Source: Herbaspirillum seropedicae
GTDB taxonomy: Bacteria > Pseudomonadota > Gammaproteobacteria > Burkholderiales > Burkholderiaceae_D
DNA: 64,000 bases
NCBI RefSeq assembly: GCF_001040945.1
Contig: NZ_CP011930.1
Span: forward strand, 3,963,021-4,027,020
Direction: 5' to 3'
Position numbers and translations under genes: made by a program. This document shows positions 1 through 64,000 of this stretch, one piece after another. Within the stretch, counting starts at the first letter, position 1. Each line of letters opens with the position of its first letter. Under the pieces are notes generated by a model that was not told the origin of the DNA, searched no databases, and saw only the letters and a list, made by a program, of their open reading frames with translations.

Positions 1-522
1 CAGAACCGGCAGCCTGGCGTGGAAGTGCTGCTGCGCGACTACGCCAAGGATCCGCGCGAGCGGGTGCGACGGCAGGCCTTGTTCCTATGGGCAAGCAGTT
101 TGCCGCAAGAGCGCGATGCCGTGGCCGCGCTTGCCTTGCAGGACAAGGCTGTCTCGGTATGCAAGCTGGCGGTGCAGCTTGGCCGGGCCGGAGCCTATGT
201 CAGCTTTGCGGACATCGCCGCCATGCTGCGCCAGCATGGCCATCAGACGATCGCCTTGTCACTTTGCGCGCGTCATCCTTGGGATTTGATGGCCTGCATC
301 GCGCTGATCGATAGCCTCGAGCAGCCCCAAGCGCATCAGGATGAACGGCTGCGCGCCGCCCTGGCGCCGTGGCTGGACAACCCCGGGCATGGCTGGACGA
401 ATCCGCAACGCTGGCATGTCGAGTTGATGGCGCAGTTGGAGGGGGTGCGGCGACTGCGGCGTATCGTGCCGCCGGAGTGGCATGCGCAGTTGCAGAATTT
501 GCTAGGGAACGCAGGAGCATGA
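1..522 (+). CDS. C-terminal part of a helical-repeat protein (5' partial)
   Basis: The frame is open from the first base, so the start lies outside the window; about 173 codons are visible. The protein is rich in Ala, Leu and Arg, with short amphipathic helices that look like HEAT-type repeats (for example residues with VRRQALFLWASSLPQ). No catalytic motif or membrane segment is visible. It ends 26 bp before the convergent hrpA gene. I do not recognise a specific family and assign no function. Confidence 0.6.
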   Translation, partial: QNRQPGVEVLLRDYAKDPRERVRRQALFLWASSLPQERDAVAALALQDKAVSVCKLAVQLGRAGAYVSFADIAAMLRQHGHQTIALSLCARHPWDLMACIALIDSLEQPQAHQDERLRAALAPWLDNPGHGWTNPQRWHVELMAQLEGVRRLRRIVPPEWHAQLQNLLGNAGA

Positions 523-548
523 ACGGCGATGCAGTGGAGACTCCAGCC

Positions 549-3500
549 TCACCGCTGCATACTCTCCCAAACCTTCTGCAAGCGCTTCACCGACACCGGC
601 ATCGGCGTCTTCAATTCCTGTGCATAGAGCGACACGCGCAACTCCTCCAGCATCCAGCGGAACTCGGTCATCTTCGGATCCGCCCTGCCGGCGCGGTCCT
701 TCAGGGCGCGTTGATACGGCAGCGCCACCGAATTCCATTCCGCCAGCAATCGTGTATCACGTGCCGGATCGGCGCGCAGCTTGTCCAGCCGCACGTTGAT
801 GGCCTTCAGATAACGCGGATAGTGACTCAGATTGCCGTAATCGGTCTCGGCCACGAAACGCTTGCCCACCAGTTGCGATAGCTGCGCCTGCATGTCAGCC
901 GCTGCCTGCGCGTGCGCCTTGATGCCTTGCAGTTTCTTGGGCAGGGCATGGTACTCGGCCAGTATCTGGCCGCACAGGCGGGCAATCTCGTTGACCAGCA
1001 AACCCAGCCGGGCCTTGCCTTCATCACGGCGGCGATTGAACTCGTCGGCGTTGCGCGGCAGCGGGTCCTGCAGGAAGGCGCGCTCCAGGCCGGCATTGAG
1101 GATCTGTTCGCGCAATTCTTCCTGCGAACCCAGGGCCATGAATTGCATGCCCATCTGCTGCAGGCCCGGAATATTCTTTTCCAGGTACTTGAGCTGCTCC
1201 TTCATCTGCAAGGCAAACAGACGACGCAGCCCGGCATAGTGGAAGCGCGCCGCCTCGGCCGGATCATCAAAGACTTCCAGGTCACAATGCGTCTTGCGGT
1301 CCACCAGCGCGGGGAAACCGATCAGCGTCTGCGCCTGCTTACCGCTGCCGCGTGTAATCTCCAGCAACTCAGGCAATTCACCAAAACTCCAGCTGGTGAG
1401 GTTGCTGTATTCGCCTACCGAAGCCGGCGCAGCAGCAGCCGGCGCGGCGCTGGTCCCGCCCTTGCTGGTGGCGGCGGCGGGCGAAGGCGCGGCATTGTCC
1501 TCGTCCTCGCGGGGAGCAATGGCCACCTGCTCGGCCAGCTTCTGGAACTGCTGGCGCGCCTGCCCGCCGAACTCGGCTTGCAGGGCGGCGAGGTTGCGGC
1601 CCATCTCCAGCTGGCGCCCATGCTCATCGACGATCTTGAAGTTCATCGCATGGTGGGCTGACAGCGTTTCCTGCTTGAAATCGCTGGGCTTGACTAGCAG
1701 GGTGATCTGCTCGCGGATATCAGCAATGATGGCGTCGATGAGGTTGCCGCGACCAAAGGCCTTGCGCTCTTCCATGCGCTCGCAGAAGCGGGCGGCGTAG
1801 TCGGGCAGCGGCACGCAATGGCGACGCAGCTTCTGTGGCAAGGACTTCAGCAGCAGATGCACCTTCTCCTTCAACATGCCCGGCACCAGCCATTCACAGC
1901 GATCCGCCGAGACCTGGTTCAGTGCATACAGCGGCACGGTCAGCGTGACGCCATCACGGGCAGCGCCGGGTTCGAAGTGATAGCTCAAGGCCATGGCGAT
2001 GCCTGCCACGTTCATGGTCTTGGGGAACAGCTCCGTGGTCACACCAGCGGCCTCGTGACGCATCAGGTCGTCACGGTTCAGGTACAACAGCTTGGGATCG
2101 GCGGCAGTGGCCTCCTTGTGCCACTTCTCGAAGTCCACGCCATTGCAGATGTCATGCGGGATCAGCTTGTCGTAGAAACCGATGATGAGCTCATCGTCCA
2201 CCAGCACATCCAGACGGCGCGACTTGTGTTCCAGATTCTCGATCTCGCGCACCAGTTTCTGGTTGTGCGCGAAGAACGGGGCGCGGGTCTCGAAGTCGCC
2301 GCCGACCAGGGCGTCGCGGATGAAGATCTCGCGTGCTTCAGCCGGATTGATCTTGCCGTAGTTGATGCGGCGCTGGCTGTACACCACCAGCCCATACAGC
2401 GTGGCGCGTTCGGAGGCGGTGACCTGGGCCGCGCGCTTTTCCCAGCGCGGCTCGCCCCAGGATTTCTTCAACAGGTGGCCCCCCAGCTTTTCCAGCCATT
2501 CGGGCTGGATGTTGGCCACGCAGCGTGCATACAGGCGGGCAGTATCGACCAGCTCGGCGGCCATCACCCAACGCCCCGGCTTCTTGGTCAGATGCGCGCC
2601 GGGCCAGATGTTGAACTTGATGCCGCGTGCACCCAGGTATTGCGCATCGTCCTCGCTCTTGAAACCGACGTTGCCCAGCAGGCCCGTCAGCAGCGCCAAG
2701 TGCAGCTGATCGTAGGTGGCGGGGGCTTCATTGAGACGCCAGCCCTGCTCCTTGACGATGGTCAGCAATTGCGAATGGACATCGCGCCACTCGCGCAGGC
2801 GCAGTTGCGAGAGGAAATTCTCGCGGCAATGCTCCTGCAATTGCCGGTTCGATTTCTTGTGGGCGATGGCGTCTTCGAACCATTTCCAGATCTTGAGGTA
2901 GCTGGCGAATTCGGACTTTTCATCGGCGAATTTCTTGTGGGCGTTGTCGGCCGCATTCTGCGCATCCATGGGCCGGTCACGCGGGTCTTGCACAGACACG
3001 GCGGCGGCGATGATCAGCAGTTCGGTCAGGCAGGCATTGTCGCGGCCGGCCAGGATCATGCGGCCCACGCGCGGGTCCAGCGGCAGGCGCGCCAACTGCT
3101 TGCCCAGCGGCGTCAGGCGGTTCACGCCGCCCTGCTCTTCCACCGCGCCCAGTTCCTGCAGCAGCTGGTAGCCGTCGGCAATGGCGCGGCCCAGCGGCGG
3201 TTCGATGAAGGGGAAGCTCTCCACATCAGTCAGATGCAGCGACTTCATGCGCAGGATCACCGAGGCCAGCGACGAACGCAGGATTTCGGGATCGGTGAAC
3301 TTGGGACGCTGCAGGAAATCCTGTTCGTCATACAGACGGATACACACACCCGCCGCCACCCGGCCGCAACGACCGGCGCGCTGGTTGGCCGCCGATTGCG
3401 CCACCGGCTCGATCTGCAACTGCTCGACCTTGTTGCGGTAGCTGTAGCGCTTGACCCGCGCCAGGCCGGCATCGACCACATAGCGGATGCCGGGCACGGT

Positions 3501-4616
3501 CAACGAAGTCTCGGCCACATTGGTGGCCAGCACGATGCGGCGTGCATTGCTGGTCTTGAAGACGCGCTCCTGCTCTTGCGCGGACAGGCGCGCAAACAGC
3601 GGCAGGATTTCCACATGCGGCGGATGATGCTTGCGCAGCGCTTCGGCGGCATCGCGGATTTCGCGCTCGCCGGGGAGGAAGACCAGCACGTCGCCCGCGC
3701 CGATGCGTGCCAGTTCATCCACGGCATCGACCACGGCGTCCATCAGGTCGCGCTGCTCGCGGTCCTTCTGGGCCTGGCTGGCGCGCCCCTCGGCGCGCGC
3801 CCGCGCCTGCGCCACCTCGGTGGAGACGCCGCTGCGGTCGGCATTGTCGATGGGCCGGTATCGGATCTCCACCGGATACAGCCGACCCGAGACCTCGATC
3901 ACCGGCGCCGGCACGATCTCGCCCTTCACCTCACGCCCGAAATGACGGGCGAAGCGGTCGGCATCGATGGTGGCCGAGGTGATGATGATCTTCAGGTCGG
4001 GACGCTTGGGCAGCAACTGCTTCAGGTAGCCCAGCAGGAAATCGATGTTGAGGCTGCGTTCATGCGCCTCGTCGATGATGATGGTGTCGTACTGGCGCAG
4101 CAGCGGATCGGTCTGCGTCTCGGCCAGCAGGATGCCGTCGGTCATCAGCTTGATCCACGCGCCCTTGGACAGCGTGTCGTTGAAGCGCACCTTGTAGCCG
4201 ACCAGCTCGCCCGGCGGGGAATTCAATTCCTGCGCGATCCGTTTGGCGGTAGAGGATGCGGCGATCCGGCGCGGCTGGGTGTGGCCGATCAGGCCCTTTT
4301 CTCCACGGCCCAGCTCCAGGCAGATCTTGGGCAATTGGGTGGTCTTGCCGGAACCGGTCTCGCCGCTGACGATGATGACCTGGTGCGCCCGCAGCGCCGC
4401 GGCGATCTCGTGGCGGCGGCCAGAGACGGGCAGCTCTTCGGGGAAAGTCACCGGCGGCAAGGGATTGCGCAATGGCGCAGGCGCGGGCGCGGCCTCGGCG
4501 GCAGAGTCGGTGCGGCGTGGACCGCGGGCGTCGCGCTGTCCGCGCGCGCGCTCCTGCTGCGGGTTCTTCTGCGGCTGGGCGGCGGGGGCTGGGGTGGGGG
4601 CTTTGGTAACAGACAT
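549..4616 (-). CDS. hrpA: ATP-dependent RNA helicase HrpA (DEAH box)
   Basis: This 1355-residue protein is a DEAH-box RNA helicase, known in E. coli for rescuing stalled ribosomes. After a low-complexity Ala/Pro/Arg N-terminus (about residues 1-55) come Walker A GETGSGKT (about 85-92), the DEAH box IIIDEAHERSLN (about 179-190), ITSATID and QRAGRCGR, then helicase-associated domains and the long C-terminal extension typical of full-length HrpA. Length matches the family (about 1300). Start is the ATG at 4616. It stands alone, divergent from argA with a 184-bp gap and convergent with the upstream partial gene. Confidence 0.95.
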   Translation of the reverse strand: MSVTKAPTPAPAAQPQKNPQQERARGQRDARGPRRTDSAAEAAPAPAPLRNPLPPVTFPEELPVSGRRHEIAAALRAHQVIIVSGETGSGKTTQLPKICLELGRGEKGLIGHTQPRRIAASSTAKRIAQELNSPPGELVGYKVRFNDTLSKGAWIKLMTDGILLAETQTDPLLRQYDTIIIDEAHERSLNIDFLLGYLKQLLPKRPDLKIIITSATIDADRFARHFGREVKGEIVPAPVIEVSGRLYPVEIRYRPIDNADRSGVSTEVAQARARAEGRASQAQKDREQRDLMDAVVDAVDELARIGAGDVLVFLPGEREIRDAAEALRKHHPPHVEILPLFARLSAQEQERVFKTSNARRIVLATNVAETSLTVPGIRYVVDAGLARVKRYSYRNKVEQLQIEPVAQSAANQRAGRCGRVAAGVCIRLYDEQDFLQRPKFTDPEILRSSLASVILRMKSLHLTDVESFPFIEPPLGRAIADGYQLLQELGAVEEQGGVNRLTPLGKQLARLPLDPRVGRMILAGRDNACLTELLIIAAAVSVQDPRDRPMDAQNAADNAHKKFADEKSEFASYLKIWKWFEDAIAHKKSNRQLQEHCRENFLSQLRLREWRDVHSQLLTIVKEQGWRLNEAPATYDQLHLALLTGLLGNVGFKSEDDAQYLGARGIKFNIWPGAHLTKKPGRWVMAAELVDTARLYARCVANIQPEWLEKLGGHLLKKSWGEPRWEKRAAQVTASERATLYGLVVYSQRRINYGKINPAEAREIFIRDALVGGDFETRAPFFAHNQKLVREIENLEHKSRRLDVLVDDELIIGFYDKLIPHDICNGVDFEKWHKEATAADPKLLYLNRDDLMRHEAAGVTTELFPKTMNVAGIAMALSYHFEPGAARDGVTLTVPLYALNQVSADRCEWLVPGMLKEKVHLLLKSLPQKLRRHCVPLPDYAARFCERMEERKAFGRGNLIDAIIADIREQITLLVKPSDFKQETLSAHHAMNFKIVDEHGRQLEMGRNLAALQAEFGGQARQQFQKLAEQVAIAPREDEDNAAPSPAAATSKGGTSAAPAAAAPASVGEYSNLTSWSFGELPELLEITRGSGKQAQTLIGFPALVDRKTHCDLEVFDDPAEAARFHYAGLRRLFALQMKEQLKYLEKNIPGLQQMGMQFMALGSQEELREQILNAGLERAFLQDPLPRNADEFNRRRDEGKARLGLLVNEIARLCGQILAEYHALPKKLQGIKAHAQAAADMQAQLSQLVGKRFVAETDYGNLSHYPRYLKAINVRLDKLRADPARDTRLLAEWNSVALPYQRALKDRAGRADPKMTEFRWMLEELRVSLYAQELKTPMPVSVKRLQKVWESMQR

Positions 4617-4787
4617 GAGGCCGACATTATACCTGCCACAGCCCGCCCGGTCAGGCTGCAGGCGGCTGCGGGGGCGATGGGGCCGTCCTTTGAGGTGATG
4701 TCAGGCCGATTGCTTCCGGATTGCAACAGCTGGGACCGAAATCGGGCCGCAAACGCCCATGGGCCAACGGATGGGCGCGACGCTGGT

Positions 4788-4793
4788 TATAAT
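4788..4793 (+). promoter_or_regulatory. Perfect -10 box directly upstream of argA
   Basis: TATAAT ends seven bases before the argA ATG at 4801, so transcription would begin at or next to the start codon. No Shine-Dalgarno sequence lies between. The -35 region is weak. This suggests a leaderless or nearly leaderless transcript. Confidence 0.55.
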
Positions 4794-4800
4794 GCGCGTC

Positions 4801-6114
4801 ATGGAAAAACAGACCGAATTCGTCAACTGGCTGCGCTCCGTCGCGCCCTATGTCCACGCCTTCCGCGGCAAGACCTTCGTGGTCGCCTTTCCGGGCGAGC
4901 TGGTCACGGCCGGCGACCTGCAAGTGCTGGCCCAGGATCTCTCCCTGCTGCATGCGCTGGGCATCCGCGTGGTGGTGGTGCATGGCTCGCGCCCGCAGGT
5001 GGCCGAGCAGCTGGCGCTGCGCAATGTCGAGGCGCGCTTCCACAACGGCCTGCGCGTGACTGACAGCGCCGCCCTGGAATGCGCCAAGGAAGCCGCTGGC
5101 GAATTGCGCCTGGACATCGAGGCCGCCTTCAGCCAGGGCCTGCCCAATACGCCCATGGCCCATTCGGCCATCCGCGTGATCTCGGGCAACTTCGTCACGG
5201 CCCGCCCCATGGGCGTGATCGATGGCGTGGACCTGCAACTGACCGGCGTGGTGCGCAAGATCGCCGCCGACGTCATCCAGCCCATCATGAACGCGGGCGG
5301 CATCGTCTTGCTCTCGCCGCTGGGCTTCTCACCCACCGGCGAAGCCTTCAACCTGACCATGGAAGACGTGGCCGTCTCGGCGGCCATCGCGCTGCGCGCC
5401 GAAAAGCTGATCTTCCTGTCGGAAACGCCGATGATGACCGACGCCGGCGGCGCCGAAATCCGCGAACTGTCCTCGCACCAGGCCGAGGCCGTGCTGTCGG
5501 CCGGCTTCCTCTCGCCGGAAGCGGCCTTCTACCTGGCCAGCGTGGTCAAGGCCTGCAATGCCGGCGTCTCGCGCGCCCACATCGTGCCCTTCGCCACCGA
5601 TGGCTCGGCGCTGCTGGAGCTGTTCACCCACGATGGCGTGGGCACCATGGTCACCTACGAAAACCTGGAAAGCCTGCGCCAGGCCACCATCGAAGACGTG
5701 GGCGGCATCCTCAAGCTGATCGAACCGCTGGAAGCCGACGGCACCCTGGTCAAGCGGGGCCGCGAACTGATCGAACGCGAAATCCACTATTTCTCGGTCA
5801 TCGAGCACGACAACGTCATCTTCGGTTGCGCCGCCCTCTATCCCTTCCCCAAGGAGCGCATGGGCGAGATGGCCTGCCTGACCGTGAACCCCGAAGTGCA
5901 GGGCCAGGGCGATGGCGACCGTATCTTGAAGCACATCGAGACCCGCGCCCGCGAGGCCGGCCTGACCAAGCTCTTCGTGCTGACCACGCGCACCTCGCAC
6001 TGGTTCTTGAAGCGCGGCTTCGTGCTGGCAGGCGTGAACGACCTGCCGCAAGACCGCCAGCAGATCTACAACTGGCAACGCAAGTCACAGGTCCTGATCA
6101 AGAACCTGTACTAA
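4801..6114 (+). CDS. argA: Amino-acid N-acetyltransferase (N-acetylglutamate synthase)
   Basis: The 437-residue product makes N-acetylglutamate from glutamate and acetyl-CoA, the first step of arginine synthesis. The N-terminal two thirds is an amino acid kinase-like fold (from FRGKTFVVAFPGE, with VVVVHGSRPQ about residue 58-67); the C-terminal third is a GNAT domain (NPEVQGQGDGDRIL, WFLKRGF). This two-domain form and length match ArgA. I chose the ATG at 4801 because homology begins at MEKQTEFVNWLR; an in-frame ATG at 4759 would add residues lacking homology. yggX follows 95 bp downstream on the same strand. A perfect -10 hexamer touches the start. Confidence 0.95.
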   Translation: MEKQTEFVNWLRSVAPYVHAFRGKTFVVAFPGELVTAGDLQVLAQDLSLLHALGIRVVVVHGSRPQVAEQLALRNVEARFHNGLRVTDSAALECAKEAAGELRLDIEAAFSQGLPNTPMAHSAIRVISGNFVTARPMGVIDGVDLQLTGVVRKIAADVIQPIMNAGGIVLLSPLGFSPTGEAFNLTMEDVAVSAAIALRAEKLIFLSETPMMTDAGGAEIRELSSHQAEAVLSAGFLSPEAAFYLASVVKACNAGVSRAHIVPFATDGSALLELFTHDGVGTMVTYENLESLRQATIEDVGGILKLIEPLEADGTLVKRGRELIEREIHYFSVIEHDNVIFGCAALYPFPKERMGEMACLTVNPEVQGQGDGDRILKHIETRAREAGLTKLFVLTTRTSHWFLKRGFVLAGVNDLPQDRQQIYNWQRKSQVLIKNLY

Positions 6115-6208
6115 GTTTTCCGTCAGGACGTGAGCAGGCTCAACCGCTGACACCCATCGCAGGCCCGCCCGTCCCAGGCATTTCATCTTAACGAACCAAG
6201 GAATCGAC

Positions 6209-6481
6209 ATGGCACGCATGGTCCACTGCATCAAACTGAACAAGGAAGCCGAAGGCCTGGACTTCCCCCCGTACCCCGGCGAACTGGGCAAGCGCATCTT
6301 CGAGAACGTCTCCAAGGAAGCCTGGGCCGCCTGGCTCAAGCACCAGACCATGCTGGTCAACGAAAACCGCCTGATGCTGGCCGACGCCCGCGCCCGCAAG
6401 TACCTGGCCGCGCAGATGGAAAAGCACTTCTTCGGCGAAGGCGCCGACGCTGCCGCCGGTTACGTGCCGCCCAGCGAATAA
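6209..6481 (+). CDS. yggX: Fe(2+)-trafficking / oxidative damage protection protein YggX
   Basis: This 90-residue protein is the small YggX protein, linked to iron handling and protection of iron-sulfur clusters. Full length matches the family, including the N-terminal [15 protein letters not shown] with its conserved Cys, [11 protein letters not shown] and MLVNENRL. An AAGGAA ribosome site precedes the ATG. It follows argA and is followed by a clear terminator, so argA-yggX is probably one transcription unit. Confidence 0.96.
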
Positions 6482-6510
6482 GGCCGCGCCCCGCTGGGGC
6501 CGCCACCCGG

Positions 6511-6545
6511 AACGCCGCCCTGGTCCGCCACGGCGGCGTTTTTAT
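6511..6545 (+). terminator. Rho-independent terminator after yggX
   Basis: AACGCCGCC and GGCGGCGTT form a 9-bp stem around a 12-nt loop, followed by a T run into 6544. It lies 30 bp after the yggX stop. Confidence 0.85.
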
Positions 6546-6613
6546 TGCCCCCGCGCCAGCCGCGCTAAGCACTACAATGCGGATTCCTTTTCCGATTCAT
6601 GCAGGAGTCCACT

Positions 6614-9388
6614 TTGTCCTTGCGTTGTCCGCGTCTTGCCCTCCTGGTCCTGAGCCTGGGTTTCTTCCTTTCCGTCCCCGCCGCGCAGGCTGCTACTGCA
6701 ACTGCTGATGCTGCGCCGCCAGCGGCCATCAAGTCCCTGCCAGCGGGCGTAAGCGCCGGCCCCAGCGCCGAAGGCATCAGCGAATACCGTTTCGCCAACG
6801 GCTTCAAGCTGCTCCTGCTGCCGGACGACTCCCAGCCCACGGTCACGGTCAACATCACCTACCTGGTCGGCTCGCGCCACGAGAACTATGGCGAGACCGG
6901 CATGGCGCACCTGCTGGAACACCTGATGTTCAAGGGCTCGCCGCGCCATCCCAGCATTCCGCAAGATTTCAGCAAGCGCGGCATGAACTTCAACGGCACC
7001 ACCTGGCTGGACCGCACCAACTACTACGAGACCTTCCAGGCCAGCCCGGACAACCTGCGCTGGGCCATCGCCATGGAAGCCGACCGCATGCTCAACTCGA
7101 AGATCGCCCGCAAGGACCTCGACAGCGAGATGACCGTGGTGCGCAACGAGTTCGAAGCCGGCGAGACCTCGCCCACTCGCGTGATGTTGAAGCGCATGCA
7201 GAGCGTGGCCTATGACTGGCACGCCTATGGCCGCAACACCATCGGTGCGCGCAGCGATATCGAGAACGTGCGCATCGAGAACCTGCAAGCCTTCTACCGC
7301 ACCTACTACCAGCCCGACAACGCCGTGCTGCTCATCGCCGGCAAGTTCGATGCGGCCCAGGTGCTGCAATGGGTGGACCAGAGCTTTGGCCGCCTGCCCA
7401 AGCCCAAGCGCACCCTGCCCGCGTTCTGGACGGTCGAGCCGACCCAGGACGGCGAACGGCAATTCGTGATCCGCCGTCGCGGTGACCAGCAACTGGTGGC
7501 GCTGGCCTACAAGATGCCCTCCGCCCTGCACCCCGACGCCACCGCCCTGGGCTTTGCCGCCGACATCCTGACCGACACGCCCAATGGCCGCCTGCACAAG
7601 GCGCTGGTGGAAACCGGCATGGCCACCGAGGTCTACGCGATGCCCTTGGAAGGAATGGCCCCTGGCCTGCAGATGATGGTGGCCAAGGTCAAGGTCGGCG
7701 GTGATCTGGACGCGGTGCGCCAGGCCATGATCAGCGCCGTCGAATCCTTCAGCACCCAGCCGCCCACGCCCGAGGAAGTGGCGCGCCTGCATCGCGAAGC
7801 CGCCAACAGCTTCGAAACCCTGCAAAACAATCCACAACAGCTGGCCGTGGCGATGTCCAACGCCATCGCCCGCGGCGACTGGCGCTTGCTCTTCATCGAA
7901 CGTGACCGGATGCAGCGCCTCTCCAGCGCCGATATTGCCGCTGCAGCGGGCCGTTACTTCCGCCGCGACAACCGCACCGTCGGCCTCTACCTCCCCGACG
8001 ACCATCCCCAGCGCGCCGAGATCCCCACCGCCCCGGCTCTGGATACCCTGCTCTCGCAATACCAGCCGCGCACGGCCATTGCCTCCGGCGAAGCCTTCGA
8101 TCCGGCCCCGGCCAATATCGAACAGCGCACTACCCGCATCGCCCCCGGCCAGCCGCCCCATACCGCCCTGGACCTGGCGCTGCTGCCCAAGCAGTCACGC
8201 GGCCAGACGGTATCGGTCAGCCTGCACCTGCGCTTTGGCGACGCCCAGAGCCTGTTCGGCCAGCGCAACGTGGCCCAGTTGACCGAGGCCATGCTCATGC
8301 GCGGCACCGACAAGCTGGACCGCCGCCAGCTGGCCGATGAATTCGCCCGCCTGAAGATCAATGGCAGCCTCTACCGCTTCCAGACCACCCGCGAGAACCT
8401 GGTCCCGGCCATTGCCCTGGTGGGCGAGGTGTTCCGTCATCCACGCATGGATGCGGCCGAGTTCGAGCAATTGAAGAACGAGACCGTGGCCGGGCTGGAA
8501 GCGGGTCGCAAGGACCCTGACACCCGTGCAGGAGAGGCGCTGTCGGTCCACTTCGACCATTACCCGGCGGGCGACTGGCGTGCCGCGCAGACGCTGGAGC
8601 AGCGTATCGCCGCCGTGCGTGCTGTGACGCTGGAGCAGGTGAAGGATTTCCATCGCCGCTTCTACGGCGCATCCCAGGGCGAGCTGGCGGTCGTGGGCGA
8701 CTTCGACCCCGCCCAGGCGCGCAGCGCCATTGACCAGGCCTTTGGCGGCTGGACCAGCGCCGCGCCCTATGCACGGGTGTTGCAGACCTGGGCCGATATC
8801 CCCGCCAAGCGCCTGCTCGTCGATACCCCCGACAAGGAAAACGGGGTCTATTTCGCCCGCCAGAACATTCGTCTGAGCGACACCGATCCCGACTACCCGG
8901 CCCTGGCCGTGGCCAACTTCCTGCTGGGTGGTTCCAGCCTGAAGTCGCGCCTGGCCGACCGCGTGCGCCAGCAGGACGGCCTGTCCTACGGCATCTACAG
9001 CGGTCTGCAGGTGGCCGCCCTGACCGACGCCGGCCACTTGACCATCTACGCCATCGCCGCGCCCCAGAACCTGGACAAGGTCGATGCCGCCGTCCGTGAA
9101 GAGATCGCCCTTGCCCTCAAGGACGGTTTCAGCGAAGAGGAATTGCAGCGCGCCAAGTCCGGCATCCTGCAACAGCGCAACCAGCAACGCGCCGGCAACG
9201 ACAATGTGGCCGCGACATGGACCTTGCTGATGAACCAGGACCGCAACTTCCTGTGGCAGCAGGAAATCGACCGCAAGCTGGCCAGCCTGACGCTGGCCCA
9301 GGTCAACGCGGCCTTGCGCAAGTATGTCGATCCGGCCCGCATGACCACCGTCATCGCCCGCGACGAGACCAAGGTCCGCAAGCCCTGA
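6614..9388 (+). CDS. Periplasmic M16 (pitrilysin-like) zinc peptidase, two-domain
   Basis: About 924 residues with an N-terminal signal peptide (hydrophobic LALLVLSLGFFLSVPAAQA). The first M16 domain carries the inverted zinc motif HLLEH (about residues 99-103) and downstream acidic helix EMTVVRNEFEAGE; the second domain (from about residue 490) lacks HxxEH and should be the inactive partner half. Two M16 halves in one chain are typical of pqqL-type zinc proteases. The TTG at 6614 has AGGAG seven bases upstream and opens directly on the signal peptide; the in-frame ATG at 6599 has no ribosome site. A TACAAT -10-like hexamer is at 6573. Substrate unknown. Confidence 0.88.
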   Translation: MSLRCPRLALLVLSLGFFLSVPAAQAATATADAAPPAAIKSLPAGVSAGPSAEGISEYRFANGFKLLLLPDDSQPTVTVNITYLVGSRHENYGETGMAHLLEHLMFKGSPRHPSIPQDFSKRGMNFNGTTWLDRTNYYETFQASPDNLRWAIAMEADRMLNSKIARKDLDSEMTVVRNEFEAGETSPTRVMLKRMQSVAYDWHAYGRNTIGARSDIENVRIENLQAFYRTYYQPDNAVLLIAGKFDAAQVLQWVDQSFGRLPKPKRTLPAFWTVEPTQDGERQFVIRRRGDQQLVALAYKMPSALHPDATALGFAADILTDTPNGRLHKALVETGMATEVYAMPLEGMAPGLQMMVAKVKVGGDLDAVRQAMISAVESFSTQPPTPEEVARLHREAANSFETLQNNPQQLAVAMSNAIARGDWRLLFIERDRMQRLSSADIAAAAGRYFRRDNRTVGLYLPDDHPQRAEIPTAPALDTLLSQYQPRTAIASGEAFDPAPANIEQRTTRIAPGQPPHTALDLALLPKQSRGQTVSVSLHLRFGDAQSLFGQRNVAQLTEAMLMRGTDKLDRRQLADEFARLKINGSLYRFQTTRENLVPAIALVGEVFRHPRMDAAEFEQLKNETVAGLEAGRKDPDTRAGEALSVHFDHYPAGDWRAAQTLEQRIAAVRAVTLEQVKDFHRRFYGASQGELAVVGDFDPAQARSAIDQAFGGWTSAAPYARVLQTWADIPAKRLLVDTPDKENGVYFARQNIRLSDTDPDYPALAVANFLLGGSSLKSRLADRVRQQDGLSYGIYSGLQVAALTDAGHLTIYAIAAPQNLDKVDAAVREEIALALKDGFSEEELQRAKSGILQQRNQQRAGNDNVAATWTLLMNQDRNFLWQQEIDRKLASLTLAQVNAALRKYVDPARMTTVIARDETKVRKP

Positions 9389-9434
9389 TGGCATGAGGTG
9401 GCGCAGCCGCGCCCTTCATGAATGCGCCCAAAAC

Positions 9435-9468
9435 AAAATGGCCGTGTCGCGATGACACGGCCATTTTT
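9435..9468. terminator. Bidirectional terminator between the M16 peptidase and rpiA
   Basis: A 14-bp perfect stem (AAAATGGCCGTGTC and GACACGGCCATTTT) with a 5-nt loop, T run on one side and A run on the other, lies between two convergent genes and can serve both. Confidence 0.9.
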
Positions 9469-9617
9469 TATCCTGCATTGACTGCTGGCTTAACTGCTCT
9501 GGCTTAACTGCTGGTTTGATTTCTTGTTGACTATTTACCGATGCCCAACTGAACCAGGCCAGTACCAACAATCACTACAAGGCAAATTGCAAGTCAAAAC
9601 GGCGGTCAGGACCTCCC

Positions 9618-10289
9618 TCAAAACTCCAGCTTCTTCACCCCGTCAGCCGTGCCCAGCAGGCAGACATTGGCCCCCTGGCGCGCGAACAGGCCATTGGTGA
9701 CCACGCCGACGATGTTGTTGATCTTGTCTTCCACATCAGCCGGATCGGTGATGGACAAACCCAGCACATCGATGATGTAGCAGCCGTTGTCGGTCACCAC
9801 CGGCTTGCCATCCTTGACCCGCAGGCGCGGCTCGCCGCCCAGCGCCGCCAGCTTGCGCGCCACCACCGCATGCGACATCGGGATCACTTCCACCGGCAGC
9901 GGGAACTTGCCCAGCACCTCCACCAGCTTGGAGCCATCGGCGATGCAGACGAACTTCTGCGCCACCGAGGCCACGATCTTCTCGCGCGTGAGCGCCGCGC
10001 CGCCACCCTTGATCATGGCGCCGCCGCCATTGATCTCGTCGGCCCCGTCGATATACACCGGCATGGTCTCAACCTCGTTGAGATCGAAGACGGTGATGCC
10101 GTGCGAGCGCAGGCGCTCGGCCGTGGCCTCCGAGGAAGCCACGGCGCCCTTGATGCGGTGCTTGATCTTGCCCAGTTCATCGATGAAGAAATTGGCAGTG
10201 GAGCCCGTTCCCACACCGATGATCTCGCCATCGACCACATATTCGATGGCGGCCTTGGCCACGGCCTGCTTCAGTTCGTCTTGAGTCAT
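9618..10289 (-). CDS. rpiA: Ribose-5-phosphate isomerase A
   Basis: The 223-residue product interconverts ribose 5-phosphate and ribulose 5-phosphate in the pentose phosphate pathway. Seen: [15 protein letters not shown] near the N-terminus (phosphate-binding), YIDGADEIN with active-site Asp residues, and [12 protein letters not shown]. Length equals the family norm. It is monocistronic, convergent with the M16 peptidase gene across a shared terminator, and lies 100 bp downstream of the antiporter gene on the same strand. Confidence 0.97.
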
Positions 10290-10389
10290 GATTTCTTGTT
10301 AATAGAACGTAAATAAAAACTTGATTCCCCACGCCGCAGAACTTACCAATTCTCAAATCATTAATTCTCAGCATGCGGGAGAAAAAATC

Positions 10390-12153
10390 TCAGTGCGCAT
10401 CGTCCGGTTGCTCATCCAGCGTCTCGAAGAGCGCGATCTGCAAGCGCGAATGCAGCTTGACCAGCTTGCTCCACAGCAACCACAACAGCCCCGCCGCGCC
10501 CGCCAGCACGAAGGCCAACAGGTTCAGCGGCGGCAGGATGCTGGCGCTCAGCACGAAAATGAGCAGCATGATGCCGACGATGGACATGATGGGCAAGACC
10601 TCGGAGACGATCTTGCGCACCCCCGAAGTATACGCTCCCGCGAACTCGGGCTTGACGCTGACCTCCGCCAGCAGCATCGAGAGGGCTTGCAGCTTGCGGT
10701 AGGTAGCGATCAGGAAGGGCAACGACAGCACCAGCGCGCAGCCCCAGATGATGGCCTTCTGCACATCCGGGTCCGGGGTCCAGCCCGACAGCTGGCGCGA
10801 GAGCCCATCGACGAAGAAGGCTCCGCCCAGGAAGATCGCGATCACCAGCGCCAGGTTGACCATCACCTGCATCAGGATGCGGCGGATGATGCGCGTGAGC
10901 TCGGCGCGGTCGCCGGTAGGCTGCAGGCTTTCCAGCCAGCGCGAATACATGCCCATCAGGCCCGAGACCCGCGCCGGCACCAGCGTGACCGCCTTGGCCG
11001 AGAGCGGGTCGGCGGCCTTGATGAGATAAGGCGTCAGCAAGGCAGTGACGGCCGAGACCGCCACCACGATGGGATAGAGGAAATCGCTGGTGACCTTGAG
11101 GCTCTGGCCGAGCGCCGCGATGATGAAGGAGAACTCGCCGATCTGCGCCAGGCCCATGCCCACGCGCATGGGCGTGCGCCCGCCCTGCCCGGCAATGAAG
11201 GTCCCCAGACCGCAGCTGATGAGCTTGCCGAAGACCACCGCCAGGGTAATGACCGTGATCGGCATCCAGTACTTGACCAGCACATTGGGATCGAACAGCA
11301 GGCCGATGGCCACGAAGAAGATGGCCGAGAACATGTCGCGGATCGGCTCGACCAGGCGCTCGATGCGGTGCAGGTGGCGCGACTCGGCCATCACCGCGCC
11401 GACCAGGAAGGCCCCCAGCGCCACGCTGTATTGCAGCTTCATCACCAGCAGGCAGAAGCCGAACAGCACGCCCAGCACCGCCACCAGCAGCATCTCGTTG
11501 CTCTTGAAGCGGGAGATGAAGCTGAGCAGGCGCGGCACCGCCAGGATGCCCACCACCAGCGAGACCGTCATGAACAGCACCAGCTTGCCCACCGTGGTAA
11601 AGACTTCGGTGGAATCCACCGAGCCGCTGGTGGCCACGCCCGAGAGCAGCGCGATCATGCCGATGGCCAGGATGTCCTCGACGATGAGGATGCCGAAGAT
11701 GATCTGGGCGAACTTCTCGTTCTTCATGCCCAGCTCATTCAAGGCCTTGACGATGATGGTGGTGGACGACACGGCCAGCATGGCGCCCAGGAAGATGGCG
11801 TCCATCCGCTTCCAGCCGAAGTAGAGGCCGATCTCGTAGCCGATCCAGATCATCAGCAGGATCTCGGCGGCCGCGCCGATGAAGGCCGTCGCCCCCACCT
11901 TGGCCAGTTTCTTGAGACTGAATTCCAGCCCCAGCGAGAACAGCAGGAAGATCACGCCCAGCTCCGAGAGGATGTGCACGGTCTTTTCATCCTGGATCAG
12001 GTCGTAAGGCGGAGTGTGCGGGCCGATGATCACGCCCGCCACGATATAGCCCAGCACCACTGGCTGCTTGAGCTTGTTGAAGACGACGGTGACGATGCCG
12101 GCAATCAGCATGATGATCGCCATGTCCTGGATGAATAACTCGACTTCGTGCAT
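10390..12153 (-). CDS. CPA2-family cation:proton antiporter, Kef/YbaL-like
   Basis: A 587-residue polytopic membrane protein with the Na+/H+ exchanger fold (about 12-13 membrane segments). Conserved stretches include PVVLGYIVAGVIIGP, SSTTIIVKALNE and FGILIVEDI, where the Asp is the usual transport residue, and GLAQIGEFSFI. The TrkA-N nucleotide-binding domain of KefB/KefC is absent; instead there are extra hydrophobic segments and a short cytosolic tail, as in some YbaL-like proteins. I chose ATG 12153 (MHEVELFIQDM), with AAGGA upstream; an earlier in-frame start would only add a proline-rich stretch. Exact ion unknown. Confidence 0.88.
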   Translation of the reverse strand: MHEVELFIQDMAIIMLIAGIVTVVFNKLKQPVVLGYIVAGVIIGPHTPPYDLIQDEKTVHILSELGVIFLLFSLGLEFSLKKLAKVGATAFIGAAAEILLMIWIGYEIGLYFGWKRMDAIFLGAMLAVSSTTIIVKALNELGMKNEKFAQIIFGILIVEDILAIGMIALLSGVATSGSVDSTEVFTTVGKLVLFMTVSLVVGILAVPRLLSFISRFKSNEMLLVAVLGVLFGFCLLVMKLQYSVALGAFLVGAVMAESRHLHRIERLVEPIRDMFSAIFFVAIGLLFDPNVLVKYWMPITVITLAVVFGKLISCGLGTFIAGQGGRTPMRVGMGLAQIGEFSFIIAALGQSLKVTSDFLYPIVVAVSAVTALLTPYLIKAADPLSAKAVTLVPARVSGLMGMYSRWLESLQPTGDRAELTRIIRRILMQVMVNLALVIAIFLGGAFFVDGLSRQLSGWTPDPDVQKAIIWGCALVLSLPFLIATYRKLQALSMLLAEVSVKPEFAGAYTSGVRKIVSEVLPIMSIVGIMLLIFVLSASILPPLNLLAFVLAGAAGLLWLLWSKLVKLHSRLQIALFETLDEQPDDAH

Positions 12154-12676
12154 CGTACGGGGATTCCTTTCTGGTTGAGGTGGCGGCGGATGGAGCGGGT
12201 CCAACGGCAACCGTGTCTTGATCGCGGCGCAGCCCGGTTGCAGTGCTCACTGCGGCCATGCCTGCGCCATTTTGCAGCGCCCTTGCACCACGACAGGCTT
12301 TGCTGCGGCCAGGAAGGCTGGCGCAGAGGTGGCGCGGTGCTCGATGTCAGGGATGTCTGGTGCTGCTGGCGGGCCGGCGAACGGCCGGCGCTGGGTGCTG
12401 ATCTGTGTCCGCTCTTGGTGCGTAGGGTCGCGGCGGCAAAGGCGCAAGGGACGGCCCTCGCCACGGGATTCCCCGAAAATAACACAAGAGGCAACCCGCC
12501 CGCAATGCAAACGACACGGCCAACCGGCCCTGTCGCGTAGAAAGTTAGTAAACCTCGGGCATTTCCCTCAGCGCCTCGGTCAAGGGACTAACAAAGCAGC
12601 AATGGCGCCGCCAGGCATGAAACCTGCTAAATGGAAAGTCTCGCGCAGCGGGAGATCATCCGGGCGGCCGGCCGGC
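12154..12676. other. Intergenic region, 523 bp, no supported gene
   Basis: The space between the antiporter start and the Lrp stop is GC-rich. Open frames exist but none has a good ribosome site or recognisable product. I see no tRNA, clear terminator or repeat. Confidence 0.6.
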
Positions 12677-13189
12677 TCACCCCGGCACGCGCACCAGCAC
12701 TTCGGCAGCCTTTTCGTCGAAGGCGATGCGGGTCGTGAACTTGGCGCGCTTCATCGGGAAGCGCGACTGGAAATGGCGCACATTGCCCGACCCGGAAATG
12801 ACCCGCCGCACGAACTGGTAGTAGGCGTCCATGTCGATGACGTGCACCGCCAGGAAGTAGTCGTATTCGCCCGAGACGAAGTAGCACTGCATGACCTCGG
12901 CCTCCTTGGCCATGCGCTGCTCGAAGTCCTGCATGTGCTGGTCGGACTGGTTGTTCAGCGAGATTTCCAGGAAGGCCAGCATGCCATAGCCCAGCGCGAA
13001 GGGGTCCACCATGGCCACCTCGGCGCTGATGATCCCGGCCTCGCGCAGGTCGCGGATGCGGCGCAGGCAGGTGGGTTGCGAAATATGCAGTTTCTCGGCC
13101 AGCACGCGGGTGGAAATCTGGTTGTCCTTCTGCAGCATGTTGAGCAGTTTGCGGTCCACCTTGTCGAGCGTGTGATGTTTGGCAGCCAT
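12677..13189 (-). CDS. Lrp/AsnC-family transcriptional regulator
   Basis: The 170-residue protein has an N-terminal winged helix (residues about 8-65, with VDRKLLNMLQKDNQIS and recognition helix SQPTCLRRIRDLREAG) and a C-terminal RAM/ligand domain (about 75-160, with YFVSGEYDYFLAVHVIDMDAY). It is divergent from a branched-chain amino acid binding protein, with 206 bp between the starts, so it probably controls that gene in response to an amino acid. It is an Lrp-family paralogue and not provably the global Lrp. Confidence 0.92.
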   Translation of the reverse strand: MAAKHHTLDKVDRKLLNMLQKDNQISTRVLAEKLHISQPTCLRRIRDLREAGIISAEVAMVDPFALGYGMLAFLEISLNNQSDQHMQDFEQRMAKEAEVMQCYFVSGEYDYFLAVHVIDMDAYYQFVRRVISGSGNVRHFQSRFPMKRAKFTTRIAFDEKAAEVLVRVPG

Positions 13190-13395
13190 GGGGGCAAAAG
13201 TCAGGAGGGTTTTATTTGGGCAAGCCGCTTAAAAAAAACTTGGCGAAGCCGATTCTTATGTTGTACCGTCTGCATTATTCAGAAAGTCGGGGACGAAAGC
13301 AAAGCGGGACGCCCAGCCCCCGCAACAGGGATCTGAATAAAGCTTGAGTAGTGAGACAAATTAAAAGTGGTCAATTCAATCTACAGAGGAATTCT

Positions 13396-14538
13396 ATGAA
13401 ACTCAAGAGCGCCATTATTCCATTAACCGCTGCAATCGGCCTGGCCTTCGCAGGCGCCGCGTATTCCCAGGAAGTCGTCAAGATCGCCCACGTCGGCCCG
13501 CTGTCCGGCCCCAACGCCCACATGGGCAAGGACAACGAGAACGGCGCGCGCATGGCCGTGGACGAACTCAACGCCAAGGGATTCACCATCGGCGGCAAGA
13601 AGGTCAAGTTCGAGCTGGTTGGCGAAGATGACGCATCCGATCCGAAGCAGGCCACTGCCGTCGCCACCAAGCTGGTCGACCAGAAGGTCGCCGCCGTGAT
13701 CGGCCACCTGAACTCGGGCACCACCATCCCGGCCTCCAAGATCTACAGCGACGCCGGCATCCCGCAGGTCTCGCCGTCGGCGACCAACCCCAAGTACACC
13801 CAGCAAGGCTTCAAGACCGCCTTCCGCGTGGTGGCCAACGACGCGCAGCTGGGCGCAGCCCTGGGCAAGTATGCCGTGCAGAAGCTGGGCACCAAGCAGA
13901 TCGCCGTGATCGACGACCGCACCGCCTATGGTCAGGGCGTGGCTGACGAATTCGCCAAGGGCGCCAAGGCGGCCGGCGGCACCATCGTCGGCACCCAGTA
14001 CACCAACGACAAGGCCACCGACTTCAACGCTATCCTGACCTCGCTCAAGGGCAAGAAGCCCGACGTGGTCTTCTTCGGCGGCATGGACGCCGTGGGCGGC
14101 CCGATGCTGCGCCAGATGAAGCAGCTGGGCATCAGCGCCAAGTTCATGGGTGGTGACGGCATCTGTACCGGTTCCCTGCCGGGCCTGGCCGGTGACGGCC
14201 TGGGCGACGACCAGGTGATCTGCGCCGAAGCCGGTGGTGTGGACGAGGCTGGCAAGAAGGGCATGGACGACTTCCGCGCTGCCTACAAGAAGAAGTTCGG
14301 CATCGACGTGGTCTACAACGCCGCCTACGCCTATGACGCCACCATGACCGTGGCCGACGCCATGGCCAAGGCCGGCTCCGCCGATCCCAAGAAGTACCTG
14401 CCCGAACTGGCCAAGATCAGCCACAAGGGCGTGACCGGCGTCATCGCCTTCGACGCCAAGGGCGACATCAAGGATGGTTCGCTGACCCTGTACACCTACA
14501 AGGGCGGCCAACGCACCCTGCTGGCCGTGACCAAGTAA
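13396..14538 (+). CDS. Branched-chain amino acid ABC transporter substrate-binding protein
   Basis: A 380-residue periplasmic binding protein of the LivJ/LivK type. A signal peptide (MKLKSAIIPLTAAIGLAFAGAAYS) precedes EVVKIAHVGPLSGPNAHMGKDNENG, the family's ligand-binding start; DDRTAYGQGVADEFAKG is the second typical block. The start at 13396 has AGAGGA upstream; the frame extends further up but without homology. No permease or ATPase gene is adjacent, so it works with a transporter encoded elsewhere. Divergent from the Lrp-type regulator, and followed by a strong terminator. Confidence 0.93.
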   Translation: MKLKSAIIPLTAAIGLAFAGAAYSQEVVKIAHVGPLSGPNAHMGKDNENGARMAVDELNAKGFTIGGKKVKFELVGEDDASDPKQATAVATKLVDQKVAAVIGHLNSGTTIPASKIYSDAGIPQVSPSATNPKYTQQGFKTAFRVVANDAQLGAALGKYAVQKLGTKQIAVIDDRTAYGQGVADEFAKGAKAAGGTIVGTQYTNDKATDFNAILTSLKGKKPDVVFFGGMDAVGGPMLRQMKQLGISAKFMGGDGICTGSLPGLAGDGLGDDQVICAEAGGVDEAGKKGMDDFRAAYKKKFGIDVVYNAAYAYDATMTVADAMAKAGSADPKKYLPELAKISHKGVTGVIAFDAKGDIKDGSLTLYTYKGGQRTLLAVTK

Positions 14539-14590
14539 TCGGTTGCGACAGCAGGCCGGCCCCTGGGCCGGCTCAGGCGACATGCCAAGC

Positions 14591-14626
14591 AAATGCCCCC
14601 GGTGCAAGCCGGGGGCATTTTTGTTG
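14591..14626 (+). terminator. Rho-independent terminator after the binding-protein gene
   Basis: AAATGCCCCCGG and CCGGGGGCATTT pair over 12 bp around TGCAAG, followed by a T-rich tail. Confidence 0.92.
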
Positions 14627-14627
14627 A

Positions 14628-14665
14628 TACGATTTATACGATTTATACGGATACGCGCTTATACG
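14628..14665. repeat. Short degenerate repeats GATTTATACG
   Basis: Directly after the terminator, ACGATTTATACG is repeated and followed by two more diverged TATACGG units. It is a short low-complexity patch between a terminator and the stop of the next gene; no function is evident. Confidence 0.4.
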
Positions 14666-14678
14666 GTTCCGGGCGTCC

Positions 14679-15005
14679 TCAGGCGCGCAGCGCCTTTTCC
14701 AGTTCCGCCTTGTTCATGCTCGAGCGGCCCTTGATCTTGCGGGAAGCCGCTTCAGCATAGAGCTGCTGATAGGTACGACCACCCGGGCCGCTATGCGAGC
14801 GCAAACCGCCGCGGCGAGCGGAAGACATATCCTCGGTCGAAGTCTTGCTGGCCGTTTTGGATTCGCCATGGCGGGCGCGTTCCTTGTTGACGGTGCGCGC
14901 CGCGATCTCCTCGGCGCGCTTGGTCCCGGCCCCGTGCTTGAGGGCGCCGGACTTGATGTGTTCGTACTGGCGTTCGCGTTTATTACTCCATGCAGCCTGG
15001 GGCAT
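14679..15005 (-). CDS. Small basic protein, Rho-N-like C-terminus ('plasmid stabilization' family)
   Basis: The 108-residue protein is strongly charged and predicted soluble: RERQYEHIKSGALKHG, EEIAARTVNKERARHGES, GGLRSHSGPGGRTYQQLY and a C-terminal helix pair SSMNKAELEKAL that resembles the Rho N-terminal (SAP-like) fold. It belongs to a conserved family often labelled plasmid stabilization protein, although it is chromosomal and has no toxin partner here. GAGGAGG stands five bases before the ATG, an excellent ribosome site. Nucleic-acid binding is an inference from composition. Confidence 0.75.
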   Translation of the reverse strand: MPQAAWSNKRERQYEHIKSGALKHGAGTKRAEEIAARTVNKERARHGESKTASKTSTEDMSSARRGGLRSHSGPGGRTYQQLYAEAASRKIKGRSSMNKAELEKALRA

Positions 15006-15276
15006 GATGACCTCCTCATGAAGATGAAGACGATGAAGACGGCGGATGTCGCTCGCCCATGCCTACATCCTAGTCACGGCCGCCCTGCCCTGCCATCCTC
15101 CGGGCGCTGATATGCCTGTAGGAGAGGCAGCGACGCCGGTTACGGCCCGATGCTCAGCGGATGCCCGGCGAGGCAGATTTCCCGCCAGGCAATATCGCGA
15201 CAATGATAAAGCTGTACAACCTTTCGCCACCGGGCCAGTCCAAACGCTTCAACCACAGGGAATGCGGGAGGACTTA

Positions 15277-15783
15277 GTGAAAAAGATCATGGCCATGTTT
15301 GGCCTCGTGCATGGGGTGATTGCGGTGCTGTTTGCAGCGGGCGCGCTTGCCCTGATCGCGATTGCCGCGCGCATGGGATTTGAAGCGGTGATGGAAGGAT
15401 GGGGCCTGCCGCAGGCCCAGGCGCTGATCGAGGCCATCGGGATCCTGGCCGCGGCAGTGGTGGCCTTTCAGATTGCCGAGACCATCACCGAGGAAGAGGT
15501 CGTCCGCGACGCCAACATCAGCGCCCCGACGCGGGTAAGGCGTTTCCTGTCGCGTTTTTTCGTGGTGGTGGTGGTCGCGCTGGCCATCGAGGCGCTGGTA
15601 ATGACCTTCCGCGCCGTGCATGAAGAGCCCGAAGAGCTGGTCTATGCCGCCGCCCTGCTGGCCGGCACCGGCGCGCTGCTGGCCGCGTGGGGCTATTTCA
15701 TTTATTGCAACCGCGTGGCCGAGGAACTGGAGCCGGACGCCATGGAAGAGGCCAAGGAAGAGGACAAGAAGCTGGATAACTGA
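15277..15783 (+). CDS. Inner-membrane protein of unknown function
   Basis: A 168-residue protein with four hydrophobic segments (about residues 4-26, 45-60, 88-110, 125-145 of the product) and an acidic C-terminal tail (EELEPDAMEEAKEEDKKLDN) likely in the cytosol. I chose GTG 15277 because GGGAGGA lies just upstream; an in-frame ATG at 15262 would put that ribosome site inside the gene. No enzymatic motif seen. Next to the tRNA-Thr gene on the same strand. Confidence 0.7.
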   Translation: MKKIMAMFGLVHGVIAVLFAAGALALIAIAARMGFEAVMEGWGLPQAQALIEAIGILAAAVVAFQIAETITEEEVVRDANISAPTRVRRFLSRFFVVVVVALAIEALVMTFRAVHEEPEELVYAAALLAGTGALLAAWGYFIYCNRVAEELEPDAMEEAKEEDKKLDN

Positions 15784-15894
15784 GCCGGGCTTTTCCTCGC
15801 CGTATCGTCCCGCAGCAGGTGTCCAGGGCTGTACCTTGGGGAAGGACGGCGGGGAATTTTTCTGCAGGGAGTGGAAGAAGGAAAAAGAAACGGC

Positions 15895-15900
15895 TATAAT
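15895..15900 (+). promoter_or_regulatory. -10 box of the tRNA-Thr promoter
   Basis: TATAAT lies 11 bases before the mature tRNA 5' end; the -35 candidate (TGGAAG at about 15872) is weak. Confidence 0.6.
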
Positions 15901-15911
15901 CGCGGACTTTT

Positions 15912-15987
<76 letters not shown>

Positions 15988-15994
15988 GAATAGA

Positions 15995-16027
15995 AGCGGC
16001 TTGCAGTGATGCAGGCCGCTTTTTTTT
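15995..16027 (+). terminator. Terminator after tRNA-Thr
   Basis: AGCGGC-T-TGCA and TGCA-G-GCCGCT form an interrupted stem over GTGA, followed by eight T. Confidence 0.85.
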
Positions 16028-16057
16028 GCTCCGCAATTCTGGCTTTGCTCCGCAATT
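16025..16057. repeat. 14-bp direct repeat TTTGCTCCGCAATT
   Basis: Two copies 19 bp apart start inside the tRNA terminator tail and lie between the tRNA and the broken end of umuC, close to the point where umuC homology stops. It may be a scar of the rearrangement. Confidence 0.5.
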
Positions 16058-16141
16058 TTTTCACATACGAGCATGGACCCGGAAATGGCCCGCTTCTTTA
16101 CGCACCGGCTCCGGATGCAAAAGCGCCCGAGCTCGGCTTGT

Positions 16142-16630
16142 TCACTTCGTGGGTATGACCTTCTTCGTAGCCCAGATGCCCACACAGACCGGCACACCGA
16201 CCCAGGTCAGCACCTGATGGCGGATGGCCTGGCCCATGTCGCTCATGCTCGGCCATAGGCCGGCCAGGCCGTCCAGGGCGAGGAAACTCTCATCGATGGA
16301 ATACACCTCCAGGCGCGGGCTATATTGGCGCAGCACCTCGGTGACGCGGTTGCTCATGTCGGCGTAGAGGGTGTAGTTCGAAGAGAGCGCCACGATGCCG
16401 TGCTGGCGCGCCAGCTCCTGCATCATGAACCAGGGCGCGGCCATCTTGATGCCCAGTGCCTTGGCCTCATTGGAGCGCGCCACCGTGCACCCGTCATTAT
16501 TGGACAGCACCACCACGGGCCGGGCCCTGAGCTTGGGGTCGAAAACACGCTCGCACGAAACGTAGAAATTATTGACGTCAACCAGGGCGAAGCCTGCCCG
16601 CCTGGCCTGACTTGGCCGCTGGCTGCTCAC
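16142..16630 (-). pseudogene. umuC: umuC, truncated (DNA polymerase V catalytic subunit fragment)
   Basis: Only 162 residues remain of an approximately 420-residue Y-family polymerase. The N-terminal palm is recognisable ([37 protein letters not shown], and the catalytic SIDESFLAL). Homology ends after VPVCVGI-ATK, where about ten unrelated residues lead to a stop. Thumb and little-finger domains are missing, so polymerase activity is not expected. It overlaps the end of umuD by 4 bp (ATGA), as in an intact umuDC operon. The break lies 160 bp from the tRNA-Thr 3' end, consistent with loss at the island edge. Confidence 0.88.
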
Positions 16631-17094
16631 AGCATCTTCCTGGCTACGCCCACCACCACGCCGAAGACTTCCAGCACCTCGCCGTCGCCGAAGCGGATCG
16701 GACGGAAATCAGGGTTCTCCGGATGTAGCTCATAGGCGCCGTTGACCAGGCGCAGGCGCTTGATGGTGAACTCCCCGTTGACGATGGCCACCACGATATG
16801 GCCCGGCTGGGGCGAGACTGAGCGATCCACCACCACCTTGTCGCCCTCGACGATGTGCGCGCCGCTCATACTCCAGCCGGCCACATCGAAAAGGAAGGTG
16901 CAGGCAACGCGATCTACCAAGTATTGATTCAGGTCCAGCGGATCAGCGGTGTAATCGGCTGCCGGGCTTGGGAAGCCGGCATGGAGCTTGTGCGTGATGT
17001 GCAGGGCCAACGGCCCGCCGACGAACTGGATCGCTGGTACGGGCTGTATCATGCTTCCTGGCGGTGCTGGCGCGGGATAGGTGAGGCTTGACAT
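16627..17094 (-). CDS. umuD: UmuD-type SOS mutagenesis protein (LexA-like S24 peptidase)
   Basis: A 155-residue S24 protein. After RecA stimulation UmuD cleaves itself and joins UmuC as polymerase V. Visible: the Ala-Gly cleavage site in [12 protein letters not shown], catalytic Ser in [22 protein letters not shown] and catalytic Lys in FTIKRLR. I chose ATG 17094 because an in-frame ATG at 17136 lies inside the SOS box. There is no strong ribosome site. It remains intact while its partner umuC is truncated, so any present role would need another UmuC. Confidence 0.9.
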
Positions 17095-17126
17095 ATTGAT
17101 AACGGGAAACGGCGAGCGATCAACGG

Positions 17127-17146
17127 AACTGTACATACGTACAGTA
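17127..17146 (-). promoter_or_regulatory. LexA (SOS) box upstream of umuD
   Basis: AACTGTACATACGTACAGTA contains perfect CTGT-N8-ACAG symmetry and lies 33 bp upstream of the chosen umuD start. TATACT on the minus strand overlaps its edge and can be the -10, so bound LexA would block the promoter. Confidence 0.9.
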
Positions 17147-17370
17147 TAAATCACTTTTTCGGCCCCGCGCGCGGTTGCCCCCACCCCCGCGCCTGCTCGC
17201 TACATCGGTCGGTTTTGACGCAAATTTGCGTCAAGCGTCCAAGCCCGTCCGGCCTTGCTCGACGTTCCGTCCAGCAGTCACAAAATTTGACGCATTTTGA
17301 TGCATCCGCGAGCCACTTTTGAGTGCGAGATGGACAGTAGACACGCATGAGGGGGAAATTTGTGAGTTGA

Positions 17371-17398
17371 AAAAAAGCCCGCTAAAAAGCAGGCTTTT
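17371..17398 (-). terminator. Terminator downstream of the 60-residue basic protein gene
   Basis: Read on the minus strand, AAAGCCTGC and GCGGGCTTT pair around TTTTTA and run into a T tract. It lies 22 bp after the stop at 17420. Confidence 0.8.
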
Positions 17399-17419
17399 GG
17401 GGGAGGGCGAATTAGAGCG

Positions 17420-17602
17420 TCATTTCTTTACGGTCTTGGCCGCCGCTTTACGCGGAGAGCTCTTTTTATTCGGGGAATGCTGCGAAGAAGCAACTTTTTT
17501 CTTGGACTGGTTCCCGAATGCCGCGAGAACACGCTCAACAGCGGCCCTATCCTCGGGCACGCTGCGACGCCCTTGATAATCCCAACGTAGAACTGCACTC
17601 AT
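17420..17602 (-). CDS. Small Lys-rich basic protein, unknown
   Basis: Sixty residues: an N-terminal part RWDYQGRRSVPEDRAAVERVLAAFG followed by a Lys/Ser/Ala tail ending AAAKTVKK, like a nucleic-acid-binding tail. GAGGAG stands a few bases before the ATG, and a terminator follows the stop. It starts 59 bp after the nitrilase-like gene on the same strand, so it could share that transcript or use its own GATAAT -10 at about 17640. No family recognised. Confidence 0.6.
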   Translation of the reverse strand: MSAVLRWDYQGRRSVPEDRAAVERVLAAFGNQSKKKVASSQHSPNKKSSPRKAAAKTVKK

Positions 17603-17661
17603 AGCTGACTCCTCAAAAAAACCGACAACAAAGTATTATCGGTTGCATTCGCTTCAGAGAA

Positions 17662-19356
17662 TTATAACCAATCCGGTGGGTTATTTAGCGCCAGTGGCGT
17701 TTGAGAAACAAATTTCAACATTTGTGTCACAGTACCGTCAGCCCGGGTATCAAGAGTATGTTGTTCTGTAGCCTCTGCTCTCAATTTCAACAACAATCCG
17801 TGCTCAGAAGTTGAAATCAGAAGCTGCCTTGGCATGGGGGCTCCCGCCTCGCCCCACAAGCCAATTGACCGTAACGGATTGTGCTCTCGCTGGTTAGAGC
17901 GATCTACCATACCAGCACAAGTAATTGACAATACCGACGAGCCGGGATCCTCTGCCAGAACCGTTGCATATCTCCCTGGCCAACGCAAAGGTAGCTGAGG
18001 CCCATCCATCAGCAGCGCCAAAATGAGATTTGGACCGACAGCCCGTATCACTGGCATAGCCGGATCACTACGGGCCAAATCCTCACATACAAGTACTGTC
18101 AAAGAAAGATCTTTGCCAATCGAATAAAACGGTAAGTGTCGTTCAGAAATATCAATATCTTCCCACCACTTACTGGATTTGGACGAACGGGCAAATGACA
18201 ATCCATAACGATCAACCTGACTTTTATCCAATCGCCAGCGGTGATGTTTAGACTGAATACTCGTTAGCCCTCCTGCTCCACCAGGCAAAAAGGAAAAGGT
18301 TCTCGCGCTGTTTCTAGCTCTTCCTTTAATATTCTTGAGCGTCCCCGTAATCAAGAGCGGCAAATTTTCTTTTGTCAACGCGGACGCAACCTCGTACGCC
18401 AGCTCATCTGAAAGTGCGCACTCAGGCATCACAACGGCATCGATATCCCCGTCTCCCACGATACGCGCTTTTTCGAGCAACGGTTTTATTAGATGTTCAA
18501 CTAACATCTTCCCACTGATCCTCTTTCGATCCTTTGTCAGTAGCCACATCTGCTTTAGCTTAAAAAATGCAGCCGTGTGCAAACCTTTGGTCAGCTCTAC
18601 AGGATCCACCGATAATCGAAAAGATTTATCGGGAACAGTAAACGGAAATGGGATGATCAGCAATCTCAAGCCATTTTGAGCAACATTATAAGGTTGAGCC
18701 ATAAACCACGAAGGCTTAACTTGAGACCTCGCAGGCAGCAGGGCAAGATGGTGACTGAGAGACCGCACCGTACACCCTACTGAAGCCGTAATTGATTTTG
18801 GCAAGACCACCGCCATTTCTGGAGGAACAAACGCACATACCGAATAAGGCGTATGAGGCAACTTCGACACTTTGCTATCTGAATCCGGCGTCAGACTCAG
18901 CATCGCATAATCGGCAAAAACTGACGGAGGCGACTTAGGTTTGCTGCGATCAGGCTCCCATCCAATCCCCACCGATGCCTCGTCGGCGACAGCAAACATA
19001 GTCAAGAGAATCCGTACCAATTCTTCGTGCGCGACAACACCATCTATTGCGTAGGTGCCGTACTTTTTTAATAGCTTTTCCCATAACGCCTGCAAGCGGC
19101 GTGGGACGTCAACATCTCTTTTCCACTCATTGGATATTTCTTTGACACGTCTCAAAAATTTCTTGTGCTCTGTGGAATCATCAAGACTGGGACCCGCAAA
19201 TGTATAACATCCCGACTGCTCGACGATGGTGCCAATCACCGCAAACAAATCTGGCGGCCAGAATGGACATGGCTCCCATATTGCATCACCATTGATAAAC
19301 GCATCCCGATTGGTGCCGTCTTTCATCAGGGTTTTAATAACTTCAAAAATAGTCAA
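17662..19356 (-). CDS. Carbon-nitrogen hydrolase (nitrilase-fold) protein of the IetAS-like operon
   Basis: 564 residues. The C-terminal half (about 225-515) has the three nitrilase superfamily catalytic sites in order: Glu in AVVMPECALS (about E312), Lys in QSKHHRW (about K370) and Cys in LTVLVCEDLARS (about C424). The N-terminal 220 residues match nothing I recognise. The gene follows the subtilase gene on the same strand after a 203-bp gap. Nitrilase domains occur in other anti-phage proteins, such as the reverse transcriptase-nitrilase DRT1 proteins, so an effector or nucleotide/amide-hydrolysing role is possible. Substrate and true partnership are inferences. Confidence 0.7.
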   Translation of the reverse strand: MTIFEVIKTLMKDGTNRDAFINGDAIWEPCPFWPPDLFAVIGTIVEQSGCYTFAGPSLDDSTEHKKFLRRVKEISNEWKRDVDVPRRLQALWEKLLKKYGTYAIDGVVAHEELVRILLTMFAVADEASVGIGWEPDRSKPKSPPSVFADYAMLSLTPDSDSKVSKLPHTPYSVCAFVPPEMAVVLPKSITASVGCTVRSLSHHLALLPARSQVKPSWFMAQPYNVAQNGLRLLIIPFPFTVPDKSFRLSVDPVELTKGLHTAAFFKLKQMWLLTKDRKRISGKMLVEHLIKPLLEKARIVGDGDIDAVVMPECALSDELAYEVASALTKENLPLLITGTLKNIKGRARNSARTFSFLPGGAGGLTSIQSKHHRWRLDKSQVDRYGLSFARSSKSSKWWEDIDISERHLPFYSIGKDLSLTVLVCEDLARSDPAMPVIRAVGPNLILALLMDGPQLPLRWPGRYATVLAEDPGSSVLSITCAGMVDRSNQREHNPLRSIGLWGEAGAPMPRQLLISTSEHGLLLKLRAEATEQHTLDTRADGTVTQMLKFVSQTPLALNNPPDWL

Positions 19357-19559
19357 TTTCTCTCCCCGTATATTTTTACTATTTCTGCTTCATCTACGAG
19401 TGTAAATAATCTACTTTCAAATGGGTGTTCGACTTAATGAAATGTAGGTGCAGAAAAACTAATTTTAGTATGCCTGTTGAATTGCGTTTACAGATTATCC
19501 ACTTCTCCCGTTGCGAGCCAAATACAAAGGCCAACTTGACAGGGCCTTTGTATAAAACT

Positions 19560-21890
19560 CTAGGGATTTCTGACGGTAATCGGAGTGCGAGCGGGTAGTG
19601 GCTCCCTAATCCAGTTGGTCGCGGCGAGAGCTCTCTGACCCTCTTCATAAATATTCGGGTTGTTATCTAAAGCACGCAAAGTGACGATAATAATTACCCG
19701 TACCGGCTTAGCGAGACGTGGCTCTAATGCTCTTTTGAGTAATGTCGCCTGAAGAGCCCAGTTTGTTCCGGACTTGCCGTTGGGAAAACTTCTGCGATAG
19801 ATCTTGATCGGAGACCACTTTCCGCCATACTCGACTTGCGCCTGTTCATGGCCGGTAGTTCCAAGCTCACCTTTAGCAGGAACTTGACCCTTAAACTGAA
19901 TTTTTCCCGTGGCGTCCGGCTCCAGTAAGCCGAATCCAACATCAACGTTAACCCGTACATATTCCGCGCCCGCGTTGGGATCGAGAACGGGTGCGTAAGC
20001 AGCCGTGATAATCACTTCGCAATTTAATTTGCCTGCCTTGAATAGCGAGGGGGGAATAGGGAAGGGACTCTTTCGCCATTTTGTAGATTCGGTTATGTCC
20101 AACTCGAACATCATCGTGAAGCTCGAGTTTGAGTCATAGAGTACGCTCAGCGGATCTAGAGGAGTCCCAGACCCAAAATACCGCTTCTCTGTCGCAGACC
20201 TTTCTGGAGAATTTATTTCAGCGCTATGCACCAGGAGCGCCTTGACGATATTAGGTGTGACAGTAAATCTATGTTTCCGAGCGCCTCCCTCCAATTGTCT
20301 CCATGTATGTGCTGCTAGCGCAGATATGATAGGAGTGGCAAAACTGGTACCACACAAAGTAGCAATAGCGCCGCCGGGAGAAAGAACATTTAGGCCAACA
20401 CCTGTGGCGTCTAAATTATGGTCGGCATTTCCTCCTAAATGGGCGAGATCCGGCTTCGGAGTGAAAAGGGGGCCAGGACCCCGGCGCGAATAGGGCGCAG
20501 GCTCGCCAATTTTGACAAGACTTGATGCATTCTCCAAATGCGCAACAGCACCTACAGTTATGGCGCGTACTGAGTCACCGGGACTCGAAAGCCTATCGGA
20601 CAACGTGTTGTTTGTGACGGGCCAACTACGACGCGGTAGATCAACATAGTTGCCCGCTGCCACAACAAAGAGAACGCCATGCGCATCGCTCAACGCATCT
20701 AATTCGCGCCCGAATTCGGTAAATTCCTCGTCTGAGACTTCATTCGCTCCTAGCGACAAATTCCAAATTTTCACGTCGGACGCTTTGGCGACAGCCTCCC
20801 TCAAGCGGATAATCAGGTCACCAATGCGCGAACCAGGAACCTCTAGTGCGCATACATCGTGCACACGGCAAGGTGAAGATGGGATTAGCGTATGATTCAA
20901 ATTCAATCCAGCGCTATCAACTAACAATGAGCCAACTGCCGTGCCGTGCACATAGTCGGTATCCGGCGGGAGGATATAGGTGTCACGCTTCACAATCCAC
21001 GGATTCAAGATAGCTGTAAGAGGATCAACGCCCGTATCAAAGACCGCAACAACAGGTAAATCAGCGCTTGGTTGTAGAGCCGTGAAAGTAACATGCTGAC
21101 GAGTGCCGCGAGTGGACGCGTGAGGCCAAACCAATGGCTCGGGCTCAATTCGCCGAATTGCTGGGAACGATGCAAGTAACAGGAAACGTTCTTGGGTGAA
21201 CTTTTTGTTTGTCTCGACGAAGAAAATGGGAATGCCAGCACTATGCGAAAACTCTTCGTACTGGATATGATTTTCCCGTAGTAATGCCCTGAATTTATTT
21301 AAAACGTGGGTACGCTGCTCTACGGAGCTATAGCGGAAAAGTCGGATTTTCAAGCGCCGCTCTGACAAGATCACGGCTTGCCATAACTCCTTCTTCGACA
21401 TCTCCCTCCATTGCAGAGGGAACCTCCGCTTGAGCCCCCAGGGCTCGAAGCGCTCCACTGCGCTTATGTTGGCTCGCACCGCTTTGACGTTGCGTGTAGC
21501 GACTACCCGATCAAGCTTACTTAGGTTGACTTGGGTGGCCGTTACTAACATCTCGTCCATAGCACCGTGGCCTACAGGGGTCATTTCCGCTTCGGCGGCT
21601 ATGGTAAGAGGGCGATGTGATTTAGCAACTGCAATATCTCTTAGACGAAAAATCAATATGCCAGGTATGTCAGGATGGAGGCTGCTCTCTCTTTCAATCT
21701 CCAATGCTGCTTTTTCAATCGTGCGGCGCAAAAATCGCCTAAGCTCAGGTGTAACAGGGACGAGCTCCTTTGCTCCACCCCCACCATTTACTTCTACCGC
21801 TGACAGATCAGACGGTTGATACCCAATGTGTGCAATTGGATTGTCCCGAAGAGACTTTTCCCTAACTATGCCCTCTCTTTTCTTCGCCAT
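19560..21890 (-). CDS. Subtilisin-like serine protease (S8), IetS-like
   Basis: 776 residues, no signal peptide, so cytosolic. The S8 catalytic residues are all present: Asp in VVAVFDTGVD (D285), His in YVHGTAVGS (H315), oxyanion Asn in VVAAGN (N414) and Ser in LCGTSFATP (S516). About 275 residues precede the protease domain and may bind the ATPase or a target; about 230 follow it. It overlaps the ATPase gene by 29 bp, implying coupled translation. The AAA ATPase plus cytosolic subtilase pair matches IetAS, described as a plasmid toxin-antitoxin/stability module and also catalogued among anti-phage systems. Confidence 0.82.
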   Translation of the reverse strand: MAKKREGIVREKSLRDNPIAHIGYQPSDLSAVEVNGGGGAKELVPVTPELRRFLRRTIEKAALEIERESSLHPDIPGILIFRLRDIAVAKSHRPLTIAAEAEMTPVGHGAMDEMLVTATQVNLSKLDRVVATRNVKAVRANISAVERFEPWGLKRRFPLQWREMSKKELWQAVILSERRLKIRLFRYSSVEQRTHVLNKFRALLRENHIQYEEFSHSAGIPIFFVETNKKFTQERFLLLASFPAIRRIEPEPLVWPHASTRGTRQHVTFTALQPSADLPVVAVFDTGVDPLTAILNPWIVKRDTYILPPDTDYVHGTAVGSLLVDSAGLNLNHTLIPSSPCRVHDVCALEVPGSRIGDLIIRLREAVAKASDVKIWNLSLGANEVSDEEFTEFGRELDALSDAHGVLFVVAAGNYVDLPRRSWPVTNNTLSDRLSSPGDSVRAITVGAVAHLENASSLVKIGEPAPYSRRGPGPLFTPKPDLAHLGGNADHNLDATGVGLNVLSPGGAIATLCGTSFATPIISALAAHTWRQLEGGARKHRFTVTPNIVKALLVHSAEINSPERSATEKRYFGSGTPLDPLSVLYDSNSSFTMMFELDITESTKWRKSPFPIPPSLFKAGKLNCEVIITAAYAPVLDPNAGAEYVRVNVDVGFGLLEPDATGKIQFKGQVPAKGELGTTGHEQAQVEYGGKWSPIKIYRRSFPNGKSGTNWALQATLLKRALEPRLAKPVRVIIIVTLRALDNNPNIYEEGQRALAATNWIREPLPARTPITVRNP

Positions 21891-23031
21891 CCTCTTCCTT
21901 TGTTAGTTGTGAAACTTTTCTTATCGAAATTGAATACAGACGCGATAATTCCCTTAATGAAAATATCTTTCGTTCCCACTTCCTTAGCCAACAAATCTCG
22001 TCTTCCAATGAAGGTAGAGCGACCCGCTGTACTAATGCCAGAGATAACCCTAGACGCTTGAACAATTCGGCTGGATCAATAGCGGTCGCGCCAGCGAAGA
22101 TTGCTGTGCGCTTACTATCAAGCACGATCTGTTCTATGAGTGCCCCTGATATCCCCTCAGACTTCTCGGCAAGCAAATCAAAGTCTAGAGCACTGGAAGA
22201 AAACTTCCCTAACATTTCCTTCCAGAGCTCTTTTCTTAATTGAAAATCTGGTAGCGGAAGTGGCACCCTAAAAGGAAATCTTCGCCATATCGCGCTGTCC
22301 AGAAGTTGATCATGATTTGAAGCCGCAACCACTATCGTATTCTCGGACAAGGCGTCGAGGTTCTGAAGTAGAGATATAACGACTCGCTGGAGTTCTCCAA
22401 CGTCTCTCTCATTGCCACGCGCGCTACCTAACGCATCAAACTCATCCAGGAACAATACACACGGCCTTTGTTCAACGTATTCAAAAACCTGTCGCAAATT
22501 TTTACTTGTTTGGCCTAACAAGCTGCTTATTAGCGTGTCGCAACGTACTGTTAGTAACGGAAGTTTTAGTTCACCCGCAATCCAACGCGCAGTCTGAGTT
22601 TTCCCCGTGCCTGGTGCTCCGTAAATCAATAGTCTAAGAGGTGACGCTGCCTCAGACGCTTGGAGCGCATCGTAATATCGAACCGTGTTAAGAAATTCTC
22701 TGATTCTAGAATCTACACCACTTGGAAGATACAGTTTCACTGCATCAACCATAGGATGACTTACATCAACCGTATGCATTCGACTTTCGGTGTCGATCGG
22801 TAGGCCAGTAGAAATTCTTCCAGCGTCTTGCGCATGAGCTATACCTGTCGGTGCTCTTGCCAGCCTTTCGCGAACCCGCAAAGCCTGTTCCCGATTCCCT
22901 TCTTGCTCTAATTTGTCCGCTAGAAGGCCTGCATAATTGGCGGCCATGCTCGAGTTTGCCCGCAAGGCCCCATCAATAATCTTCAAGATTTCTGAGAGGT
23001 GCGGAAATACTTGAGTGTCTGTTTTTGACAT
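21862..23031 (-). CDS. AAA-family ATPase, IetA-like
   Basis: 389 residues with an N-terminal helical region (about 1-85, TPR-like AGLLADKLEQEGNREQALRV) and one AAA+ domain: Walker A YGAPGTGKT (about 137-145), Walker B CVLFLDEFD (about 191-199), sensor AASNHD (about 237-242) and Arg-finger region IWRRFPFRV. Start ATG 23031 has GGAG nine bases upstream; an in-frame ATG at 23055 is less likely. First gene of the ATPase-protease-nitrilase operon. A near-consensus LexA box lies 100 bp upstream. In IetAS the ATPase is taken as the partner that restrains or directs the protease. Confidence 0.85.
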   Translation of the reverse strand: MSKTDTQVFPHLSEILKIIDGALRANSSMAANYAGLLADKLEQEGNREQALRVRERLARAPTGIAHAQDAGRISTGLPIDTESRMHTVDVSHPMVDAVKLYLPSGVDSRIREFLNTVRYYDALQASEAASPLRLLIYGAPGTGKTQTARWIAGELKLPLLTVRCDTLISSLLGQTSKNLRQVFEYVEQRPCVLFLDEFDALGSARGNERDVGELQRVVISLLQNLDALSENTIVVAASNHDQLLDSAIWRRFPFRVPLPLPDFQLRKELWKEMLGKFSSSALDFDLLAEKSEGISGALIEQIVLDSKRTAIFAGATAIDPAELFKRLGLSLALVQRVALPSLEDEICWLRKWERKIFSLRELSRLYSISIRKVSQLTKEEDGEEKRGHS

Positions 23032-23130
23032 AATTAACTCCAAATTAGTGCACATCGTAACGGATTAAGAGCATTTCGTCTCGGTTTTCGATGGTTTTGT
23101 TTCGCGACTCGATGTCGCGCGACGTTATTT

Positions 23131-23150
23131 TACTGTATAAAAACACAGTA
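23131..23150 (-). promoter_or_regulatory. Near-consensus LexA (SOS) box upstream of the ATPase-protease-nitrilase operon
   Basis: TACTGTATAAAAACACAGTA has TACTGT and ACAGTA half sites separated by 8 bp. The E. coli consensus has the same half sites with an alternating AT core. It lies 100 bp upstream of the ATPase start at 23031 and no other gene is close. Same CTGT-N8-ACAG pattern as the box before umuD in this window. Confidence 0.8.
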
Positions 23151-23627
23151 ACATATCTGCGTCCAATGTTTGGCGTAAGAAACAGATGATTTCCCTTTTT
23201 GTAGCGGGAATTGGTTTCTTTTTTGAAATAATTCTCAAAAGAAATTTTGCACTTGCGCGCTATCCGACATAGGCGCGTTAGGTGGGAAGGGCATAGGAAG
23301 CTTGTTCCTGCTGTGCTGGCAACGGAGAATTGCTAATTGAGCATCAGGGGCGATACCATATACAAAATTGCGTTCGCGTTTTTCACCGAACGGTAGAGAT
23401 TACTATCGCATTTCGCAACGGAAGTTCTTTTCCACAACTCCAGATCGAGCGGGACTATAACCGGCTTTGTGAGCCGCTGACTTTTTTGAATTTGTGGAGC
23501 AAGAATCCACATAAACTATTGATCTAATGAAATTACTTCTAGATTTTCCGTCCCTTGGGCAGGCGCGCTATGTTAGCTTCACTCGCTGTTTCTAAACAAC
23601 AAATTCCGCCCGTGATTTGAATATACA

Positions 23628-23654
23628 AACGCCCGCACAATGCGGGCGTTTTTT
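23628..23654 (+). terminator. Hairpin terminator at the start of the small-gene array
   Basis: AACGCCCGCA and TGCGGGCGTT pair perfectly over 10 bp around CAA and end in a T run on the plus strand. The same hairpin plus, about 15 bp on, the dispersed repeat occurs at 29,378-29,441 and in decayed form at 38,228-38,277. Confidence 0.8.
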
Positions 23655-23754
23655 CTTGCAAGTTCGATGTCCGCTGCTGGCCGATTGCGGACATTGATTC
23701 TCTATAGCCGCCCAGCTCCATGTCCGTCGAACATAGTGCAAATGTGAAATTGCC

Positions 23755-24426
23755 TTATTGACGTCGTTGGATGAACTCAAGCAATTCCTGGAAAAAGTCC
23801 ACCTTCAGTTCCGAACCATATAGATCTGATGCTTGCATAAACCTATAGTAATCAGACAGGCACCGCTCCGCCAACTCGAACCTTGATTTTGTAGACGACA
23901 CCAAATAAGCGATCTGGCAAAAGCGAGCAAAATGACTTGAATCATATCTCCATTCAAATGGAGGAATATTCGACAAGTAAATATCGAGCAACTGTTCCTC
24001 AGACCGCACCGACAACAACACCTGTTCCATAAACAATTTGAACGGGCCTGAGAATATATCCGGCAAATCTGGTTCCTTTGTACTCAGATTCAGGCGGTAG
24101 TTTATAGAGTCCCATATCAGCGGCCAAGTGAACCAACAAGCCGGTCTCTCTTTATTCATCTGATCAATTGCCAATCGTATTTCAAAAGGTAAATACGGCA
24201 TCTGATGCGCAAAAAAAGAGCGGACGGATGAAGCGTTAAAACCAAAATCGAATTCATATCTTTGAGTCCGTGAAAGATAACGGACTGCTAAAAGTGACTC
24301 AACGTCGGTACCACGAGAGCCATTGCAAACGAAGTAACTTATGTCACTCGAATTGACCTTCTGCTCAGGAAGAAACGAAAACCCCAGGCCCTCAAGTTGC
24401 TCGATCACTATGCGATGTTTTTTCAT
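23755..24426 (-). CDS. Hypothetical protein, possible immunity protein
   Basis: 223 residues, soluble, no signal peptide or membrane segment. Rich in Phe, Tyr and Ser with many short helices (for example CFTWPLIWDSINYRLN-like centre and SRFELAERCLSDYYRFM near the end). I recognise no family. It is the first unit of the minus-strand small-gene array, with one hairpin repeat 60 bp after its stop and another 46 bp before its start. AT-rich codon use differs from core genes nearby. Confidence 0.65.
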   Translation of the reverse strand: MKKHRIVIEQLEGLGFSFLPEQKVNSSDISYFVCNGSRGTDVESLLAVRYLSRTQRYEFDFGFNASSVRSFFAHQMPYLPFEIRLAIDQMNKERPACWFTWPLIWDSINYRLNLSTKEPDLPDIFSGPFKLFMEQVLLSVRSEEQLLDIYLSNIPPFEWRYDSSHFARFCQIAYLVSSTKSRFELAERCLSDYYRFMQASDLYGSELKVDFFQELLEFIQRRQ

Positions 24427-24499
24427 TCGACGTTAAAGTCAAAAACTGTAATTTTTGAAGTGATGTTGAAAGTCGGCCTCTGGCCGATAACAGACATCT

Positions 24500-24823
24500 T
24501 TAGCGATTCACAAGGAGAACGATTGCCGAAAAGATCATGCCCCAAAACACCAAAACGCCTGCCAACCCCATCAGCATGAGAATTTGGCTCAGATAACGTA
24601 GGTCTGACCGGGATTGGCGGAATTTATCATTTATTATTGCAAGGAATAGGATGGCGAACCCCGAACAAATCGTGAAGAAGATGGTGCCGCTGATACCGTC
24701 CGAAACAGCCCGGTTCCCCGCTTTCAACCACCAGGAATAGGACCGATCCATGAAGCTCATTACAGTTAGCCATTGAATCGCTATAAAGACGGTCGCAAGG
24801 ACCAGTCCAATTTTTGTCTTCAT
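24500..24823 (-). CDS. Small membrane protein, unknown
   Basis: 107 residues with three hydrophobic segments (about residues 5-24, 45-65, 80-104). The first could be a signal anchor. A hairpin repeat ends two bases after its stop. No family recognised. In this array setting it may be an immunity protein against a membrane-active toxin, which is an inference only. Confidence 0.6.
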   Translation of the reverse strand: MKTKIGLVLATVFIAIQWLTVMSFMDRSYSWWLKAGNRAVSDGISGTIFFTICSGFAILFLAIINDKFRQSRSDLRYLSQILMLMGLAGVLVFWGMIFSAIVLLVNR

Positions 24824-25007
24824 TGAAAATGAGGAAGTTTAATTACAGGCCTTTTACCAATAGGACTACGCCAAGGACCATTCCTGGCTGATTGCGGACT
24901 GTACAAGTGCGATTCGTTGAGAGGTTCCTGAGACGTCTGCTTCTGGCCGTTAGTGGACCTTTTTTGACGAACTGTTGCGAACATAAGATGAAGTTCGCAG
25001 CAGCTAA

Positions 25008-25256
25008 TTAACAAATCTCTTTCTCAATCCAACGGACGTCGCTCGGCGCCAGGGTTTTCCAGTCACTATCATCTACACCGAACTGCGAAGCGGCCTCTAC
25101 ACGTGCTTCGGCTAACGATGTGTAAAGGTGATCACCTTCGCTACCACCTGGTTCCGGATATTGTGTCCGATAACGAATCAGCAGCCAGACATAATCTCCA
25201 CATTCGTCCGCAAGCGGCGCGAGTACGAGAGAACCTATTTCAAGGTTGTGCGGCAT
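25008..25256 (-). CDS. Hypothetical small protein
   Basis: About 82 residues from ATG 25256: MPHNLEIGSLVLAPLADE, then GDYVWLLIRYRTQYPEPGG, ending DVRWIEKEIC. The frame is open further up to a TTG at 25343 (111 residues); neither start has a clear ribosome site. Acidic, soluble, immunity-like in size and composition, but I recognise no named family. Hairpin repeat copies lie 48 bp after its stop and about 33 bp above the longer start. Confidence 0.55.
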   Translation of the reverse strand: MPHNLEIGSLVLAPLADECGDYVWLLIRYRTQYPEPGGSEGDHLYTSLAEARVEAASQFGVDDSDWKTLAPSDVRWIEKEIC

Positions 25257-25398
25257 TGGGCGAAGATTATCAGCAACTTGCCATTGTGGGAGAGATTCAA
25301 ATTGGCTCACGGTCAAGTCGCTTCGATCAGTAAATGATCCCAAAATGATTGAATCGTCGATCCATGTTTGGAATGGAGTGCTCCTGGCCGATTGTCAA

Positions 25399-25635
25399 TC
25401 ACGCCGGTTTCGGCAACGGACTACCATCCTCAAAAACACCTAGTTCAGTACGTGCCATGAGAACCAGTTTCTCAATCAGCGAAAATGGTAGCTCGTCGAT
25501 AAACAAAGAGACTGTCAGCGAATGATCAGCATCGCATCTGAAGACTTCGGCAAGGACTTTTCCAATGGGATCTACTAGCTCCACGCCTAGGCCATCACGG
25601 ATAACGTCCGACGCAATCTGAAACCGATATTCCAT
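25399..25635 (-). CDS. Conserved hypothetical small protein
   Basis: 78 residues: MEYRFQIASDVIRDGLGVEL, then AEVFRCDADHSLTVSLF, ending TELGVFEDGSPLP. I have seen similar short proteins in small-gene clusters of Proteobacteria but know no function. A hairpin repeat touches its stop codon and another lies 24 bp upstream of the start. Confidence 0.65.
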   Translation of the reverse strand: MEYRFQIASDVIRDGLGVELVDPIGKVLAEVFRCDADHSLTVSLFIDELPFSLIEKLVLMARTELGVFEDGSPLPKPA

Positions 25636-25807
25636 ACTGCCCTTTCTAAAGATTCGGAACGTCCGCTAATGGCCGATAGAAGACGTCATATTCCATGTCT
25701 TTAGCAAGTCTGTTCGCACTGGGAGCCTATGCCGCCGAACGTTGCGAGAGAACAAAAAACATTTCCTCTTCATTCTCGTCAAATGCCGCATCATGTCGGA
25801 ATCCGAC

Positions 25808-26158
25808 TTACCAGTCGTACGCTTCACCCTCATCGCCTACGATGACGGCCCCTAGAGCAAAAGCGAGCTTAGCCGCTGCGACATGCGTTAGGTCTCTGGA
25901 AGACTGAATGTTCTCCGTAGCTTTGAATGAAACTTGGCCATGCATGAAATGGAAGCAAGGCACCCATTGCCCCATCTCTAAAAGTATTTCTGCGGTGCCG
26001 GCATGACTATCAATGGAGATTACTTCACCGCTTGAAGGATTCACGGCGGACGTGTTTTTACTGGCAAGCCTGACTCCGTCCAACTGGCTCACCGCGGCAT
26101 TCCACTCGTCAATGGTCAGAGGATGATGCTTCCGCTCGATGTGAAGTTCGTAAGCCAT
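25808..26158 (-). CDS. Immunity-like hypothetical protein
   Basis: 116 residues starting MAYELHIERKHHPLTIDEWN, a beginning typical of small proteins encoded beside contact-dependent or type VI toxins. The rest is beta-rich with Trp and His (GQWVPCFHFMHGQVSFKA) and ends in an Asp/Glu/Trp tail. No toxin gene is adjacent. Flanked by hairpin repeats like its neighbours. Assignment to a specific Imm family cannot be made by eye. Confidence 0.65.
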   Translation of the reverse strand: MAYELHIERKHHPLTIDEWNAAVSQLDGVRLASKNTSAVNPSSGEVISIDSHAGTAEILLEMGQWVPCFHFMHGQVSFKATENIQSSRDLTHVAAAKLAFALGAVIVGDEGEAYDW

Positions 26159-26337
26159 TTTTCTTTAGTTAATTTGTTAGCCATTGGATTGCCGAGGGCC
26201 TTTTCCCATGTAGTCCGATTCTGGCCGTTTACGGACGTCCATCGGAAACGAACTGACTCAGCAAGCTCCGTGAATTTTCGCTGCCAATGACGCCAAATTC
26301 TCTAATGCATGAGATTGATAAGATCTGCCGCTTCAGC

Positions 26338-26571
26338 TTAAGACAGAATCCCCCCGCCAATCACCATGCCGAGAATTCCTAAGATATAAGCCAACAGGAA
26401 TTTCCCATAGAAGCCGTGCCTTTTAGCAATCAAGAAGGCATATCCTGGAATCACAAAACACAACACGCCTTTTGAAGCACTTACCGTAAACGTCTTAAGC
26501 GTCACATATACCTGTGCGGCCACCATTACCGCCAGCCCCACAAGCAACACTCCCGTTCCTACTGTACTCAT
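26338..26571 (-). CDS. Small membrane protein, unknown
   Basis: 77 residues with two or three hydrophobic stretches (about 5-22, 36-50, 56-76) and a basic turn IAKRHGFYGK between them. GGGG close to the start is a weak ribosome site. A hairpin repeat lies 98 bp after the stop. Unknown function. Confidence 0.6.
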   Translation of the reverse strand: MSTVGTGVLLVGLAVMVAAQVYVTLKTFTVSASKGVLCFVIPGYAFLIAKRHGFYGKFLLAYILGILGMVIGGGILS

Positions 26572-26823
26572 TACCCCACCCTTTTTATCAATTTAGGAAT
26601 CAACCATGTGAGTTTAATTGATTAAATTCCTGTGAGGCAATAATTTGGCGCGACTGTGCACTCAAATGCCAGATCTTTAAGGCCTGCAGTCTTTGAACTT
26701 ATGATCACTTCCCGGAGAGGGGCGGATTTGGCATGGATCTTCGGAATGGAAGATAGCCAGACCGTACTTTCGAACGAAGGCGGTTATGCTTTGATCAACG
26801 TCCGTTTCTGGCCGGAAGCGGCC

Positions 26824-27311
26824 TTATTGAAATGTCGTTTTGACAAGTGCTGCCCAGTCTGACTTTGCCTCTTCACCGGACAAGAATATCTTTATCGTTG
26901 GAGCCCAAAATTCCCCCTCCCTTACGGCACACTCCAAGGTCGAATCTTGGAACGTGAAGACATAGTGAACTAGGTCTGCCATAAATCTGCTGCTGCCATA
27001 AATCTGCTGCTGTCATGATTTGGATGCACAGCGTTCCGTCGATCAAGTTCAGCAAGCCAGGAAGAATTCTCGATCCGATGAACGCTGTAGCGCTTTAGAC
27101 CGAACTGGGCAAGTGGATGCCCACCTAGTGCCTCATCGTTTGGAGATCCAAAGCGGAATGAATTGACCAATGGAAATTGAATCAGGGCGATTTCATCTCT
27201 TTGGGTGAAGTATCGCAAACACAATTTTGTCTCGGTCGCTAATAAAGTGACTTCAGAGGAACTACTTGGTATGGGCCAAGAATCAAGCAAAATGACAATC
27301 GGCGATGGCAT
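26824..27311 (-). pseudogene. Conserved hypothetical gene broken by a 17-bp tandem duplication
   Basis: Translation from ATG 27311 runs MPSPIVILLDSWPIPSS through NDEALGGHPLAQFGLKRYSV to HPNHDSSRFMAAADLWQT and stops at 26970. The stop is caused by a 17-bp tandem duplication at 26980-27013. Removing one copy restores a continuous frame (MADLVHYVFTFQDSTLECAV, then GEFWAPTIKIFLSGEEA) to a stop at 26824, giving 156 residues. The restored C-terminus matches how I recall this small-protein family. A hairpin repeat ends at the restored stop, the usual array position, which supports the restored length. Confidence 0.8.
26980..27013 (-). repeat. 17-bp tandem duplication (2 copies)
   Basis: CATAAATCTGCTGCTGC is followed at once by CATAAATCTGCTGCTGT. 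The 17-bp length shifts the reading frame by two bases in the minus-strand gene. Each copy also contains a CTG triplet run, which favours slippage. Confidence 0.9.
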
Positions 27312-27399
27312 GGTTTCCTATTCTATTAAGACGTGAGCGGCTGCTTATGGCCGATGGAAGACGTCAGTTCATTGAGCCGTCATTATCCTTCCGCGAAAA

Positions 27400-27819
27400 C
27401 TACGGCATCCTAATCGGGAACATACCTAAGATATTTCTCAGTAAGAAATGGTTGATTCCAGGATCTGTCCAAAATCGTGTTTTTGCAAGTCCAACTTCGA
27501 TATATTCCGCTCGCTTCTTCAACTCCTGCGGATGTAAATTACCGTCGTTCGCGGTTGATACTTCGCCTAAATTATCGAGCTCGACTGATGCAAATACGCC
27601 ATCAATTCTACCGAGCAAAAACCTGGCAGTAAGCACCGTCCAGACATCGTCATTGAGCCAAAAGATAAGCAATGGCTGTTCGTACCCCTCTGTTGCATCG
27701 AGTATCTTCCTCGCCGCCACTTCGTTCGAAATTAAAAAACCATTCCACAAACAAGATTCAAGGCGATTTTTTCTCGCACGCCACAATATCCGATTTTCAT
27801 ACCATTCCAATTTCTTCAT
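27400..27819 (-). CDS. Hypothetical protein, possible immunity protein
   Basis: 139 residues, soluble, with several aromatic residues (MKKLEWYENRILWRARKN, PLLIFWLNDDVWTVLTARFLLG). No family recognised. The gene lies between two copies of the hairpin repeat (27331-27365 after the stop, 27855-27881 before the start). Confidence 0.62.
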   Translation of the reverse strand: MKKLEWYENRILWRARKNRLESCLWNGFLISNEVAARKILDATEGYEQPLLIFWLNDDVWTVLTARFLLGRIDGVFASVELDNLGEVSTANDGNLHPQELKKRAEYIEVGLAKTRFWTDPGINHFLLRNILGMFPIRMP

Positions 27820-27919
27820 TTCAGAGAAATTACTAAATTTTTGATCATAGGATTGACCACTTCTGGCCGATTGCGGTCTTCACGAATAGCCGTCTTAACT
27901 GATCACTGATCCTAGCTTC

Positions 27920-28303
27920 TTAAATTCTCGGCATATTCCAAAGAGCAGGTAAATCAGAGAAGTGCCCCCATTCAGACCACGATGCGCTAGCTTGATCTAC
28001 GGGTCTTGAGGCTAACCTCCATTCAGGAGGGTCTGGAAAACCATGCCAAGTATTTTGGATCAGGATCAGATCCTCGCTATCAAAAGTGGCATAGAAAGCA
28101 ATCTCATTCGATACAAACCAATCACGGCTTTGTCCAAAAATACCTTTCTGCGGGAAGTTATCGAACGGAGTAGCCAACCAAGAGATCTTCTTCATTGCAC
28201 GCTCGTGGAAGCCTAATTCTTGTGCATCCGCGGTCGCTCCTTCTATATCCAATGGGATCGGCTCCCATTCAGGCGATACGTCGTCTCGGCGGTAAATGCT
28301 CAT
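27920..28303 (-). CDS. Hypothetical protein, possible immunity protein
   Basis: 127 residues, acidic and Trp-rich (EWEPIPLDIEGATADAQ, RDWFVSNEIAFYATFDSEDL, TWHGFPDPPEWRLASRP). Composition and length resemble SMI1-type or Imm proteins, but no diagnostic motif is visible. Hairpin repeats lie 39 bp after the stop and 24 bp upstream of the start. Confidence 0.62.
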   Translation of the reverse strand: MSIYRRDDVSPEWEPIPLDIEGATADAQELGFHERAMKKISWLATPFDNFPQKGIFGQSRDWFVSNEIAFYATFDSEDLILIQNTWHGFPDPPEWRLASRPVDQASASWSEWGHFSDLPALWNMPRI

Positions 28304-28359
28304 AGAGTCTCAACATAGGGGGGGAAGACAGCTTCTGGCCGATTGCGGACCTCGGCAGA

Positions 28360-28737
28360 TCATAGTGAATATGCGCGCTTTCTCCAGAAGCGATAACCAC
28401 TAACAAAGAAAATTACTCCAGAACCAAATGCCAACCAGATAGATTTACCGATGATTGGAGAGTCTGCTGGCAGATCTAACATCCTTGCACCAAGAAACGG
28501 CAAATACCAAGCACCGAAGAAAACACACAACCACGCGAGCATTAGACATGCAAACACTAATTTCCCGAAAAATGTGTAATCACGAGGCGGAGACGATAGC
28601 AACTGAATGAAGTCATTTTGCGTGGTTAGAGGAATGCCGGCCTCAGTATGCCGATGCGCGCATATGCCCACGCCCAAAGGGATAAACACCACGGCACCAG
28701 TCGTTGCACCAAGAAATAAAATTACAAAGTCGGTCAT
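28360..28737 (-). CDS. Small membrane protein, unknown
   Basis: 125 residues with three hydrophobic segments (about 4-24, 58-80, 97-115) and an Arg/Lys-rich C-terminus (FWRKRAYSL). One hairpin repeat ends 7 bp after its stop; a poor copy lies upstream. No family recognised. Confidence 0.62.
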   Translation of the reverse strand: MTDFVILFLGATTGAVVFIPLGVGICAHRHTEAGIPLTTQNDFIQLLSSPPRDYTFFGKLVFACLMLAWLCVFFGAWYLPFLGARMLDLPADSPIIGKSIWLAFGSGVIFFVSGYRFWRKRAYSL

Positions 28738-28787
28738 CTGTAAAAATTAATAAGTAACAATGACGGCTTCTGGGCACCACCTAACAG

Positions 28788-29144
28788 CTATCGATGGCAT
28801 GCAGCTTCGAGGTTGCGTGATAAGTCCCCGGGAAGAACATCGTATCCGGTTGCTCGTTCGCCTGACCAGTTCAAGCCTGCCAATAGACCATCGTTCTCCA
28901 AACCAGGAATCCAGCGAGCGAAAAATTCATCCAGACTGATTGCAACGATTTTGAAACCAAAATATGCCGAGACATTCTTCACGACCAAAGTCGCTCTGGA
29001 TTCAGACGACCAAAACGGTATTGCCCGGCCGCTGCTAGTTGATTTTGGCGCAGGAAAACCTGCAGCGTCTCTTATTGTCCAAATTACCTTCGACGCCGCG
29101 ACTTCGGAATAGAACGCAGTTGCGTGAGCTGATGAAATCCCCAT
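28788..29144 (-). CDS. DUF2750 family protein
   Basis: 118 residues matching the DUF2750 pattern in order: a VIWTIRDAAGFPAP strand-turn, AIPFWSSESRATLVVKN, IVAISLDEFFARWIPGLENDG and AGLNWSGERATGYDVLPGDL. The family is small, soluble and of unknown function, often found among toxin-immunity genes. Flanked by hairpin repeats. It is one of the few array members I can name. Confidence 0.78.
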   Translation of the reverse strand: MGISSAHATAFYSEVAASKVIWTIRDAAGFPAPKSTSSGRAIPFWSSESRATLVVKNVSAYFGFKIVAISLDEFFARWIPGLENDGLLAGLNWSGERATGYDVLPGDLSRNLEAACHR

Positions 29145-29206
29145 TTCTTAAATTTTTATCAATAATTAAAGGTAGCACCTGGCCGATTGCGGACATTGGA
29201 GACTTT

Positions 29207-29423
29207 AGCAAACAATCGCATTCTGGAACGAAAATTCCGCTTCGCAATTTTTAAACGACCGAGGCCCAATAAGGGCTTACGAGGCTCTAAATTTCTCAAT
29301 TGCGAAGCAAAAATCGGCCTAGCTATCTGATTTCTATAGTTTTCGCACCGGACTTGTAATCAGGCGCTCCGCACGAGAAAACGCCCGCGACCTGCGGGCG
29401 TTTTTTGCGCTGAGGATGTCCGC
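29207..29423. repeat. About 210-bp non-coding element, copy A
   Basis: Shares blocks in the same order with 38,061-38,277: AGCAAACA, AACGAAAATTCCGCTTCGC, ACGACCGA, CCCAATNAG, ATTGCGAAGCAAAAA, GGACTT-TAATCA-GCGCT, AACGCCCGC hairpin and ATGTCCG. Inside, GCTTCGCAA and TTGCGAAGC are inverted and can form a long stem. GCACCGGACTTGTAATC resembles the anticodon arm of tRNA-Thr(UGU). A terminator ends the element, so it may be a decayed RNA gene. Confidence 0.75.
29378..29406 (+). terminator. Terminator hairpin within repeat element copy A
   Basis: AAAACGCCCGC and GCGGGCGTTTT pair around a 5-nt loop and end in a T run on the plus strand, although no plus-strand protein gene lies upstream. Confidence 0.8.
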
Positions 29424-29454
29424 TTCTGGCCGGAAGCGGACCTTAAAACATCTG

Positions 29455-29799
29455 TTAAGAATATTCTTCAGAAATTACATATGCGTGTCTGGCTTGATCA
29501 ATCAGGAGCACGCCTCCCCACAGCGCTGCAACAATGATCCATGCAAGTAGTGCACTCCTTCTTTTTTCAGCAGTGCGGATGATGCGAAAAAACGATATCA
29601 CGTGCATCACCAAAATGATGAGGAGAAATGGCCAAAGTACGAAGAATACATAGAAGGCATCTCCCGGACCGCCAGGAGTTCCCTCCTCACCATCGATTGG
29701 CCATATGCGAGATGCTAGTAGCAAGTAAAGCGCCATTCCAGCAAGGTTGCAAAGAGTCCAAGTCGAGTACGTAGGCAATGGTTTGCTCGGGAGTCGCAT
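29455..29799 (-). CDS. Small membrane protein, conserved hypothetical
   Basis: 114 residues with three hydrophobic segments (about 15-33, 48-72, 84-101). LPTYSTWTLCNLAGMALYLLLAS followed by GGPGDAFYVFFVLWPFL resembles a conserved family of short membrane proteins that I have seen in small-gene clusters; function unknown. A hairpin repeat ends 10 bp after its stop. Confidence 0.65.
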   Translation of the reverse strand: MRLPSKPLPTYSTWTLCNLAGMALYLLLASRIWPIDGEEGTPGGPGDAFYVFFVLWPFLLIILVMHVISFFRIIRTAEKRRSALLAWIIVAALWGGVLLIDQARHAYVISEEYS

Positions 29800-29899
29800 A
29801 GAAAATATCTGGTTCTTCGGATATGCAATTTATGACCGCAAGAGCTAGGGCTACAGGAGTCCGCTTCTGGCCGTAAGCGGGCGTCCATTAAGTCAGATT

Positions 29900-30187
29900 T
29901 CATTCCGAGCTCCCGTCCTCACGCCAATATTTCCATTCACCGGACTCGACTCCGTGCTCATACTGGCCCTCTGCTGCCAATTGACCATTTTTATGAAAAT
30001 CGCGCCAAGTGCCGTGCTCATGGCCGTCAACATAATTCCCGTCGGACTGCAACTCGCCCGATGGATAGTAGGCGCGGAAGAGACCGTGCCTCAGCCATCT
30101 TGAGCCATCTCGTGAAAGATAGCGAGAATATCGAAACTTCAATTCGCCAGTCTCGTAGGGGATTTCTGCAATGTTCAGTTCCGCCAT
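29900..30187 (-). CDS. MORN-repeat protein (YwqK-like antitoxin family)
   Basis: 95 residues composed of MORN-type repeats: HGLFRAYYPSGELQSDGNYV, DGHEHGTWRDFHKNGQLAAEG and QYEHGVESGEWKYWREDGS. Such proteins are often annotated as YwqK-family antitoxins and found with polymorphic toxins. No toxin is adjacent. A hairpin repeat lies 14 bp after the stop. Confidence 0.8.
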   Translation of the reverse strand: MAELNIAEIPYETGELKFRYSRYLSRDGSRWLRHGLFRAYYPSGELQSDGNYVDGHEHGTWRDFHKNGQLAAEGQYEHGVESGEWKYWREDGSSE

Positions 30188-30313
30188 GGTGTTAGATCGT
30201 TAATGGATCGGGGGCTTACTCATAGTTTTTCTGGCTATTTCATCGCTCTATGCTTTAACCGACGTCCGCTTCTGGCCGATAGCGGAATAAATGCGAAGTT
30301 AGTCCGGGCGATC

Positions 30314-30568
30314 CTACTTGGCCCGCATCTCGTCGGAGACGAAGCCGAGGTCGCAGACGGAACAATAATACCCCTCAACAAATTGCTCCAGAGGTGCATC
30401 GCTGATTTTCTCTGGATTGCATTCATCCACTGCGAGTTGATCCTTGCGCCTATACCCAGCGCGCTCCTCTAAAAATAGGGCCTTCGGACTCGCTCGACCA
30501 ATGAGGACTGTTTTCCTACGGACATGCGTGCTTGAGCCGCATTTTGGACAGGTGTCAGTATTTTTCAT
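30314..30568 (-). CDS. Small zinc-ribbon protein
   Basis: 84 residues from ATG 30568 with a split zinc ribbon: CPKCGS near the N-terminus and CSVCDLGF near the C-terminus, about 55 residues apart. GGGGG stands nine bases upstream; an ATG at 30574 is also possible. Last unit of the array before the tRNA fragment. Function unknown; the pairs of Cys suggest one bound zinc. Confidence 0.7.
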   Translation of the reverse strand: MKNTDTCPKCGSSTHVRRKTVLIGRASPKALFLEERAGYRRKDQLAVDECNPEKISDAPLEQFVEGYYCSVCDLGFVSDEMRAK

Positions 30569-30797
30569 CACCATATTCCCCCAAGACTTGAGTGCTTTCC
30601 AGCACAGATATTGTCCGATTGCGGATGCAGTGCATCGCACTTTATCACCGCCCGCGACGCCTGCCTATTTGAGGGTAATTAGACGAAAGCCATTCCAATT
30701 AAATCAAGTACTTACCGATGCCTGCTAATGGTTTGAATAGCCCGGCCTCCCCACCCTAACCTGCTGTTTGTTATAAATTGTCAGCCACTAGGGTAGC

Positions 30798-30845
30798 CAT
30801 TCCGCAATCAGTAGTTCGACGGTTCGACTCCGCCCGTCAGCGCCA
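30798..30845 (+). repeat. 3' fragment of a tRNA-Thr gene (probable island right end)
   Basis: Matches the tRNA-Thr(CGU) gene at 15,938-15,987 from the anticodon arm to CCA with roughly six changes (AATCAGTAG, TCGACGGTTCGA and CCGCCC identical; CATCAGCACCA has become CGTCAGCGCCA). The 5' half does not form a cloverleaf. It keeps the same unusual GACGG/CCGCC T stem. Confidence 0.8.
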
Positions 30846-30856
30846 ATAAGATCAAG

Positions 30857-30892
30857 CAATCAAGCCAACTCTTCGGAGTTGGCTTGATTGCG
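30857..30892 (+). terminator. Strong hairpin with UUCG tetraloop after the tRNA fragment
   Basis: A perfect 15-bp stem (CAATCAAGCCAACTC with GAGTTGGCTTGATTG) closed by TTCG lies 11 bp after the tRNA-like CCA, in the position of a tRNA terminator. It is followed by only a short T run. Confidence 0.75.
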
Positions 30893-30940
30893 TTTCAGCC
30901 CGGTGCAGGCAATGCATAGATTGTTGCGAAGACCTGGAAC

Positions 30941-31234
30941 TTAGGCCGGTTGACCAGATTTTGCAATTGGCTTCGGGTGTTGGTCAGAAACCCCAGGATC
31001 CAGGGCACTAGAACTCTCAGACTGCTCAAGCGCAGTAATTTTTAACTGGGCGGTCCATATGCCCATACTGCGCAGGCTGGCAAAGTCAGGATAGACGTTT
31101 GCAGTATCCCTCAGCAATTCGACCCTCTTTCCCTTTTTCAGCTCTATGGCCAATCGCCAACCGCCGCCAATTTCATAGCCAACGATCATTACTTCAAACC
31201 CGCGGTAGGAATAATTAAAGGTCAATGAAGCCAC
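30941..31234 (-). CDS. Hypothetical protein
   Basis: 97 residues beginning MASLTFNYSYRGFEVMIVGYEIGGGWRLAIELKKGK-like beta-rich sequence, followed by a disordered Ser/Pro tail. No membrane segment and no family recognised. It lies just outside the tRNA-Thr fragment and before a long intergenic space. Confidence 0.55.
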   Translation of the reverse strand: MASLTFNYSYRGFEVMIVGYEIGGGWRLAIELKKGKRVELLRDTANVYPDFASLRSMGIWTAQLKITALEQSESSSALDPGVSDQHPKPIAKSGQPA

Positions 31235-31992
31235 AAGCGGCCCTTAGGGTTTAGGCGGGGGAGTCGCGGGTGTCGCGCCTCCGTCTGCACGTGGAATGGG
31301 TGCGCGGCTTAATAACGTTGTGTGTGATTAAGTATTATCGCCAGCTCTGCAGATACATCACAGAATGATGGGTTTCGCTTTCCTGCAATATAAGAACTAT
31401 TGCAGATAACTACAAGCTCAACAGGGAAGACTCAGGCCGCAGGAAAGCGTTTCTCGTCTCGACCAATACCTCTGCCATCATCACGAGTTCCTGAAGGGCG
31501 CGGCCTTGGCTTGAACGGTGACCCGAGAGGTGTGTTCACTGGCAAGAGTCCCGCCAGACGGAGCGGCGAGAAACTGTTTTTTCAGACCGGAGCGATGTTC
31601 GGAAGCGAACATGTGGACTCTCCCCAAAGACCGCAGGCCATCATCGTTGCGTTATAGAGCTGCTGACCGCTCAGACGATCAACCGCCCGCGCATCAAAGT
31701 CCCGCAGAAAAATAGCCGGCCCGGCTGGCAGCCATTGCCATGCGTAAGCTTGCGAACGATTCCGTTTGCTGAAGAAATTTTCTAAAAAAGCTACCAACTG
31801 TACACCGACCTTCGCTCTTTTGTTTAATTACTCGTTTTTATTGTGGAATAACACACACACTTTTGCTCTTAGGGAAAATTCGAGAACTCCATATGGTCTG
31901 ATCTTGAAGGGTTTAGCCAGGAAGGATAACACTCGGATTTTTGATATGGATTAAATAGCTCGCATTCAATTTCAACCATAAAAGGGGGTTCC
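31235..31992. other. Intergenic region, 758 bp, no supported gene
   Basis: Between the hypothetical gene at 30,941 and the chemotaxis receptor. It becomes AT-rich close to the receptor start, where a promoter is expected, but I see no clear sigma-28 or sigma-70 box. No tRNA, known riboswitch or repeat was recognised. Confidence 0.5.
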
Positions 31993-33621
31993 ATGTTCAA
32001 ACACATGAAAATCGGCACGAAGCTTGCGCTGGGGTTCGGGGCGCTGGTCGTTCTCACCATTCTCGTCTCGGGCATATCGTTAAGCAGTATTCGCGCCCTG
32101 ACAAGTTCGATCAAAGCCGTTCTCGCTGTACAAGATCAAAAGTTGGCGCCCTTGTATGCTGCGCGGGAAGCCCTGGATCAGACTGGCATCGCCGCTCGTA
32201 ATGCCTATGTTTTCCGCAGTGACGCCGACGCTCAGAAAGAGCTGGCGATCGTGGATGAGCAGAAGCAGTTATATCTGAAGGCCATCAAAGATCTCGGGCC
32301 CCTGTTCGCCGGGAACAAGGAATTTGAAAAAGTGCGATCCGGGATGTTGCAGATGGCGGAAGAACTCAAGCGTCCTCGGCTCTATCGCGAAAGCGGGAGA
32401 TCCGAGGAGTATCGTGATTTCCTTGTCAATGAATGCAGCCCTTTGCGGCGCCAGATCGTCTCGGATATTGGGACCGTCCTTGCTCAGGTAGAAGCGGAAA
32501 ACAACAGGGCCCAGGATGCGACGGACAAAATGGCCCAACTGGCCGCTCTTACCGTTGCAGTGTTGACGCTCGTTGTGGTCGTCATTTCCATCCTCATCGC
32601 CGTCCTTCTTACACGAGGGTTGCTGAAACAACTCGGCGGAGAACCGACGTACGCGGCGCAGATCGCGCAGCAGATCGCCGACGGCGATTTGACCGCAAAC
32701 GTCCAGACCAAAACTGGAGACAACTCCAGCCTCTTGTTTGCCATCAAGAACATGCGTGACAGTCTGGTGTCGATTGTTGCCCAGGTCCGGCAAGGCACTT
32801 TCACTATCGAACAGGCCTCCTCTGAGATCGCTTCAGGCAATCTTGATCTCTCGTCGAGAACCGAACAACAGGCCAGCTCGCTGGAAGAAACGGCGTCCGC
32901 CATGGAAGAGCTGATGACCACCGTCAAACAAAACGCTGACAACGCAAAACAGGCAAGTCAGCTTGCCGTTTCTGCTTCAGAGGTCGCCAGTCAAGGAGGC
33001 GAAGTGGTCGCCCAGGTGGTGACGACGATGGATGGCATCAACGCGTCTTCGCGAAAGATCGTGGACATCATCAGTGTCATCGACGGTATCGCCTTCCAGA
33101 CGAATATCCTTGCACTCAATGCGGCGGTGGAAGCCGCCCGTGCAGGGGAACAAGGACGCGGCTTTGCGGTTGTGGCATCGGAGGTCCGCAGTCTGGCGCA
33201 GCGCAGCGCGACCGCGGCGAAGGAAATTACCGAATTGATCAATGATTCAGTCAGCCAGATCGAGCGTGGCAGCAGCCTGGTGGAGCAAGCTGGGCAAACC
33301 ATGGAGAACGTAGTCAACAGCGTCAAGCGGGTGACGGATGTGGTTGCCGAAATATCAATGGCCAGCCAGGAACAGAGCCACGGGATTACCCAAGTCAATA
33401 CCGCGATCACTCACATGGATGAGGCCACGCAACAAAATTCGGCACTCGTGGAAGAAGCCGCCGCAGCAGCCAATTCCATGAAGGAGCAGGCTGGTGCATT
33501 GTCGGGGCTGGTCGCGACCTTCCGACTGGATGCCCAACAAGCACGCCAATCAGGCTATTCCCAAGCGTCCGCGCCCGCTCACGCCCATCACGTGACGGGA
33601 AATCTGCCCCTACTTAACTAG
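31993..33621 (+). CDS. Methyl-accepting chemotaxis protein
   Basis: 542 residues. TM1 (about 11-31) and TM2 (about 187-211) flank a periplasmic four-helix-bundle sensor, followed by HAMP (about 212-265) and the cytoplasmic signalling hairpin, with the conserved tip [20 protein letters not shown] then [19 protein letters not shown]. The C-terminus lacks an NWETF-like CheR-binding peptide. AAGGGGG stands upstream of the ATG. It is an orphan receptor with no che genes nearby; ligand unknown. Confidence 0.94.
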
Positions 33622-33650
33622 GATTCTGCGCCTTTTTGAATTGAATAAAC

Positions 33651-33675
33651 GAACGCCCGCACCAAGCGGGCGTTC
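33651..33675 (+). terminator. Hairpin after the chemotaxis receptor gene
   Basis: GAACGCCCGC and GCGGGCGTTC pair perfectly over 10 bp around ACCAA, 29 bp after the stop. The following T run is short, so termination strength is uncertain. Confidence 0.65.
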
Positions 33676-33806
33676 TGCCAAGGAAGCGAGGCAATTATCT
33701 CGGCCTCCCCCTGTAGGGACATCCCTAGCGCTCGGCTATCAGGTTCTTCCCGATATAGCTCATCGGTTCAACCGTGTATAAAGAGCGAGATAAACAGGGA
33801 GGGCGC

Positions 33807-34154
33807 ATGCTGGAGGCAGTGTGGGAAAAGATAGTTGATCGTTATGTGCAGGAAATCCGTGCATTAGGAAATAAGGCGGAACAGGGGGAACTGGTAGGCG
33901 ATCTGGTGCGAAAGAAAGTAAGAAAATGCCTGATTGAGATGCATGCATCAGGTGCGGAGCCGGAAGATATCCGAGCGATCTTTGGCAGTCTGGAAATTCA
34001 AGCCCGCGTCCCCTGCCCGGTTTCGGAGCCGAGATTATTTCAGCTGCTGACCGCAGCAAGAGCGCATGCCGAATTTCTGCTATTCATTGAAGAAAACCGC
34101 AAATCATGTGCTCGCTCGGATGGAAAGGGCGAAGACCTCGGCCCTTTTCATTAG
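33807..34154 (+). CDS. Hypothetical protein
   Basis: 115 residues, helical and charged: MLEAVWEKIVDRYVQEIRAL, QGELVGDLVRKKVRKCLIEMHASG, LLTAARAHAEFLLFIEENRKS. AGGGAGGG stands four bases before ATG 33807, which decides the start over an ATG at 33774. No family recognised. Confidence 0.6.
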   Translation: MLEAVWEKIVDRYVQEIRALGNKAEQGELVGDLVRKKVRKCLIEMHASGAEPEDIRAIFGSLEIQARVPCPVSEPRLFQLLTAARAHAEFLLFIEENRKSCARSDGKGEDLGPFH

Positions 34155-34221
34155 GCGGTTTCGATATGGTCGACAGGCACAGCAATTCTTACCTTGGGGC
34201 CTGAACATTCTCGCCGCACTT

Positions 34222-35115
34222 TCAACTGCGTATATAAGCGCCCAATCCTGCCACCAACGCCGCAAATGTCACAGCGCAGCGTGGACTCGCTCGCAAATCC
34301 TCATGCATGGCTACCCAGGTTTCCATCTTGAGTGCGAATTGCCTGGGCAGAAGACGCACCAGGGCAACGTCCCTCGCCGCTAGCGCCACCTGGCAGATGC
34401 CGATGCCGAAGCCGGCGCGAATGGCGGCCAATTGCGCCAGATCGCTGTCGGTGCGCAAGGCCAGGGCGGCGCGCGACAGCCAGGGGATTTGCTTCAGTAC
34501 GTTGCGCACATAGGCGCTTTCCTGGTCGAAGCCGATGAGCGTATGATCGGCCAGCGCGTCAACCGATTTCGGTGCGCCGTGGACCGTGAGGTAGGACTGG
34601 TGGGCATGCAGCCCCAATTCAATGCTGCCCAGCCGCTTGGCGACCAGCGCATCCTGCGCCGGCCGGAACATGCGCACGGCGATATCCGCCTCTCGCTGCA
34701 GCAAGTCATCGGCCTTGTTTGACAGGACCAGTTCGACGCGCAGCTCCGGATGTCGATGCCTGAGCGCCGCCAGGATAGGCGGCAGCACTTCCACGCTGAT
34801 GACTTCGCTGGCGGTCAGCCTGACCGTACCGCGTACTTCCTTACCCTGGCTACTGGCAGCCCGGCGCAACGCGGCCGAGTTGGCGGCAATCGCGGCCGCA
34901 TAGGGCTTGAGTTCCAGGGCAGCATCGGTGGGCGAAAAACCGTCGAAGGAGCGGACGAAGAGTTTCAGTCCCAGCGTCGATTCCAGGTTTTCGATATGGC
35001 GGCCTACGGTCGGCTGCGTCAGGCCCATCTCGCGTCCGGCCGCTGACAACGATCCCGTCTCCAGGACCTTGAGGAAGCTACGGTACCACTCCCAGTTAGG
35101 TTCGATATCGGCCAT
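34222..35115 (-). CDS. LysR-family transcriptional regulator
   Basis: 297 residues: winged helix at about 8-66 (FLKVLETGSLSAAGREMGLTQPTVGRHIENLE) and a LysR substrate-binding domain after about residue 92 (VRGTVRLTASEVISVEVLPPIL). Divergent from the epimerase-like gene with 108 bp between starts; the TATTAATTAATG stretch before its own start lies in that shared region. It likely regulates that neighbour. Effector unknown. Confidence 0.93.
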   Translation of the reverse strand: MADIEPNWEWYRSFLKVLETGSLSAAGREMGLTQPTVGRHIENLESTLGLKLFVRSFDGFSPTDAALELKPYAAAIAANSAALRRAASSQGKEVRGTVRLTASEVISVEVLPPILAALRHRHPELRVELVLSNKADDLLQREADIAVRMFRPAQDALVAKRLGSIELGLHAHQSYLTVHGAPKSVDALADHTLIGFDQESAYVRNVLKQIPWLSRAALALRTDSDLAQLAAIRAGFGIGICQVALAARDVALVRLLPRQFALKMETWVAMHEDLRASPRCAVTFAALVAGLGAYIRS

Positions 35116-35223
35116 GGTATTAATTAATGTATAGGTGCTAGGCTAATTTATGCAATTTTCATTGGCGCGTCAATTTCGCACAATGGGGTCTCTTCCAACC
35201 ACACCCTAAGCAAGGAGCATCCC

Positions 35224-36156
35224 ATGTCCAAGATTGCCCTGTTCGGCGCTGCTGGCGCCATCGGTCGAAGCATCGCCTCTGCCATCAGCGCCCAAGGCCA
35301 GCATTACCGCGTTGTAGGTCGCAGCGAGGAGACCTTGCGCCAGACCTTCGGAGCAGACCCGCGCGCCGAGATCGTCAGTTGGGACCCCGATTCACCTGCT
35401 TCGGTGGAAGCCGCCGCGCACGGCATCGACACGCTGATCTACCTGGTCGGCGTCCACTACACGCGGTTCGAGCTGCATCCCGAACTGATGCGCAAGACCT
35501 TGGCCGGCGCCATCAGCGCTGGCGTCAGGCAGATTCTCCTGATCGGCACGGTGTACCCCTACGGTTTGCCGCAGACCACCCCGGTGCGCGAAGACCACCC
35601 GCGCGCGCCGCATACCTTCAAGGGGCGCATGCGCAAGGCGCAGGAAGATCTGCTGATGCAAGCGCACACCGAAGGGCGCATCCGCGCGGCCGTGCTGCGC
35701 CTGCCGGACTTCTACGGCCCCGGCGTCGAAGCCAGCCTGTTGCATGGTGCGATCAAGGCGGCTGCGCAAGGCGGCACGGCGGACATGATCGGGCCACTGG
35801 ATCGTCCACACGAGTTCGTGTTCGTGCCTGACGTCGGACCGGTCGTGGCGAAGCTGGTCGGCACCCCGGCTGCATTCGGCAAGATCTGGCACCTGGCTGG
35901 CGCGGGCGTGACGACGCAAAAAGCGCTGGTTGCCGAAATGGAGCGCCAGACCGGACGCAAGCTGAAAACCCGTGTGGTGGGAAAAACCATGCTGCGGCTC
36001 ATCGGCATGTTCAATCCGGTGATGCGCGAGCTGGTGGAGATGCATTATCTGCAGACGCAGCCGGTGATCATGGATGATTCGGCGCTTCAGCAGTTGATCG
36101 GACCGATAGAAAAGACGTCCTACGCTGATGGCATCCGCAAGGCGCTCATGGGCTAG
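35224..36156 (+). CDS. NAD(P)-binding epimerase/dehydratase-like protein
   Basis: 310 residues with an N-terminal Rossmann motif FGAAGAIGRSIASAI, GIDTLIYLVGVHY, a GTVYPYG block and the extended SDR/NmrA-like C-terminal half. The usual YxxxK is not obvious, so it may be an atypical extended SDR. AAGGAG precedes the ATG. Divergent from the LysR regulator, which probably controls it. Substrate unknown. Confidence 0.85.
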   Translation: MSKIALFGAAGAIGRSIASAISAQGQHYRVVGRSEETLRQTFGADPRAEIVSWDPDSPASVEAAAHGIDTLIYLVGVHYTRFELHPELMRKTLAGAISAGVRQILLIGTVYPYGLPQTTPVREDHPRAPHTFKGRMRKAQEDLLMQAHTEGRIRAAVLRLPDFYGPGVEASLLHGAIKAAAQGGTADMIGPLDRPHEFVFVPDVGPVVAKLVGTPAAFGKIWHLAGAGVTTQKALVAEMERQTGRKLKTRVVGKTMLRLIGMFNPVMRELVEMHYLQTQPVIMDDSALQQLIGPIEKTSYADGIRKALMG

Positions 36157-36350
36157 GGTAAGTTGGCCATCGGAGTCGCGCGAGGGCCAAGGACGACGAT
36201 GTCGGGATGACAAGACAACTGTTCCGGTGAAATGCGGGAGAAATTCAGGTTTGTTCCCTCCTTTAAACAGTTAGACTTTTCTCATACTGCCGGTAGCAGA
36301 TGCCCCCTCAATGCGTGTACTCACGCATTACCTCTCAAGGAACCAATGCG

Positions 36351-37034
36351 ATGATCATTTCCGGCACCCAGGCTTCACCCCAAGCGCCCGCCAAGCTGAG
36401 TTCTCCTTTGCCTCAGACCGCAGCAGATCCGGCCACCAGCCAGGCAGAAGATTCGGCCAAGGTCACGATTTCCTCCAAGGCCTTGCAGAAAGCCAGCGAC
36501 GCTGAGGGAAAGACTGATGAGCTTGCAAGTCCGTATCGTTTGACGGGCCCGGCCACCCTGGTCAGTTCCTTGAACCCCGTCGTTTATCAAATGCCGGAAG
36601 CCTTGATAAAGGAAATGGAGGTCCGCGGCAAAGAGGAGGCGGCCCGCAATCAGATCAGCTCGCAGTACGCACGCGATCACCAATACCAGACCGTCGGGCA
36701 GGTACTGGTCAACGGCAAGCTATTTGCCGAAGTCAATGATGCTGGCGGTTATGCCTCCGTAAAGAATTCCATTCCCGGGCTGAGTGACGCCGCCCTGAAT
36801 CCTCAGGAGCGCCTGGAAGAGATCGCCCAAGCCTTGAAGGGCCAAGGAAAGGTGGAAATCAGGTATGCCAATTTTGAGCCCGGCATTGGTGGCTCGGGAG
36901 GCCCTGGAGCGCCGGAATCCATGCTCCCATCCTTTACGGCGCGAAACATCCATGACATCTTCGCGGAAGCCATTGAAGCGGCCGGGCGTTTGCGTGCCGC
37001 GTCATTGCAAGCGTCAGAGTCCAAGGCTTCGTAG
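36351..37034 (+). CDS. Hypothetical protein
   Basis: 227 residues. The N-terminal 60 residues are Ala/Pro/Ser-rich and probably disordered (QASPQAPAKLSSPLPQTAAD, VTISSKALQKASDAEGK), the middle is mixed (SQYARDHQYQTVGQVLVNGKLFAEV) and the end helical. No signal peptide. AAGGA stands nine bases before ATG 36351, preferred over an in-frame ATG at 36300. No family recognised. Confidence 0.62.
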   Translation: MIISGTQASPQAPAKLSSPLPQTAADPATSQAEDSAKVTISSKALQKASDAEGKTDELASPYRLTGPATLVSSLNPVVYQMPEALIKEMEVRGKEEAARNQISSQYARDHQYQTVGQVLVNGKLFAEVNDAGGYASVKNSIPGLSDAALNPQERLEEIAQALKGQGKVEIRYANFEPGIGGSGGPGAPESMLPSFTARNIHDIFAEAIEAAGRLRAASLQASESKAS

Positions 37035-37308
37035 AAGCGGCTGTAATGCCCGACCAAAAGCCCGCTCAAAAAGGCAGCTCCAAGGTGTCAATACGGATAT
37101 GAACAGCAGGCATTACCCTGCTCGCGATATGAAGCCTGGTCATCCTGCTAGTTGGGCCATTTTATTGAGATGACCTCTTTTGGCCAGTGCAGGCCTTCAC
37201 GCAATCAGAAATCTTTCCATTGAACTGTCGACAAAGCAGGAGCCGGCTGGAAGTCTTATCCACTTCGAAAATCTTCCTCTTCAGCGAAGCCGAAACAATC
37301 GCTTTGAT

Positions 37309-37962
37309 TTATTTCACCGGCACTGTGACTGCGGGCTGAATCACCCGACGGGTCGTTCTATCACCTTCCCATGTTCCCAGTGGCAGCAGTCTGATTTCCG
37401 TGCGACCGGCGAATTGCGGATACTTCTTTCTGATGATGGCCAAGTCTCGATCCTGGCGATCCCGGATCTCAGGAGATGCGTCTGCTATTACTGGAAGGCC
37501 GAGCACGTTGTTGCCTTCGGCGAGGTTCAGGTGCAGATTGCCAATATATTGGACTTTGCCGGCCTCTACCTGAAACTCCAGGGGGACCATCTTCTCCGAT
37601 GGCGAAAGGGTATATCCAGCGCTGCGGACTAGACGCCATGATGAGATAGTATGCCTGCCAGCGGGTAATGAAATGGCGAGGACCTGACCATAGCTGTCCT
37701 TGAACTGGCTTCCCATACGAATCGTCACATGCTCAGCGAGCGCCTCCAGACGCCTGGCCGGGACAGGCGCACCGGGAATGTCTTCGTCCAGATAGAACAT
37801 GGCCTGAAAATTTCGGGATCCGATGCGATCAAAGGAAACCGAGGCAATGACGATGCCTTGATCCGGATTGTTATCCAACGAAAAATTGCGATCCACGTTC
37901 GATACGGCACAACCAGTCAGCAATATGGCAAGCAGACAAAGAACAGCACTTTTGTAAGACAT
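37309..37962 (-). CDS. Putative lipoprotein
   Basis: 217 residues with a lipoprotein signal peptide and lipobox (LCLLAILLTGC, Cys about residue 18). The mature part is beta-rich with ITIRMGSQFKDSYGQ-like strands and ISLPAGRHTISSWRL, a pattern seen in small envelope lipoproteins. Function unknown. GGGGGA is upstream of the ATG. Confidence 0.8.
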   Translation of the reverse strand: MSYKSAVLCLLAILLTGCAVSNVDRNFSLDNNPDQGIVIASVSFDRIGSRNFQAMFYLDEDIPGAPVPARRLEALAEHVTIRMGSQFKDSYGQVLAISLPAGRHTISSWRLVRSAGYTLSPSEKMVPLEFQVEAGKVQYIGNLHLNLAEGNNVLGLPVIADASPEIRDRQDRDLAIIRKKYPQFAGRTEIRLLPLGTWEGDRTTRRVIQPAVTVPVK

Positions 37963-38419
37963 CTTTATTATTTCCCCCGGGATTATTTTTAGAGAACTGT
38001 AGCAGAAAATTTATCTGAGGTGATTCAGTTGCAGATCTGCTTACAGACCTCGGCGGCCGAAGCAAACATCTGCATCCGGCAACGAAAATTCCGCTTCGCG
38101 ATTTTTACACGACCGATGCCCAATCAGAGCTTGCTAGGTGTCAAATTTCCCCATTGCGAAGCAAAAAAAGCTTATACATCTAATTTTATTGAATTCTGCC
38201 CGGGACTTATAATCAAGCGCTCGAGACAAAACGCCCGCAATCCGCGAGCGTTTTAATGTGCTGACAATGTCCGATTGCAGACTTCACCAAAGACGTTTCA
38301 ATTCCTGGCCTTATTCCATATTGTTAGTATGAGCCAAGATGTATAGGCCGCTTTCCTTAGCCCAATTGCAGGCTAATTTTTCTACTTCTGGGAATGTTAG
38401 GAAATAGGACAACATCTGA
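37963..38419. other. Intergenic region, 457 bp, holding repeat element copy B
   Basis: Between the divergent lipoprotein start and the Imm50-like stop. Contains copy B of the 210-bp element (38061-38277) and a half copy of the hairpin repeat (38266-38285). No gene seen. Confidence 0.65.
38061..38277. repeat. About 210-bp non-coding element, copy B
   Basis: Diverged copy of 29,207-29,423 in the same orientation, 8.85 kb away and outside the tRNA-bounded island. It keeps the AACGAAAATTCCGCTTCGC block, the inverted ATTGCGAAGC arm, the GGACTTATAATCAAGCGCT block, the AACGCCCGC hairpin with one mismatch (38228-38254) and the start of the GTCCG repeat. Confidence 0.75.
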
Positions 38420-38860
38420 CTACGGAGCCTCCGCGAGAGGAAGCATCTCTATCGCCTCCACCCAAATCGATTTACATTTAAATGTTCCCTCCATGCCCCA
38501 AGAGGACTCGATGCTTACACTCGCTACCCGCGTATTTCCCGACGCATCGACGGAGATCTCGAGTGACGAAATAACGTTCTGAACGCCGAAGTTTGAAATT
38601 GCGAGATCGTGAATTCCCAGAAAGACGAGATGCACAAGCATGTTCTTGTTCATACTCAAATGATACTGAGACGTTCCAATTCCAATCTGCTCATACCTTC
38701 GGACATGAATACTAAGGCGCATTGATGCCTTTTCTTCAGGGTCGAGGCCTGCTTCACGATCAAGAAGAACAGCGACCACTTCATCATCGTGAAATGACGG
38801 CCACTCACCAAGTTCAGACACTAACTTTTCTGAACCATCGATGAATTCCGTAATCTTCAT
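38420..38860 (-). CDS. Imm50-like immunity protein
   Basis: 146 residues with GEWPSFHDDEVVAVLLDRE near the N-terminus, the SFHD-type motif typical of the Imm50 immunity family, followed by beta strands (SIHVRRYEQIG, LVHLVFLGIHDLAISNFG). No toxin gene is adjacent, so it is an orphan. The hairpin repeat half-copy and element copy B lie after its stop, linking it to the island array. Confidence 0.7.
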   Translation of the reverse strand: MKITEFIDGSEKLVSELGEWPSFHDDEVVAVLLDREAGLDPEEKASMRLSIHVRRYEQIGIGTSQYHLSMNKNMLVHLVFLGIHDLAISNFGVQNVISSLEISVDASGNTRVASVSIESSWGMEGTFKCKSIWVEAIEMLPLAEAP

Positions 38861-39008
38861 GGGCGCACGCTAAATTATTGAACTGCTTCCGAGAGTTATT
38901 TCCGACCGCTTATTAGCCAACCTACAATCAACCCAAGCGGCAAATCAACGGTCAGCATCTTTTGCTTCGCAGTCACTCCCCGCCACCACCGCACTTGCTC
39001 CACGAGCT

Positions 39009-39581
39009 TTACCGCACGCCCACTCCATCCAGAAACAGATCAGTCAAATGCGCAATACGCGATTTCGTCGTACTGCCCTGTTCGATGCTGAGTGAAATCG
39101 CGGTCACCATGCAGACGAGGTCATCCACCGACACGTCCTTGCGAATGGCGCCCGCCTTCTGGGCGCGCAAGAGCAAGCGCCGGGCTTCCTCGCCGCTGGC
39201 GCGGCACCCCGGTGTGCCGCTCTTGAGCACCGTCCCCAAGGCCGCAGCCAGTCCGCGATAGTGACAGGCATGCGCCACCAGATCCTTGATGAAGGCGCGC
39301 ACGGAAGCATCAGGGTCGAGCTTGTCGTCGCGCCGCCGGCTGGCCTCGGTCAAGGCCATGAGGCGCTCGTCGTTGGTTGCGGCAAGCAATGCCTCCCTTG
39401 TCGGAAAGCGACGATACAGCGTGCCGATCCCCACTTTTGCGCGCTTGGCGATGTCGTCCAGAGAAGCGTCAGCCCCGCGTTCCAGGAACACCTCTTCGGC
39501 CGCAGCCAGGATGCGCTCGCGATTGCGGGCGGCATCGGCTCTCAGGGTCGGCTCTTCCGTCAGGGGCAGTTTGTTCGTCAT
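39009..39581 (-). CDS. TetR-family transcriptional repressor
   Basis: 190 residues with a typical TetR helix-turn-helix (RERILAAAEEVFLERG, SLDDIAKRAKVGIGTLYRRFPTREAL) and a variable ligand domain. ATG 39581 (MTNKLPLTEEP) is preferred; an upstream in-frame start would place the operator within the gene. Divergent from the SDR oxidoreductase gene (79 bp), with two palindromes in the shared region. Ligand unknown. Confidence 0.93.
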   Translation of the reverse strand: MTNKLPLTEEPTLRADAARNRERILAAAEEVFLERGADASLDDIAKRAKVGIGTLYRRFPTREALLAATNDERLMALTEASRRRDDKLDPDASVRAFIKDLVAHACHYRGLAAALGTVLKSGTPGCRASGEEARRLLLRAQKAGAIRKDVSVDDLVCMVTAISLSIEQGSTTKSRIAHLTDLFLDGVGVR

Positions 39582-39601
39582 ATTCAAAGATGCTTGCAAA
39601 A

Positions 39602-39644
39602 GTGGATGATATCTCCACATAATAAGTGGAGCAATTCTCCACTT
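39602..39644. promoter_or_regulatory. Tandem palindromes, probable TetR operator
   Basis: AAGTGGAG-CAATT-CTCCACTT (39624-39644) is a perfect 8-bp inverted repeat; GTGGA-N7-TCCAC (39602-39618) is a second, related one. Both lie between the divergent TetR and SDR genes. Confidence 0.82.
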
Positions 39645-39659
39645 TTAAAAGGAATGAAC

Positions 39660-40409
39660 ATGGCAAAGCGATTCGAAGACAAGGTGGTCGTGGTCACCGG
39701 TGGCAGCGAGGGAATCGGGCTGGCGACCGCCAAGCTATTTGCGGCCGAAGGCGCCCGGGTCTATGTGAGCGGGCGCAGGGCCGACAAGCTCGAGCAGGCG
39801 GTCCGGGAGATCGGCAATGGCGCCGTCGGCGTGCCAGGTGACGCGGCCAAGCTGGACGATCTGGATCGTCTTTATGCTCGCGTCCAGGCCGACCACGGAA
39901 GACTCGATGTGCTGTTCGCCAATGCCGGCACCGCCTCGACCGAAGCCAAGCCGTTGGGGATGATCGGAGAAGAAGACTTCGATGGGCTCTTCAACCTGAA
40001 TGTGCGCGGACTGTTGTTCAGCGTGCAGAAGGCGCTGCCTTTGATGTCGCAAGGGGGCGCAATCGTCCTCAACGGTTCCGTCGCCGGCGTCAAAGGATTT
40101 CCGGGCCAGTCGCTGTACAACGCCAGCAAGGCAGCGGTGCGCTCGTTCGCGCGCAGTTGGACGGCGGATCTCAAGGAGCGGGGAATCCGTGTGAACGTGG
40201 TGGCGCCCGGCGGAACCGAGACGCGCCTGATGCGCGATTACCTTGAGGCACGTCCCGGGATGGAAGACGTATTGAAGCAAGTTGTTCCCCTGGGGCGTCT
40301 AGGCGAGCCGGATGAGATCGGGCGCGCGGTGCTGTTCCTGGCGTCGGCCGAGAGCAGCTACATCGCGGGTGTCGAGTTGTTCGTGGATGGGGGCTCTGTC
40401 GCTGTCTAG
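39660..40409 (+). CDS. SDR-family oxidoreductase
   Basis: 249 residues, a classical short-chain dehydrogenase: cofactor motif TGGSEGIG (about 14-21), NAG (about 86-88), catalytic Ser in LNGSVAG and YNASK, and C-terminal GVELFVDGG. NADP use is suggested by the SGRRADK stretch after strand 2. Start ATG 39660 has AAAAGG seven bases upstream. Divergent from and probably repressed by the TetR regulator. Substrate unknown. Confidence 0.93.
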   Translation: MAKRFEDKVVVVTGGSEGIGLATAKLFAAEGARVYVSGRRADKLEQAVREIGNGAVGVPGDAAKLDDLDRLYARVQADHGRLDVLFANAGTASTEAKPLGMIGEEDFDGLFNLNVRGLLFSVQKALPLMSQGGAIVLNGSVAGVKGFPGQSLYNASKAAVRSFARSWTADLKERGIRVNVVAPGGTETRLMRDYLEARPGMEDVLKQVVPLGRLGEPDEIGRAVLFLASAESSYIAGVELFVDGGSVAV

Positions 40410-40500
40410 GGCAAGACAACCTAGTGCAAGTGTTCAGCGCTCTTGCGCGCTAATCGGTGAACCCGCCTTCAGTGATCGAAGGCGGTTTCCTCCCGCCAGC

Positions 40501-41067
40501 TCAACGGCGTGCAATCGATTTCCCAGTATTGAGGACCGCACCAGAAATGATGCCGAAGATCCGATCTGCCCGCGAGGCATGGGAAGGCTGCTCGCGCAGC
40601 CAGGCCAGCGCTGCGATGAGGTCGAACAGTTCTGCTCCGTCCAGGTCGGCGCGCGCCTTGCCATCGGCCTGCGCGCGAGACAGCAGCGCGGCGCCTGCGG
40701 CGCGCAAGCTGACGCATGAGGCGTGCAACGCGGACTCATGATCTTCGATGGCGCTCACCATGGGCGCAATCACGCCGCGATGCTCGTGCGTGAAGGCAAT
40801 GATTTCCTGCAACCACTCCATCAGCGCGGCAGCGGAATCGTCCGCGGCCTGCAGCTCATCGGCCCTCTCGGCCAAGGCCTCGAAGCTCGAGCGCAGCAGT
40901 GCCTCCAGCAGGGCTTCACGGGTCGGGAAATGGCGATACAGCGTGCCCAGGCCGACCTCGGCTCGGCGGGCGATATCCCGCAAGGAAGCATCGCTTCCCT
41001 GTTCCATGAAGACCGTCCTGGCAACATTCAACAGGTGGTCGTAGTTCTTTTTTGCATCTGCGCGCAT
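40501..41067 (-). CDS. TetR-family transcriptional repressor
   Basis: 188 residues: MRADAKKNYDHLLNVARTVF, helix-turn-helix SLRDIARRAEVGLGTLYRHFPTREALLEAL and a regulatory domain. Its frame stays open upstream, but AAGGAG precedes ATG 41067 and TetR homology begins there. Divergent from the medium-chain oxidoreductase gene, with a long palindrome between. Ligand unknown. Confidence 0.93.
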   Translation of the reverse strand: MRADAKKNYDHLLNVARTVFMEQGSDASLRDIARRAEVGLGTLYRHFPTREALLEALLRSSFEALAERADELQAADDSAAALMEWLQEIIAFTHEHRGVIAPMVSAIEDHESALHASCVSLRAAGAALLSRAQADGKARADLDGAELFDLIAALAWLREQPSHASRADRIFGIISGAVLNTGKSIARR

Positions 41068-41083
41068 AGGGCTCCTTGACAAA

Positions 41084-41119
41084 CGGAACACAGCTCCGTA
41101 TATTCGGAGCACTGTTCCG
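41084..41119. promoter_or_regulatory. Long palindrome, probable TetR operator
   Basis: CGGAACACAGCTCCG and CGGAGCACTGTTCCG match as inverted repeats at 13 of 15 positions around TATATT, in the 87-bp gap between the divergent TetR and oxidoreductase genes. Confidence 0.85.
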
Positions 41120-41154
41120 ATCACGATACCCCATTTTGTCAAAAGGAGAAAGCC

Positions 41155-42183
41155 ATGACGCCAGCAACCATGAAGGCCATCCAACAGCATGCGTTCGGCG
41201 GACCCGAGGTCCTGCGCTATGAAGACGCCCCCGTTCCCGAACTGCAACCTGGGGAGGTGCTGGTGCGCGTGCACGCGGTTGGCCTCAATCCGCCTGACTG
41301 GTATTTGCGCGAAGGCTACAAGATGTTGCCGCCAGAATGGCAGCCGACGGTCGCCTTCCCCTTGATCCTTGGCACCGATATTTCCGGGGTAGTCGAGGCT
41401 GTGGCCGATGACGTCAAGGACTTTGCTGTCGGCGACGAGGTGTATTCGATGGTGCGCTTCCCCAGCGGCCTGGCTGGTGGCAGCCGGGCGTATGCGCAAT
41501 ACGTCAGCGTTGCGGCAAGCGAGATCGCGCTCAAGCCCCAGCGCATCAGCCACGCGCAGGCTGCTGCGGCGCCGATGTCCTTGCTGACCGCATGGCAGTT
41601 CATGATCGAGCTGGGGCACGATATACAGAATCCGCTCCAGCCACACCGGCATGAACCCGTGCCGCTGAAGGACAAGACCGTCGTCGTCAACGGTGCGGCG
41701 GGTGGCGTGGGCCATTTCGCGCTGCAATTGGCGAAATGGAAAGGGGCGCGCGTCATCGCCATCGGTTCGGGCGGGCATGAGGCGTTCCTGCGCGACCTGG
41801 GTGCTGATGAGTTCATCGATTACACCAGAAGTGCCGCTGAAGACGTGCTCAGTGATGTCGACCTTGTCATCGACGCAGTCGGCGGACCGGCCTCGGGGCG
41901 CTTCTTGCGCACGCTCAAACGAGGTGGTGCGCTGTTTCCGATATTCCCGCTGGGCTTCTCCGGCGCAGAAGAAGCGGCCAGACTGGGGGTCAATGTCTCG
42001 ACGACACAGGTCCGTTCAAGCGGCGCGCAACTTCAGCAGCTTGCCGGCCTGCTCGACAGCGGGGTAGTCCGCGTCGCCATCGACAGTACGTTTGCCCTGC
42101 AGGATGCTGGCAAGGCGCATGAGCGCGCGGCACAAGGGCATATCCGTGGAAAGATCGTCCTGTCCGTCATCGATCAAGGGTGA
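41155..42183 (+). CDS. Zinc-independent MDR / NADPH:quinone oxidoreductase-like protein
   Basis: 342 residues: N-terminal GroES-like domain (AFGGPEVLRYEDAPVPE, VGLNPPDWYLREGY) and Rossmann domain with NGAAGGVGHFALQLAK. The zinc-binding Cys of true alcohol dehydrogenases are absent, which points to the quinone oxidoreductase group. AAAGGAG precedes the ATG. Followed with a small overlap by an NTF2-like gene; divergent TetR gene probably represses both. Confidence 0.92.
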   Translation: MTPATMKAIQQHAFGGPEVLRYEDAPVPELQPGEVLVRVHAVGLNPPDWYLREGYKMLPPEWQPTVAFPLILGTDISGVVEAVADDVKDFAVGDEVYSMVRFPSGLAGGSRAYAQYVSVAASEIALKPQRISHAQAAAAPMSLLTAWQFMIELGHDIQNPLQPHRHEPVPLKDKTVVVNGAAGGVGHFALQLAKWKGARVIAIGSGGHEAFLRDLGADEFIDYTRSAAEDVLSDVDLVIDAVGGPASGRFLRTLKRGGALFPIFPLGFSGAEEAARLGVNVSTTQVRSSGAQLQQLAGLLDSGVVRVAIDSTFALQDAGKAHERAAQGHIRGKIVLSVIDQG

Positions 42184-42188
42184 GCTCC

Positions 42189-42542
42189 ATGGCGTCGCTC
42201 AAGGAAGCCATCGAGGATCTCTTCAACAACCGGCTGCTCACTGCCGAGGAGGCCGTGGATCGGCACTTCGCGCCGACGTTTCGTCAACGCGTGAATGGAA
42301 GCTGGATCGACCGCGCCAGCTTTCTGGCTGCCATCGTTTCACTGCGGGCATCGGTGGATCGCGTCGAGGTCACGGTGCTCGATGAATTGTCGGAGGGCAG
42401 CCGTTATGCCGAGCGCCATCTGATCGATCTGTCAAAGCGCGACGGCAAACAGTTACGCCAAGAGGTGTATGTGTTTGCGCAGCGCGCTGACGATGGCCGC
42501 TTCGGCCAGATCGAGGAGACTACGCTAGCGCTCGGCGCTTGA
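42189..42542 (+). CDS. NTF2-like / SnoaL-like small protein
   Basis: 117 residues with the cone-shaped NTF2 pattern: MASLKEAIEDLFNNRLLTAEEAVDRHF, then FLAAIVSLRASVDRVEVTVLDEL and C-terminal strands. A GTG at 42180 overlaps the stop of the previous gene; ATG 42189 is preferred. In operon with the oxidoreductase; role unknown. Confidence 0.75.
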   Translation: MASLKEAIEDLFNNRLLTAEEAVDRHFAPTFRQRVNGSWIDRASFLAAIVSLRASVDRVEVTVLDELSEGSRYAERHLIDLSKRDGKQLRQEVYVFAQRADDGRFGQIEETTLALGA

Positions 42543-42618
42543 TGCAGTCTCAGTGCGCCCCTCCCCTAGATCGACCGCACTCTTCCACACCCCGTCTGCG
42601 CGTGGCCAATCATCTTGG

Positions 42619-43695
42619 TCAAGCCAACGCCGCCTGGGTCTCTGCAACCAGCACCCGCACCAGTTCAGCCGCAGGAATGGCTTCGGCACGTCGGCGGCTC
42701 ATCCCTGCGGCCTGCCCGGCCCAGAGCGACATGAACTCGGGGCGGTTGGCCTGGCCAGCGGCTTTGCGGATTTCGGTAGTCAGTGCATGCTGGACCGGAT
42801 AGGCGGGCAGCTCCTGCTCGTATCGCCCCATGCGCAGCATGAAGTCGTTGAGGATGCCGCGCGCCGGGCGGCCGGTAAATGTCCGGGTGGTGCGCGTGGA
42901 GGTGTCGGTGGAGAGGCGGATCTTTTCCTGCCATGCCGCGTGGATGGGGGACTCCGCCGTCATCAGGAAAGCCGTTCCGAGCTGCGCGGCCTGCGCGCCC
43001 AATGTCAATGCGGCTGCGATGCCGCGGCCATCCATGATGCCGCCTGCAGCGATGACAGGAAGCGCGACTGCATCGACGATCTGCGGCACGAGCGCCAGGG
43101 TGCCGATCATGCTGGCGTCGGGATGACCGATGAAGGTCCCGCGGTGGCCGCCAGCCTCGGCCCCCTGTGCGCAAATGGCATCGGCGCCATTGGCTTGCCA
43201 GGCAAGCGCCTCGGCCACGTTGGTGGCGGTTCCGATGACCAGGCTGCCGGCAGCGTGCAGGCGCTCGATGGACGCTGCGTCGAGCAGGCCGAAGGTAAAA
43301 CTCGCCACCGGCGCCTTCAGCGCGATGAGCGCATCAAGCTGCTCACGAAATTCTTCGCAGTATCGCTCGGGCGCGGCTGCCGGCGGCAGGCCCAGCTCGG
43401 CCCGTATAGGCTGCAGCCGGTCCAGCGCGTCACGGATCTCGCCGGGCGTCGGCGCGGGTGTTTCCAGGACAAAAAGATTGACGCAGAAAGGTTTGGTGGT
43501 CAGGGAACGAATGGCGTTGACCTTCGTGCGCATCGTCTGGACATCGAAATTGGCCGCCGCCAGCGCACCGATGCCGCCGGCATTGGAAACCGCCGCGACC
43601 ATCTCCGGCGTGGAACCGCCATTCATGGGGCCCTGGACGATGGGAAAATCGATGCCGAACTTGCGGGTCAGCGGGGTGGACAGTGAACGTGGCAT
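42619..43695 (-). CDS. Nitronate monooxygenase (2-nitropropane dioxygenase family)
   Basis: 358 residues of an FMN-dependent TIM-barrel enzyme that oxidises alkyl nitronates. Typical blocks: FGIDFPIVQGPMNGGSTPEM, SNAGGIGALAAAN, GADAICAQGAEAGGHRGTF (with the phosphate-binding and catalytic His region) and IAAGGIMDGRGIAAALTLGAQAAQLGTAF-like FMN site near the end. Start ATG 43695; convergent with the NTF2-like gene. No regulator is adjacent. Confidence 0.93.
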   Translation of the reverse strand: MPRSLSTPLTRKFGIDFPIVQGPMNGGSTPEMVAAVSNAGGIGALAAANFDVQTMRTKVNAIRSLTTKPFCVNLFVLETPAPTPGEIRDALDRLQPIRAELGLPPAAAPERYCEEFREQLDALIALKAPVASFTFGLLDAASIERLHAAGSLVIGTATNVAEALAWQANGADAICAQGAEAGGHRGTFIGHPDASMIGTLALVPQIVDAVALPVIAAGGIMDGRGIAAALTLGAQAAQLGTAFLMTAESPIHAAWQEKIRLSTDTSTRTTRTFTGRPARGILNDFMLRMGRYEQELPAYPVQHALTTEIRKAAGQANRPEFMSLWAGQAAGMSRRRAEAIPAAELVRVLVAETQAALA

Positions 43696-43826
43696 CAGCG
43701 GTATCTCTCGATAGGGAAGAAAAACGGATGACTTGATTCTTCAAGTAATCGGGGCATTCGGCCAATGCCATTTTTCTTCTTGCAGTGTGGAGGTGGATGG
43801 CCTATGCCGGCCTGCGGCCTCAGCCA

Positions 43827-44957
43827 TTATCCGCTTATACCCTGAAGATCCCTCCAGGCATATTCCAGTTGCAGGGCGACCAGGTCCGCAGTACTGCGTC
43901 CATACCGCTGGGAGATCGCCCCGAGCGACCGCTCCAGGTGCGCCGCAGGAGGGATATCTCCCGCCAGCGTAAGCGTCAGGCCGCTGGCCTTGCTGTTCTT
44001 GTCCGCGTCTGCCTGCACCGGCTGGGCATGCAACAGCAGGCCATCTTGGCTCATCACTTCGGATTGTTGTGCGATGAGCACAGCCTGGGAACGATAGGTC
44101 CGCGACCAGGGATCGGCAGTCAAGGCCAAGGCGATCCCATCGACACCTGGCTCGACCAAGATCCGGACCTCTTCATGCAGATAGAAGGCGGCGCGATTGG
44201 CGATCACGCGCCAGAGGTGGCGTGCCTCCAGTTGAAAACCTGCGCTCTCATGCTGGGCGCTGTAACCGGCTAGCCCCAGCTGCGCGGCCAAGCGCCGTGC
44301 GGCCGCCGCTCCGGCAATGGCTTCGACGATGGCCAGCGAGGCCGGGATCGAGGCGGTTACGCCAGTGGTGGTCATGACGCTGCGGTCTACCACGTATCGG
44401 CGATCGCGTATCCAGCGCAGGGTCGGATGGGCGCTGCGCAGGTCGTCGATGGCATACCAGTGGGTGGTGGCGTCGCGTCCGTCCAGAAGCCCGGCCTTTC
44501 CGAGGACCTTGGCTCCTTCGCAGATACCCGCAATGAAGGCATCGCCGGCGAACTGCTTCTTGATCCATGCAATGATCCGCGCATCCCCCTCGCCATGGAA
44601 GGCCGGGACGATCACGTAGTCGGCCCCCTCCGGGTGCATCGCATCGAAGGCATCGAGCGTCTGTTGCGACGTCATCGACAGTGCGGGCATGAGCGTAATG
44701 CTACCCGCCAGCGGGGAGACGACGACGACGTCAGCCGCGCCCGAGCGCGTCAGGATCGCATGGGGAATCATCAGGTCGGTGGTCTCGGTACCGATATTGT
44801 CGGCCACGATGGCGACCAGCGGGCGCTTGCGTTTGGCCGGACGTGGTGGCGCTACGTCCGCGTTTGCGCTCACTGCATGGCTACCAGCAGAGACCACTAC
44901 AATGGCAGCCGTTGCCAATTTCGCCGTCATCCTGGCCAGGAATTCTCGTCTGTGCAT
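43827..44957 (-). CDS. DJ-1/PfpI-domain protein with Tat-like signal
   Basis: 376 residues. The N-terminus MHRREFLARM followed by a hydrophobic stretch and AVSANA looks like a twin-arginine signal peptide. Two DJ-1/PfpI-like parts follow: ADVVVVSPLAGSI and the nucleophile elbow FIAGICEGAKVLGKAGLLDG (Cys about residue 144). The GlxA-like HTH is missing. It is divergent from a GlxA-type AraC regulator with a 61-bp gap. Likely periplasmic; activity unknown. Confidence 0.8.
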   Translation of the reverse strand: MHRREFLARMTAKLATAAIVVVSAGSHAVSANADVAPPRPAKRKRPLVAIVADNIGTETTDLMIPHAILTRSGAADVVVVSPLAGSITLMPALSMTSQQTLDAFDAMHPEGADYVIVPAFHGEGDARIIAWIKKQFAGDAFIAGICEGAKVLGKAGLLDGRDATTHWYAIDDLRSAHPTLRWIRDRRYVVDRSVMTTTGVTASIPASLAIVEAIAGAAAARRLAAQLGLAGYSAQHESAGFQLEARHLWRVIANRAAFYLHEEVRILVEPGVDGIALALTADPWSRTYRSQAVLIAQQSEVMSQDGLLLHAQPVQADADKNSKASGLTLTLAGDIPPAAHLERSLGAISQRYGRSTADLVALQLEYAWRDLQGISG

Positions 44958-45018
44958 CGTACCGTTCCGGTAAGACTGTAAGGGATGAGGATCTTAGGAC
45001 GGTTACGGATACATCGCC

Positions 45019-46026
45019 ATGACAGAGATATCGGATTTCCTGCCACATCGTCCCAGCCATCTGGCGGCCCGTACGGTTGTTTTCATCGCCTTCGACGGCG
45101 CCGAGCCGCTGGACCTGATGGGGCCGATCGGTGTGTTCTCGCGCGCAGAAGAACTCGCGCCGGGCAGCTACGCGCTGCGCGTGGCCTCGGTCGACGGCGC
45201 CCTGCTCAGGACGCGGTCGCCGCTGAGCCTGGCCGGCATCGTTCCCTTGTCGTCCATCGAGGGGCGACTGGACACGGTCCTGGTGGCCGGTGGCCATGAG
45301 CAAGCCATCCACCAGGCCGCCACAGAAGTCGCCCTAGTGGAGTGGCTGAACCGCCGCGGCCGGCAGGCGCGGCGCATCGGCAGCATCTGTACCGGCGCCT
45401 TCGTCCTGGGTGCGGCGGGCTTGCTGGATGGACGGTATGTCACCACGCACTGGGCCGCCGTGGATCTGTTGCAGCAATACTTCCCCAAGGCCAAGGTCGA
45501 TCCCGACGCGATCTACCGGATCGATGGCCCGATCTGCACCTCGGCCGGCGTCACCACCGGCATCGACCTGGCGCTGGCCCTGGTGCGGGATGACCTGGGC
45601 CAGGAAATCGCCAGCGCCATCGCGCGCGACCTTGTGCTGTTCCTGCATCGCCCGGGGCGGCAGCAACAGATCAGCGCCACGCTGGTGGCGCAGCAATCGG
45701 CGGGCGACCTGTTTTCGGCGCTGCTGGTCTGGATGCTCGATCATCCGCAGGAGGACATGAGCGTGAATGCACTCGCCGAACGTGCAGCGATGAGCCCCCG
45801 CAATTTCGCCCGCCGATTCCTGCGCGAAGTCGGCAAGCCGCCGGGACAATATGTCCTTGAACTGCGCATCGACCATGCCTGCCGCCATCTTGAAAAAACC
45901 GGCTGGAGCATTGAGCGTATCGCCGAGCGCAGCGGCTTGAAGAATGCCGACACCCTGCATCGGGTCTTTCGCCAGCATCTGGGCATGACGCCGGCGCAAT
46001 ACAGGGCGCGTCTGGCCGAAGAATAA
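45019..46026 (+). CDS. GlxA-family AraC-type transcriptional regulator
   Basis: 335 residues: N-terminal DJ-1/PfpI-like domain (VVFIAFDGAEPLDLMGPIGVF, ICTGAFVLGAAGLLDGRYVTTHW) and C-terminal AraC helix-turn-helix (NALAERAAMSPRNFARRFL, IERIAERSGLKNADTLHRVF). The N-terminal domain resembles the product of the divergent DJ-1/PfpI gene, suggesting duplication. It probably regulates that gene. Confidence 0.93.
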   Translation: MTEISDFLPHRPSHLAARTVVFIAFDGAEPLDLMGPIGVFSRAEELAPGSYALRVASVDGALLRTRSPLSLAGIVPLSSIEGRLDTVLVAGGHEQAIHQAATEVALVEWLNRRGRQARRIGSICTGAFVLGAAGLLDGRYVTTHWAAVDLLQQYFPKAKVDPDAIYRIDGPICTSAGVTTGIDLALALVRDDLGQEIASAIARDLVLFLHRPGRQQQISATLVAQQSAGDLFSALLVWMLDHPQEDMSVNALAERAAMSPRNFARRFLREVGKPPGQYVLELRIDHACRHLEKTGWSIERIAERSGLKNADTLHRVFRQHLGMTPAQYRARLAEE

Positions 46027-46096
46027 TCAAGACTTTTTCGTAAAGAAGCACGCCAGCTTGCGCGCTTCTATCGACCTCAGCCTCAGCCTCGCGCAT

Positions 46097-46993
46097 TCAC
46101 GCCATGATCAGTGAGCGATGCACACTCACCCCTGCCATCACGCCCGACGCCGACGCCATGGTGCCATTGCTGAACACCAGCGCCGCATCGCCGGCGGCGA
46201 ACACATTGGCCACCGAGGTCTGGCGCATGTCATCGGTGCGGATGTAGGGTCCCATCGGCCCCTGCTCGAAGGCGCAGCCCAACTGCATGGCCAGCGGACT
46301 GGACATGTGGACGCGCGGCCCCACGAAGATCGCACCGATGGGCAGGGTGCGACCATCGGCCAGCTCCACCGCATCGATCTCGGGCGCGCTGCCGAGGATC
46401 CTGACGACGGGTGTGCGCTCGATGACGACGCCGCGTTTGCACATCTGTTTCAGTTCCGCCTCTTCCGGTTCAAACTGGCCCTGGGTGAAATAGGTGGTCG
46501 GCCCCCAGTCCGGCAGCAGGATGCCCTGGTGGGTGGAGTGCGGCGAGGTGGCGATCACGCCCAGCCTGCGGTCGCGGACTTCGTAACCGTGGCAATAAGG
46601 ACAATGAATCGCGGTCTGCCCCCAGCGCTCCTGCAGGCCAGGAATGGCCGGCAGCTCGTCGCGCACGCCGGTGGCGAGGATCAGCCGGCGCGCGCGGAAA
46701 TGGCGACCATCTTCCAGCGTCACGCTGGCGCCGTCGGCATCGGCGCTCGCCTGTTCGGCGTAGGCCACGACCAGTTCGAAGCTGGGATAGGCCATCAATT
46801 GCTCCACCGCGATGGCCATGATCTCATGCGGCGGCGTACCGTCCTGGCCGAGAAAACCGTGGGAAGCATCCGAGAAACGATTTCGCGGCTGGCCGGCATC
46901 GATCATCAGGACCGTGCGGCGGGCGCGTACCAGTTGCATGGCGGCCGATGCGCCGGCAAAGCTGGCGCCGACGACGATGACATCGTATTGCAT
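46097..46993 (-). CDS. Thioredoxin reductase-like FAD/NAD(P) oxidoreductase (CPYC)
   Basis: 298 residues: FAD-binding VGASFAGASAAMQL near the N-terminus, redox Cys pair CPYCHGYE (about 137-144), ATGVRDELPAIPG and C-terminal ANVFAAGDAA. It lacks the full thioredoxin reductase NADP domain spacing; such CPYC flavoproteins are common and often of unknown electron acceptor. AAAGGAG precedes ATG 46993; an upstream ATG exists. Downstream of an Rrf2 regulator on the same strand. Confidence 0.88.
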   Translation of the reverse strand: MQYDVIVVGASFAGASAAMQLVRARRTVLMIDAGQPRNRFSDASHGFLGQDGTPPHEIMAIAVEQLMAYPSFELVVAYAEQASADADGASVTLEDGRHFRARRLILATGVRDELPAIPGLQERWGQTAIHCPYCHGYEVRDRRLGVIATSPHSTHQGILLPDWGPTTYFTQGQFEPEEAELKQMCKRGVVIERTPVVRILGSAPEIDAVELADGRTLPIGAIFVGPRVHMSSPLAMQLGCAFEQGPMGPYIRTDDMRQTSVANVFAAGDAALVFSNGTMASASGVMAGVSVHRSLIMA

Positions 46994-47092
46994 GGTGTCT
47001 CCTTTCAAGAGCGCAGGCGTGAGCGGCCCCTCACGCGCTGGCGGGCAGGCGTGGAGGCGGAAAAATCAAACGGGAAACCTGACAAATGGCCG

Positions 47093-47536
47093 TCAATGCG
47101 GCGGCGGTCGCCACGTATGGAAATGCGGACCGACATCCTGGGCCAGAGCCGCCAGGGTGATGCCGGCCAGGCGCTGATCGAGGATGCGGTTGGCTTCCTC
47201 CATCACATCGTCGAGGGCGCGGTTGACGGCGATCTCAACCAGGCAACCGGGCGATTCCTCCCTCGCGCCCAGCGTCACCAGGCGCTCGCCCAGCGCCTGC
47301 TGGACCTGGAGCAGGCTGATCTCCTCCATCGGCCGCGCCAGCGACCAGCCACCGCCGTGTCCCTTGGTGGACGTGACGATGCCCGCCTCGCGCAGCCCGG
47401 CGAAGGTGCGGCGGATGACGACGGGATTGGTGTTGACCCAACCGGCGATCTCTTCCGAGGTCATCGGTGCGTCGGTGCGTTGGCCCATGTGCAAGAGAAT
47501 GTGCAGGGCAATGGAGAGGCGGTCGCTGCGTTTCAT
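47093..47536 (-). CDS. Rrf2-family transcriptional regulator
   Basis: 147 residues: MKRSDRLSIALHILLHMGQR, winged helix SEEIAGWVNTNPVVIRRTFAGLREAGIV and wing STKGHGGGWSLARP. The three-Cys iron-sulfur cluster site of IscR/NsrR is absent (one Cys only, SPGCLVE), as in YwnA-type members. Start ATG 47536; a longer frame exists. Located 99 bp upstream of the CPYC flavoprotein gene, which it likely controls. Confidence 0.92.
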   Translation of the reverse strand: MKRSDRLSIALHILLHMGQRTDAPMTSEEIAGWVNTNPVVIRRTFAGLREAGIVTSTKGHGGGWSLARPMEEISLLQVQQALGERLVTLGAREESPGCLVEIAVNRALDDVMEEANRILDQRLAGITLAALAQDVGPHFHTWRPPPH

Positions 47537-47751
47537 GTAACTTATATTATTACGTAACAAGGGATGCGTCAAACCCGCAAGATATTCCCGTATCACTGGC
47601 TACGTATTCAGTTCGCAGCTCAACCTCGTCGCAACATCTTGCCAAGCTGCGCAACAGCGGCACGCGTGATATCGCGGCCTGTCCCCCGGATAGGGGATAA
47701 TAGCGCCCACTCTCGTTTCAGCCTCATCTGGCTCATCATTGGAAATACGCC

Positions 47752-49962
47752 ATGGAAATCAAAGTCAACTTCCTCGACAAGCTGCGTCTTGAAGCCAAGT
47801 TCGACGACTTTACCGTCATCGCCGACCAGCCTATCCGCTACAAGGGAGATGGCTCGGCGCCTGGCCCCTTCGACTACTTCCTGGCGTCCTCGGCGCTGTG
47901 CGCAGCCTACTTCGTGAAGCTGTACTGCAATACGCGCAACATTTCCACCGAGAACATCCGGCTGTCCCAGAACAATATCGTCGATCCGGAAAACCGCTAC
48001 CAGCAGACCTTCAAGATCCAGGTGGAACTGCCGGCCGACATCGAGGAGGCGGATCGCCGCGGCATCTTGCGCTCCATCGAGCGCTGTACCGTCAAGAAGG
48101 TGGTCCAGCAAGGGCCGGAATTCGTCATCGAGGAAGTGGAAAGCCTGGACGCTGATGCGCAATCCCTGCTGACCCTCAAGCCCGAGGCCGGTGTGAGCAC
48201 GCACATCCTGGGCAAGGATCTGCCGCTGGAACAGACCATCGCCAACATGTCGGGCTTGCTGGCCGAACTGGGCATCAAGATCGAGATCGCTTCCTGGCGC
48301 AACATCATTCCCAATGTATGGTCGCTGCACATCCGCGACGCGCACTCGCCCATGTGCTTCACCAACGGCAAGGGCGCCACCAAGGAAAGCGCGCTGGCCT
48401 CGGCCCTGGGCGAATACATCGAACGCATCAGCAACAACCACTTCTACGCCGGTTCCTACTGGGGCGAGGACATCGCCAACGCCGAGTTCGTGCATTACCC
48501 CAATGAGCGCTGGTTCAAGCCCGGGCGCGGAGACAAGCTGCCCAAGGAAATCCTGGATGCGTATTGCCTGGGGATCTACAACGCCGATGGCGAGCTGCGC
48601 GCTTCGCATCTGGTCGATACCAATTCCGGTAACGCAGAGCGCGGTATCTGCTCGCTGCCTTACGTACGCCAATCGGACGGCGAGGTGGTGTATTTCCCGT
48701 CGAACCTGGTCGAGAATCTCTTTGTCAGCAACGGCATGAGCGCCGGCAATACCCTGCCCGAAGCGCAGGTGCAATGTCTCTCCGAGATCTTCGAGCGCGC
48801 GGTCAAGCGTGAAATCCTGGAAGGAGAGATCTGCCTGCCCGACGTGCCCCAGGAAGTGCTGGCGAAATACCCCGGCATCGTCGCAGGCATCCAGGGCCTG
48901 GAAGAGCAGGGTTTCCCGGTGCTGGTCAAGGATGCCTCGCTGGGCGGCGTCTATCCGGTGATGTGCGTGACCTTGATGAACCCGCGCACAGGCGGCGTCT
49001 TTGCCTCCTTCGGCGCCCACCCGAGCTTTGAGGTGGCGCTGGAGCGCAGCCTGACCGAACTGCTGCAAGGGCGCAGCTTCGAGGGTCTCAACGATCTGCC
49101 CCAGCCGACCTTCGAGAGCAATGCCGTGACCGAGCCTAACAACTTCGTCGAGCACTTCATCGATTCGTCCGGCATCGTGTCGTGGCGCTTTTTCAGCGCC
49201 AAGCCACACTACGAGTTCGTGGAATGGGATTTCTCCAGCCAGGGCGACCATGCCAACGCCGAGGAGGCCGCTACCCTGTTCGCCATCCTCGAGGACATGG
49301 GCAAGGAAGCCTATGTCGCGGTGTACGACCAACTGGGCGCCACGGCTTGCCGTATCCTGGTGCCGGGCTATTCCGAGGTGTATCCGGTGGAAGACCTGAT
49401 CTGGGACAACACCAACAAGGCACTGCTGTTCCGCGCCGATATCCTGAACCTGCATCGCCTGGACGACGAGGCCCTGGCCGCCCTGCTCGACCGCCTGGAA
49501 AACAACGAGCTGGATGAGTACTCCGATATCGCCACCCTGATCGGTATCGACTTCGATGAAAACACCGTCTGGGGCCAGCTCACCGTGCTCGAGCTGAAGC
49601 TGCTGATCCACCTGGCCCTGCAACAGTTCGAAGAGGCGCATGAACTGGTTGGCGCCTTCCTGCAGTACAACGACAACTCGGTCGAACGCGGTCTGTTCTA
49701 CCAGGCCCTCAATGTCGTGCTGGAAGTGGAACTGGATGAGGAATTGGCGCTGGAAGACTACGAGACCAACTTCCGCCGCATGTTCGGTAACGAGCGCATG
49801 GACGCCGCCATCGGATCGATCACCGGAAGCGTGCGCTTCTTTGGCTTGACGCCGACCAGCATGAAGCTCGAAGGCCTGGACCGCCATCAACGCCTGCTCG
49901 ACAGCTATCGCAAGCTGCACAAGGCGCGCGCCAGGTTTGCGCAAGCGGCTGCGGCGGCCTGA
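47752..49962 (+). CDS. ycaO: OsmC-YcaO fusion protein
   Basis: 736 residues. Residues about 1-135 are an OsmC-like domain (GPFDYFLASSALCAAYFVKLYC, with the usual second-Cys region IERCTVKK); the rest is YcaO, with GATKESALASALGEYIERISN (ATP/Mg site) and a tetratricopeptide-like C-terminus (LAALLDRLENNELDEY). E. coli YcaO (about 586 residues) has the YcaO part; the fused OsmC form is known in Proteobacteria. The protein is a cofactor of the RimO ribosomal S12 methylthiolation pathway. No RimO is nearby. Confidence 0.9.
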   Translation: MEIKVNFLDKLRLEAKFDDFTVIADQPIRYKGDGSAPGPFDYFLASSALCAAYFVKLYCNTRNISTENIRLSQNNIVDPENRYQQTFKIQVELPADIEEADRRGILRSIERCTVKKVVQQGPEFVIEEVESLDADAQSLLTLKPEAGVSTHILGKDLPLEQTIANMSGLLAELGIKIEIASWRNIIPNVWSLHIRDAHSPMCFTNGKGATKESALASALGEYIERISNNHFYAGSYWGEDIANAEFVHYPNERWFKPGRGDKLPKEILDAYCLGIYNADGELRASHLVDTNSGNAERGICSLPYVRQSDGEVVYFPSNLVENLFVSNGMSAGNTLPEAQVQCLSEIFERAVKREILEGEICLPDVPQEVLAKYPGIVAGIQGLEEQGFPVLVKDASLGGVYPVMCVTLMNPRTGGVFASFGAHPSFEVALERSLTELLQGRSFEGLNDLPQPTFESNAVTEPNNFVEHFIDSSGIVSWRFFSAKPHYEFVEWDFSSQGDHANAEEAATLFAILEDMGKEAYVAVYDQLGATACRILVPGYSEVYPVEDLIWDNTNKALLFRADILNLHRLDDEALAALLDRLENNELDEYSDIATLIGIDFDENTVWGQLTVLELKLLIHLALQQFEEAHELVGAFLQYNDNSVERGLFYQALNVVLEVELDEELALEDYETNFRRMFGNERMDAAIGSITGSVRFFGLTPTSMKLEGLDRHQRLLDSYRKLHKARARFAQAAAAA

Positions 49963-50209
49963 TCCGGACCATCAGACGGGGCTTTGCCTGCTTCGCAAGA
50001 GGCGGCGGCCCCGTGCTCTCTTCCCCCTCCCTGTTCCTTTCGCTTCCTCACCAACCTGGCTGCGGTCTGCACGTAAGCGTTTCTCCTACTGGCTTGTCAG
50101 AGTTCCTGAACATGGCTTTTAGGGAAACGCCTGATCCCGCGCTACAGGTCACCGTTCCATAATTCTCTGTCGGTCCCATTTCTGCGGGCCACTTCTTGTG
50201 GGTTCGCAC

Positions 50210-50587
50210 ATGCATGGAGCGTCGGGCACTTCTACCGTACTGGTTGTTGAAGACAATAGCGAAGTCCGGGCGCTTTATTCTGAAGTGCTAAGGAGCGACG
50301 GATACCGCGTGCTCGAGGCGGCGAATGGGACACTGGCCCTGAGCGTCCTGTTTGATCGCCCGGGAGACGTGGACGTGATCCTGACCGACCTGCGGATGCC
50401 GTTGATGGACGGTCTGGAGTTGGCTGAAACACTAAAAGCGGATGAACGATTTTCGGCAATACCCCTCGTACTGTTAAGCGCCACCCCGATGACGAACTCC
50501 TGGCATGCGAGAAAGAACTTCGCCGCCTTGCTGACCAAGCCCTGTCCATTGAATCTGCTGCTTTCAACCATTGAAGCCGTGCTCTAG
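50210..50587 (+). CDS. Stand-alone response regulator receiver
   Basis: 125 residues, a CheY-like fold only: acidic pair VLVVEDN, phosphoacceptor Asp in VILTDLRMPLMDG, switch Thr in LLSATPM and Lys in LLTKPCPL. No output domain. ATG 50210 is chosen; a GTG at 50198 is also in frame. Neither has a ribosome site. A histidine kinase gene follows after 148 bp and may be its partner. Confidence 0.85.
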   Translation: MHGASGTSTVLVVEDNSEVRALYSEVLRSDGYRVLEAANGTLALSVLFDRPGDVDVILTDLRMPLMDGLELAETLKADERFSAIPLVLLSATPMTNSWHARKNFAALLTKPCPLNLLLSTIEAVL

Positions 50588-50735
50588 CCAGCGATCGTTT
50601 TGCAATCGATGTCAGGGTGAGCGGATCTGGTCGCGCCATCCGCTCGTCCACGCCCCGCTGCGGCTGTAGCACCTCCACGATTTACTCCTTGAAGAGATGG
50701 GTCAGCACATTCAATAACTAACAAGAGAAAAAGCT

Positions 50736-51941
50736 ATGTCTGGAAGACCGATCCTACGATTGTCCGACTTCATTCGTTCGCGCATGGAACCCATCCTCGA
50801 AGCCTGGGAGGCATTTGCAAAGACGATTCATCCTCCTGCCTTGACGATGGATTCGAAAGCCTTGCGCAATCACGCTTCGCTGATGCTCGCAGCCATTGCC
50901 GACGATCTGGAGAAGACACAGACCGAGGAGCAGGAGATCGCGAAGTCGGAAGGACGGGCGCCCGCCCACGCTGACGACACCGCAGCGGAGACCCACGCCA
51001 TCGCCAGGTTGTTGTCGGGGTTCAGCGTTGAACAGCTGGCTTCCGAATATCGGGCGCTCCGTTCCAGCGTATTGCGGCTGTGGGCGAAGGAGTGGAAAGA
51101 AGGATATGAAACCAACGTGGATGACATTACGCGGTTCAACGAGGCGATTGATCAGGCCCTCGCGGAATCGCTGGCCCGCTATACGAAGCTGCTGGATCAG
51201 TCGCGCAACCTCTTCCTGGCCATATTGGGACACGACCTGCGCAACCCGCTGGGGGCGACCATCCACGGCGCGCAGATCATGCTGCTGGCAGAGGATATCG
51301 ACGATAGGCACCGCAAGATTGCGGCGCGCATCTACAACAGCGGGCAACGCATGAGCAAGCTGGTCGCCGATCTGCTCGACTATACCCGGACCCATCTGGG
51401 ATCTGGACTGCCACTGGAGATCAGCTCCGCCAACGTGGGTGACATCGCGCAACGTGTCATTGACGAAATCTCCACGTCACACCCCGACAAAGTCATCACC
51501 TTGAAGACGTCGGGCGAGCTCAATGGAGAATGGGACAAGGAGCGCATTGCGCAGGCCATTTCCAATCTGCTGGGCAATGCCGTGCAGCATGGCGCCACTG
51601 GCGAAGCGATCAAGGTAGAAATTTCGGCTTCTCGAGGTGAAGTCCATGTGGCCATCAACAATAAAGGCCCCCTGATCCCCGAGGAAAAGCTGCATACGAT
51701 ATTCGACCCGCTCGTGCGCCTCGTCGCCAATGGCGGAGAAGGATCCGGGCAAGGCGGCAGCATGGGACTTGGGCTCTATATCGTCAGAGAGGTGGCAAGC
51801 GCCCACGGCGGCTCCGTTACGGCAAGCTCCTCGACGGCAGAAGGCACCACCTTCACGATCCGACTGCCACGCGATCCATCGAGGCGGCCGGCGGACCACC
51901 AGGCATCACCGCAGGTCCGTCACTGGGAAGGCGACAAGTGA
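50736..51941 (+). CDS. Soluble sensor histidine kinase
   Basis: 401 residues, no membrane segment. N-terminal RsbR/RsbU-like helical region (about 1-155: RSRMEPILEAWEAFAKTIHP, SVEQLASEYRALRSSVLRLW), then H-box LAILGHDLRNPLGATIHGAQ (His about 167) and ATPase motifs NLLGNAVQHG, GGSMGLGLYIVREVASAHGG. Follows the receiver-only gene; a two-component pair is likely. Signal unknown. Confidence 0.92.
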   Translation: MSGRPILRLSDFIRSRMEPILEAWEAFAKTIHPPALTMDSKALRNHASLMLAAIADDLEKTQTEEQEIAKSEGRAPAHADDTAAETHAIARLLSGFSVEQLASEYRALRSSVLRLWAKEWKEGYETNVDDITRFNEAIDQALAESLARYTKLLDQSRNLFLAILGHDLRNPLGATIHGAQIMLLAEDIDDRHRKIAARIYNSGQRMSKLVADLLDYTRTHLGSGLPLEISSANVGDIAQRVIDEISTSHPDKVITLKTSGELNGEWDKERIAQAISNLLGNAVQHGATGEAIKVEISASRGEVHVAINNKGPLIPEEKLHTIFDPLVRLVANGGEGSGQGGSMGLGLYIVREVASAHGGSVTASSSTAEGTTFTIRLPRDPSRRPADHQASPQVRHWEGDK

Positions 51942-51993
51942 GCTGACGCCTCCTCAGCGCACCCACCCTTTCGCATCCTTTCGCATCACTGGA

Positions 51994-52833
51994 TCAACGC
52001 CACCCGCCCTCCATGCGGATATCGCCGCTGCCCAGAACATGGGTCCGGATAGTCGTCGGCCTGGTCAGCAAGGTGATATCCCCGCTTCCCTGAAGCGACA
52101 GGTCTGCTTCTTCGCTAGGGCCAAGCTTGACCTCCCCTGAACCGACCACCTTCACGGTGGCGCGCAGGTGTTCGAGCAGGCTCAGGTCGATCTCGCCCGA
52201 GCCCATCACGTTCGCCGTCACGTGTTGCGCGCGTCCTGCGACCCGGATGTCGCCGCTGCCACAGAGCTCCAGGCGCAAGGCAGCCTGGGAGACGTTGAGC
52301 AAACGCAGATCGGCGCTACCCACCGTTGACCAGGTTTCGATGGCAGGGCCTTCCAGCTCCAGCCGAAGATGGTTGCTATGGAACAGACGCCATTTGAAGC
52401 GGCCACGCAATTGCTGGCTATCCAGGCGCACGTGTTCGATCAGCCACGCTGGGCCACGCAACACCGCCCGCGCCTGTTCGGCGGGTCGCCAGGACACTTC
52501 TGCGGGCAGGCGGATGACCATGCGGGAACCTGGTATCCAGGCCAGTTCGCGCTCGGTGTTGTCGCCCACGCGCTGGCGGCGCTGCCTCATGCCAGTCCAG
52601 AAACGTTTTACCGCCCCAAGCCATCCACCCGCCTCATCGCGCAAATCTGCGAGGTGTTCGCGGCCCAGCCACACGGGATCGCCCAGCGCTGCCGCCGTGG
52701 CCTCCTCGCTGCGGCCACTGGCGGAGGATTCATCGAAATGGTTGCGATAGTCCGCAAGGATGTCGTCGATCTCACTGGGCGCAGCGCCGTGCAAGGCGCT
52801 GCGTAGGGTTCGCAGGAACTCTTCCTTATTCAT
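51994..52833 (-). CDS. DUF1700/DUF2807-type protein
   Basis: 279 residues: N-terminal DUF1700-like region (MNKEEFLRTLRSAL, ADYRNHFDESSASGRSEEATAAALGDPVW) and a C-terminal DUF2807 beta-helix with repeated SGDIRVAG, GSGEIDLS, GSGEVKLG, GSGDITLL, GSGDIRMEG. No clear membrane segment. Overlaps the PadR gene by 8 bp and is translated with it; such PadR-DUF1700 pairs are common and often linked to envelope stress. Confidence 0.85.
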   Translation of the reverse strand: MNKEEFLRTLRSALHGAAPSEIDDILADYRNHFDESSASGRSEEATAAALGDPVWLGREHLADLRDEAGGWLGAVKRFWTGMRQRRQRVGDNTERELAWIPGSRMVIRLPAEVSWRPAEQARAVLRGPAWLIEHVRLDSQQLRGRFKWRLFHSNHLRLELEGPAIETWSTVGSADLRLLNVSQAALRLELCGSGDIRVAGRAQHVTANVMGSGEIDLSLLEHLRATVKVVGSGEVKLGPSEEADLSLQGSGDITLLTRPTTIRTHVLGSGDIRMEGGWR

Positions 52834-53155
52834 GGGTGACTCCGAGGATGGAATTGACGGAGGCAGTGAAGCGCTGCCAATCCTGTTTCTGGGCCGTCAG
52901 CGACAACAAGCCTGCTTCGGTGAGACGGTAGTACTTGCGCGAAGGCCCGCTCTCGGACTCCTGCTGGTAGCTGTCGACCAGGCCGTCGGTCTGCAGGCGG
53001 CGCATCAATGGATAGATCGTCCCTTCCCCCATGTCGACCGCCTGCGCAAGATTGCGCGCCAGGTCATAGGCGTAACTGTCACCCTGGGCGAGCAAGGCCA
53101 GCACGCAGAGCTCGAGCACGCCTTTCTTCAACTGGCTGGGGATGTGATCGGCCAT
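52826..53155 (-). CDS. PadR-family transcriptional regulator
   Basis: 109 residues: PSQLKKGVLELCVLALLAQGDSYAYDLA winged helix and MGEGTIYPLMRRLQTDGLVDSYQQESESGPSRKYYRLTEAG wing-like stretch, the family core. ATG 53155 has AAGGAA upstream. First gene of a PadR-DUF1700 pair; a nested palindrome lies 40 bp upstream and is a probable autoregulatory operator. Confidence 0.92.
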   Translation of the reverse strand: MADHIPSQLKKGVLELCVLALLAQGDSYAYDLARNLAQAVDMGEGTIYPLMRRLQTDGLVDSYQQESESGPSRKYYRLTEAGLLSLTAQKQDWQRFTASVNSILGVTHE

Positions 53156-53193
53156 GGCCTGCTTCCTTCTGTTCAAGTGAGGTATAGCTTATA

Positions 53194-53224
53194 GCAAGCT
53201 ACCTTGCATTGCAAGTTAGCTTGC
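53194..53224. promoter_or_regulatory. Nested palindromes upstream of padR-like gene
   Basis: GCAAGCTA and TAGCTTGC form the outer arms and CTTGCA-T-TGCAAG the inner one. Position just upstream of the PadR start fits an autorepressor site. Confidence 0.75.
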
Positions 53225-53533
53225 CCCATCGGTGTTTGGCTGACTAGGCAAGCCACCTGGCATGCCTCTCACCCATCTTGACCTGACCAGCGCTAGCGCA
53301 TATCCAGTCGGTCGCGCAGCCGATTACGCATCAGATCCGAGGCAGTTTGACGCAGGGCATGGACGTATCTGCCACGCGTTTCCAAGTGCGTTGCTTGGTG
53401 AAAGTGTTCAGCGCGAGCTGGCGGGTCGCACAGGCGAGAGACGACCCTTGGAACGGATGTTCCCGGACCGAGTTAGCTGGGGTAGGAAGGATCGTATGAT
53501 CCGAAGATGGACCTTCGCAAACCGAAACGTACA
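53225..53533. other. Intergenic region, 309 bp, no supported gene
   Basis: Between the padR promoter and the 3' end of the RpiR gene. An open frame exists but lacks a ribosome site and homology. Nothing else is recognised. Confidence 0.5.
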
Positions 53534-54493
53534 CTACTGACACTCAATTCGCAGATCGGTGATGAATCCCTCTCTGCGCTCAAGTGCTGATAATGCTTCC
53601 GATCCAAGGTCTCGCGCGACCAGGTTCATCAGGCCCTCGGAAAACACTACGTATGCACCTATGCTGTTGCTGAAGAAGCTGCTTTCGTGGGGCACAAAGA
53701 AGGCGTACTTCGCAGAAGACACTAACGGAGAGGCGCGATTGTCTGTGAGGGCGATCACATTCAAACCAGCGTTACTGGCCGCTTGAGCTACCTCGGCGAC
53801 GATGCGGGTATAGGGTGAGACGCTGGCCACGACGAGCACATCGCCGCGTTGCAACTGAGCCAAGCCCTCAGCGATACCCTGCCCTGGCGCATCCAGAAGA
53901 CTGACTTCCGAACGTATCATTCCGAGCCCGTAGCAGAGAAAACTCGCCAGTGAGTGCATCTGGCGAACACCATAAATGCGGACATGTCTGGCGCGGGCCA
54001 ATAACTTTACGGCGCCACGCAATTCAACTGCGGAGAGCTGCGCCAAGCAACTCTCCATGTTTCGCGCTGATTCCGCAGCAAGCTGCGCCACGGCCAGAAC
54101 ATCACCTTCATGGCGCCCAGGTCCGTCGGTGATCAAGCGCTGCGCCTGCTGGCTGTAGAAATTACGGTGCGAGCTGGCCAGCCCATCCCTGAAAACGTTC
54201 TGAAAATCGACGAATCCGCTATATCCTAGCCTTGTCGCCAGTCGGGTCAATGTTGATGCATTGACCCCCAACGAGGCAGCCAGGTCAGTAATACTGCGAA
54301 CAGCGACTTCCTCGGGACGCTCAACCAGCTTCGCCAAGACTGCATGCGCCTTAACGCCCAGTGAGAATTCCGCTTTTCCACGTCCTATACGGACGGTCAA
54401 AGAACGCAGCTCCTCAACTGTTCGCGGAACGGAATCGTCTCGCGATTCAGTCGTGCTTGCACGCTTAATCTTGTTTTTCAGCTCTGCGGCCAT
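53534..54493 (-). CDS. MurR/RpiR-family transcriptional regulator
   Basis: 319 residues: N-terminal RpiR helix-turn-helix (SITDLAASLGVNASTLTRLATRLGYSGFVDFQ) and C-terminal SIS domain (about 150-290: RHVRIYGVRQMHSLASFLCYGL, DVLVVASVSPYTRIVAEVAQAA). Last gene of the ABC/C45 cluster, overlapping the C45 gene by 29 bp, so it probably regulates that cluster. Possible operator at 57,799-57,823. Confidence 0.92.
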   Translation of the reverse strand: MAAELKNKIKRASTTESRDDSVPRTVEELRSLTVRIGRGKAEFSLGVKAHAVLAKLVERPEEVAVRSITDLAASLGVNASTLTRLATRLGYSGFVDFQNVFRDGLASSHRNFYSQQAQRLITDGPGRHEGDVLAVAQLAAESARNMESCLAQLSAVELRGAVKLLARARHVRIYGVRQMHSLASFLCYGLGMIRSEVSLLDAPGQGIAEGLAQLQRGDVLVVASVSPYTRIVAEVAQAASNAGLNVIALTDNRASPLVSSAKYAFFVPHESSFFSNSIGAYVVFSEGLMNLVARDLGSEALSALERREGFITDLRIECQ

Positions 54494-55517
54494 CGATCAT
54501 ATGGAATTGCGGTGGTCCATTTCTGGAAGAATAGACCTGCCATTCTATTCGATTCCGGGAAACACGGATATCAGCCGTGGCCAACGTATTCTCGTGATCG
54601 CAATCATCGGACGCATCCCGATAAATTGGGAAATTCTGGTTATCTTGATTGCGCAGGATCGCGAGCGCATCTTTACTGGGATCGGCTGAGTCGGCGAGCA
54701 GTTGGTCACCGACGATTTGCCGCCATCCAGAAGACCCGGTAATTATTTGCGGACGATCACGCAATGACCGATGAATCATATGGTTTGCATGCAGCGAGGG
54801 AGCCTCTACCACTTGAATCGAACAATGCGTATCGATGAATTCCACACTCAGCAAATCAGGAGAATCACGATGCGCCAAAGTCAGATGGAATCCTCCTGCA
54901 CGAGGCGACTCATTTAACAGACGTGTGGCGCCGGCAAGATCCCGCTCGCCTAGAAGAGCACGGACCAGGACCATCCGAGGCACGCCTGCTCCGACATGCA
55001 ATCCGCGTAGATTATTGACGGTCACAGCCAAACCTGAATCCGTCACGGCGATTGTATGACCAGGTAACGATGCAGGATATACAAACGAGGAAAATTTGAC
55101 GCCGCCCACATCCATTTCTGCGATTGCGCAGTGCCCCGCGAAACCAGGATCTCCATCCTCATTGTGAACCAGTCCCCTGACATCTCTGCCAGGAAGAAGA
55201 ACTGTCGTGCATCCGTCTGGAGTCATCGCCAGGACATCACCGCGACAATTCCAAAGAAAGACATCCTTGAGAGGCAGCCCCAACCCATGGGCCATGCCTT
55301 CAAGCTCCCGCCAGCAACTCGGATGCCTCTCCCGCACCAGCGCTTCCATGTGCGCAAGCTTGTCGCTATCGCGCCAGCACATGACCTTATGCCAGGCGGG
55401 ACTATGGATGAGGTGCTCATGTACGGCCTCTCTGCCATATTCTCCTAGCGCCAGACCAGCGTCATATGGCGTTCCAGATATCTTCAGGTATTTCAGCATA
55501 GTGGTGTTACTCGACAT
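54465..55517 (-). CDS. C45-family Ntn-hydrolase (acyl-CoA:6-APA acyltransferase-like)
   Basis: 350 residues with the C45 pattern: DVFLWNCRGDVLAMTPDGCTTVLLPG, in which cleavage before Cys (about 102) would expose the nucleophile, then GLVHNEDGDPG and VNNLRGLHVGAGVPRMVLVRALL. Such enzymes hydrolyse N-acyl or amide bonds (penicillin acyltransferase, carcinine hydrolase). Encoded inside an amino acid ABC transporter operon, so it may process the imported compound. Start ATG 55517 overlaps the ATPase stop by 11 bp; ATG 55499 is an alternative. Confidence 0.8.
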   Translation of the reverse strand: MSSNTTMLKYLKISGTPYDAGLALGEYGREAVHEHLIHSPAWHKVMCWRDSDKLAHMEALVRERHPSCWRELEGMAHGLGLPLKDVFLWNCRGDVLAMTPDGCTTVLLPGRDVRGLVHNEDGDPGFAGHCAIAEMDVGGVKFSSFVYPASLPGHTIAVTDSGLAVTVNNLRGLHVGAGVPRMVLVRALLGERDLAGATRLLNESPRAGGFHLTLAHRDSPDLLSVEFIDTHCSIQVVEAPSLHANHMIHRSLRDRPQIITGSSGWRQIVGDQLLADSADPSKDALAILRNQDNQNFPIYRDASDDCDHENTLATADIRVSRNRIEWQVYSSRNGPPQFHMIDGRRAEKQD

Positions 55518-56277
55518 GTTTCAAGAATTCGCGCAGCCTGGGGTTGCAGGAATTTTCTATAAGTTCACCCGGGTTTCCGTCAATTGCAATATGACCGTTC
55601 TCCATGAAAATCAGACGTGTCCCAACCCTTCTCGCGAAAGAGATTTCGTGAGTAACGACGATCATAGTCATGCCTTCCTCCGCCAGTGATTGCATGACGC
55701 GCAGAACTTCCTGGCGAAGCTCTGGATCAAGCGCCGAGGTCGGCTCATCGAACAACATCAACTTGGGACGTACGGCAAGTGCGCGTGCAATGGCGACTCG
55801 TTGTTGTTGGCCACCTGACAGTTCATTCGGATAATGATGTTTCCGCTCAGCGAGGCCGACCTTGGCCAGAAGTTCACTAGCCAGGGCATTGGCCTCTTCC
55901 GAAGAAGCGCCTCTCACATGGCGCGGACCAAACGCCACATTTTCCAATGCCGTCAGCTGCGGAAAAAGATTGAACTGCTGAAACACCATTCCAGCTTCCT
56001 GCCGGATCGCACGAACGCTCGAGCTTCCACTGAGTACGCTGATACCGTCTACCAGAAGATCGCCACCATCGATCTCCTCCAGAGCATTGATACACCGTAG
56101 CAGCGTCGACTTCCCCGAGCCGCTGGGACCGATCAACACCACGACCTCTCCTTTGCGGATGGTGAGATTGATACCATCCAGCACCACGTTGCTGCCGAAC
56201 CGCTTGCTCACCGATTTGAATTCAACCATCGCCGCTTCGGCGATCAATGTCCGCTCTGGTTTTTGTTGATTCATCAT
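55507..56277 (-). CDS. Polar amino acid ABC transporter ATP-binding protein
   Basis: 256 residues of the GlnQ/HisP type: Walker [15 protein letters not shown]-loop [10 protein letters not shown], signature [17 protein letters not shown], Walker [13 protein letters not shown] and switch His [10 protein letters not shown] chose ATG 56277 because its ATGA overlaps the permease stop; earlier frame extension is not homologous. Confidence 0.94.
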
Positions 56278-56930
56278 AGGATCCGCATCCTCTTTTCGAA
56301 GGTCCGCAACGCGTATGTCATTACACCGATCATGCACAGATAAATGGCGGCCACAGCAATCCAGATTTCAACCGCTCGGAAATTTGCCGCCATGATCTCT
56401 TGACCTTGCCTGGTAAGTTCTCCGACGCCAATGACGATGAACAGCGATGTGTCCTTCAGGCTGACGATAAACTGATTGCCCATTGCCGGCACCATCCGTC
56501 GTATTGCCACCGGGCCTATCACGAACGCAAGGACTCTCCACACCGGAAGGCCCAAAGCAAGGCCAGCTTCTCGCAATCCACGTGGCACTGACAAGAAAGC
56601 TCCACGGACGATCTCGGCAATATAGGCCCCCGAGTTGACAACAATTGAAGTGACCGCTGCCGTCATGGGATCTACGCGTATTCCCAGGAGCACCGGCAAA
56701 GCGAAGTAGATGAACATCACTTGCACGACGATCGGTGTCCCTCGGACGAACTCCACATACCCAAAACCAATTCCCTTCAATAAGGTATTGCCGTATGCAC
56801 GCATCAGTCCAGCCAAGAGGCCGACCAGCGTGCCGCCAACCAGGCCTGCGGCCGTGATCAGCACCGTGACCTTCGCCCCTTCCAAGAGCGCAGGCAACGA
56901 ATCAGTAATGACCGAAAAATCGAAATCCAC
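56274..56930 (-). CDS. Polar amino acid ABC transporter permease
   Basis: 218 residues with five hydrophobic segments and the HisMQ/GlnP pattern YVEFVRGTPIVVQVMFIYFA and EAGLALGLPVWRVLAFVIGPVAIR coupling loop. Second gene of the operon, 30 bp after the binding-protein stop and 4 bp overlapping the ATPase. Confidence 0.93.
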   Translation of the reverse strand: MDFDFSVITDSLPALLEGAKVTVLITAAGLVGGTLVGLLAGLMRAYGNTLLKGIGFGYVEFVRGTPIVVQVMFIYFALPVLLGIRVDPMTAAVTSIVVNSGAYIAEIVRGAFLSVPRGLREAGLALGLPVWRVLAFVIGPVAIRRMVPAMGNQFIVSLKDTSLFIVIGVGELTRQGQEIMAANFRAVEIWIAVAAIYLCMIGVMTYALRTFEKRMRIL

Positions 56931-56960
56931 CGTCTATCTCCCCAATTTCCTCTGCGCGCC

Positions 56961-57710
56961 TCACTGCTTCGGCGGCTCCGCTCCGAACCACTTGCGGTAG
57001 ATTTCCGCATATCGCCCATCCGCCTTGATCTTGGCCAGAGCGGCATTGACCTTCGGCACCAAAGGGCTACCTTTGGGGAAACCGATCCCGTACTGATGCG
57101 CCATCATCTGGGTACCGACAACTTTTGCCCTGCCTTTTCCTGCAGTAGCGATGTAGTACAGGACATTCGGCGTATCGTGCATCGCCGCGTCCACGCGGCC
57201 CGTCTGCAATTCAAGATATGCGTTATCGATATTGGGGAACTGATGCAACTCGGTTGCCTTGAAATTTGCCTTCGCGTAATCAAATGCGGAGGTTCCGCTT
57301 TTAACCGCGAGCGCCTTGCCAGCCAGATCCGCGACACTCTTGATGGAACTGCCGACCGGCACCATCAGCGAGAAACCGCTGTCGTAATAACCGTCAGAAA
57401 AATCAATCACCTTCTTCCGCTCGTCCTTGATGGTGATACCCGCCAGAGCCACGTCAACATTCTTGGTCTGAAGCGCAGGAATAATGCCGTTGAAGTCCAT
57501 GGGCTGCAGCTTGTATGTCACCCCGATGTCCTTTGCAATGGCGTCCCAGAGATCGATGTCAAATCCCACGTATTGGTTACGGTCCTTGAATTCGAAAGGA
57601 ACGAAGGCGGTGTCACAGGCCACGACAAGAGTCTCCGCTCGGGCACTGGCGCCAACAACGGATAAAGCTACCAACGACGCAAAAACCAGCTTTGCAAAAG
57701 GCAATTTCAT
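56961..57710 (-). CDS. Polar amino acid ABC transporter substrate-binding protein
   Basis: 249 residues: signal peptide [25 protein letters not shown], then [34 protein letters not shown] and [25 protein letters not shown], the family-3 binding protein signature. First gene of the five-gene cluster. ATG 57710 opens directly on the signal peptide; the frame is open further but without homology. Ligand probably a polar or acylated amino acid (inference). Confidence 0.93.
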
Positions 57711-57798
57711 GATGAACCTTTCAAAAGGGAGGGAAGCAAAGAGCAAGGATCTACAAGTGCATTTGCGACGCAAGCACACAAGCAAGTATAGTTGCACG

Positions 57799-57823
57799 CA
57801 AACGAATAATGCAAAATTATTTG
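57799..57823. promoter_or_regulatory. AT-rich palindrome upstream of the first ABC cluster
   Basis: GCAAACGAATAAT and ATTATTTGC are inverted around GCAAA (7 of 8 inner positions match), about 90 bp upstream of the binding-protein start. It is a candidate operator for the RpiR regulator at the end of the same cluster. Confidence 0.55.
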
Positions 57824-58157
57824 CATATATATTTCTATCGGCTGTACGGGGACTATAGGCGCCCAAGCCCGCAGACTTTTGTAGGGCAGATGCTGCTGGG
57901 CGTGGACTATTTGGGGCAGGGAGGACCGCATGAGCGCACGACTGCCTTCCAAGCCAGTGGAAAATGAGGAAACTCGCGACGCTCAGTCACGCGAGTCAAT
58001 CCACACCAACAGCATCGTCATGCTTGCAGAGCTCCCCCCTGGGCAACGATATCGATGCGTACGGGCGTATCGGCTATATCAGTCGCTGGGCGGAGTGGTG
58101 AGCCAATCAAGACGTAGCCGCCTGGCGTACAGGCGTACGGATCGCAGTACGGGGACG

Positions 58158-58892
58158 TCAGTGCGAAAGGATCTTTGAGAGAAACTGCCTGCTACGCGCT
58201 GAGTGATCGCCTCCGCCAGCAAAGAAATCATCCTTGCTGCGGTCTTCGACGATGCTGCCCTGATCCATGAAGATCACACGATGCGCAACCATGCGGGCGA
58301 ATCCCATTTCATGGGTAACACACACCATGGTCATGCCTTCCTGCGCTAGCTCGACCATGACGTCCAGTACCTCGTTGACCATTTCCGGATCGAGTGCCGA
58401 GGTGGGCTCGTCGAACAACATGCAAATAGGATCCATGGCCAGAGCGCGGGCAATCGCGACGCGCTGCTGCTGCCCTCCGGACAACTGACCAGGATATTTT
58501 CCGGCATGTGCTTTCAGGCCGACACGCTCTAGATATTTCATGCCGTGCTGGTGAGCCTCATCCTTCTTCCGGCCCAGTACCTTTATCTGCGCCAACGTCA
58601 GGTTCTGGATGATCGTCAGATGTGGAAACAATTCAAAATGCTGGAACACCATGCCGACCCGCGAGCGTAATCTGGGCAGGTTCGTGCTGCGGTCGTTGAC
58701 CTTGACGCCATCGATCGTGATGCTGCCTTCCTGAATCGGCTCCAGCGCATTGATGGTCTTGATCAGTGTCGACTTGCCTGACCCCGAAGGTCCGCACACC
58801 ACCACCACTTCTCCTTTGGCAATGACGGCGTTGCAAGCGGAGAGCACCTTGAAGTCGCCGTAGTACTTCGATACATCTTGCAGCGTGATCAT
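58158..58892 (-). CDS. Glutamate/aspartate-type ABC transporter ATP-binding protein
   Basis: 244 residues of the GltL type: Walker [32 protein letters not shown], signature [18 protein letters not shown], Walker [25 protein letters not shown]. Last gene of the second transporter unit; it overlaps the permease stop by 4 bp. Confidence 0.93.
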
Positions 58893-59572
58893 GTTGCAAC
58901 TTTCTTCCTGTAACGCTTGACCATGAGCGACATGGAAAAGCAGATGATGAAATACACCGCACCTGCGACAAACAGCATTTCGATGATGCGGCCATTGCGC
59001 TCGCCAATGCTGTAGGCACGTCCGAAGAAATCGGCCAATGCACTGACATAGACCAGCGACGTATCCTGGAAGAGGACGATACCTTGCGTGAGCAGAAGCG
59101 GCACCATGTTGCGGAAGGCCTGGGGCAGGATCACCATGCCCATGGCTTGCGGATACGTCAGGCCCAATGCATAGGCGGCGGCCATCTGTCCGCGCGATAC
59201 GCTATTGATGCCGGCGCGGATGATCTCGGCGTAATATGCCGCTTCAAACAACGCGAACGCCACCAGGGCCGAAGTCATGCGCAGGTCGTTGGCCGGCGAC
59301 AGACCGAACAACTTTTGCAGCAACTGGGGCACGATCAGGAAGAACCACAACAACACCATCACCAGCGGGATGGAGCGGAACAGGTTCACATACCCTGCGG
59401 CAAACCATTGCAAGGGACTATGCCTGGACAAGCGCATCATCGCCAGCAGCGTACCCCAGACCATGCCGAACACAATCGCGACCAGCGTGATCTTGAGCGA
59501 CACCAGCAAGCCATCGCCGAGCACCCTGAGTGCCGCCGGTGTCACCGCACTGAAATCGAATTCGTATGCCAT
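58889..59572 (-). CDS. Glutamate/aspartate-type ABC transporter permease (GltK-like)
   Basis: 227 residues with HisMQ-type segments: [46 protein letters not shown] and [20 protein letters not shown] 59572 has GAAGGAG upstream. Second permease of the Glt-type pair. Confidence 0.92.
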
Positions 59573-59583
59573 GCCTGTCTCCT

Positions 59584-60309
59584 TCACTTTCCAGCCATGC
59601 CGGGCAGGCTGGTCTTGCGTTCCAGTATCCGCATCAGGGACATGACACAGATATTGATCAGCATGTAGGCCAGCGTGACCGCAATAAATGCTTCATAGGG
59701 CTGGGCGGTATAGTCAACCAGTTGGCGCCCTTGCGCGGCAAGCTCCAGTAGGCCGATGGTGGAGGCCACGGCCGAGTTCTTGAAAATGTTGAGAAATTCT
59801 GAAGTCAGCGGTGGCAGCACGATGCGCATGGCCATCGGCAGCAGCACGAAGAGATAGGTCTGCCCCAATGTCAGGCCCAGCGCCAGACCAGCACCCTTCT
59901 GGCCGCGCGGCAGGGACTCGATGCCCGACCGCACCTGTTCGCAGACCCGGGCCGCCGTGAACATGCCGAGGCATAGCATCGCCATGACGAACTGTTGCGT
60001 CATCGGTGGAAGCGCTTTGACTGCATCGCCCCAGGGCAGCAATTCCGGCATGGCGAAGTACCAGATGAAGATCTGCACCAGCAGCGGCACATTGCGGAAC
60101 AGTTCCACATAACATGCCGCAAAACCGGACAAGGCGCGGTTGGGCAAGGTCCGCAGGATGCCCAGGAAAGTCCCCAGGACCAGCGCCAGGATCCACGCAG
60201 ACAGACCAAGTGCGACCGTAACGCCCAAGCCCGAGAGGAGCCAGTCGAGATAGGTCTGCCCCGTGCTCGGCGCCTGGAGGAATACTGACCATTGCCATTG
60301 GTATGCCAT
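59584..60309 (-). CDS. Glutamate/aspartate-type ABC transporter permease (GltJ-like)
   Basis: 241 residues: [55 protein letters not shown] and [19 protein letters not shown], matching the GltJ half of the heterodimeric permease. Precedes the GltK-like gene by 11 bp. GAAGGAAG is upstream of the start. Confidence 0.92.
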
Positions 60310-60330
60310 CGCTGCTTCCTTCTCTGACGC

Positions 60331-60906
60331 TCAGAGCACAGTTTCGGCGAAGGGCAGGTCCCCCTCGCCTTGTCCTTCGGCCCGCATGCCGAAGGCGTTC
60401 AAGGTCATCGCCACCAGTGCGTAATAGCCCAGCAACCCCACCAGATTGACGACGACCGGCAGGCCGAACATCGCAACGGCTGCTGCGTAGGTGCGCTCAG
60501 AAACACGCTTGTCGCGGTATAGCTCATTGGCAAAATTCCAGATCACCCGCTCGTCCTCCAGCGGGAAATCCGGCGTGGCGCCCTGACGAATCTGTTCTGC
60601 GACATCAGGCAGGATCCCCGCTTCGACGGCGATCGGCAGGTGGATGTGCCATTCCGCCTGTGATTGCCATGCAGCCGCCGTCGCGAGGATCGCCAGTTCC
60701 GACAACCGCAGCGGCAGGCCCGTCTCATAGCGGCAGAAAGCCCCAAGCCGCTGCGCCAGCTCGCCCAGCGCAGGACTGTGAATCCAGGCCACGAAAGGAC
60801 CATTCAGATTTTTTCGCGGCCCGGCAAGAATTGCATCGAGCATGGCGGTCTGCTCGGACGTCATCTGCTCACGGACGATGGCGGGCAGGCGGTTGGACTT
60901 GGTCAT
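60331..60906 (-). CDS. Carboxymuconolactone decarboxylase / AhpD-like protein
   Basis: 191 residues of the CMD fold: NLNGPFVAWIHSPALGELAQRLGAFCRYETGL, WQSQAEWHIHLPIAVEAGI and VVNLVGLLGYYALVAMTLNAF. The AhpD CxxC redox pair is absent. ATG 60906 has GAGGAG upstream; an earlier in-frame region is not homologous. It lies between the transporter permeases and the binding-protein gene; role unknown. Confidence 0.85.
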   Translation of the reverse strand: MTKSNRLPAIVREQMTSEQTAMLDAILAGPRKNLNGPFVAWIHSPALGELAQRLGAFCRYETGLPLRLSELAILATAAAWQSQAEWHIHLPIAVEAGILPDVAEQIRQGATPDFPLEDERVIWNFANELYRDKRVSERTYAAAVAMFGLPVVVNLVGLLGYYALVAMTLNAFGMRAEGQGEGDLPFAETVL

Positions 60907-60944
60907 ACGTGTCTCCTCGAGGATGGGCGTGGCAACTTCCTGCC

Positions 60945-61862
60945 TCAATCCATCGGCTTGTCGCTCGGTGTCGCATACAACTTCATGACGGTGTCCGACA
61001 TCGGGAAGTTGAAGCTGACGTTCTTGGGTGGAATCGGGAAGGTGAACCACTTGGCATATATCTTCTTGATCTCGCCGCTCTTCATCAGGCCGGACAGCGT
61101 GTCGTCCACCAGTTGCTTGAATTGCGGATCATCACGGCGCACCATGAACGCATACGGTTCTGCACCGAAAGGATTGCCGGTCAACACCCAGTCATTGGGC
61201 TTTTGCGCAGTGGTACGGGCTCCTGCCAGCAGAACGTCATCCATCACATAGGCCGCCACGCGACCCGATTGCAGGATCAGGAAGGCTTCGCCATAGTCCT
61301 TGGCGCTCTGGATCTGCATACCCATCTTGCGGTGCTCATTGAGGTTGCGCAGCAGCTGCTCGGACGTGGTGCCGGCATTGGTCACCACCGCCTTCCCGGC
61401 CAGGTCGGGGAAGTCCTTGATACCGCTGTCGCGCTTGGTCAAAATGCGGCTGCTGGCGACGAAGAAGTTGGTCGCGAATGACACCTGCTGCCAGCGGCTT
61501 TTCAGATTGCTGGTCACGCCGCATTCGAGATCGATGGTGCCGTTCTGCAGCAAGGGCGTACGATTCTGCGACGTGACCGGCACCATGCGCACCTCCAGTT
61601 TGGCCGCGCCGATCTTGGTCTTCACCGCATCAATCACCTTATTGCAGAGGTCTTGCGAATAGCCGATCACCTGCTGGTTCTCGTCGTAATAGGAAAACGG
61701 AATGGAGCTGGTACGATGGCCGATGGCGATCAGGTTGGCGTCCTTGATCTTCTGCAGCGTGGGGCCCAATGCGGAATCCGCAGCACAGGCTTGCTGTGGC
61801 AGTACGGCCAACATCATGGACAGCATGGCGGCCGGTACGGCCAGATTGACTAGGCATTTCAT
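60945..61862 (-). CDS. Glutamate/aspartate-type ABC transporter substrate-binding protein (GltI-like)
   Basis: 305 residues: signal peptide MKCLVNLAVPAAMLSMMLAVLPQQACA, IAIGHRTSSIPFSYYDENQQVIGYSQDLCN and IDLECGVTSNLKSRWQQVSFATNFF, typical of GltI/DctP-like amino acid binding proteins. AAGGAGG precedes the start. First transporter gene after the aminotransferase. Confidence 0.92.
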   Translation of the reverse strand: MKCLVNLAVPAAMLSMMLAVLPQQACAADSALGPTLQKIKDANLIAIGHRTSSIPFSYYDENQQVIGYSQDLCNKVIDAVKTKIGAAKLEVRMVPVTSQNRTPLLQNGTIDLECGVTSNLKSRWQQVSFATNFFVASSRILTKRDSGIKDFPDLAGKAVVTNAGTTSEQLLRNLNEHRKMGMQIQSAKDYGEAFLILQSGRVAAYVMDDVLLAGARTTAQKPNDWVLTGNPFGAEPYAFMVRRDDPQFKQLVDDTLSGLMKSGEIKKIYAKWFTFPIPPKNVSFNFPMSDTVMKLYATPSDKPMD

Positions 61863-61899
61863 CGTTTACCCTCCTTGTAAAATATGGCTCTCAATGGGT

Positions 61900-63222
61900 T
61901 CAGGCGACCGATGCCGCAACGGCGTCGGACAGTCGTTGCACGATTTCGCTGATATCGTTCGACGAGGCGATGAACGGCGGCGCCAGCAGGATGTGGTCAC
62001 CATTTTTGCCGTCGATAGTGCCTCCCATCGGATACACCAGCAGACCACGCTTCATGGCTTCGGCCTTGACACGGGCATGGGTGCGCAAGTCGGGGGACAG
62101 TGGCAGCTTGCTGCTGCGCTCGGCCACCAGCTCCACGCCCACGAACAGGCCGCGGCCTCGGATATCGCCCACATGCGCCTGGTCGCCAAACGCCTGGCGC
62201 AACTCGCTACGCAACTGTTCTCCGCGCTGGCGAACGTTTTCCAGCAGGCGCTCTTCCTGAATCGTTTTCTGTACGGCCACGGCCGCGGCGCATGCCGTCG
62301 CATGACCGATGTAGGTATGGCCATGCTGGAAGAATCCCGAACCTCGCAACACGGCATCGTAGATGTGGTCGCTGCAAATCATGGCGCCTATCGGCTGGTA
62401 GCCGGCGCCGAGCCCTTTTGCAATCACGACGATATCGGGTACGACGCCATCCTCTTCGCAAGCGAACAGATAGCCGGTACGGCCCATGCCAGACATGACT
62501 TCATCCAGAATCAGCAACACACCGTATTTATCGCAGACCGCCCGGATCTTGCGGAAGTAGTCCCCTACCGGAGGGACTGCACCGGCTGTTGCGCCAACCA
62601 CCGTTTCGGCTACGAAGGCGATCACCTGATCGGCGCCGAGGGAAAGAATCTTCTGTTCCAGTTCATCGGCCAGGCGTTGTACATATTGCACATCACTTTC
62701 GCCGTCGGCGCGGTTGCGATAGGCGTAGCAGGGTGAGACGTGGTGCGCCTCGATGAGCATCGGCATGAACATTTCGCGACGCCATGCGTTACCGCCGATG
62801 GCCAGCGCACCCAGCGTATTGCCGTGATAGCTCTGCCGGCGCGCAATGATATGGCGGCGTTGCGGCTGGCCGACTTCGACGTAGTACTGGCGCGCCAGCT
62901 TCAATGCCGCCTCGACCGCTTCGGAGCCGCCTGACAGGAAGTAGACATGGTTGAGCGATCCTGGCGCAGCATCGGCCAGCATCGCTGCCAATTCTTCTGC
63001 TGGCGCAGTGGTAAAGAATGATGTGTGGGCATAGGCCAGTTCGCCGACCTGCTTGCGAATGGCTTCGATGACACGTGGGTGGCCATGCCCAAGACATGAC
63101 ACGGCAGCACCGCCGGAGGCGTCGATGTAGCGCTTGCCATCCTGGTCGATCAGTTCCATGCCTTCGCCGGCAACGGCCATGGGAAGTTTGCTACGGGGAT
63201 TGCGATGGAAAACATGGGTCAT
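61900..63222 (-). CDS. Class III PLP-dependent aminotransferase
   Basis: 440 residues: DASGGAAVSCLGHGHPRVIEAI, FLSGGSEAVEAALKLARQY (phosphate site), LILDEVMSGMGRTG and the PLP-Lys in VVIAKGLGAGYQP. The family includes omega-amino acid aminotransferases. ATG 63222 with AAAGGA upstream is preferred; homology begins there, although the frame extends to 63336. First gene of the second cluster, downstream of the RpiR-type regulator gene. Donor/acceptor unknown. Confidence 0.92.
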   Translation of the reverse strand: MTHVFHRNPRSKLPMAVAGEGMELIDQDGKRYIDASGGAAVSCLGHGHPRVIEAIRKQVGELAYAHTSFFTTAPAEELAAMLADAAPGSLNHVYFLSGGSEAVEAALKLARQYYVEVGQPQRRHIIARRQSYHGNTLGALAIGGNAWRREMFMPMLIEAHHVSPCYAYRNRADGESDVQYVQRLADELEQKILSLGADQVIAFVAETVVGATAGAVPPVGDYFRKIRAVCDKYGVLLILDEVMSGMGRTGYLFACEEDGVVPDIVVIAKGLGAGYQPIGAMICSDHIYDAVLRGSGFFQHGHTYIGHATACAAAVAVQKTIQEERLLENVRQRGEQLRSELRQAFGDQAHVGDIRGRGLFVGVELVAERSSKLPLSPDLRTHARVKAEAMKRGLLVYPMGGTIDGKNGDHILLAPPFIASSNDISEIVQRLSDAVAASVA

Positions 63223-63235
63223 TGCGTCTGTCCTT

Positions 63236-63554
63236 TTGCCTTTGCCTTTTGATGCGCAACGGGACGCCATGGCCAGAATGACCTGCCATGCAACATTCGT
63301 TGCGTTGAGAATTTGAGACGCAATATAAATGAACAAAATCGTCAGTGCAACATATGTTGCAAATATATTTTCAAATGATTTTTATGGTGCAATTGCGGCA
63401 TTTTTTTGGTGCGTAGAATCGCCGGGAAGCACACCAATGGCGCATTTGCGGCGATGTCGTCGTGCAACATTGCCTCGCAAACCAGAAGGGCGAGAAGAGG
63501 AGAAGAGGAGATACGCAGGTGCACGAGGCACCTGGCAAAACGAGCGCGGAAGGT
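63236..63554. other. Intergenic region, 319 bp, with palindromic operator candidates
   Basis: Between the aminotransferase start and the RpiR gene stop. Contains two TGCAAC-type palindromes (63289-63304 and 63346-63361) and a third half site at about 63465. No gene. Confidence 0.65.
63289..63361. promoter_or_regulatory. Two TGCAACAT palindromes, candidate RpiR operators
   Basis: TGCAACATATGTTGCA at 63346-63361 is a perfect 16-bp palindrome; TGCAACATTCGTTGCG at 63289-63304 is a near copy 57 bp away. They lie in the promoter region of the aminotransferase operon next to an RpiR gene. Confidence 0.7.
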
Positions 63555-64000
63555 CTAGCGGACGATGTAGGCGCCGGTGCTGTGCAGATCACTTTCTGCC
63601 AGCTCCAGGCGCCTGACTGCGTGCTCATCGTCAATAGAAATCACCAGTTCTATCAAGCTTTCCGCAATAGCGGTAGCAGCAGCCATGGATGGGAAAAAGG
63701 AGGGACTTTCGTGGGAAAACAGGATGCAATGGTCGGCCTTCAGAGCGATTGGCGCGACAGCGCTGTCCGTCAATGCGATCAATTTGGCGCCGGCCTGCTT
63801 GGCGGCTTCGGCAACCCGCACTGCCTCGGTCGAGTACGGCGCAAAACTGACTACTATCACCGCATCATGTGCAGCGATGGCGCGCAACTCCAGCTCGATC
63901 GAGCCTTCGCTGCCCCGCACCAGCGATACCGATGTCCGGAACAGGCGATACAGGTAATGCAGCAGGAAGGAAATGGAAAACGCGGCGCGAAAGCCTGCGA
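63555..64000 (-). CDS. MurR/RpiR-family regulator, C-terminal SIS part (5' partial)
   Basis: The minus-strand frame is open from the window end. Visible sequence includes FRAAFSISFLLHYLYRLFRT, IAAHDAVIVVSFAPYSTEAVRVAEAAKQAGAKLIAL and HCILFSHESPSFF, the SIS domain of RpiR proteins. The helix-turn-helix lies beyond the window. Upstream of and on the same strand as the aminotransferase-transporter cluster, which it probably regulates. Confidence 0.88.
   Translation of the reverse strand, partial: AGFRAAFSISFLLHYLYRLFRTSVSLVRGSEGSIELELRAIAAHDAVIVVSFAPYSTEAVRVAEAAKQAGAKLIALTDSAVAPIALKADHCILFSHESPSFFPSMAAATAIAESLIELVISIDDEHAVRRLELAESDLHSTGAYIVR

Follow-up and report, generated by a model that had tools for sequence, protein, structure and literature searches.

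A complete IetAS pair and a neighbouring nitrilase-fold gene of an unnamed family in Herbaspirillum seropedicae are probably two independent modules

The window, a 64,000-nucleotide stretch of the Herbaspirillum seropedicae chromosome contig NZ_CP011930.1, carries an IetAS-type ATPase–subtilase pair followed on the same strand by a gene for a nitrilase-fold protein (Table 1). We propose, with a probability of about 80%, that these are two independent modules that adjoin one another within an acquired island of low GC content. This reading is preferred because the pair exceeds the cut-offs of both of its family models, because IetAS is in reach of relatives of the nitrilase at only one of 80 loci and, among 399 genomes of the order, adjoins one only in the window's genome, and because the large neighbours of the nitrilase vary between loci, a small ORF recurs directly downstream of it and its presence is patchy.

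IetAS protects against phages, and its AAA+ ATPase is thought to control the cytosolic subtilase. Both proteins of the window pair passed their NCBIfam cut-offs, IetS scoring 1004.6 bits against IteS NF042956 (cut-off 900) and IetA 540.9 bits against IteA NF042959 (cut-off 510), and the names of both models carry the label anti-phage. The pair was likewise recognised by Pfam (Peptidase_S8 in IetS, 1.8e-25; AAA in IetA, 4.3e-30) and by PADLOC (1.9e-281 for IetS and 1.6e-142 for IetA). A string search located the Walker motifs of IetA at residues 146 (GAPGTGKT) and 201 (LFLDEFD). The sequence-only reading, which had identified the pair as IetAS-like, named the complete catalytic set of the subtilase and stated a 29-bp overlap, was borne out in all three respects: the four residues are where it had placed them, and the two adjacent genes overlap at exactly 21862–21890. 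The ATG at 23031, where that reading had set the end of the unit, corresponds to residue 9 of IetA. On these matches the pair is an ordinary, complete IetAS, predicted to be anti-phage. An inverted repeat lies just 3' of the IetS stop codon, in a stretch (19490–19562) that folds at -22.9 kcal/mol, a figure obtained without a shuffle control. The repeat, with its loop of 10, falls outside the list of a terminator scan whose loop limit was 8, and it is a possible end of the IetAS transcript.

Table 1. Features of the IetAS–nitrilase region, in window coordinates
Feature	Position	Strand	Details
IetA, AAA+ ATPase	21862-23055	-	397 aa; ORF list plus Pfam, PADLOC and NCBIfam matches
IetS, S8 subtilase	19560-21890	-	776 aa; D285, H315, N414, S516
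Inverted repeat just 3' of the IetS stop	19522-19553	-	two perfect 11-base arms, 10-base loop, weak T tail; read in sequence
Nitrilase-fold protein	17662-19356	-	564 aa, TTG start; E312, K370, C424
Terminator-like hairpin separating the nitrilase gene from the small ORF	17620-17644	-	scan gave 9 sites vs a shuffle mean of 8.3, so chance is possible
Candidate small gene	17420-17602	-	60 aa, ATG start, GAGGAG before the start, lysine-rich tail
Terminator-like hairpin with T run, 3' of the small ORF	17370-17398	-	read in sequence; -16.3 kcal/mol without shuffle control; absent from the scan list

The surrounding stretch (17000–33500) has a GC content of approximately 44–56%, vs 60–68% in positions 1–17000, lies downstream of a tRNA-Thr gene (15912–15987) and was likely acquired. 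Two further groups of genes were observed in the window. An S24 peptidase (UmuD-like) is encoded at 16142–17184 together with a 162-aa ORF carrying a polymerase IMS domain, which appears shorter than full UmuC. Between 24500 and 30640, ten same-strand ORFs of 107–139 aa form a run, only one of which exceeded a Pfam cut-off (DUF2750, 28788–29144); judged by eye, the run may represent an immunity-type gene array.

The protein encoded 203 bp beyond IetS comprises an N-terminal helical domain (residues ~1–222) and a nitrilase domain (~223–553). Its predicted model adopts the nitrilase fold with confidence, and the structural matches listed are nitrilase-superfamily proteins, mostly metabolic enzymes, with which it shares 10–19% identity in the rows listed. 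The Glu-Lys-Cys residues that had been proposed from the sequence occupy the positions given for them and are invariant across 78 aligned sequences. No Pfam match to CN_hydrolase was obtained at E <= 0.1 and no NCBIfam model matched the gene; of the three Pfam profiles that the sequence-only reading had put forward, AAA and S8 were thus recovered and CN_hydrolase was not. The helical domain, also confidently predicted, gave no significant match among solved structures, in agreement with the approximately 220 unrecognised residues reported earlier. Among 7997 candidates scored, 1493 proteins belonged to the family at E <= 0.001. These observations support the assignment of the gene to the nitrilase superfamily, as a member of an unnamed family with predicted C-N hydrolase activity. 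Its presence is patchy, the gene having been found in 12 of the 294 genomes of the taxonomic family, and at least three of those copies (G298, G511 and G589) are fragmentary or contain stops.

The nitrilase had been put forward as an added third gene of IetAS, a candidate that we rejected on neighbourhood data. We fetched 84 loci with nitrilase relatives (80 from genomes and four from viral contigs), in which tblastn at 1e-5 detected an IetA relative at L003 and its duplicate L002 only. Since this search missed the divergent IetS of L003, it was repeated with phmmer over the ORFs of the loci using four queries, including the L003 pair; an IetAS pair was again found only at L003/L002, with a lone weak IetA-type match at L040 (2e-6), and still more divergent pairs could escape. 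The L003 pair is IetAS according to PADLOC (IetS, 2.1e-40; IetA, 4.1e-87). IetAS is consequently within reach of the nitrilase at one of 80 loci, a count made without the locus in the window itself, without the duplicate L002 and without three loci whose nitrilase ORF was not returned by the ORF script (L032, L042 and L063, which contained no IetA or IetS by tblastn). At least 5 kb of flanking sequence was visible on both sides in 47 of these loci, on one side in 26 and on neither side in seven.

Across 399 genomes of the order, a nitrilase match occurred in four (one of them a fragment) and an IetS profile match at E <= 0.001 in 56, many of them weak and a single one, the window's own, over the cut-off; the two genes were adjacent in the window's genome only. 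Among 1889 plasmid records matching IetA, 24 covered at least 80% of it, and the neighbourhoods of two were read. In the closest, from Acidovorax sp. T1 (58% identity in IetA), a Shedu gene lies behind the pair on the opposite strand; in the next, from Dongshaea, a hypothetical gene occupies that place, also on the opposite strand; the nitrilase is absent from both. IS21 copies and an integrase were noted close to the Acidovorax IetAS–Shedu locus. The literature searched contained no paper joining IetAS and a nitrilase, and the matches listed for nitrilase with anti-phage or defense consisted of DRT work and general defence papers.

A single three-gene system, in which the nitrilase would be an accessory IetAS effector gained in this lineage, is accordingly very unlikely in our judgement. 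The same-strand gap of 203 bp is compatible with co-transcription, which may occur, and L003 offers a second, independent co-location. However, the L003 pair is encoded on the opposite strand, ~2.4 kb and several intervening ORFs away from the nitrilase, a hairpin stands 3' of IetS in the window, both plasmid loci read carry IetAS without the nitrilase, and no pair was in reach at 79 of the 80 loci, although only part of these show 5 kb on both sides. The recurrent co-occurrence in unrelated genomes that would have favoured one system was not seen; the nitrilase was found mostly apart from the pair, which the sequence-only reading had itself named as evidence against its proposal.

The neighbour that recurs beside the nitrilase, in part of its loci, is a small ORF. 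In the window, a 60-aa ORF starts 59 bp behind the nitrilase gene, between two terminator-like hairpins. A small same-strand ORF directly downstream was present at 27 of 77 nitrilase loci (window included) vs 68 of 584 control ORFs, with a p-value of 7.8e-7 that is post hoc, the cut-offs having been set after viewing the ORF list. By the same cut-offs the remaining 50 loci had no such ORF, and seed loci such as L004, L005, L010 and L013 were missed as well; ORFs in the loci were called with a greedy longest-ORF script, and some are spurious. In two pairs of related loci, differences by codon position in the small ORF amounted to [16,13,38] and [16,16,48], falling mostly in third positions, and the ORF clearly reads as a real coding gene in part of the Betaproteobacteria. 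RefSeq also annotates a small gene 12 bp behind the nitrilase on a Massilia forsythiae plasmid (locus L116).

A profile of the small protein was built from 12 seeds chosen by eye. Eleven further loci were inspected, seven of which were identical to earlier loci and one of which (L127) was broken; outside the seeds the profile matched L116 (2.9e-10), L122 (1.1e-24; a close relative, with 81% DNA identity to seed locus L008) and, weakly, L129 (0.037). In addition, the small-protein matches P0127 and P0135 are located on contigs equal in size to those of the nitrilase matches P0028 (114935) and P0089 (3346742), respectively. The profile gave E-values of only 1.8 and 3.7 for L012 and L015, two betaproteobacterial loci that nevertheless carry a small coding ORF, and this non-recognition argues against a single small-protein family. 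Small ORFs that may be related to the profile family are also present behind the nitrilase in other clades. The window ORF shows, by eye, a GR...E...V pattern, and its product belongs to protein cluster P0133, which represents 22 contigs. Its kinship to the small-partner family failed a leave-out test: with its own sequence omitted from the profile, it fell outside the best 8 of 403 small ORFs of the window; it is kept as a candidate part.

Which large genes flank the nitrilase varies among the loci, and several of the neighbours are housekeeping genes. A CBASS-type cyclase lies near it at L003, a TIR protein at L004 and a patatin at L019, and by our own reading L009 contains a BREX-like cluster, the pool holding one BrxL. 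PADLOC matched 133 families for 110 proteins near the nitrilase and 126 for 99 far proteins of the same loci, showing no enrichment by what is a crude measure, since families rather than proteins with a match were counted and the pools (110 of 132 near and 99 of 110 far proteins) had been cut by hand owing to a residue limit or partial codons. As the near and far counts are flat, the neighbour data lend no support to a defence role of the nitrilase. The absence of defence enrichment, together with the largely metabolic structural matches, speaks for an amidase- or glutaminase-like enzyme of metabolism, brought along as cargo of the island and without a role in conflict, which would be compatible with two modules. 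To this reading we give somewhat less than an even chance: clustering of the neighbours revealed no recurrent metabolic gene, the nitrilase is rare and patchy with broken copies, and it has an extra helical domain and, in many loci, a small companion gene.

Nitrilase domains had been said to be known in defence proteins such as DRT1. The DRT1 study describes the nitrilase as an effector domain, reports abortive infection and leaves the substrate open (PMC13275509). An hhalign comparison of the nitrilase family with the DRT1 of the same genome returned a probability of 92.6 (E 4.6e-7) over residues 287–447, and the PADLOC RT_UG5-nitrilase model (PDLC03780) matched the window protein at residues 293–429 with an E-value of only 0.022. 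The catalytic cysteine lies in the context CEDLAR in the window protein vs CSDL in that DRT1. Neither Pfam nor NCBIfam gave a reverse transcriptase family match in the window protein, and the RT portion of the PADLOC model gave none either. The DRT1 of this genome (L135, G000:C1:8159-11197), located outside the window, contains no internal stops, matches RT_UG5-nitrilase at 1.6e-280 and is flanked by ORFs of 312 and 377 aa; in a DRT1-like unit elsewhere (L136, G146:C1:41738-44613), the reverse transcriptase and the nitrilase are two separate ORFs.

This kinship to DRT1, the small coding gene that accompanies some members of the family and the cyclase, TIR and patatin genes near some loci would fit a nitrilase that forms its own toxin–antitoxin or anti-phage unit with the small gene, again compatible with two modules. 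The flat near/far PADLOC control argues against such a unit, as does the lack of a small ORF by our cut-offs at 50 of 77 loci, though some seed loci were missed too, and we regard it as rather doubtful. Our best guess within the two-module reading is that the nitrilase is a regulated C-N hydrolase effector. It would hydrolyse a C-N bond in an amide or a small molecule of the cell, restrained by its helical N-terminal domain and by the small protein until infection, for example, triggers its release. That the nitrilase acts in defence or in a toxin-like manner is tentative and on balance unlikely; less probable still is the specific arrangement in which nitrilase and small downstream protein constitute a self-contained conflict module, with the effector restrained by the small protein and by the helical domain, whose fold is unsolved. 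Should that arrangement be true, it would represent a second route, after DRT1, for nitrilases into immunity.

The IetAS part of the region is ordinary, and its interest lies in a large nitrilase family that bears no Pfam or NCBIfam name, has a helical domain without a significant solved match and is frequently accompanied by a small gene. Compared with the nitrilase superfamily (formamidase, Nit2 and the glutaminase domain of NAD+ synthetase), the window protein differs in lacking a Pfam CN_hydrolase match and in possessing the extra N-terminal domain. With DRT1, which is also present in the same genome, it shares a related nitrilase domain; the reverse transcriptase that DRT1 has in the same protein was not found in it, and a separate nitrilase family related to that of DRT1 would offer a simpler test case. 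Compared with IetAS (NF042959/NF042956; PADLOC PDLC02196 for IetA and PDLC02197 for IetS), the window pair has both genes over the NCBIfam cut-offs, overlapping and with catalytic and Walker residues present, and the sole difference seen is the nitrilase gene as its neighbour.
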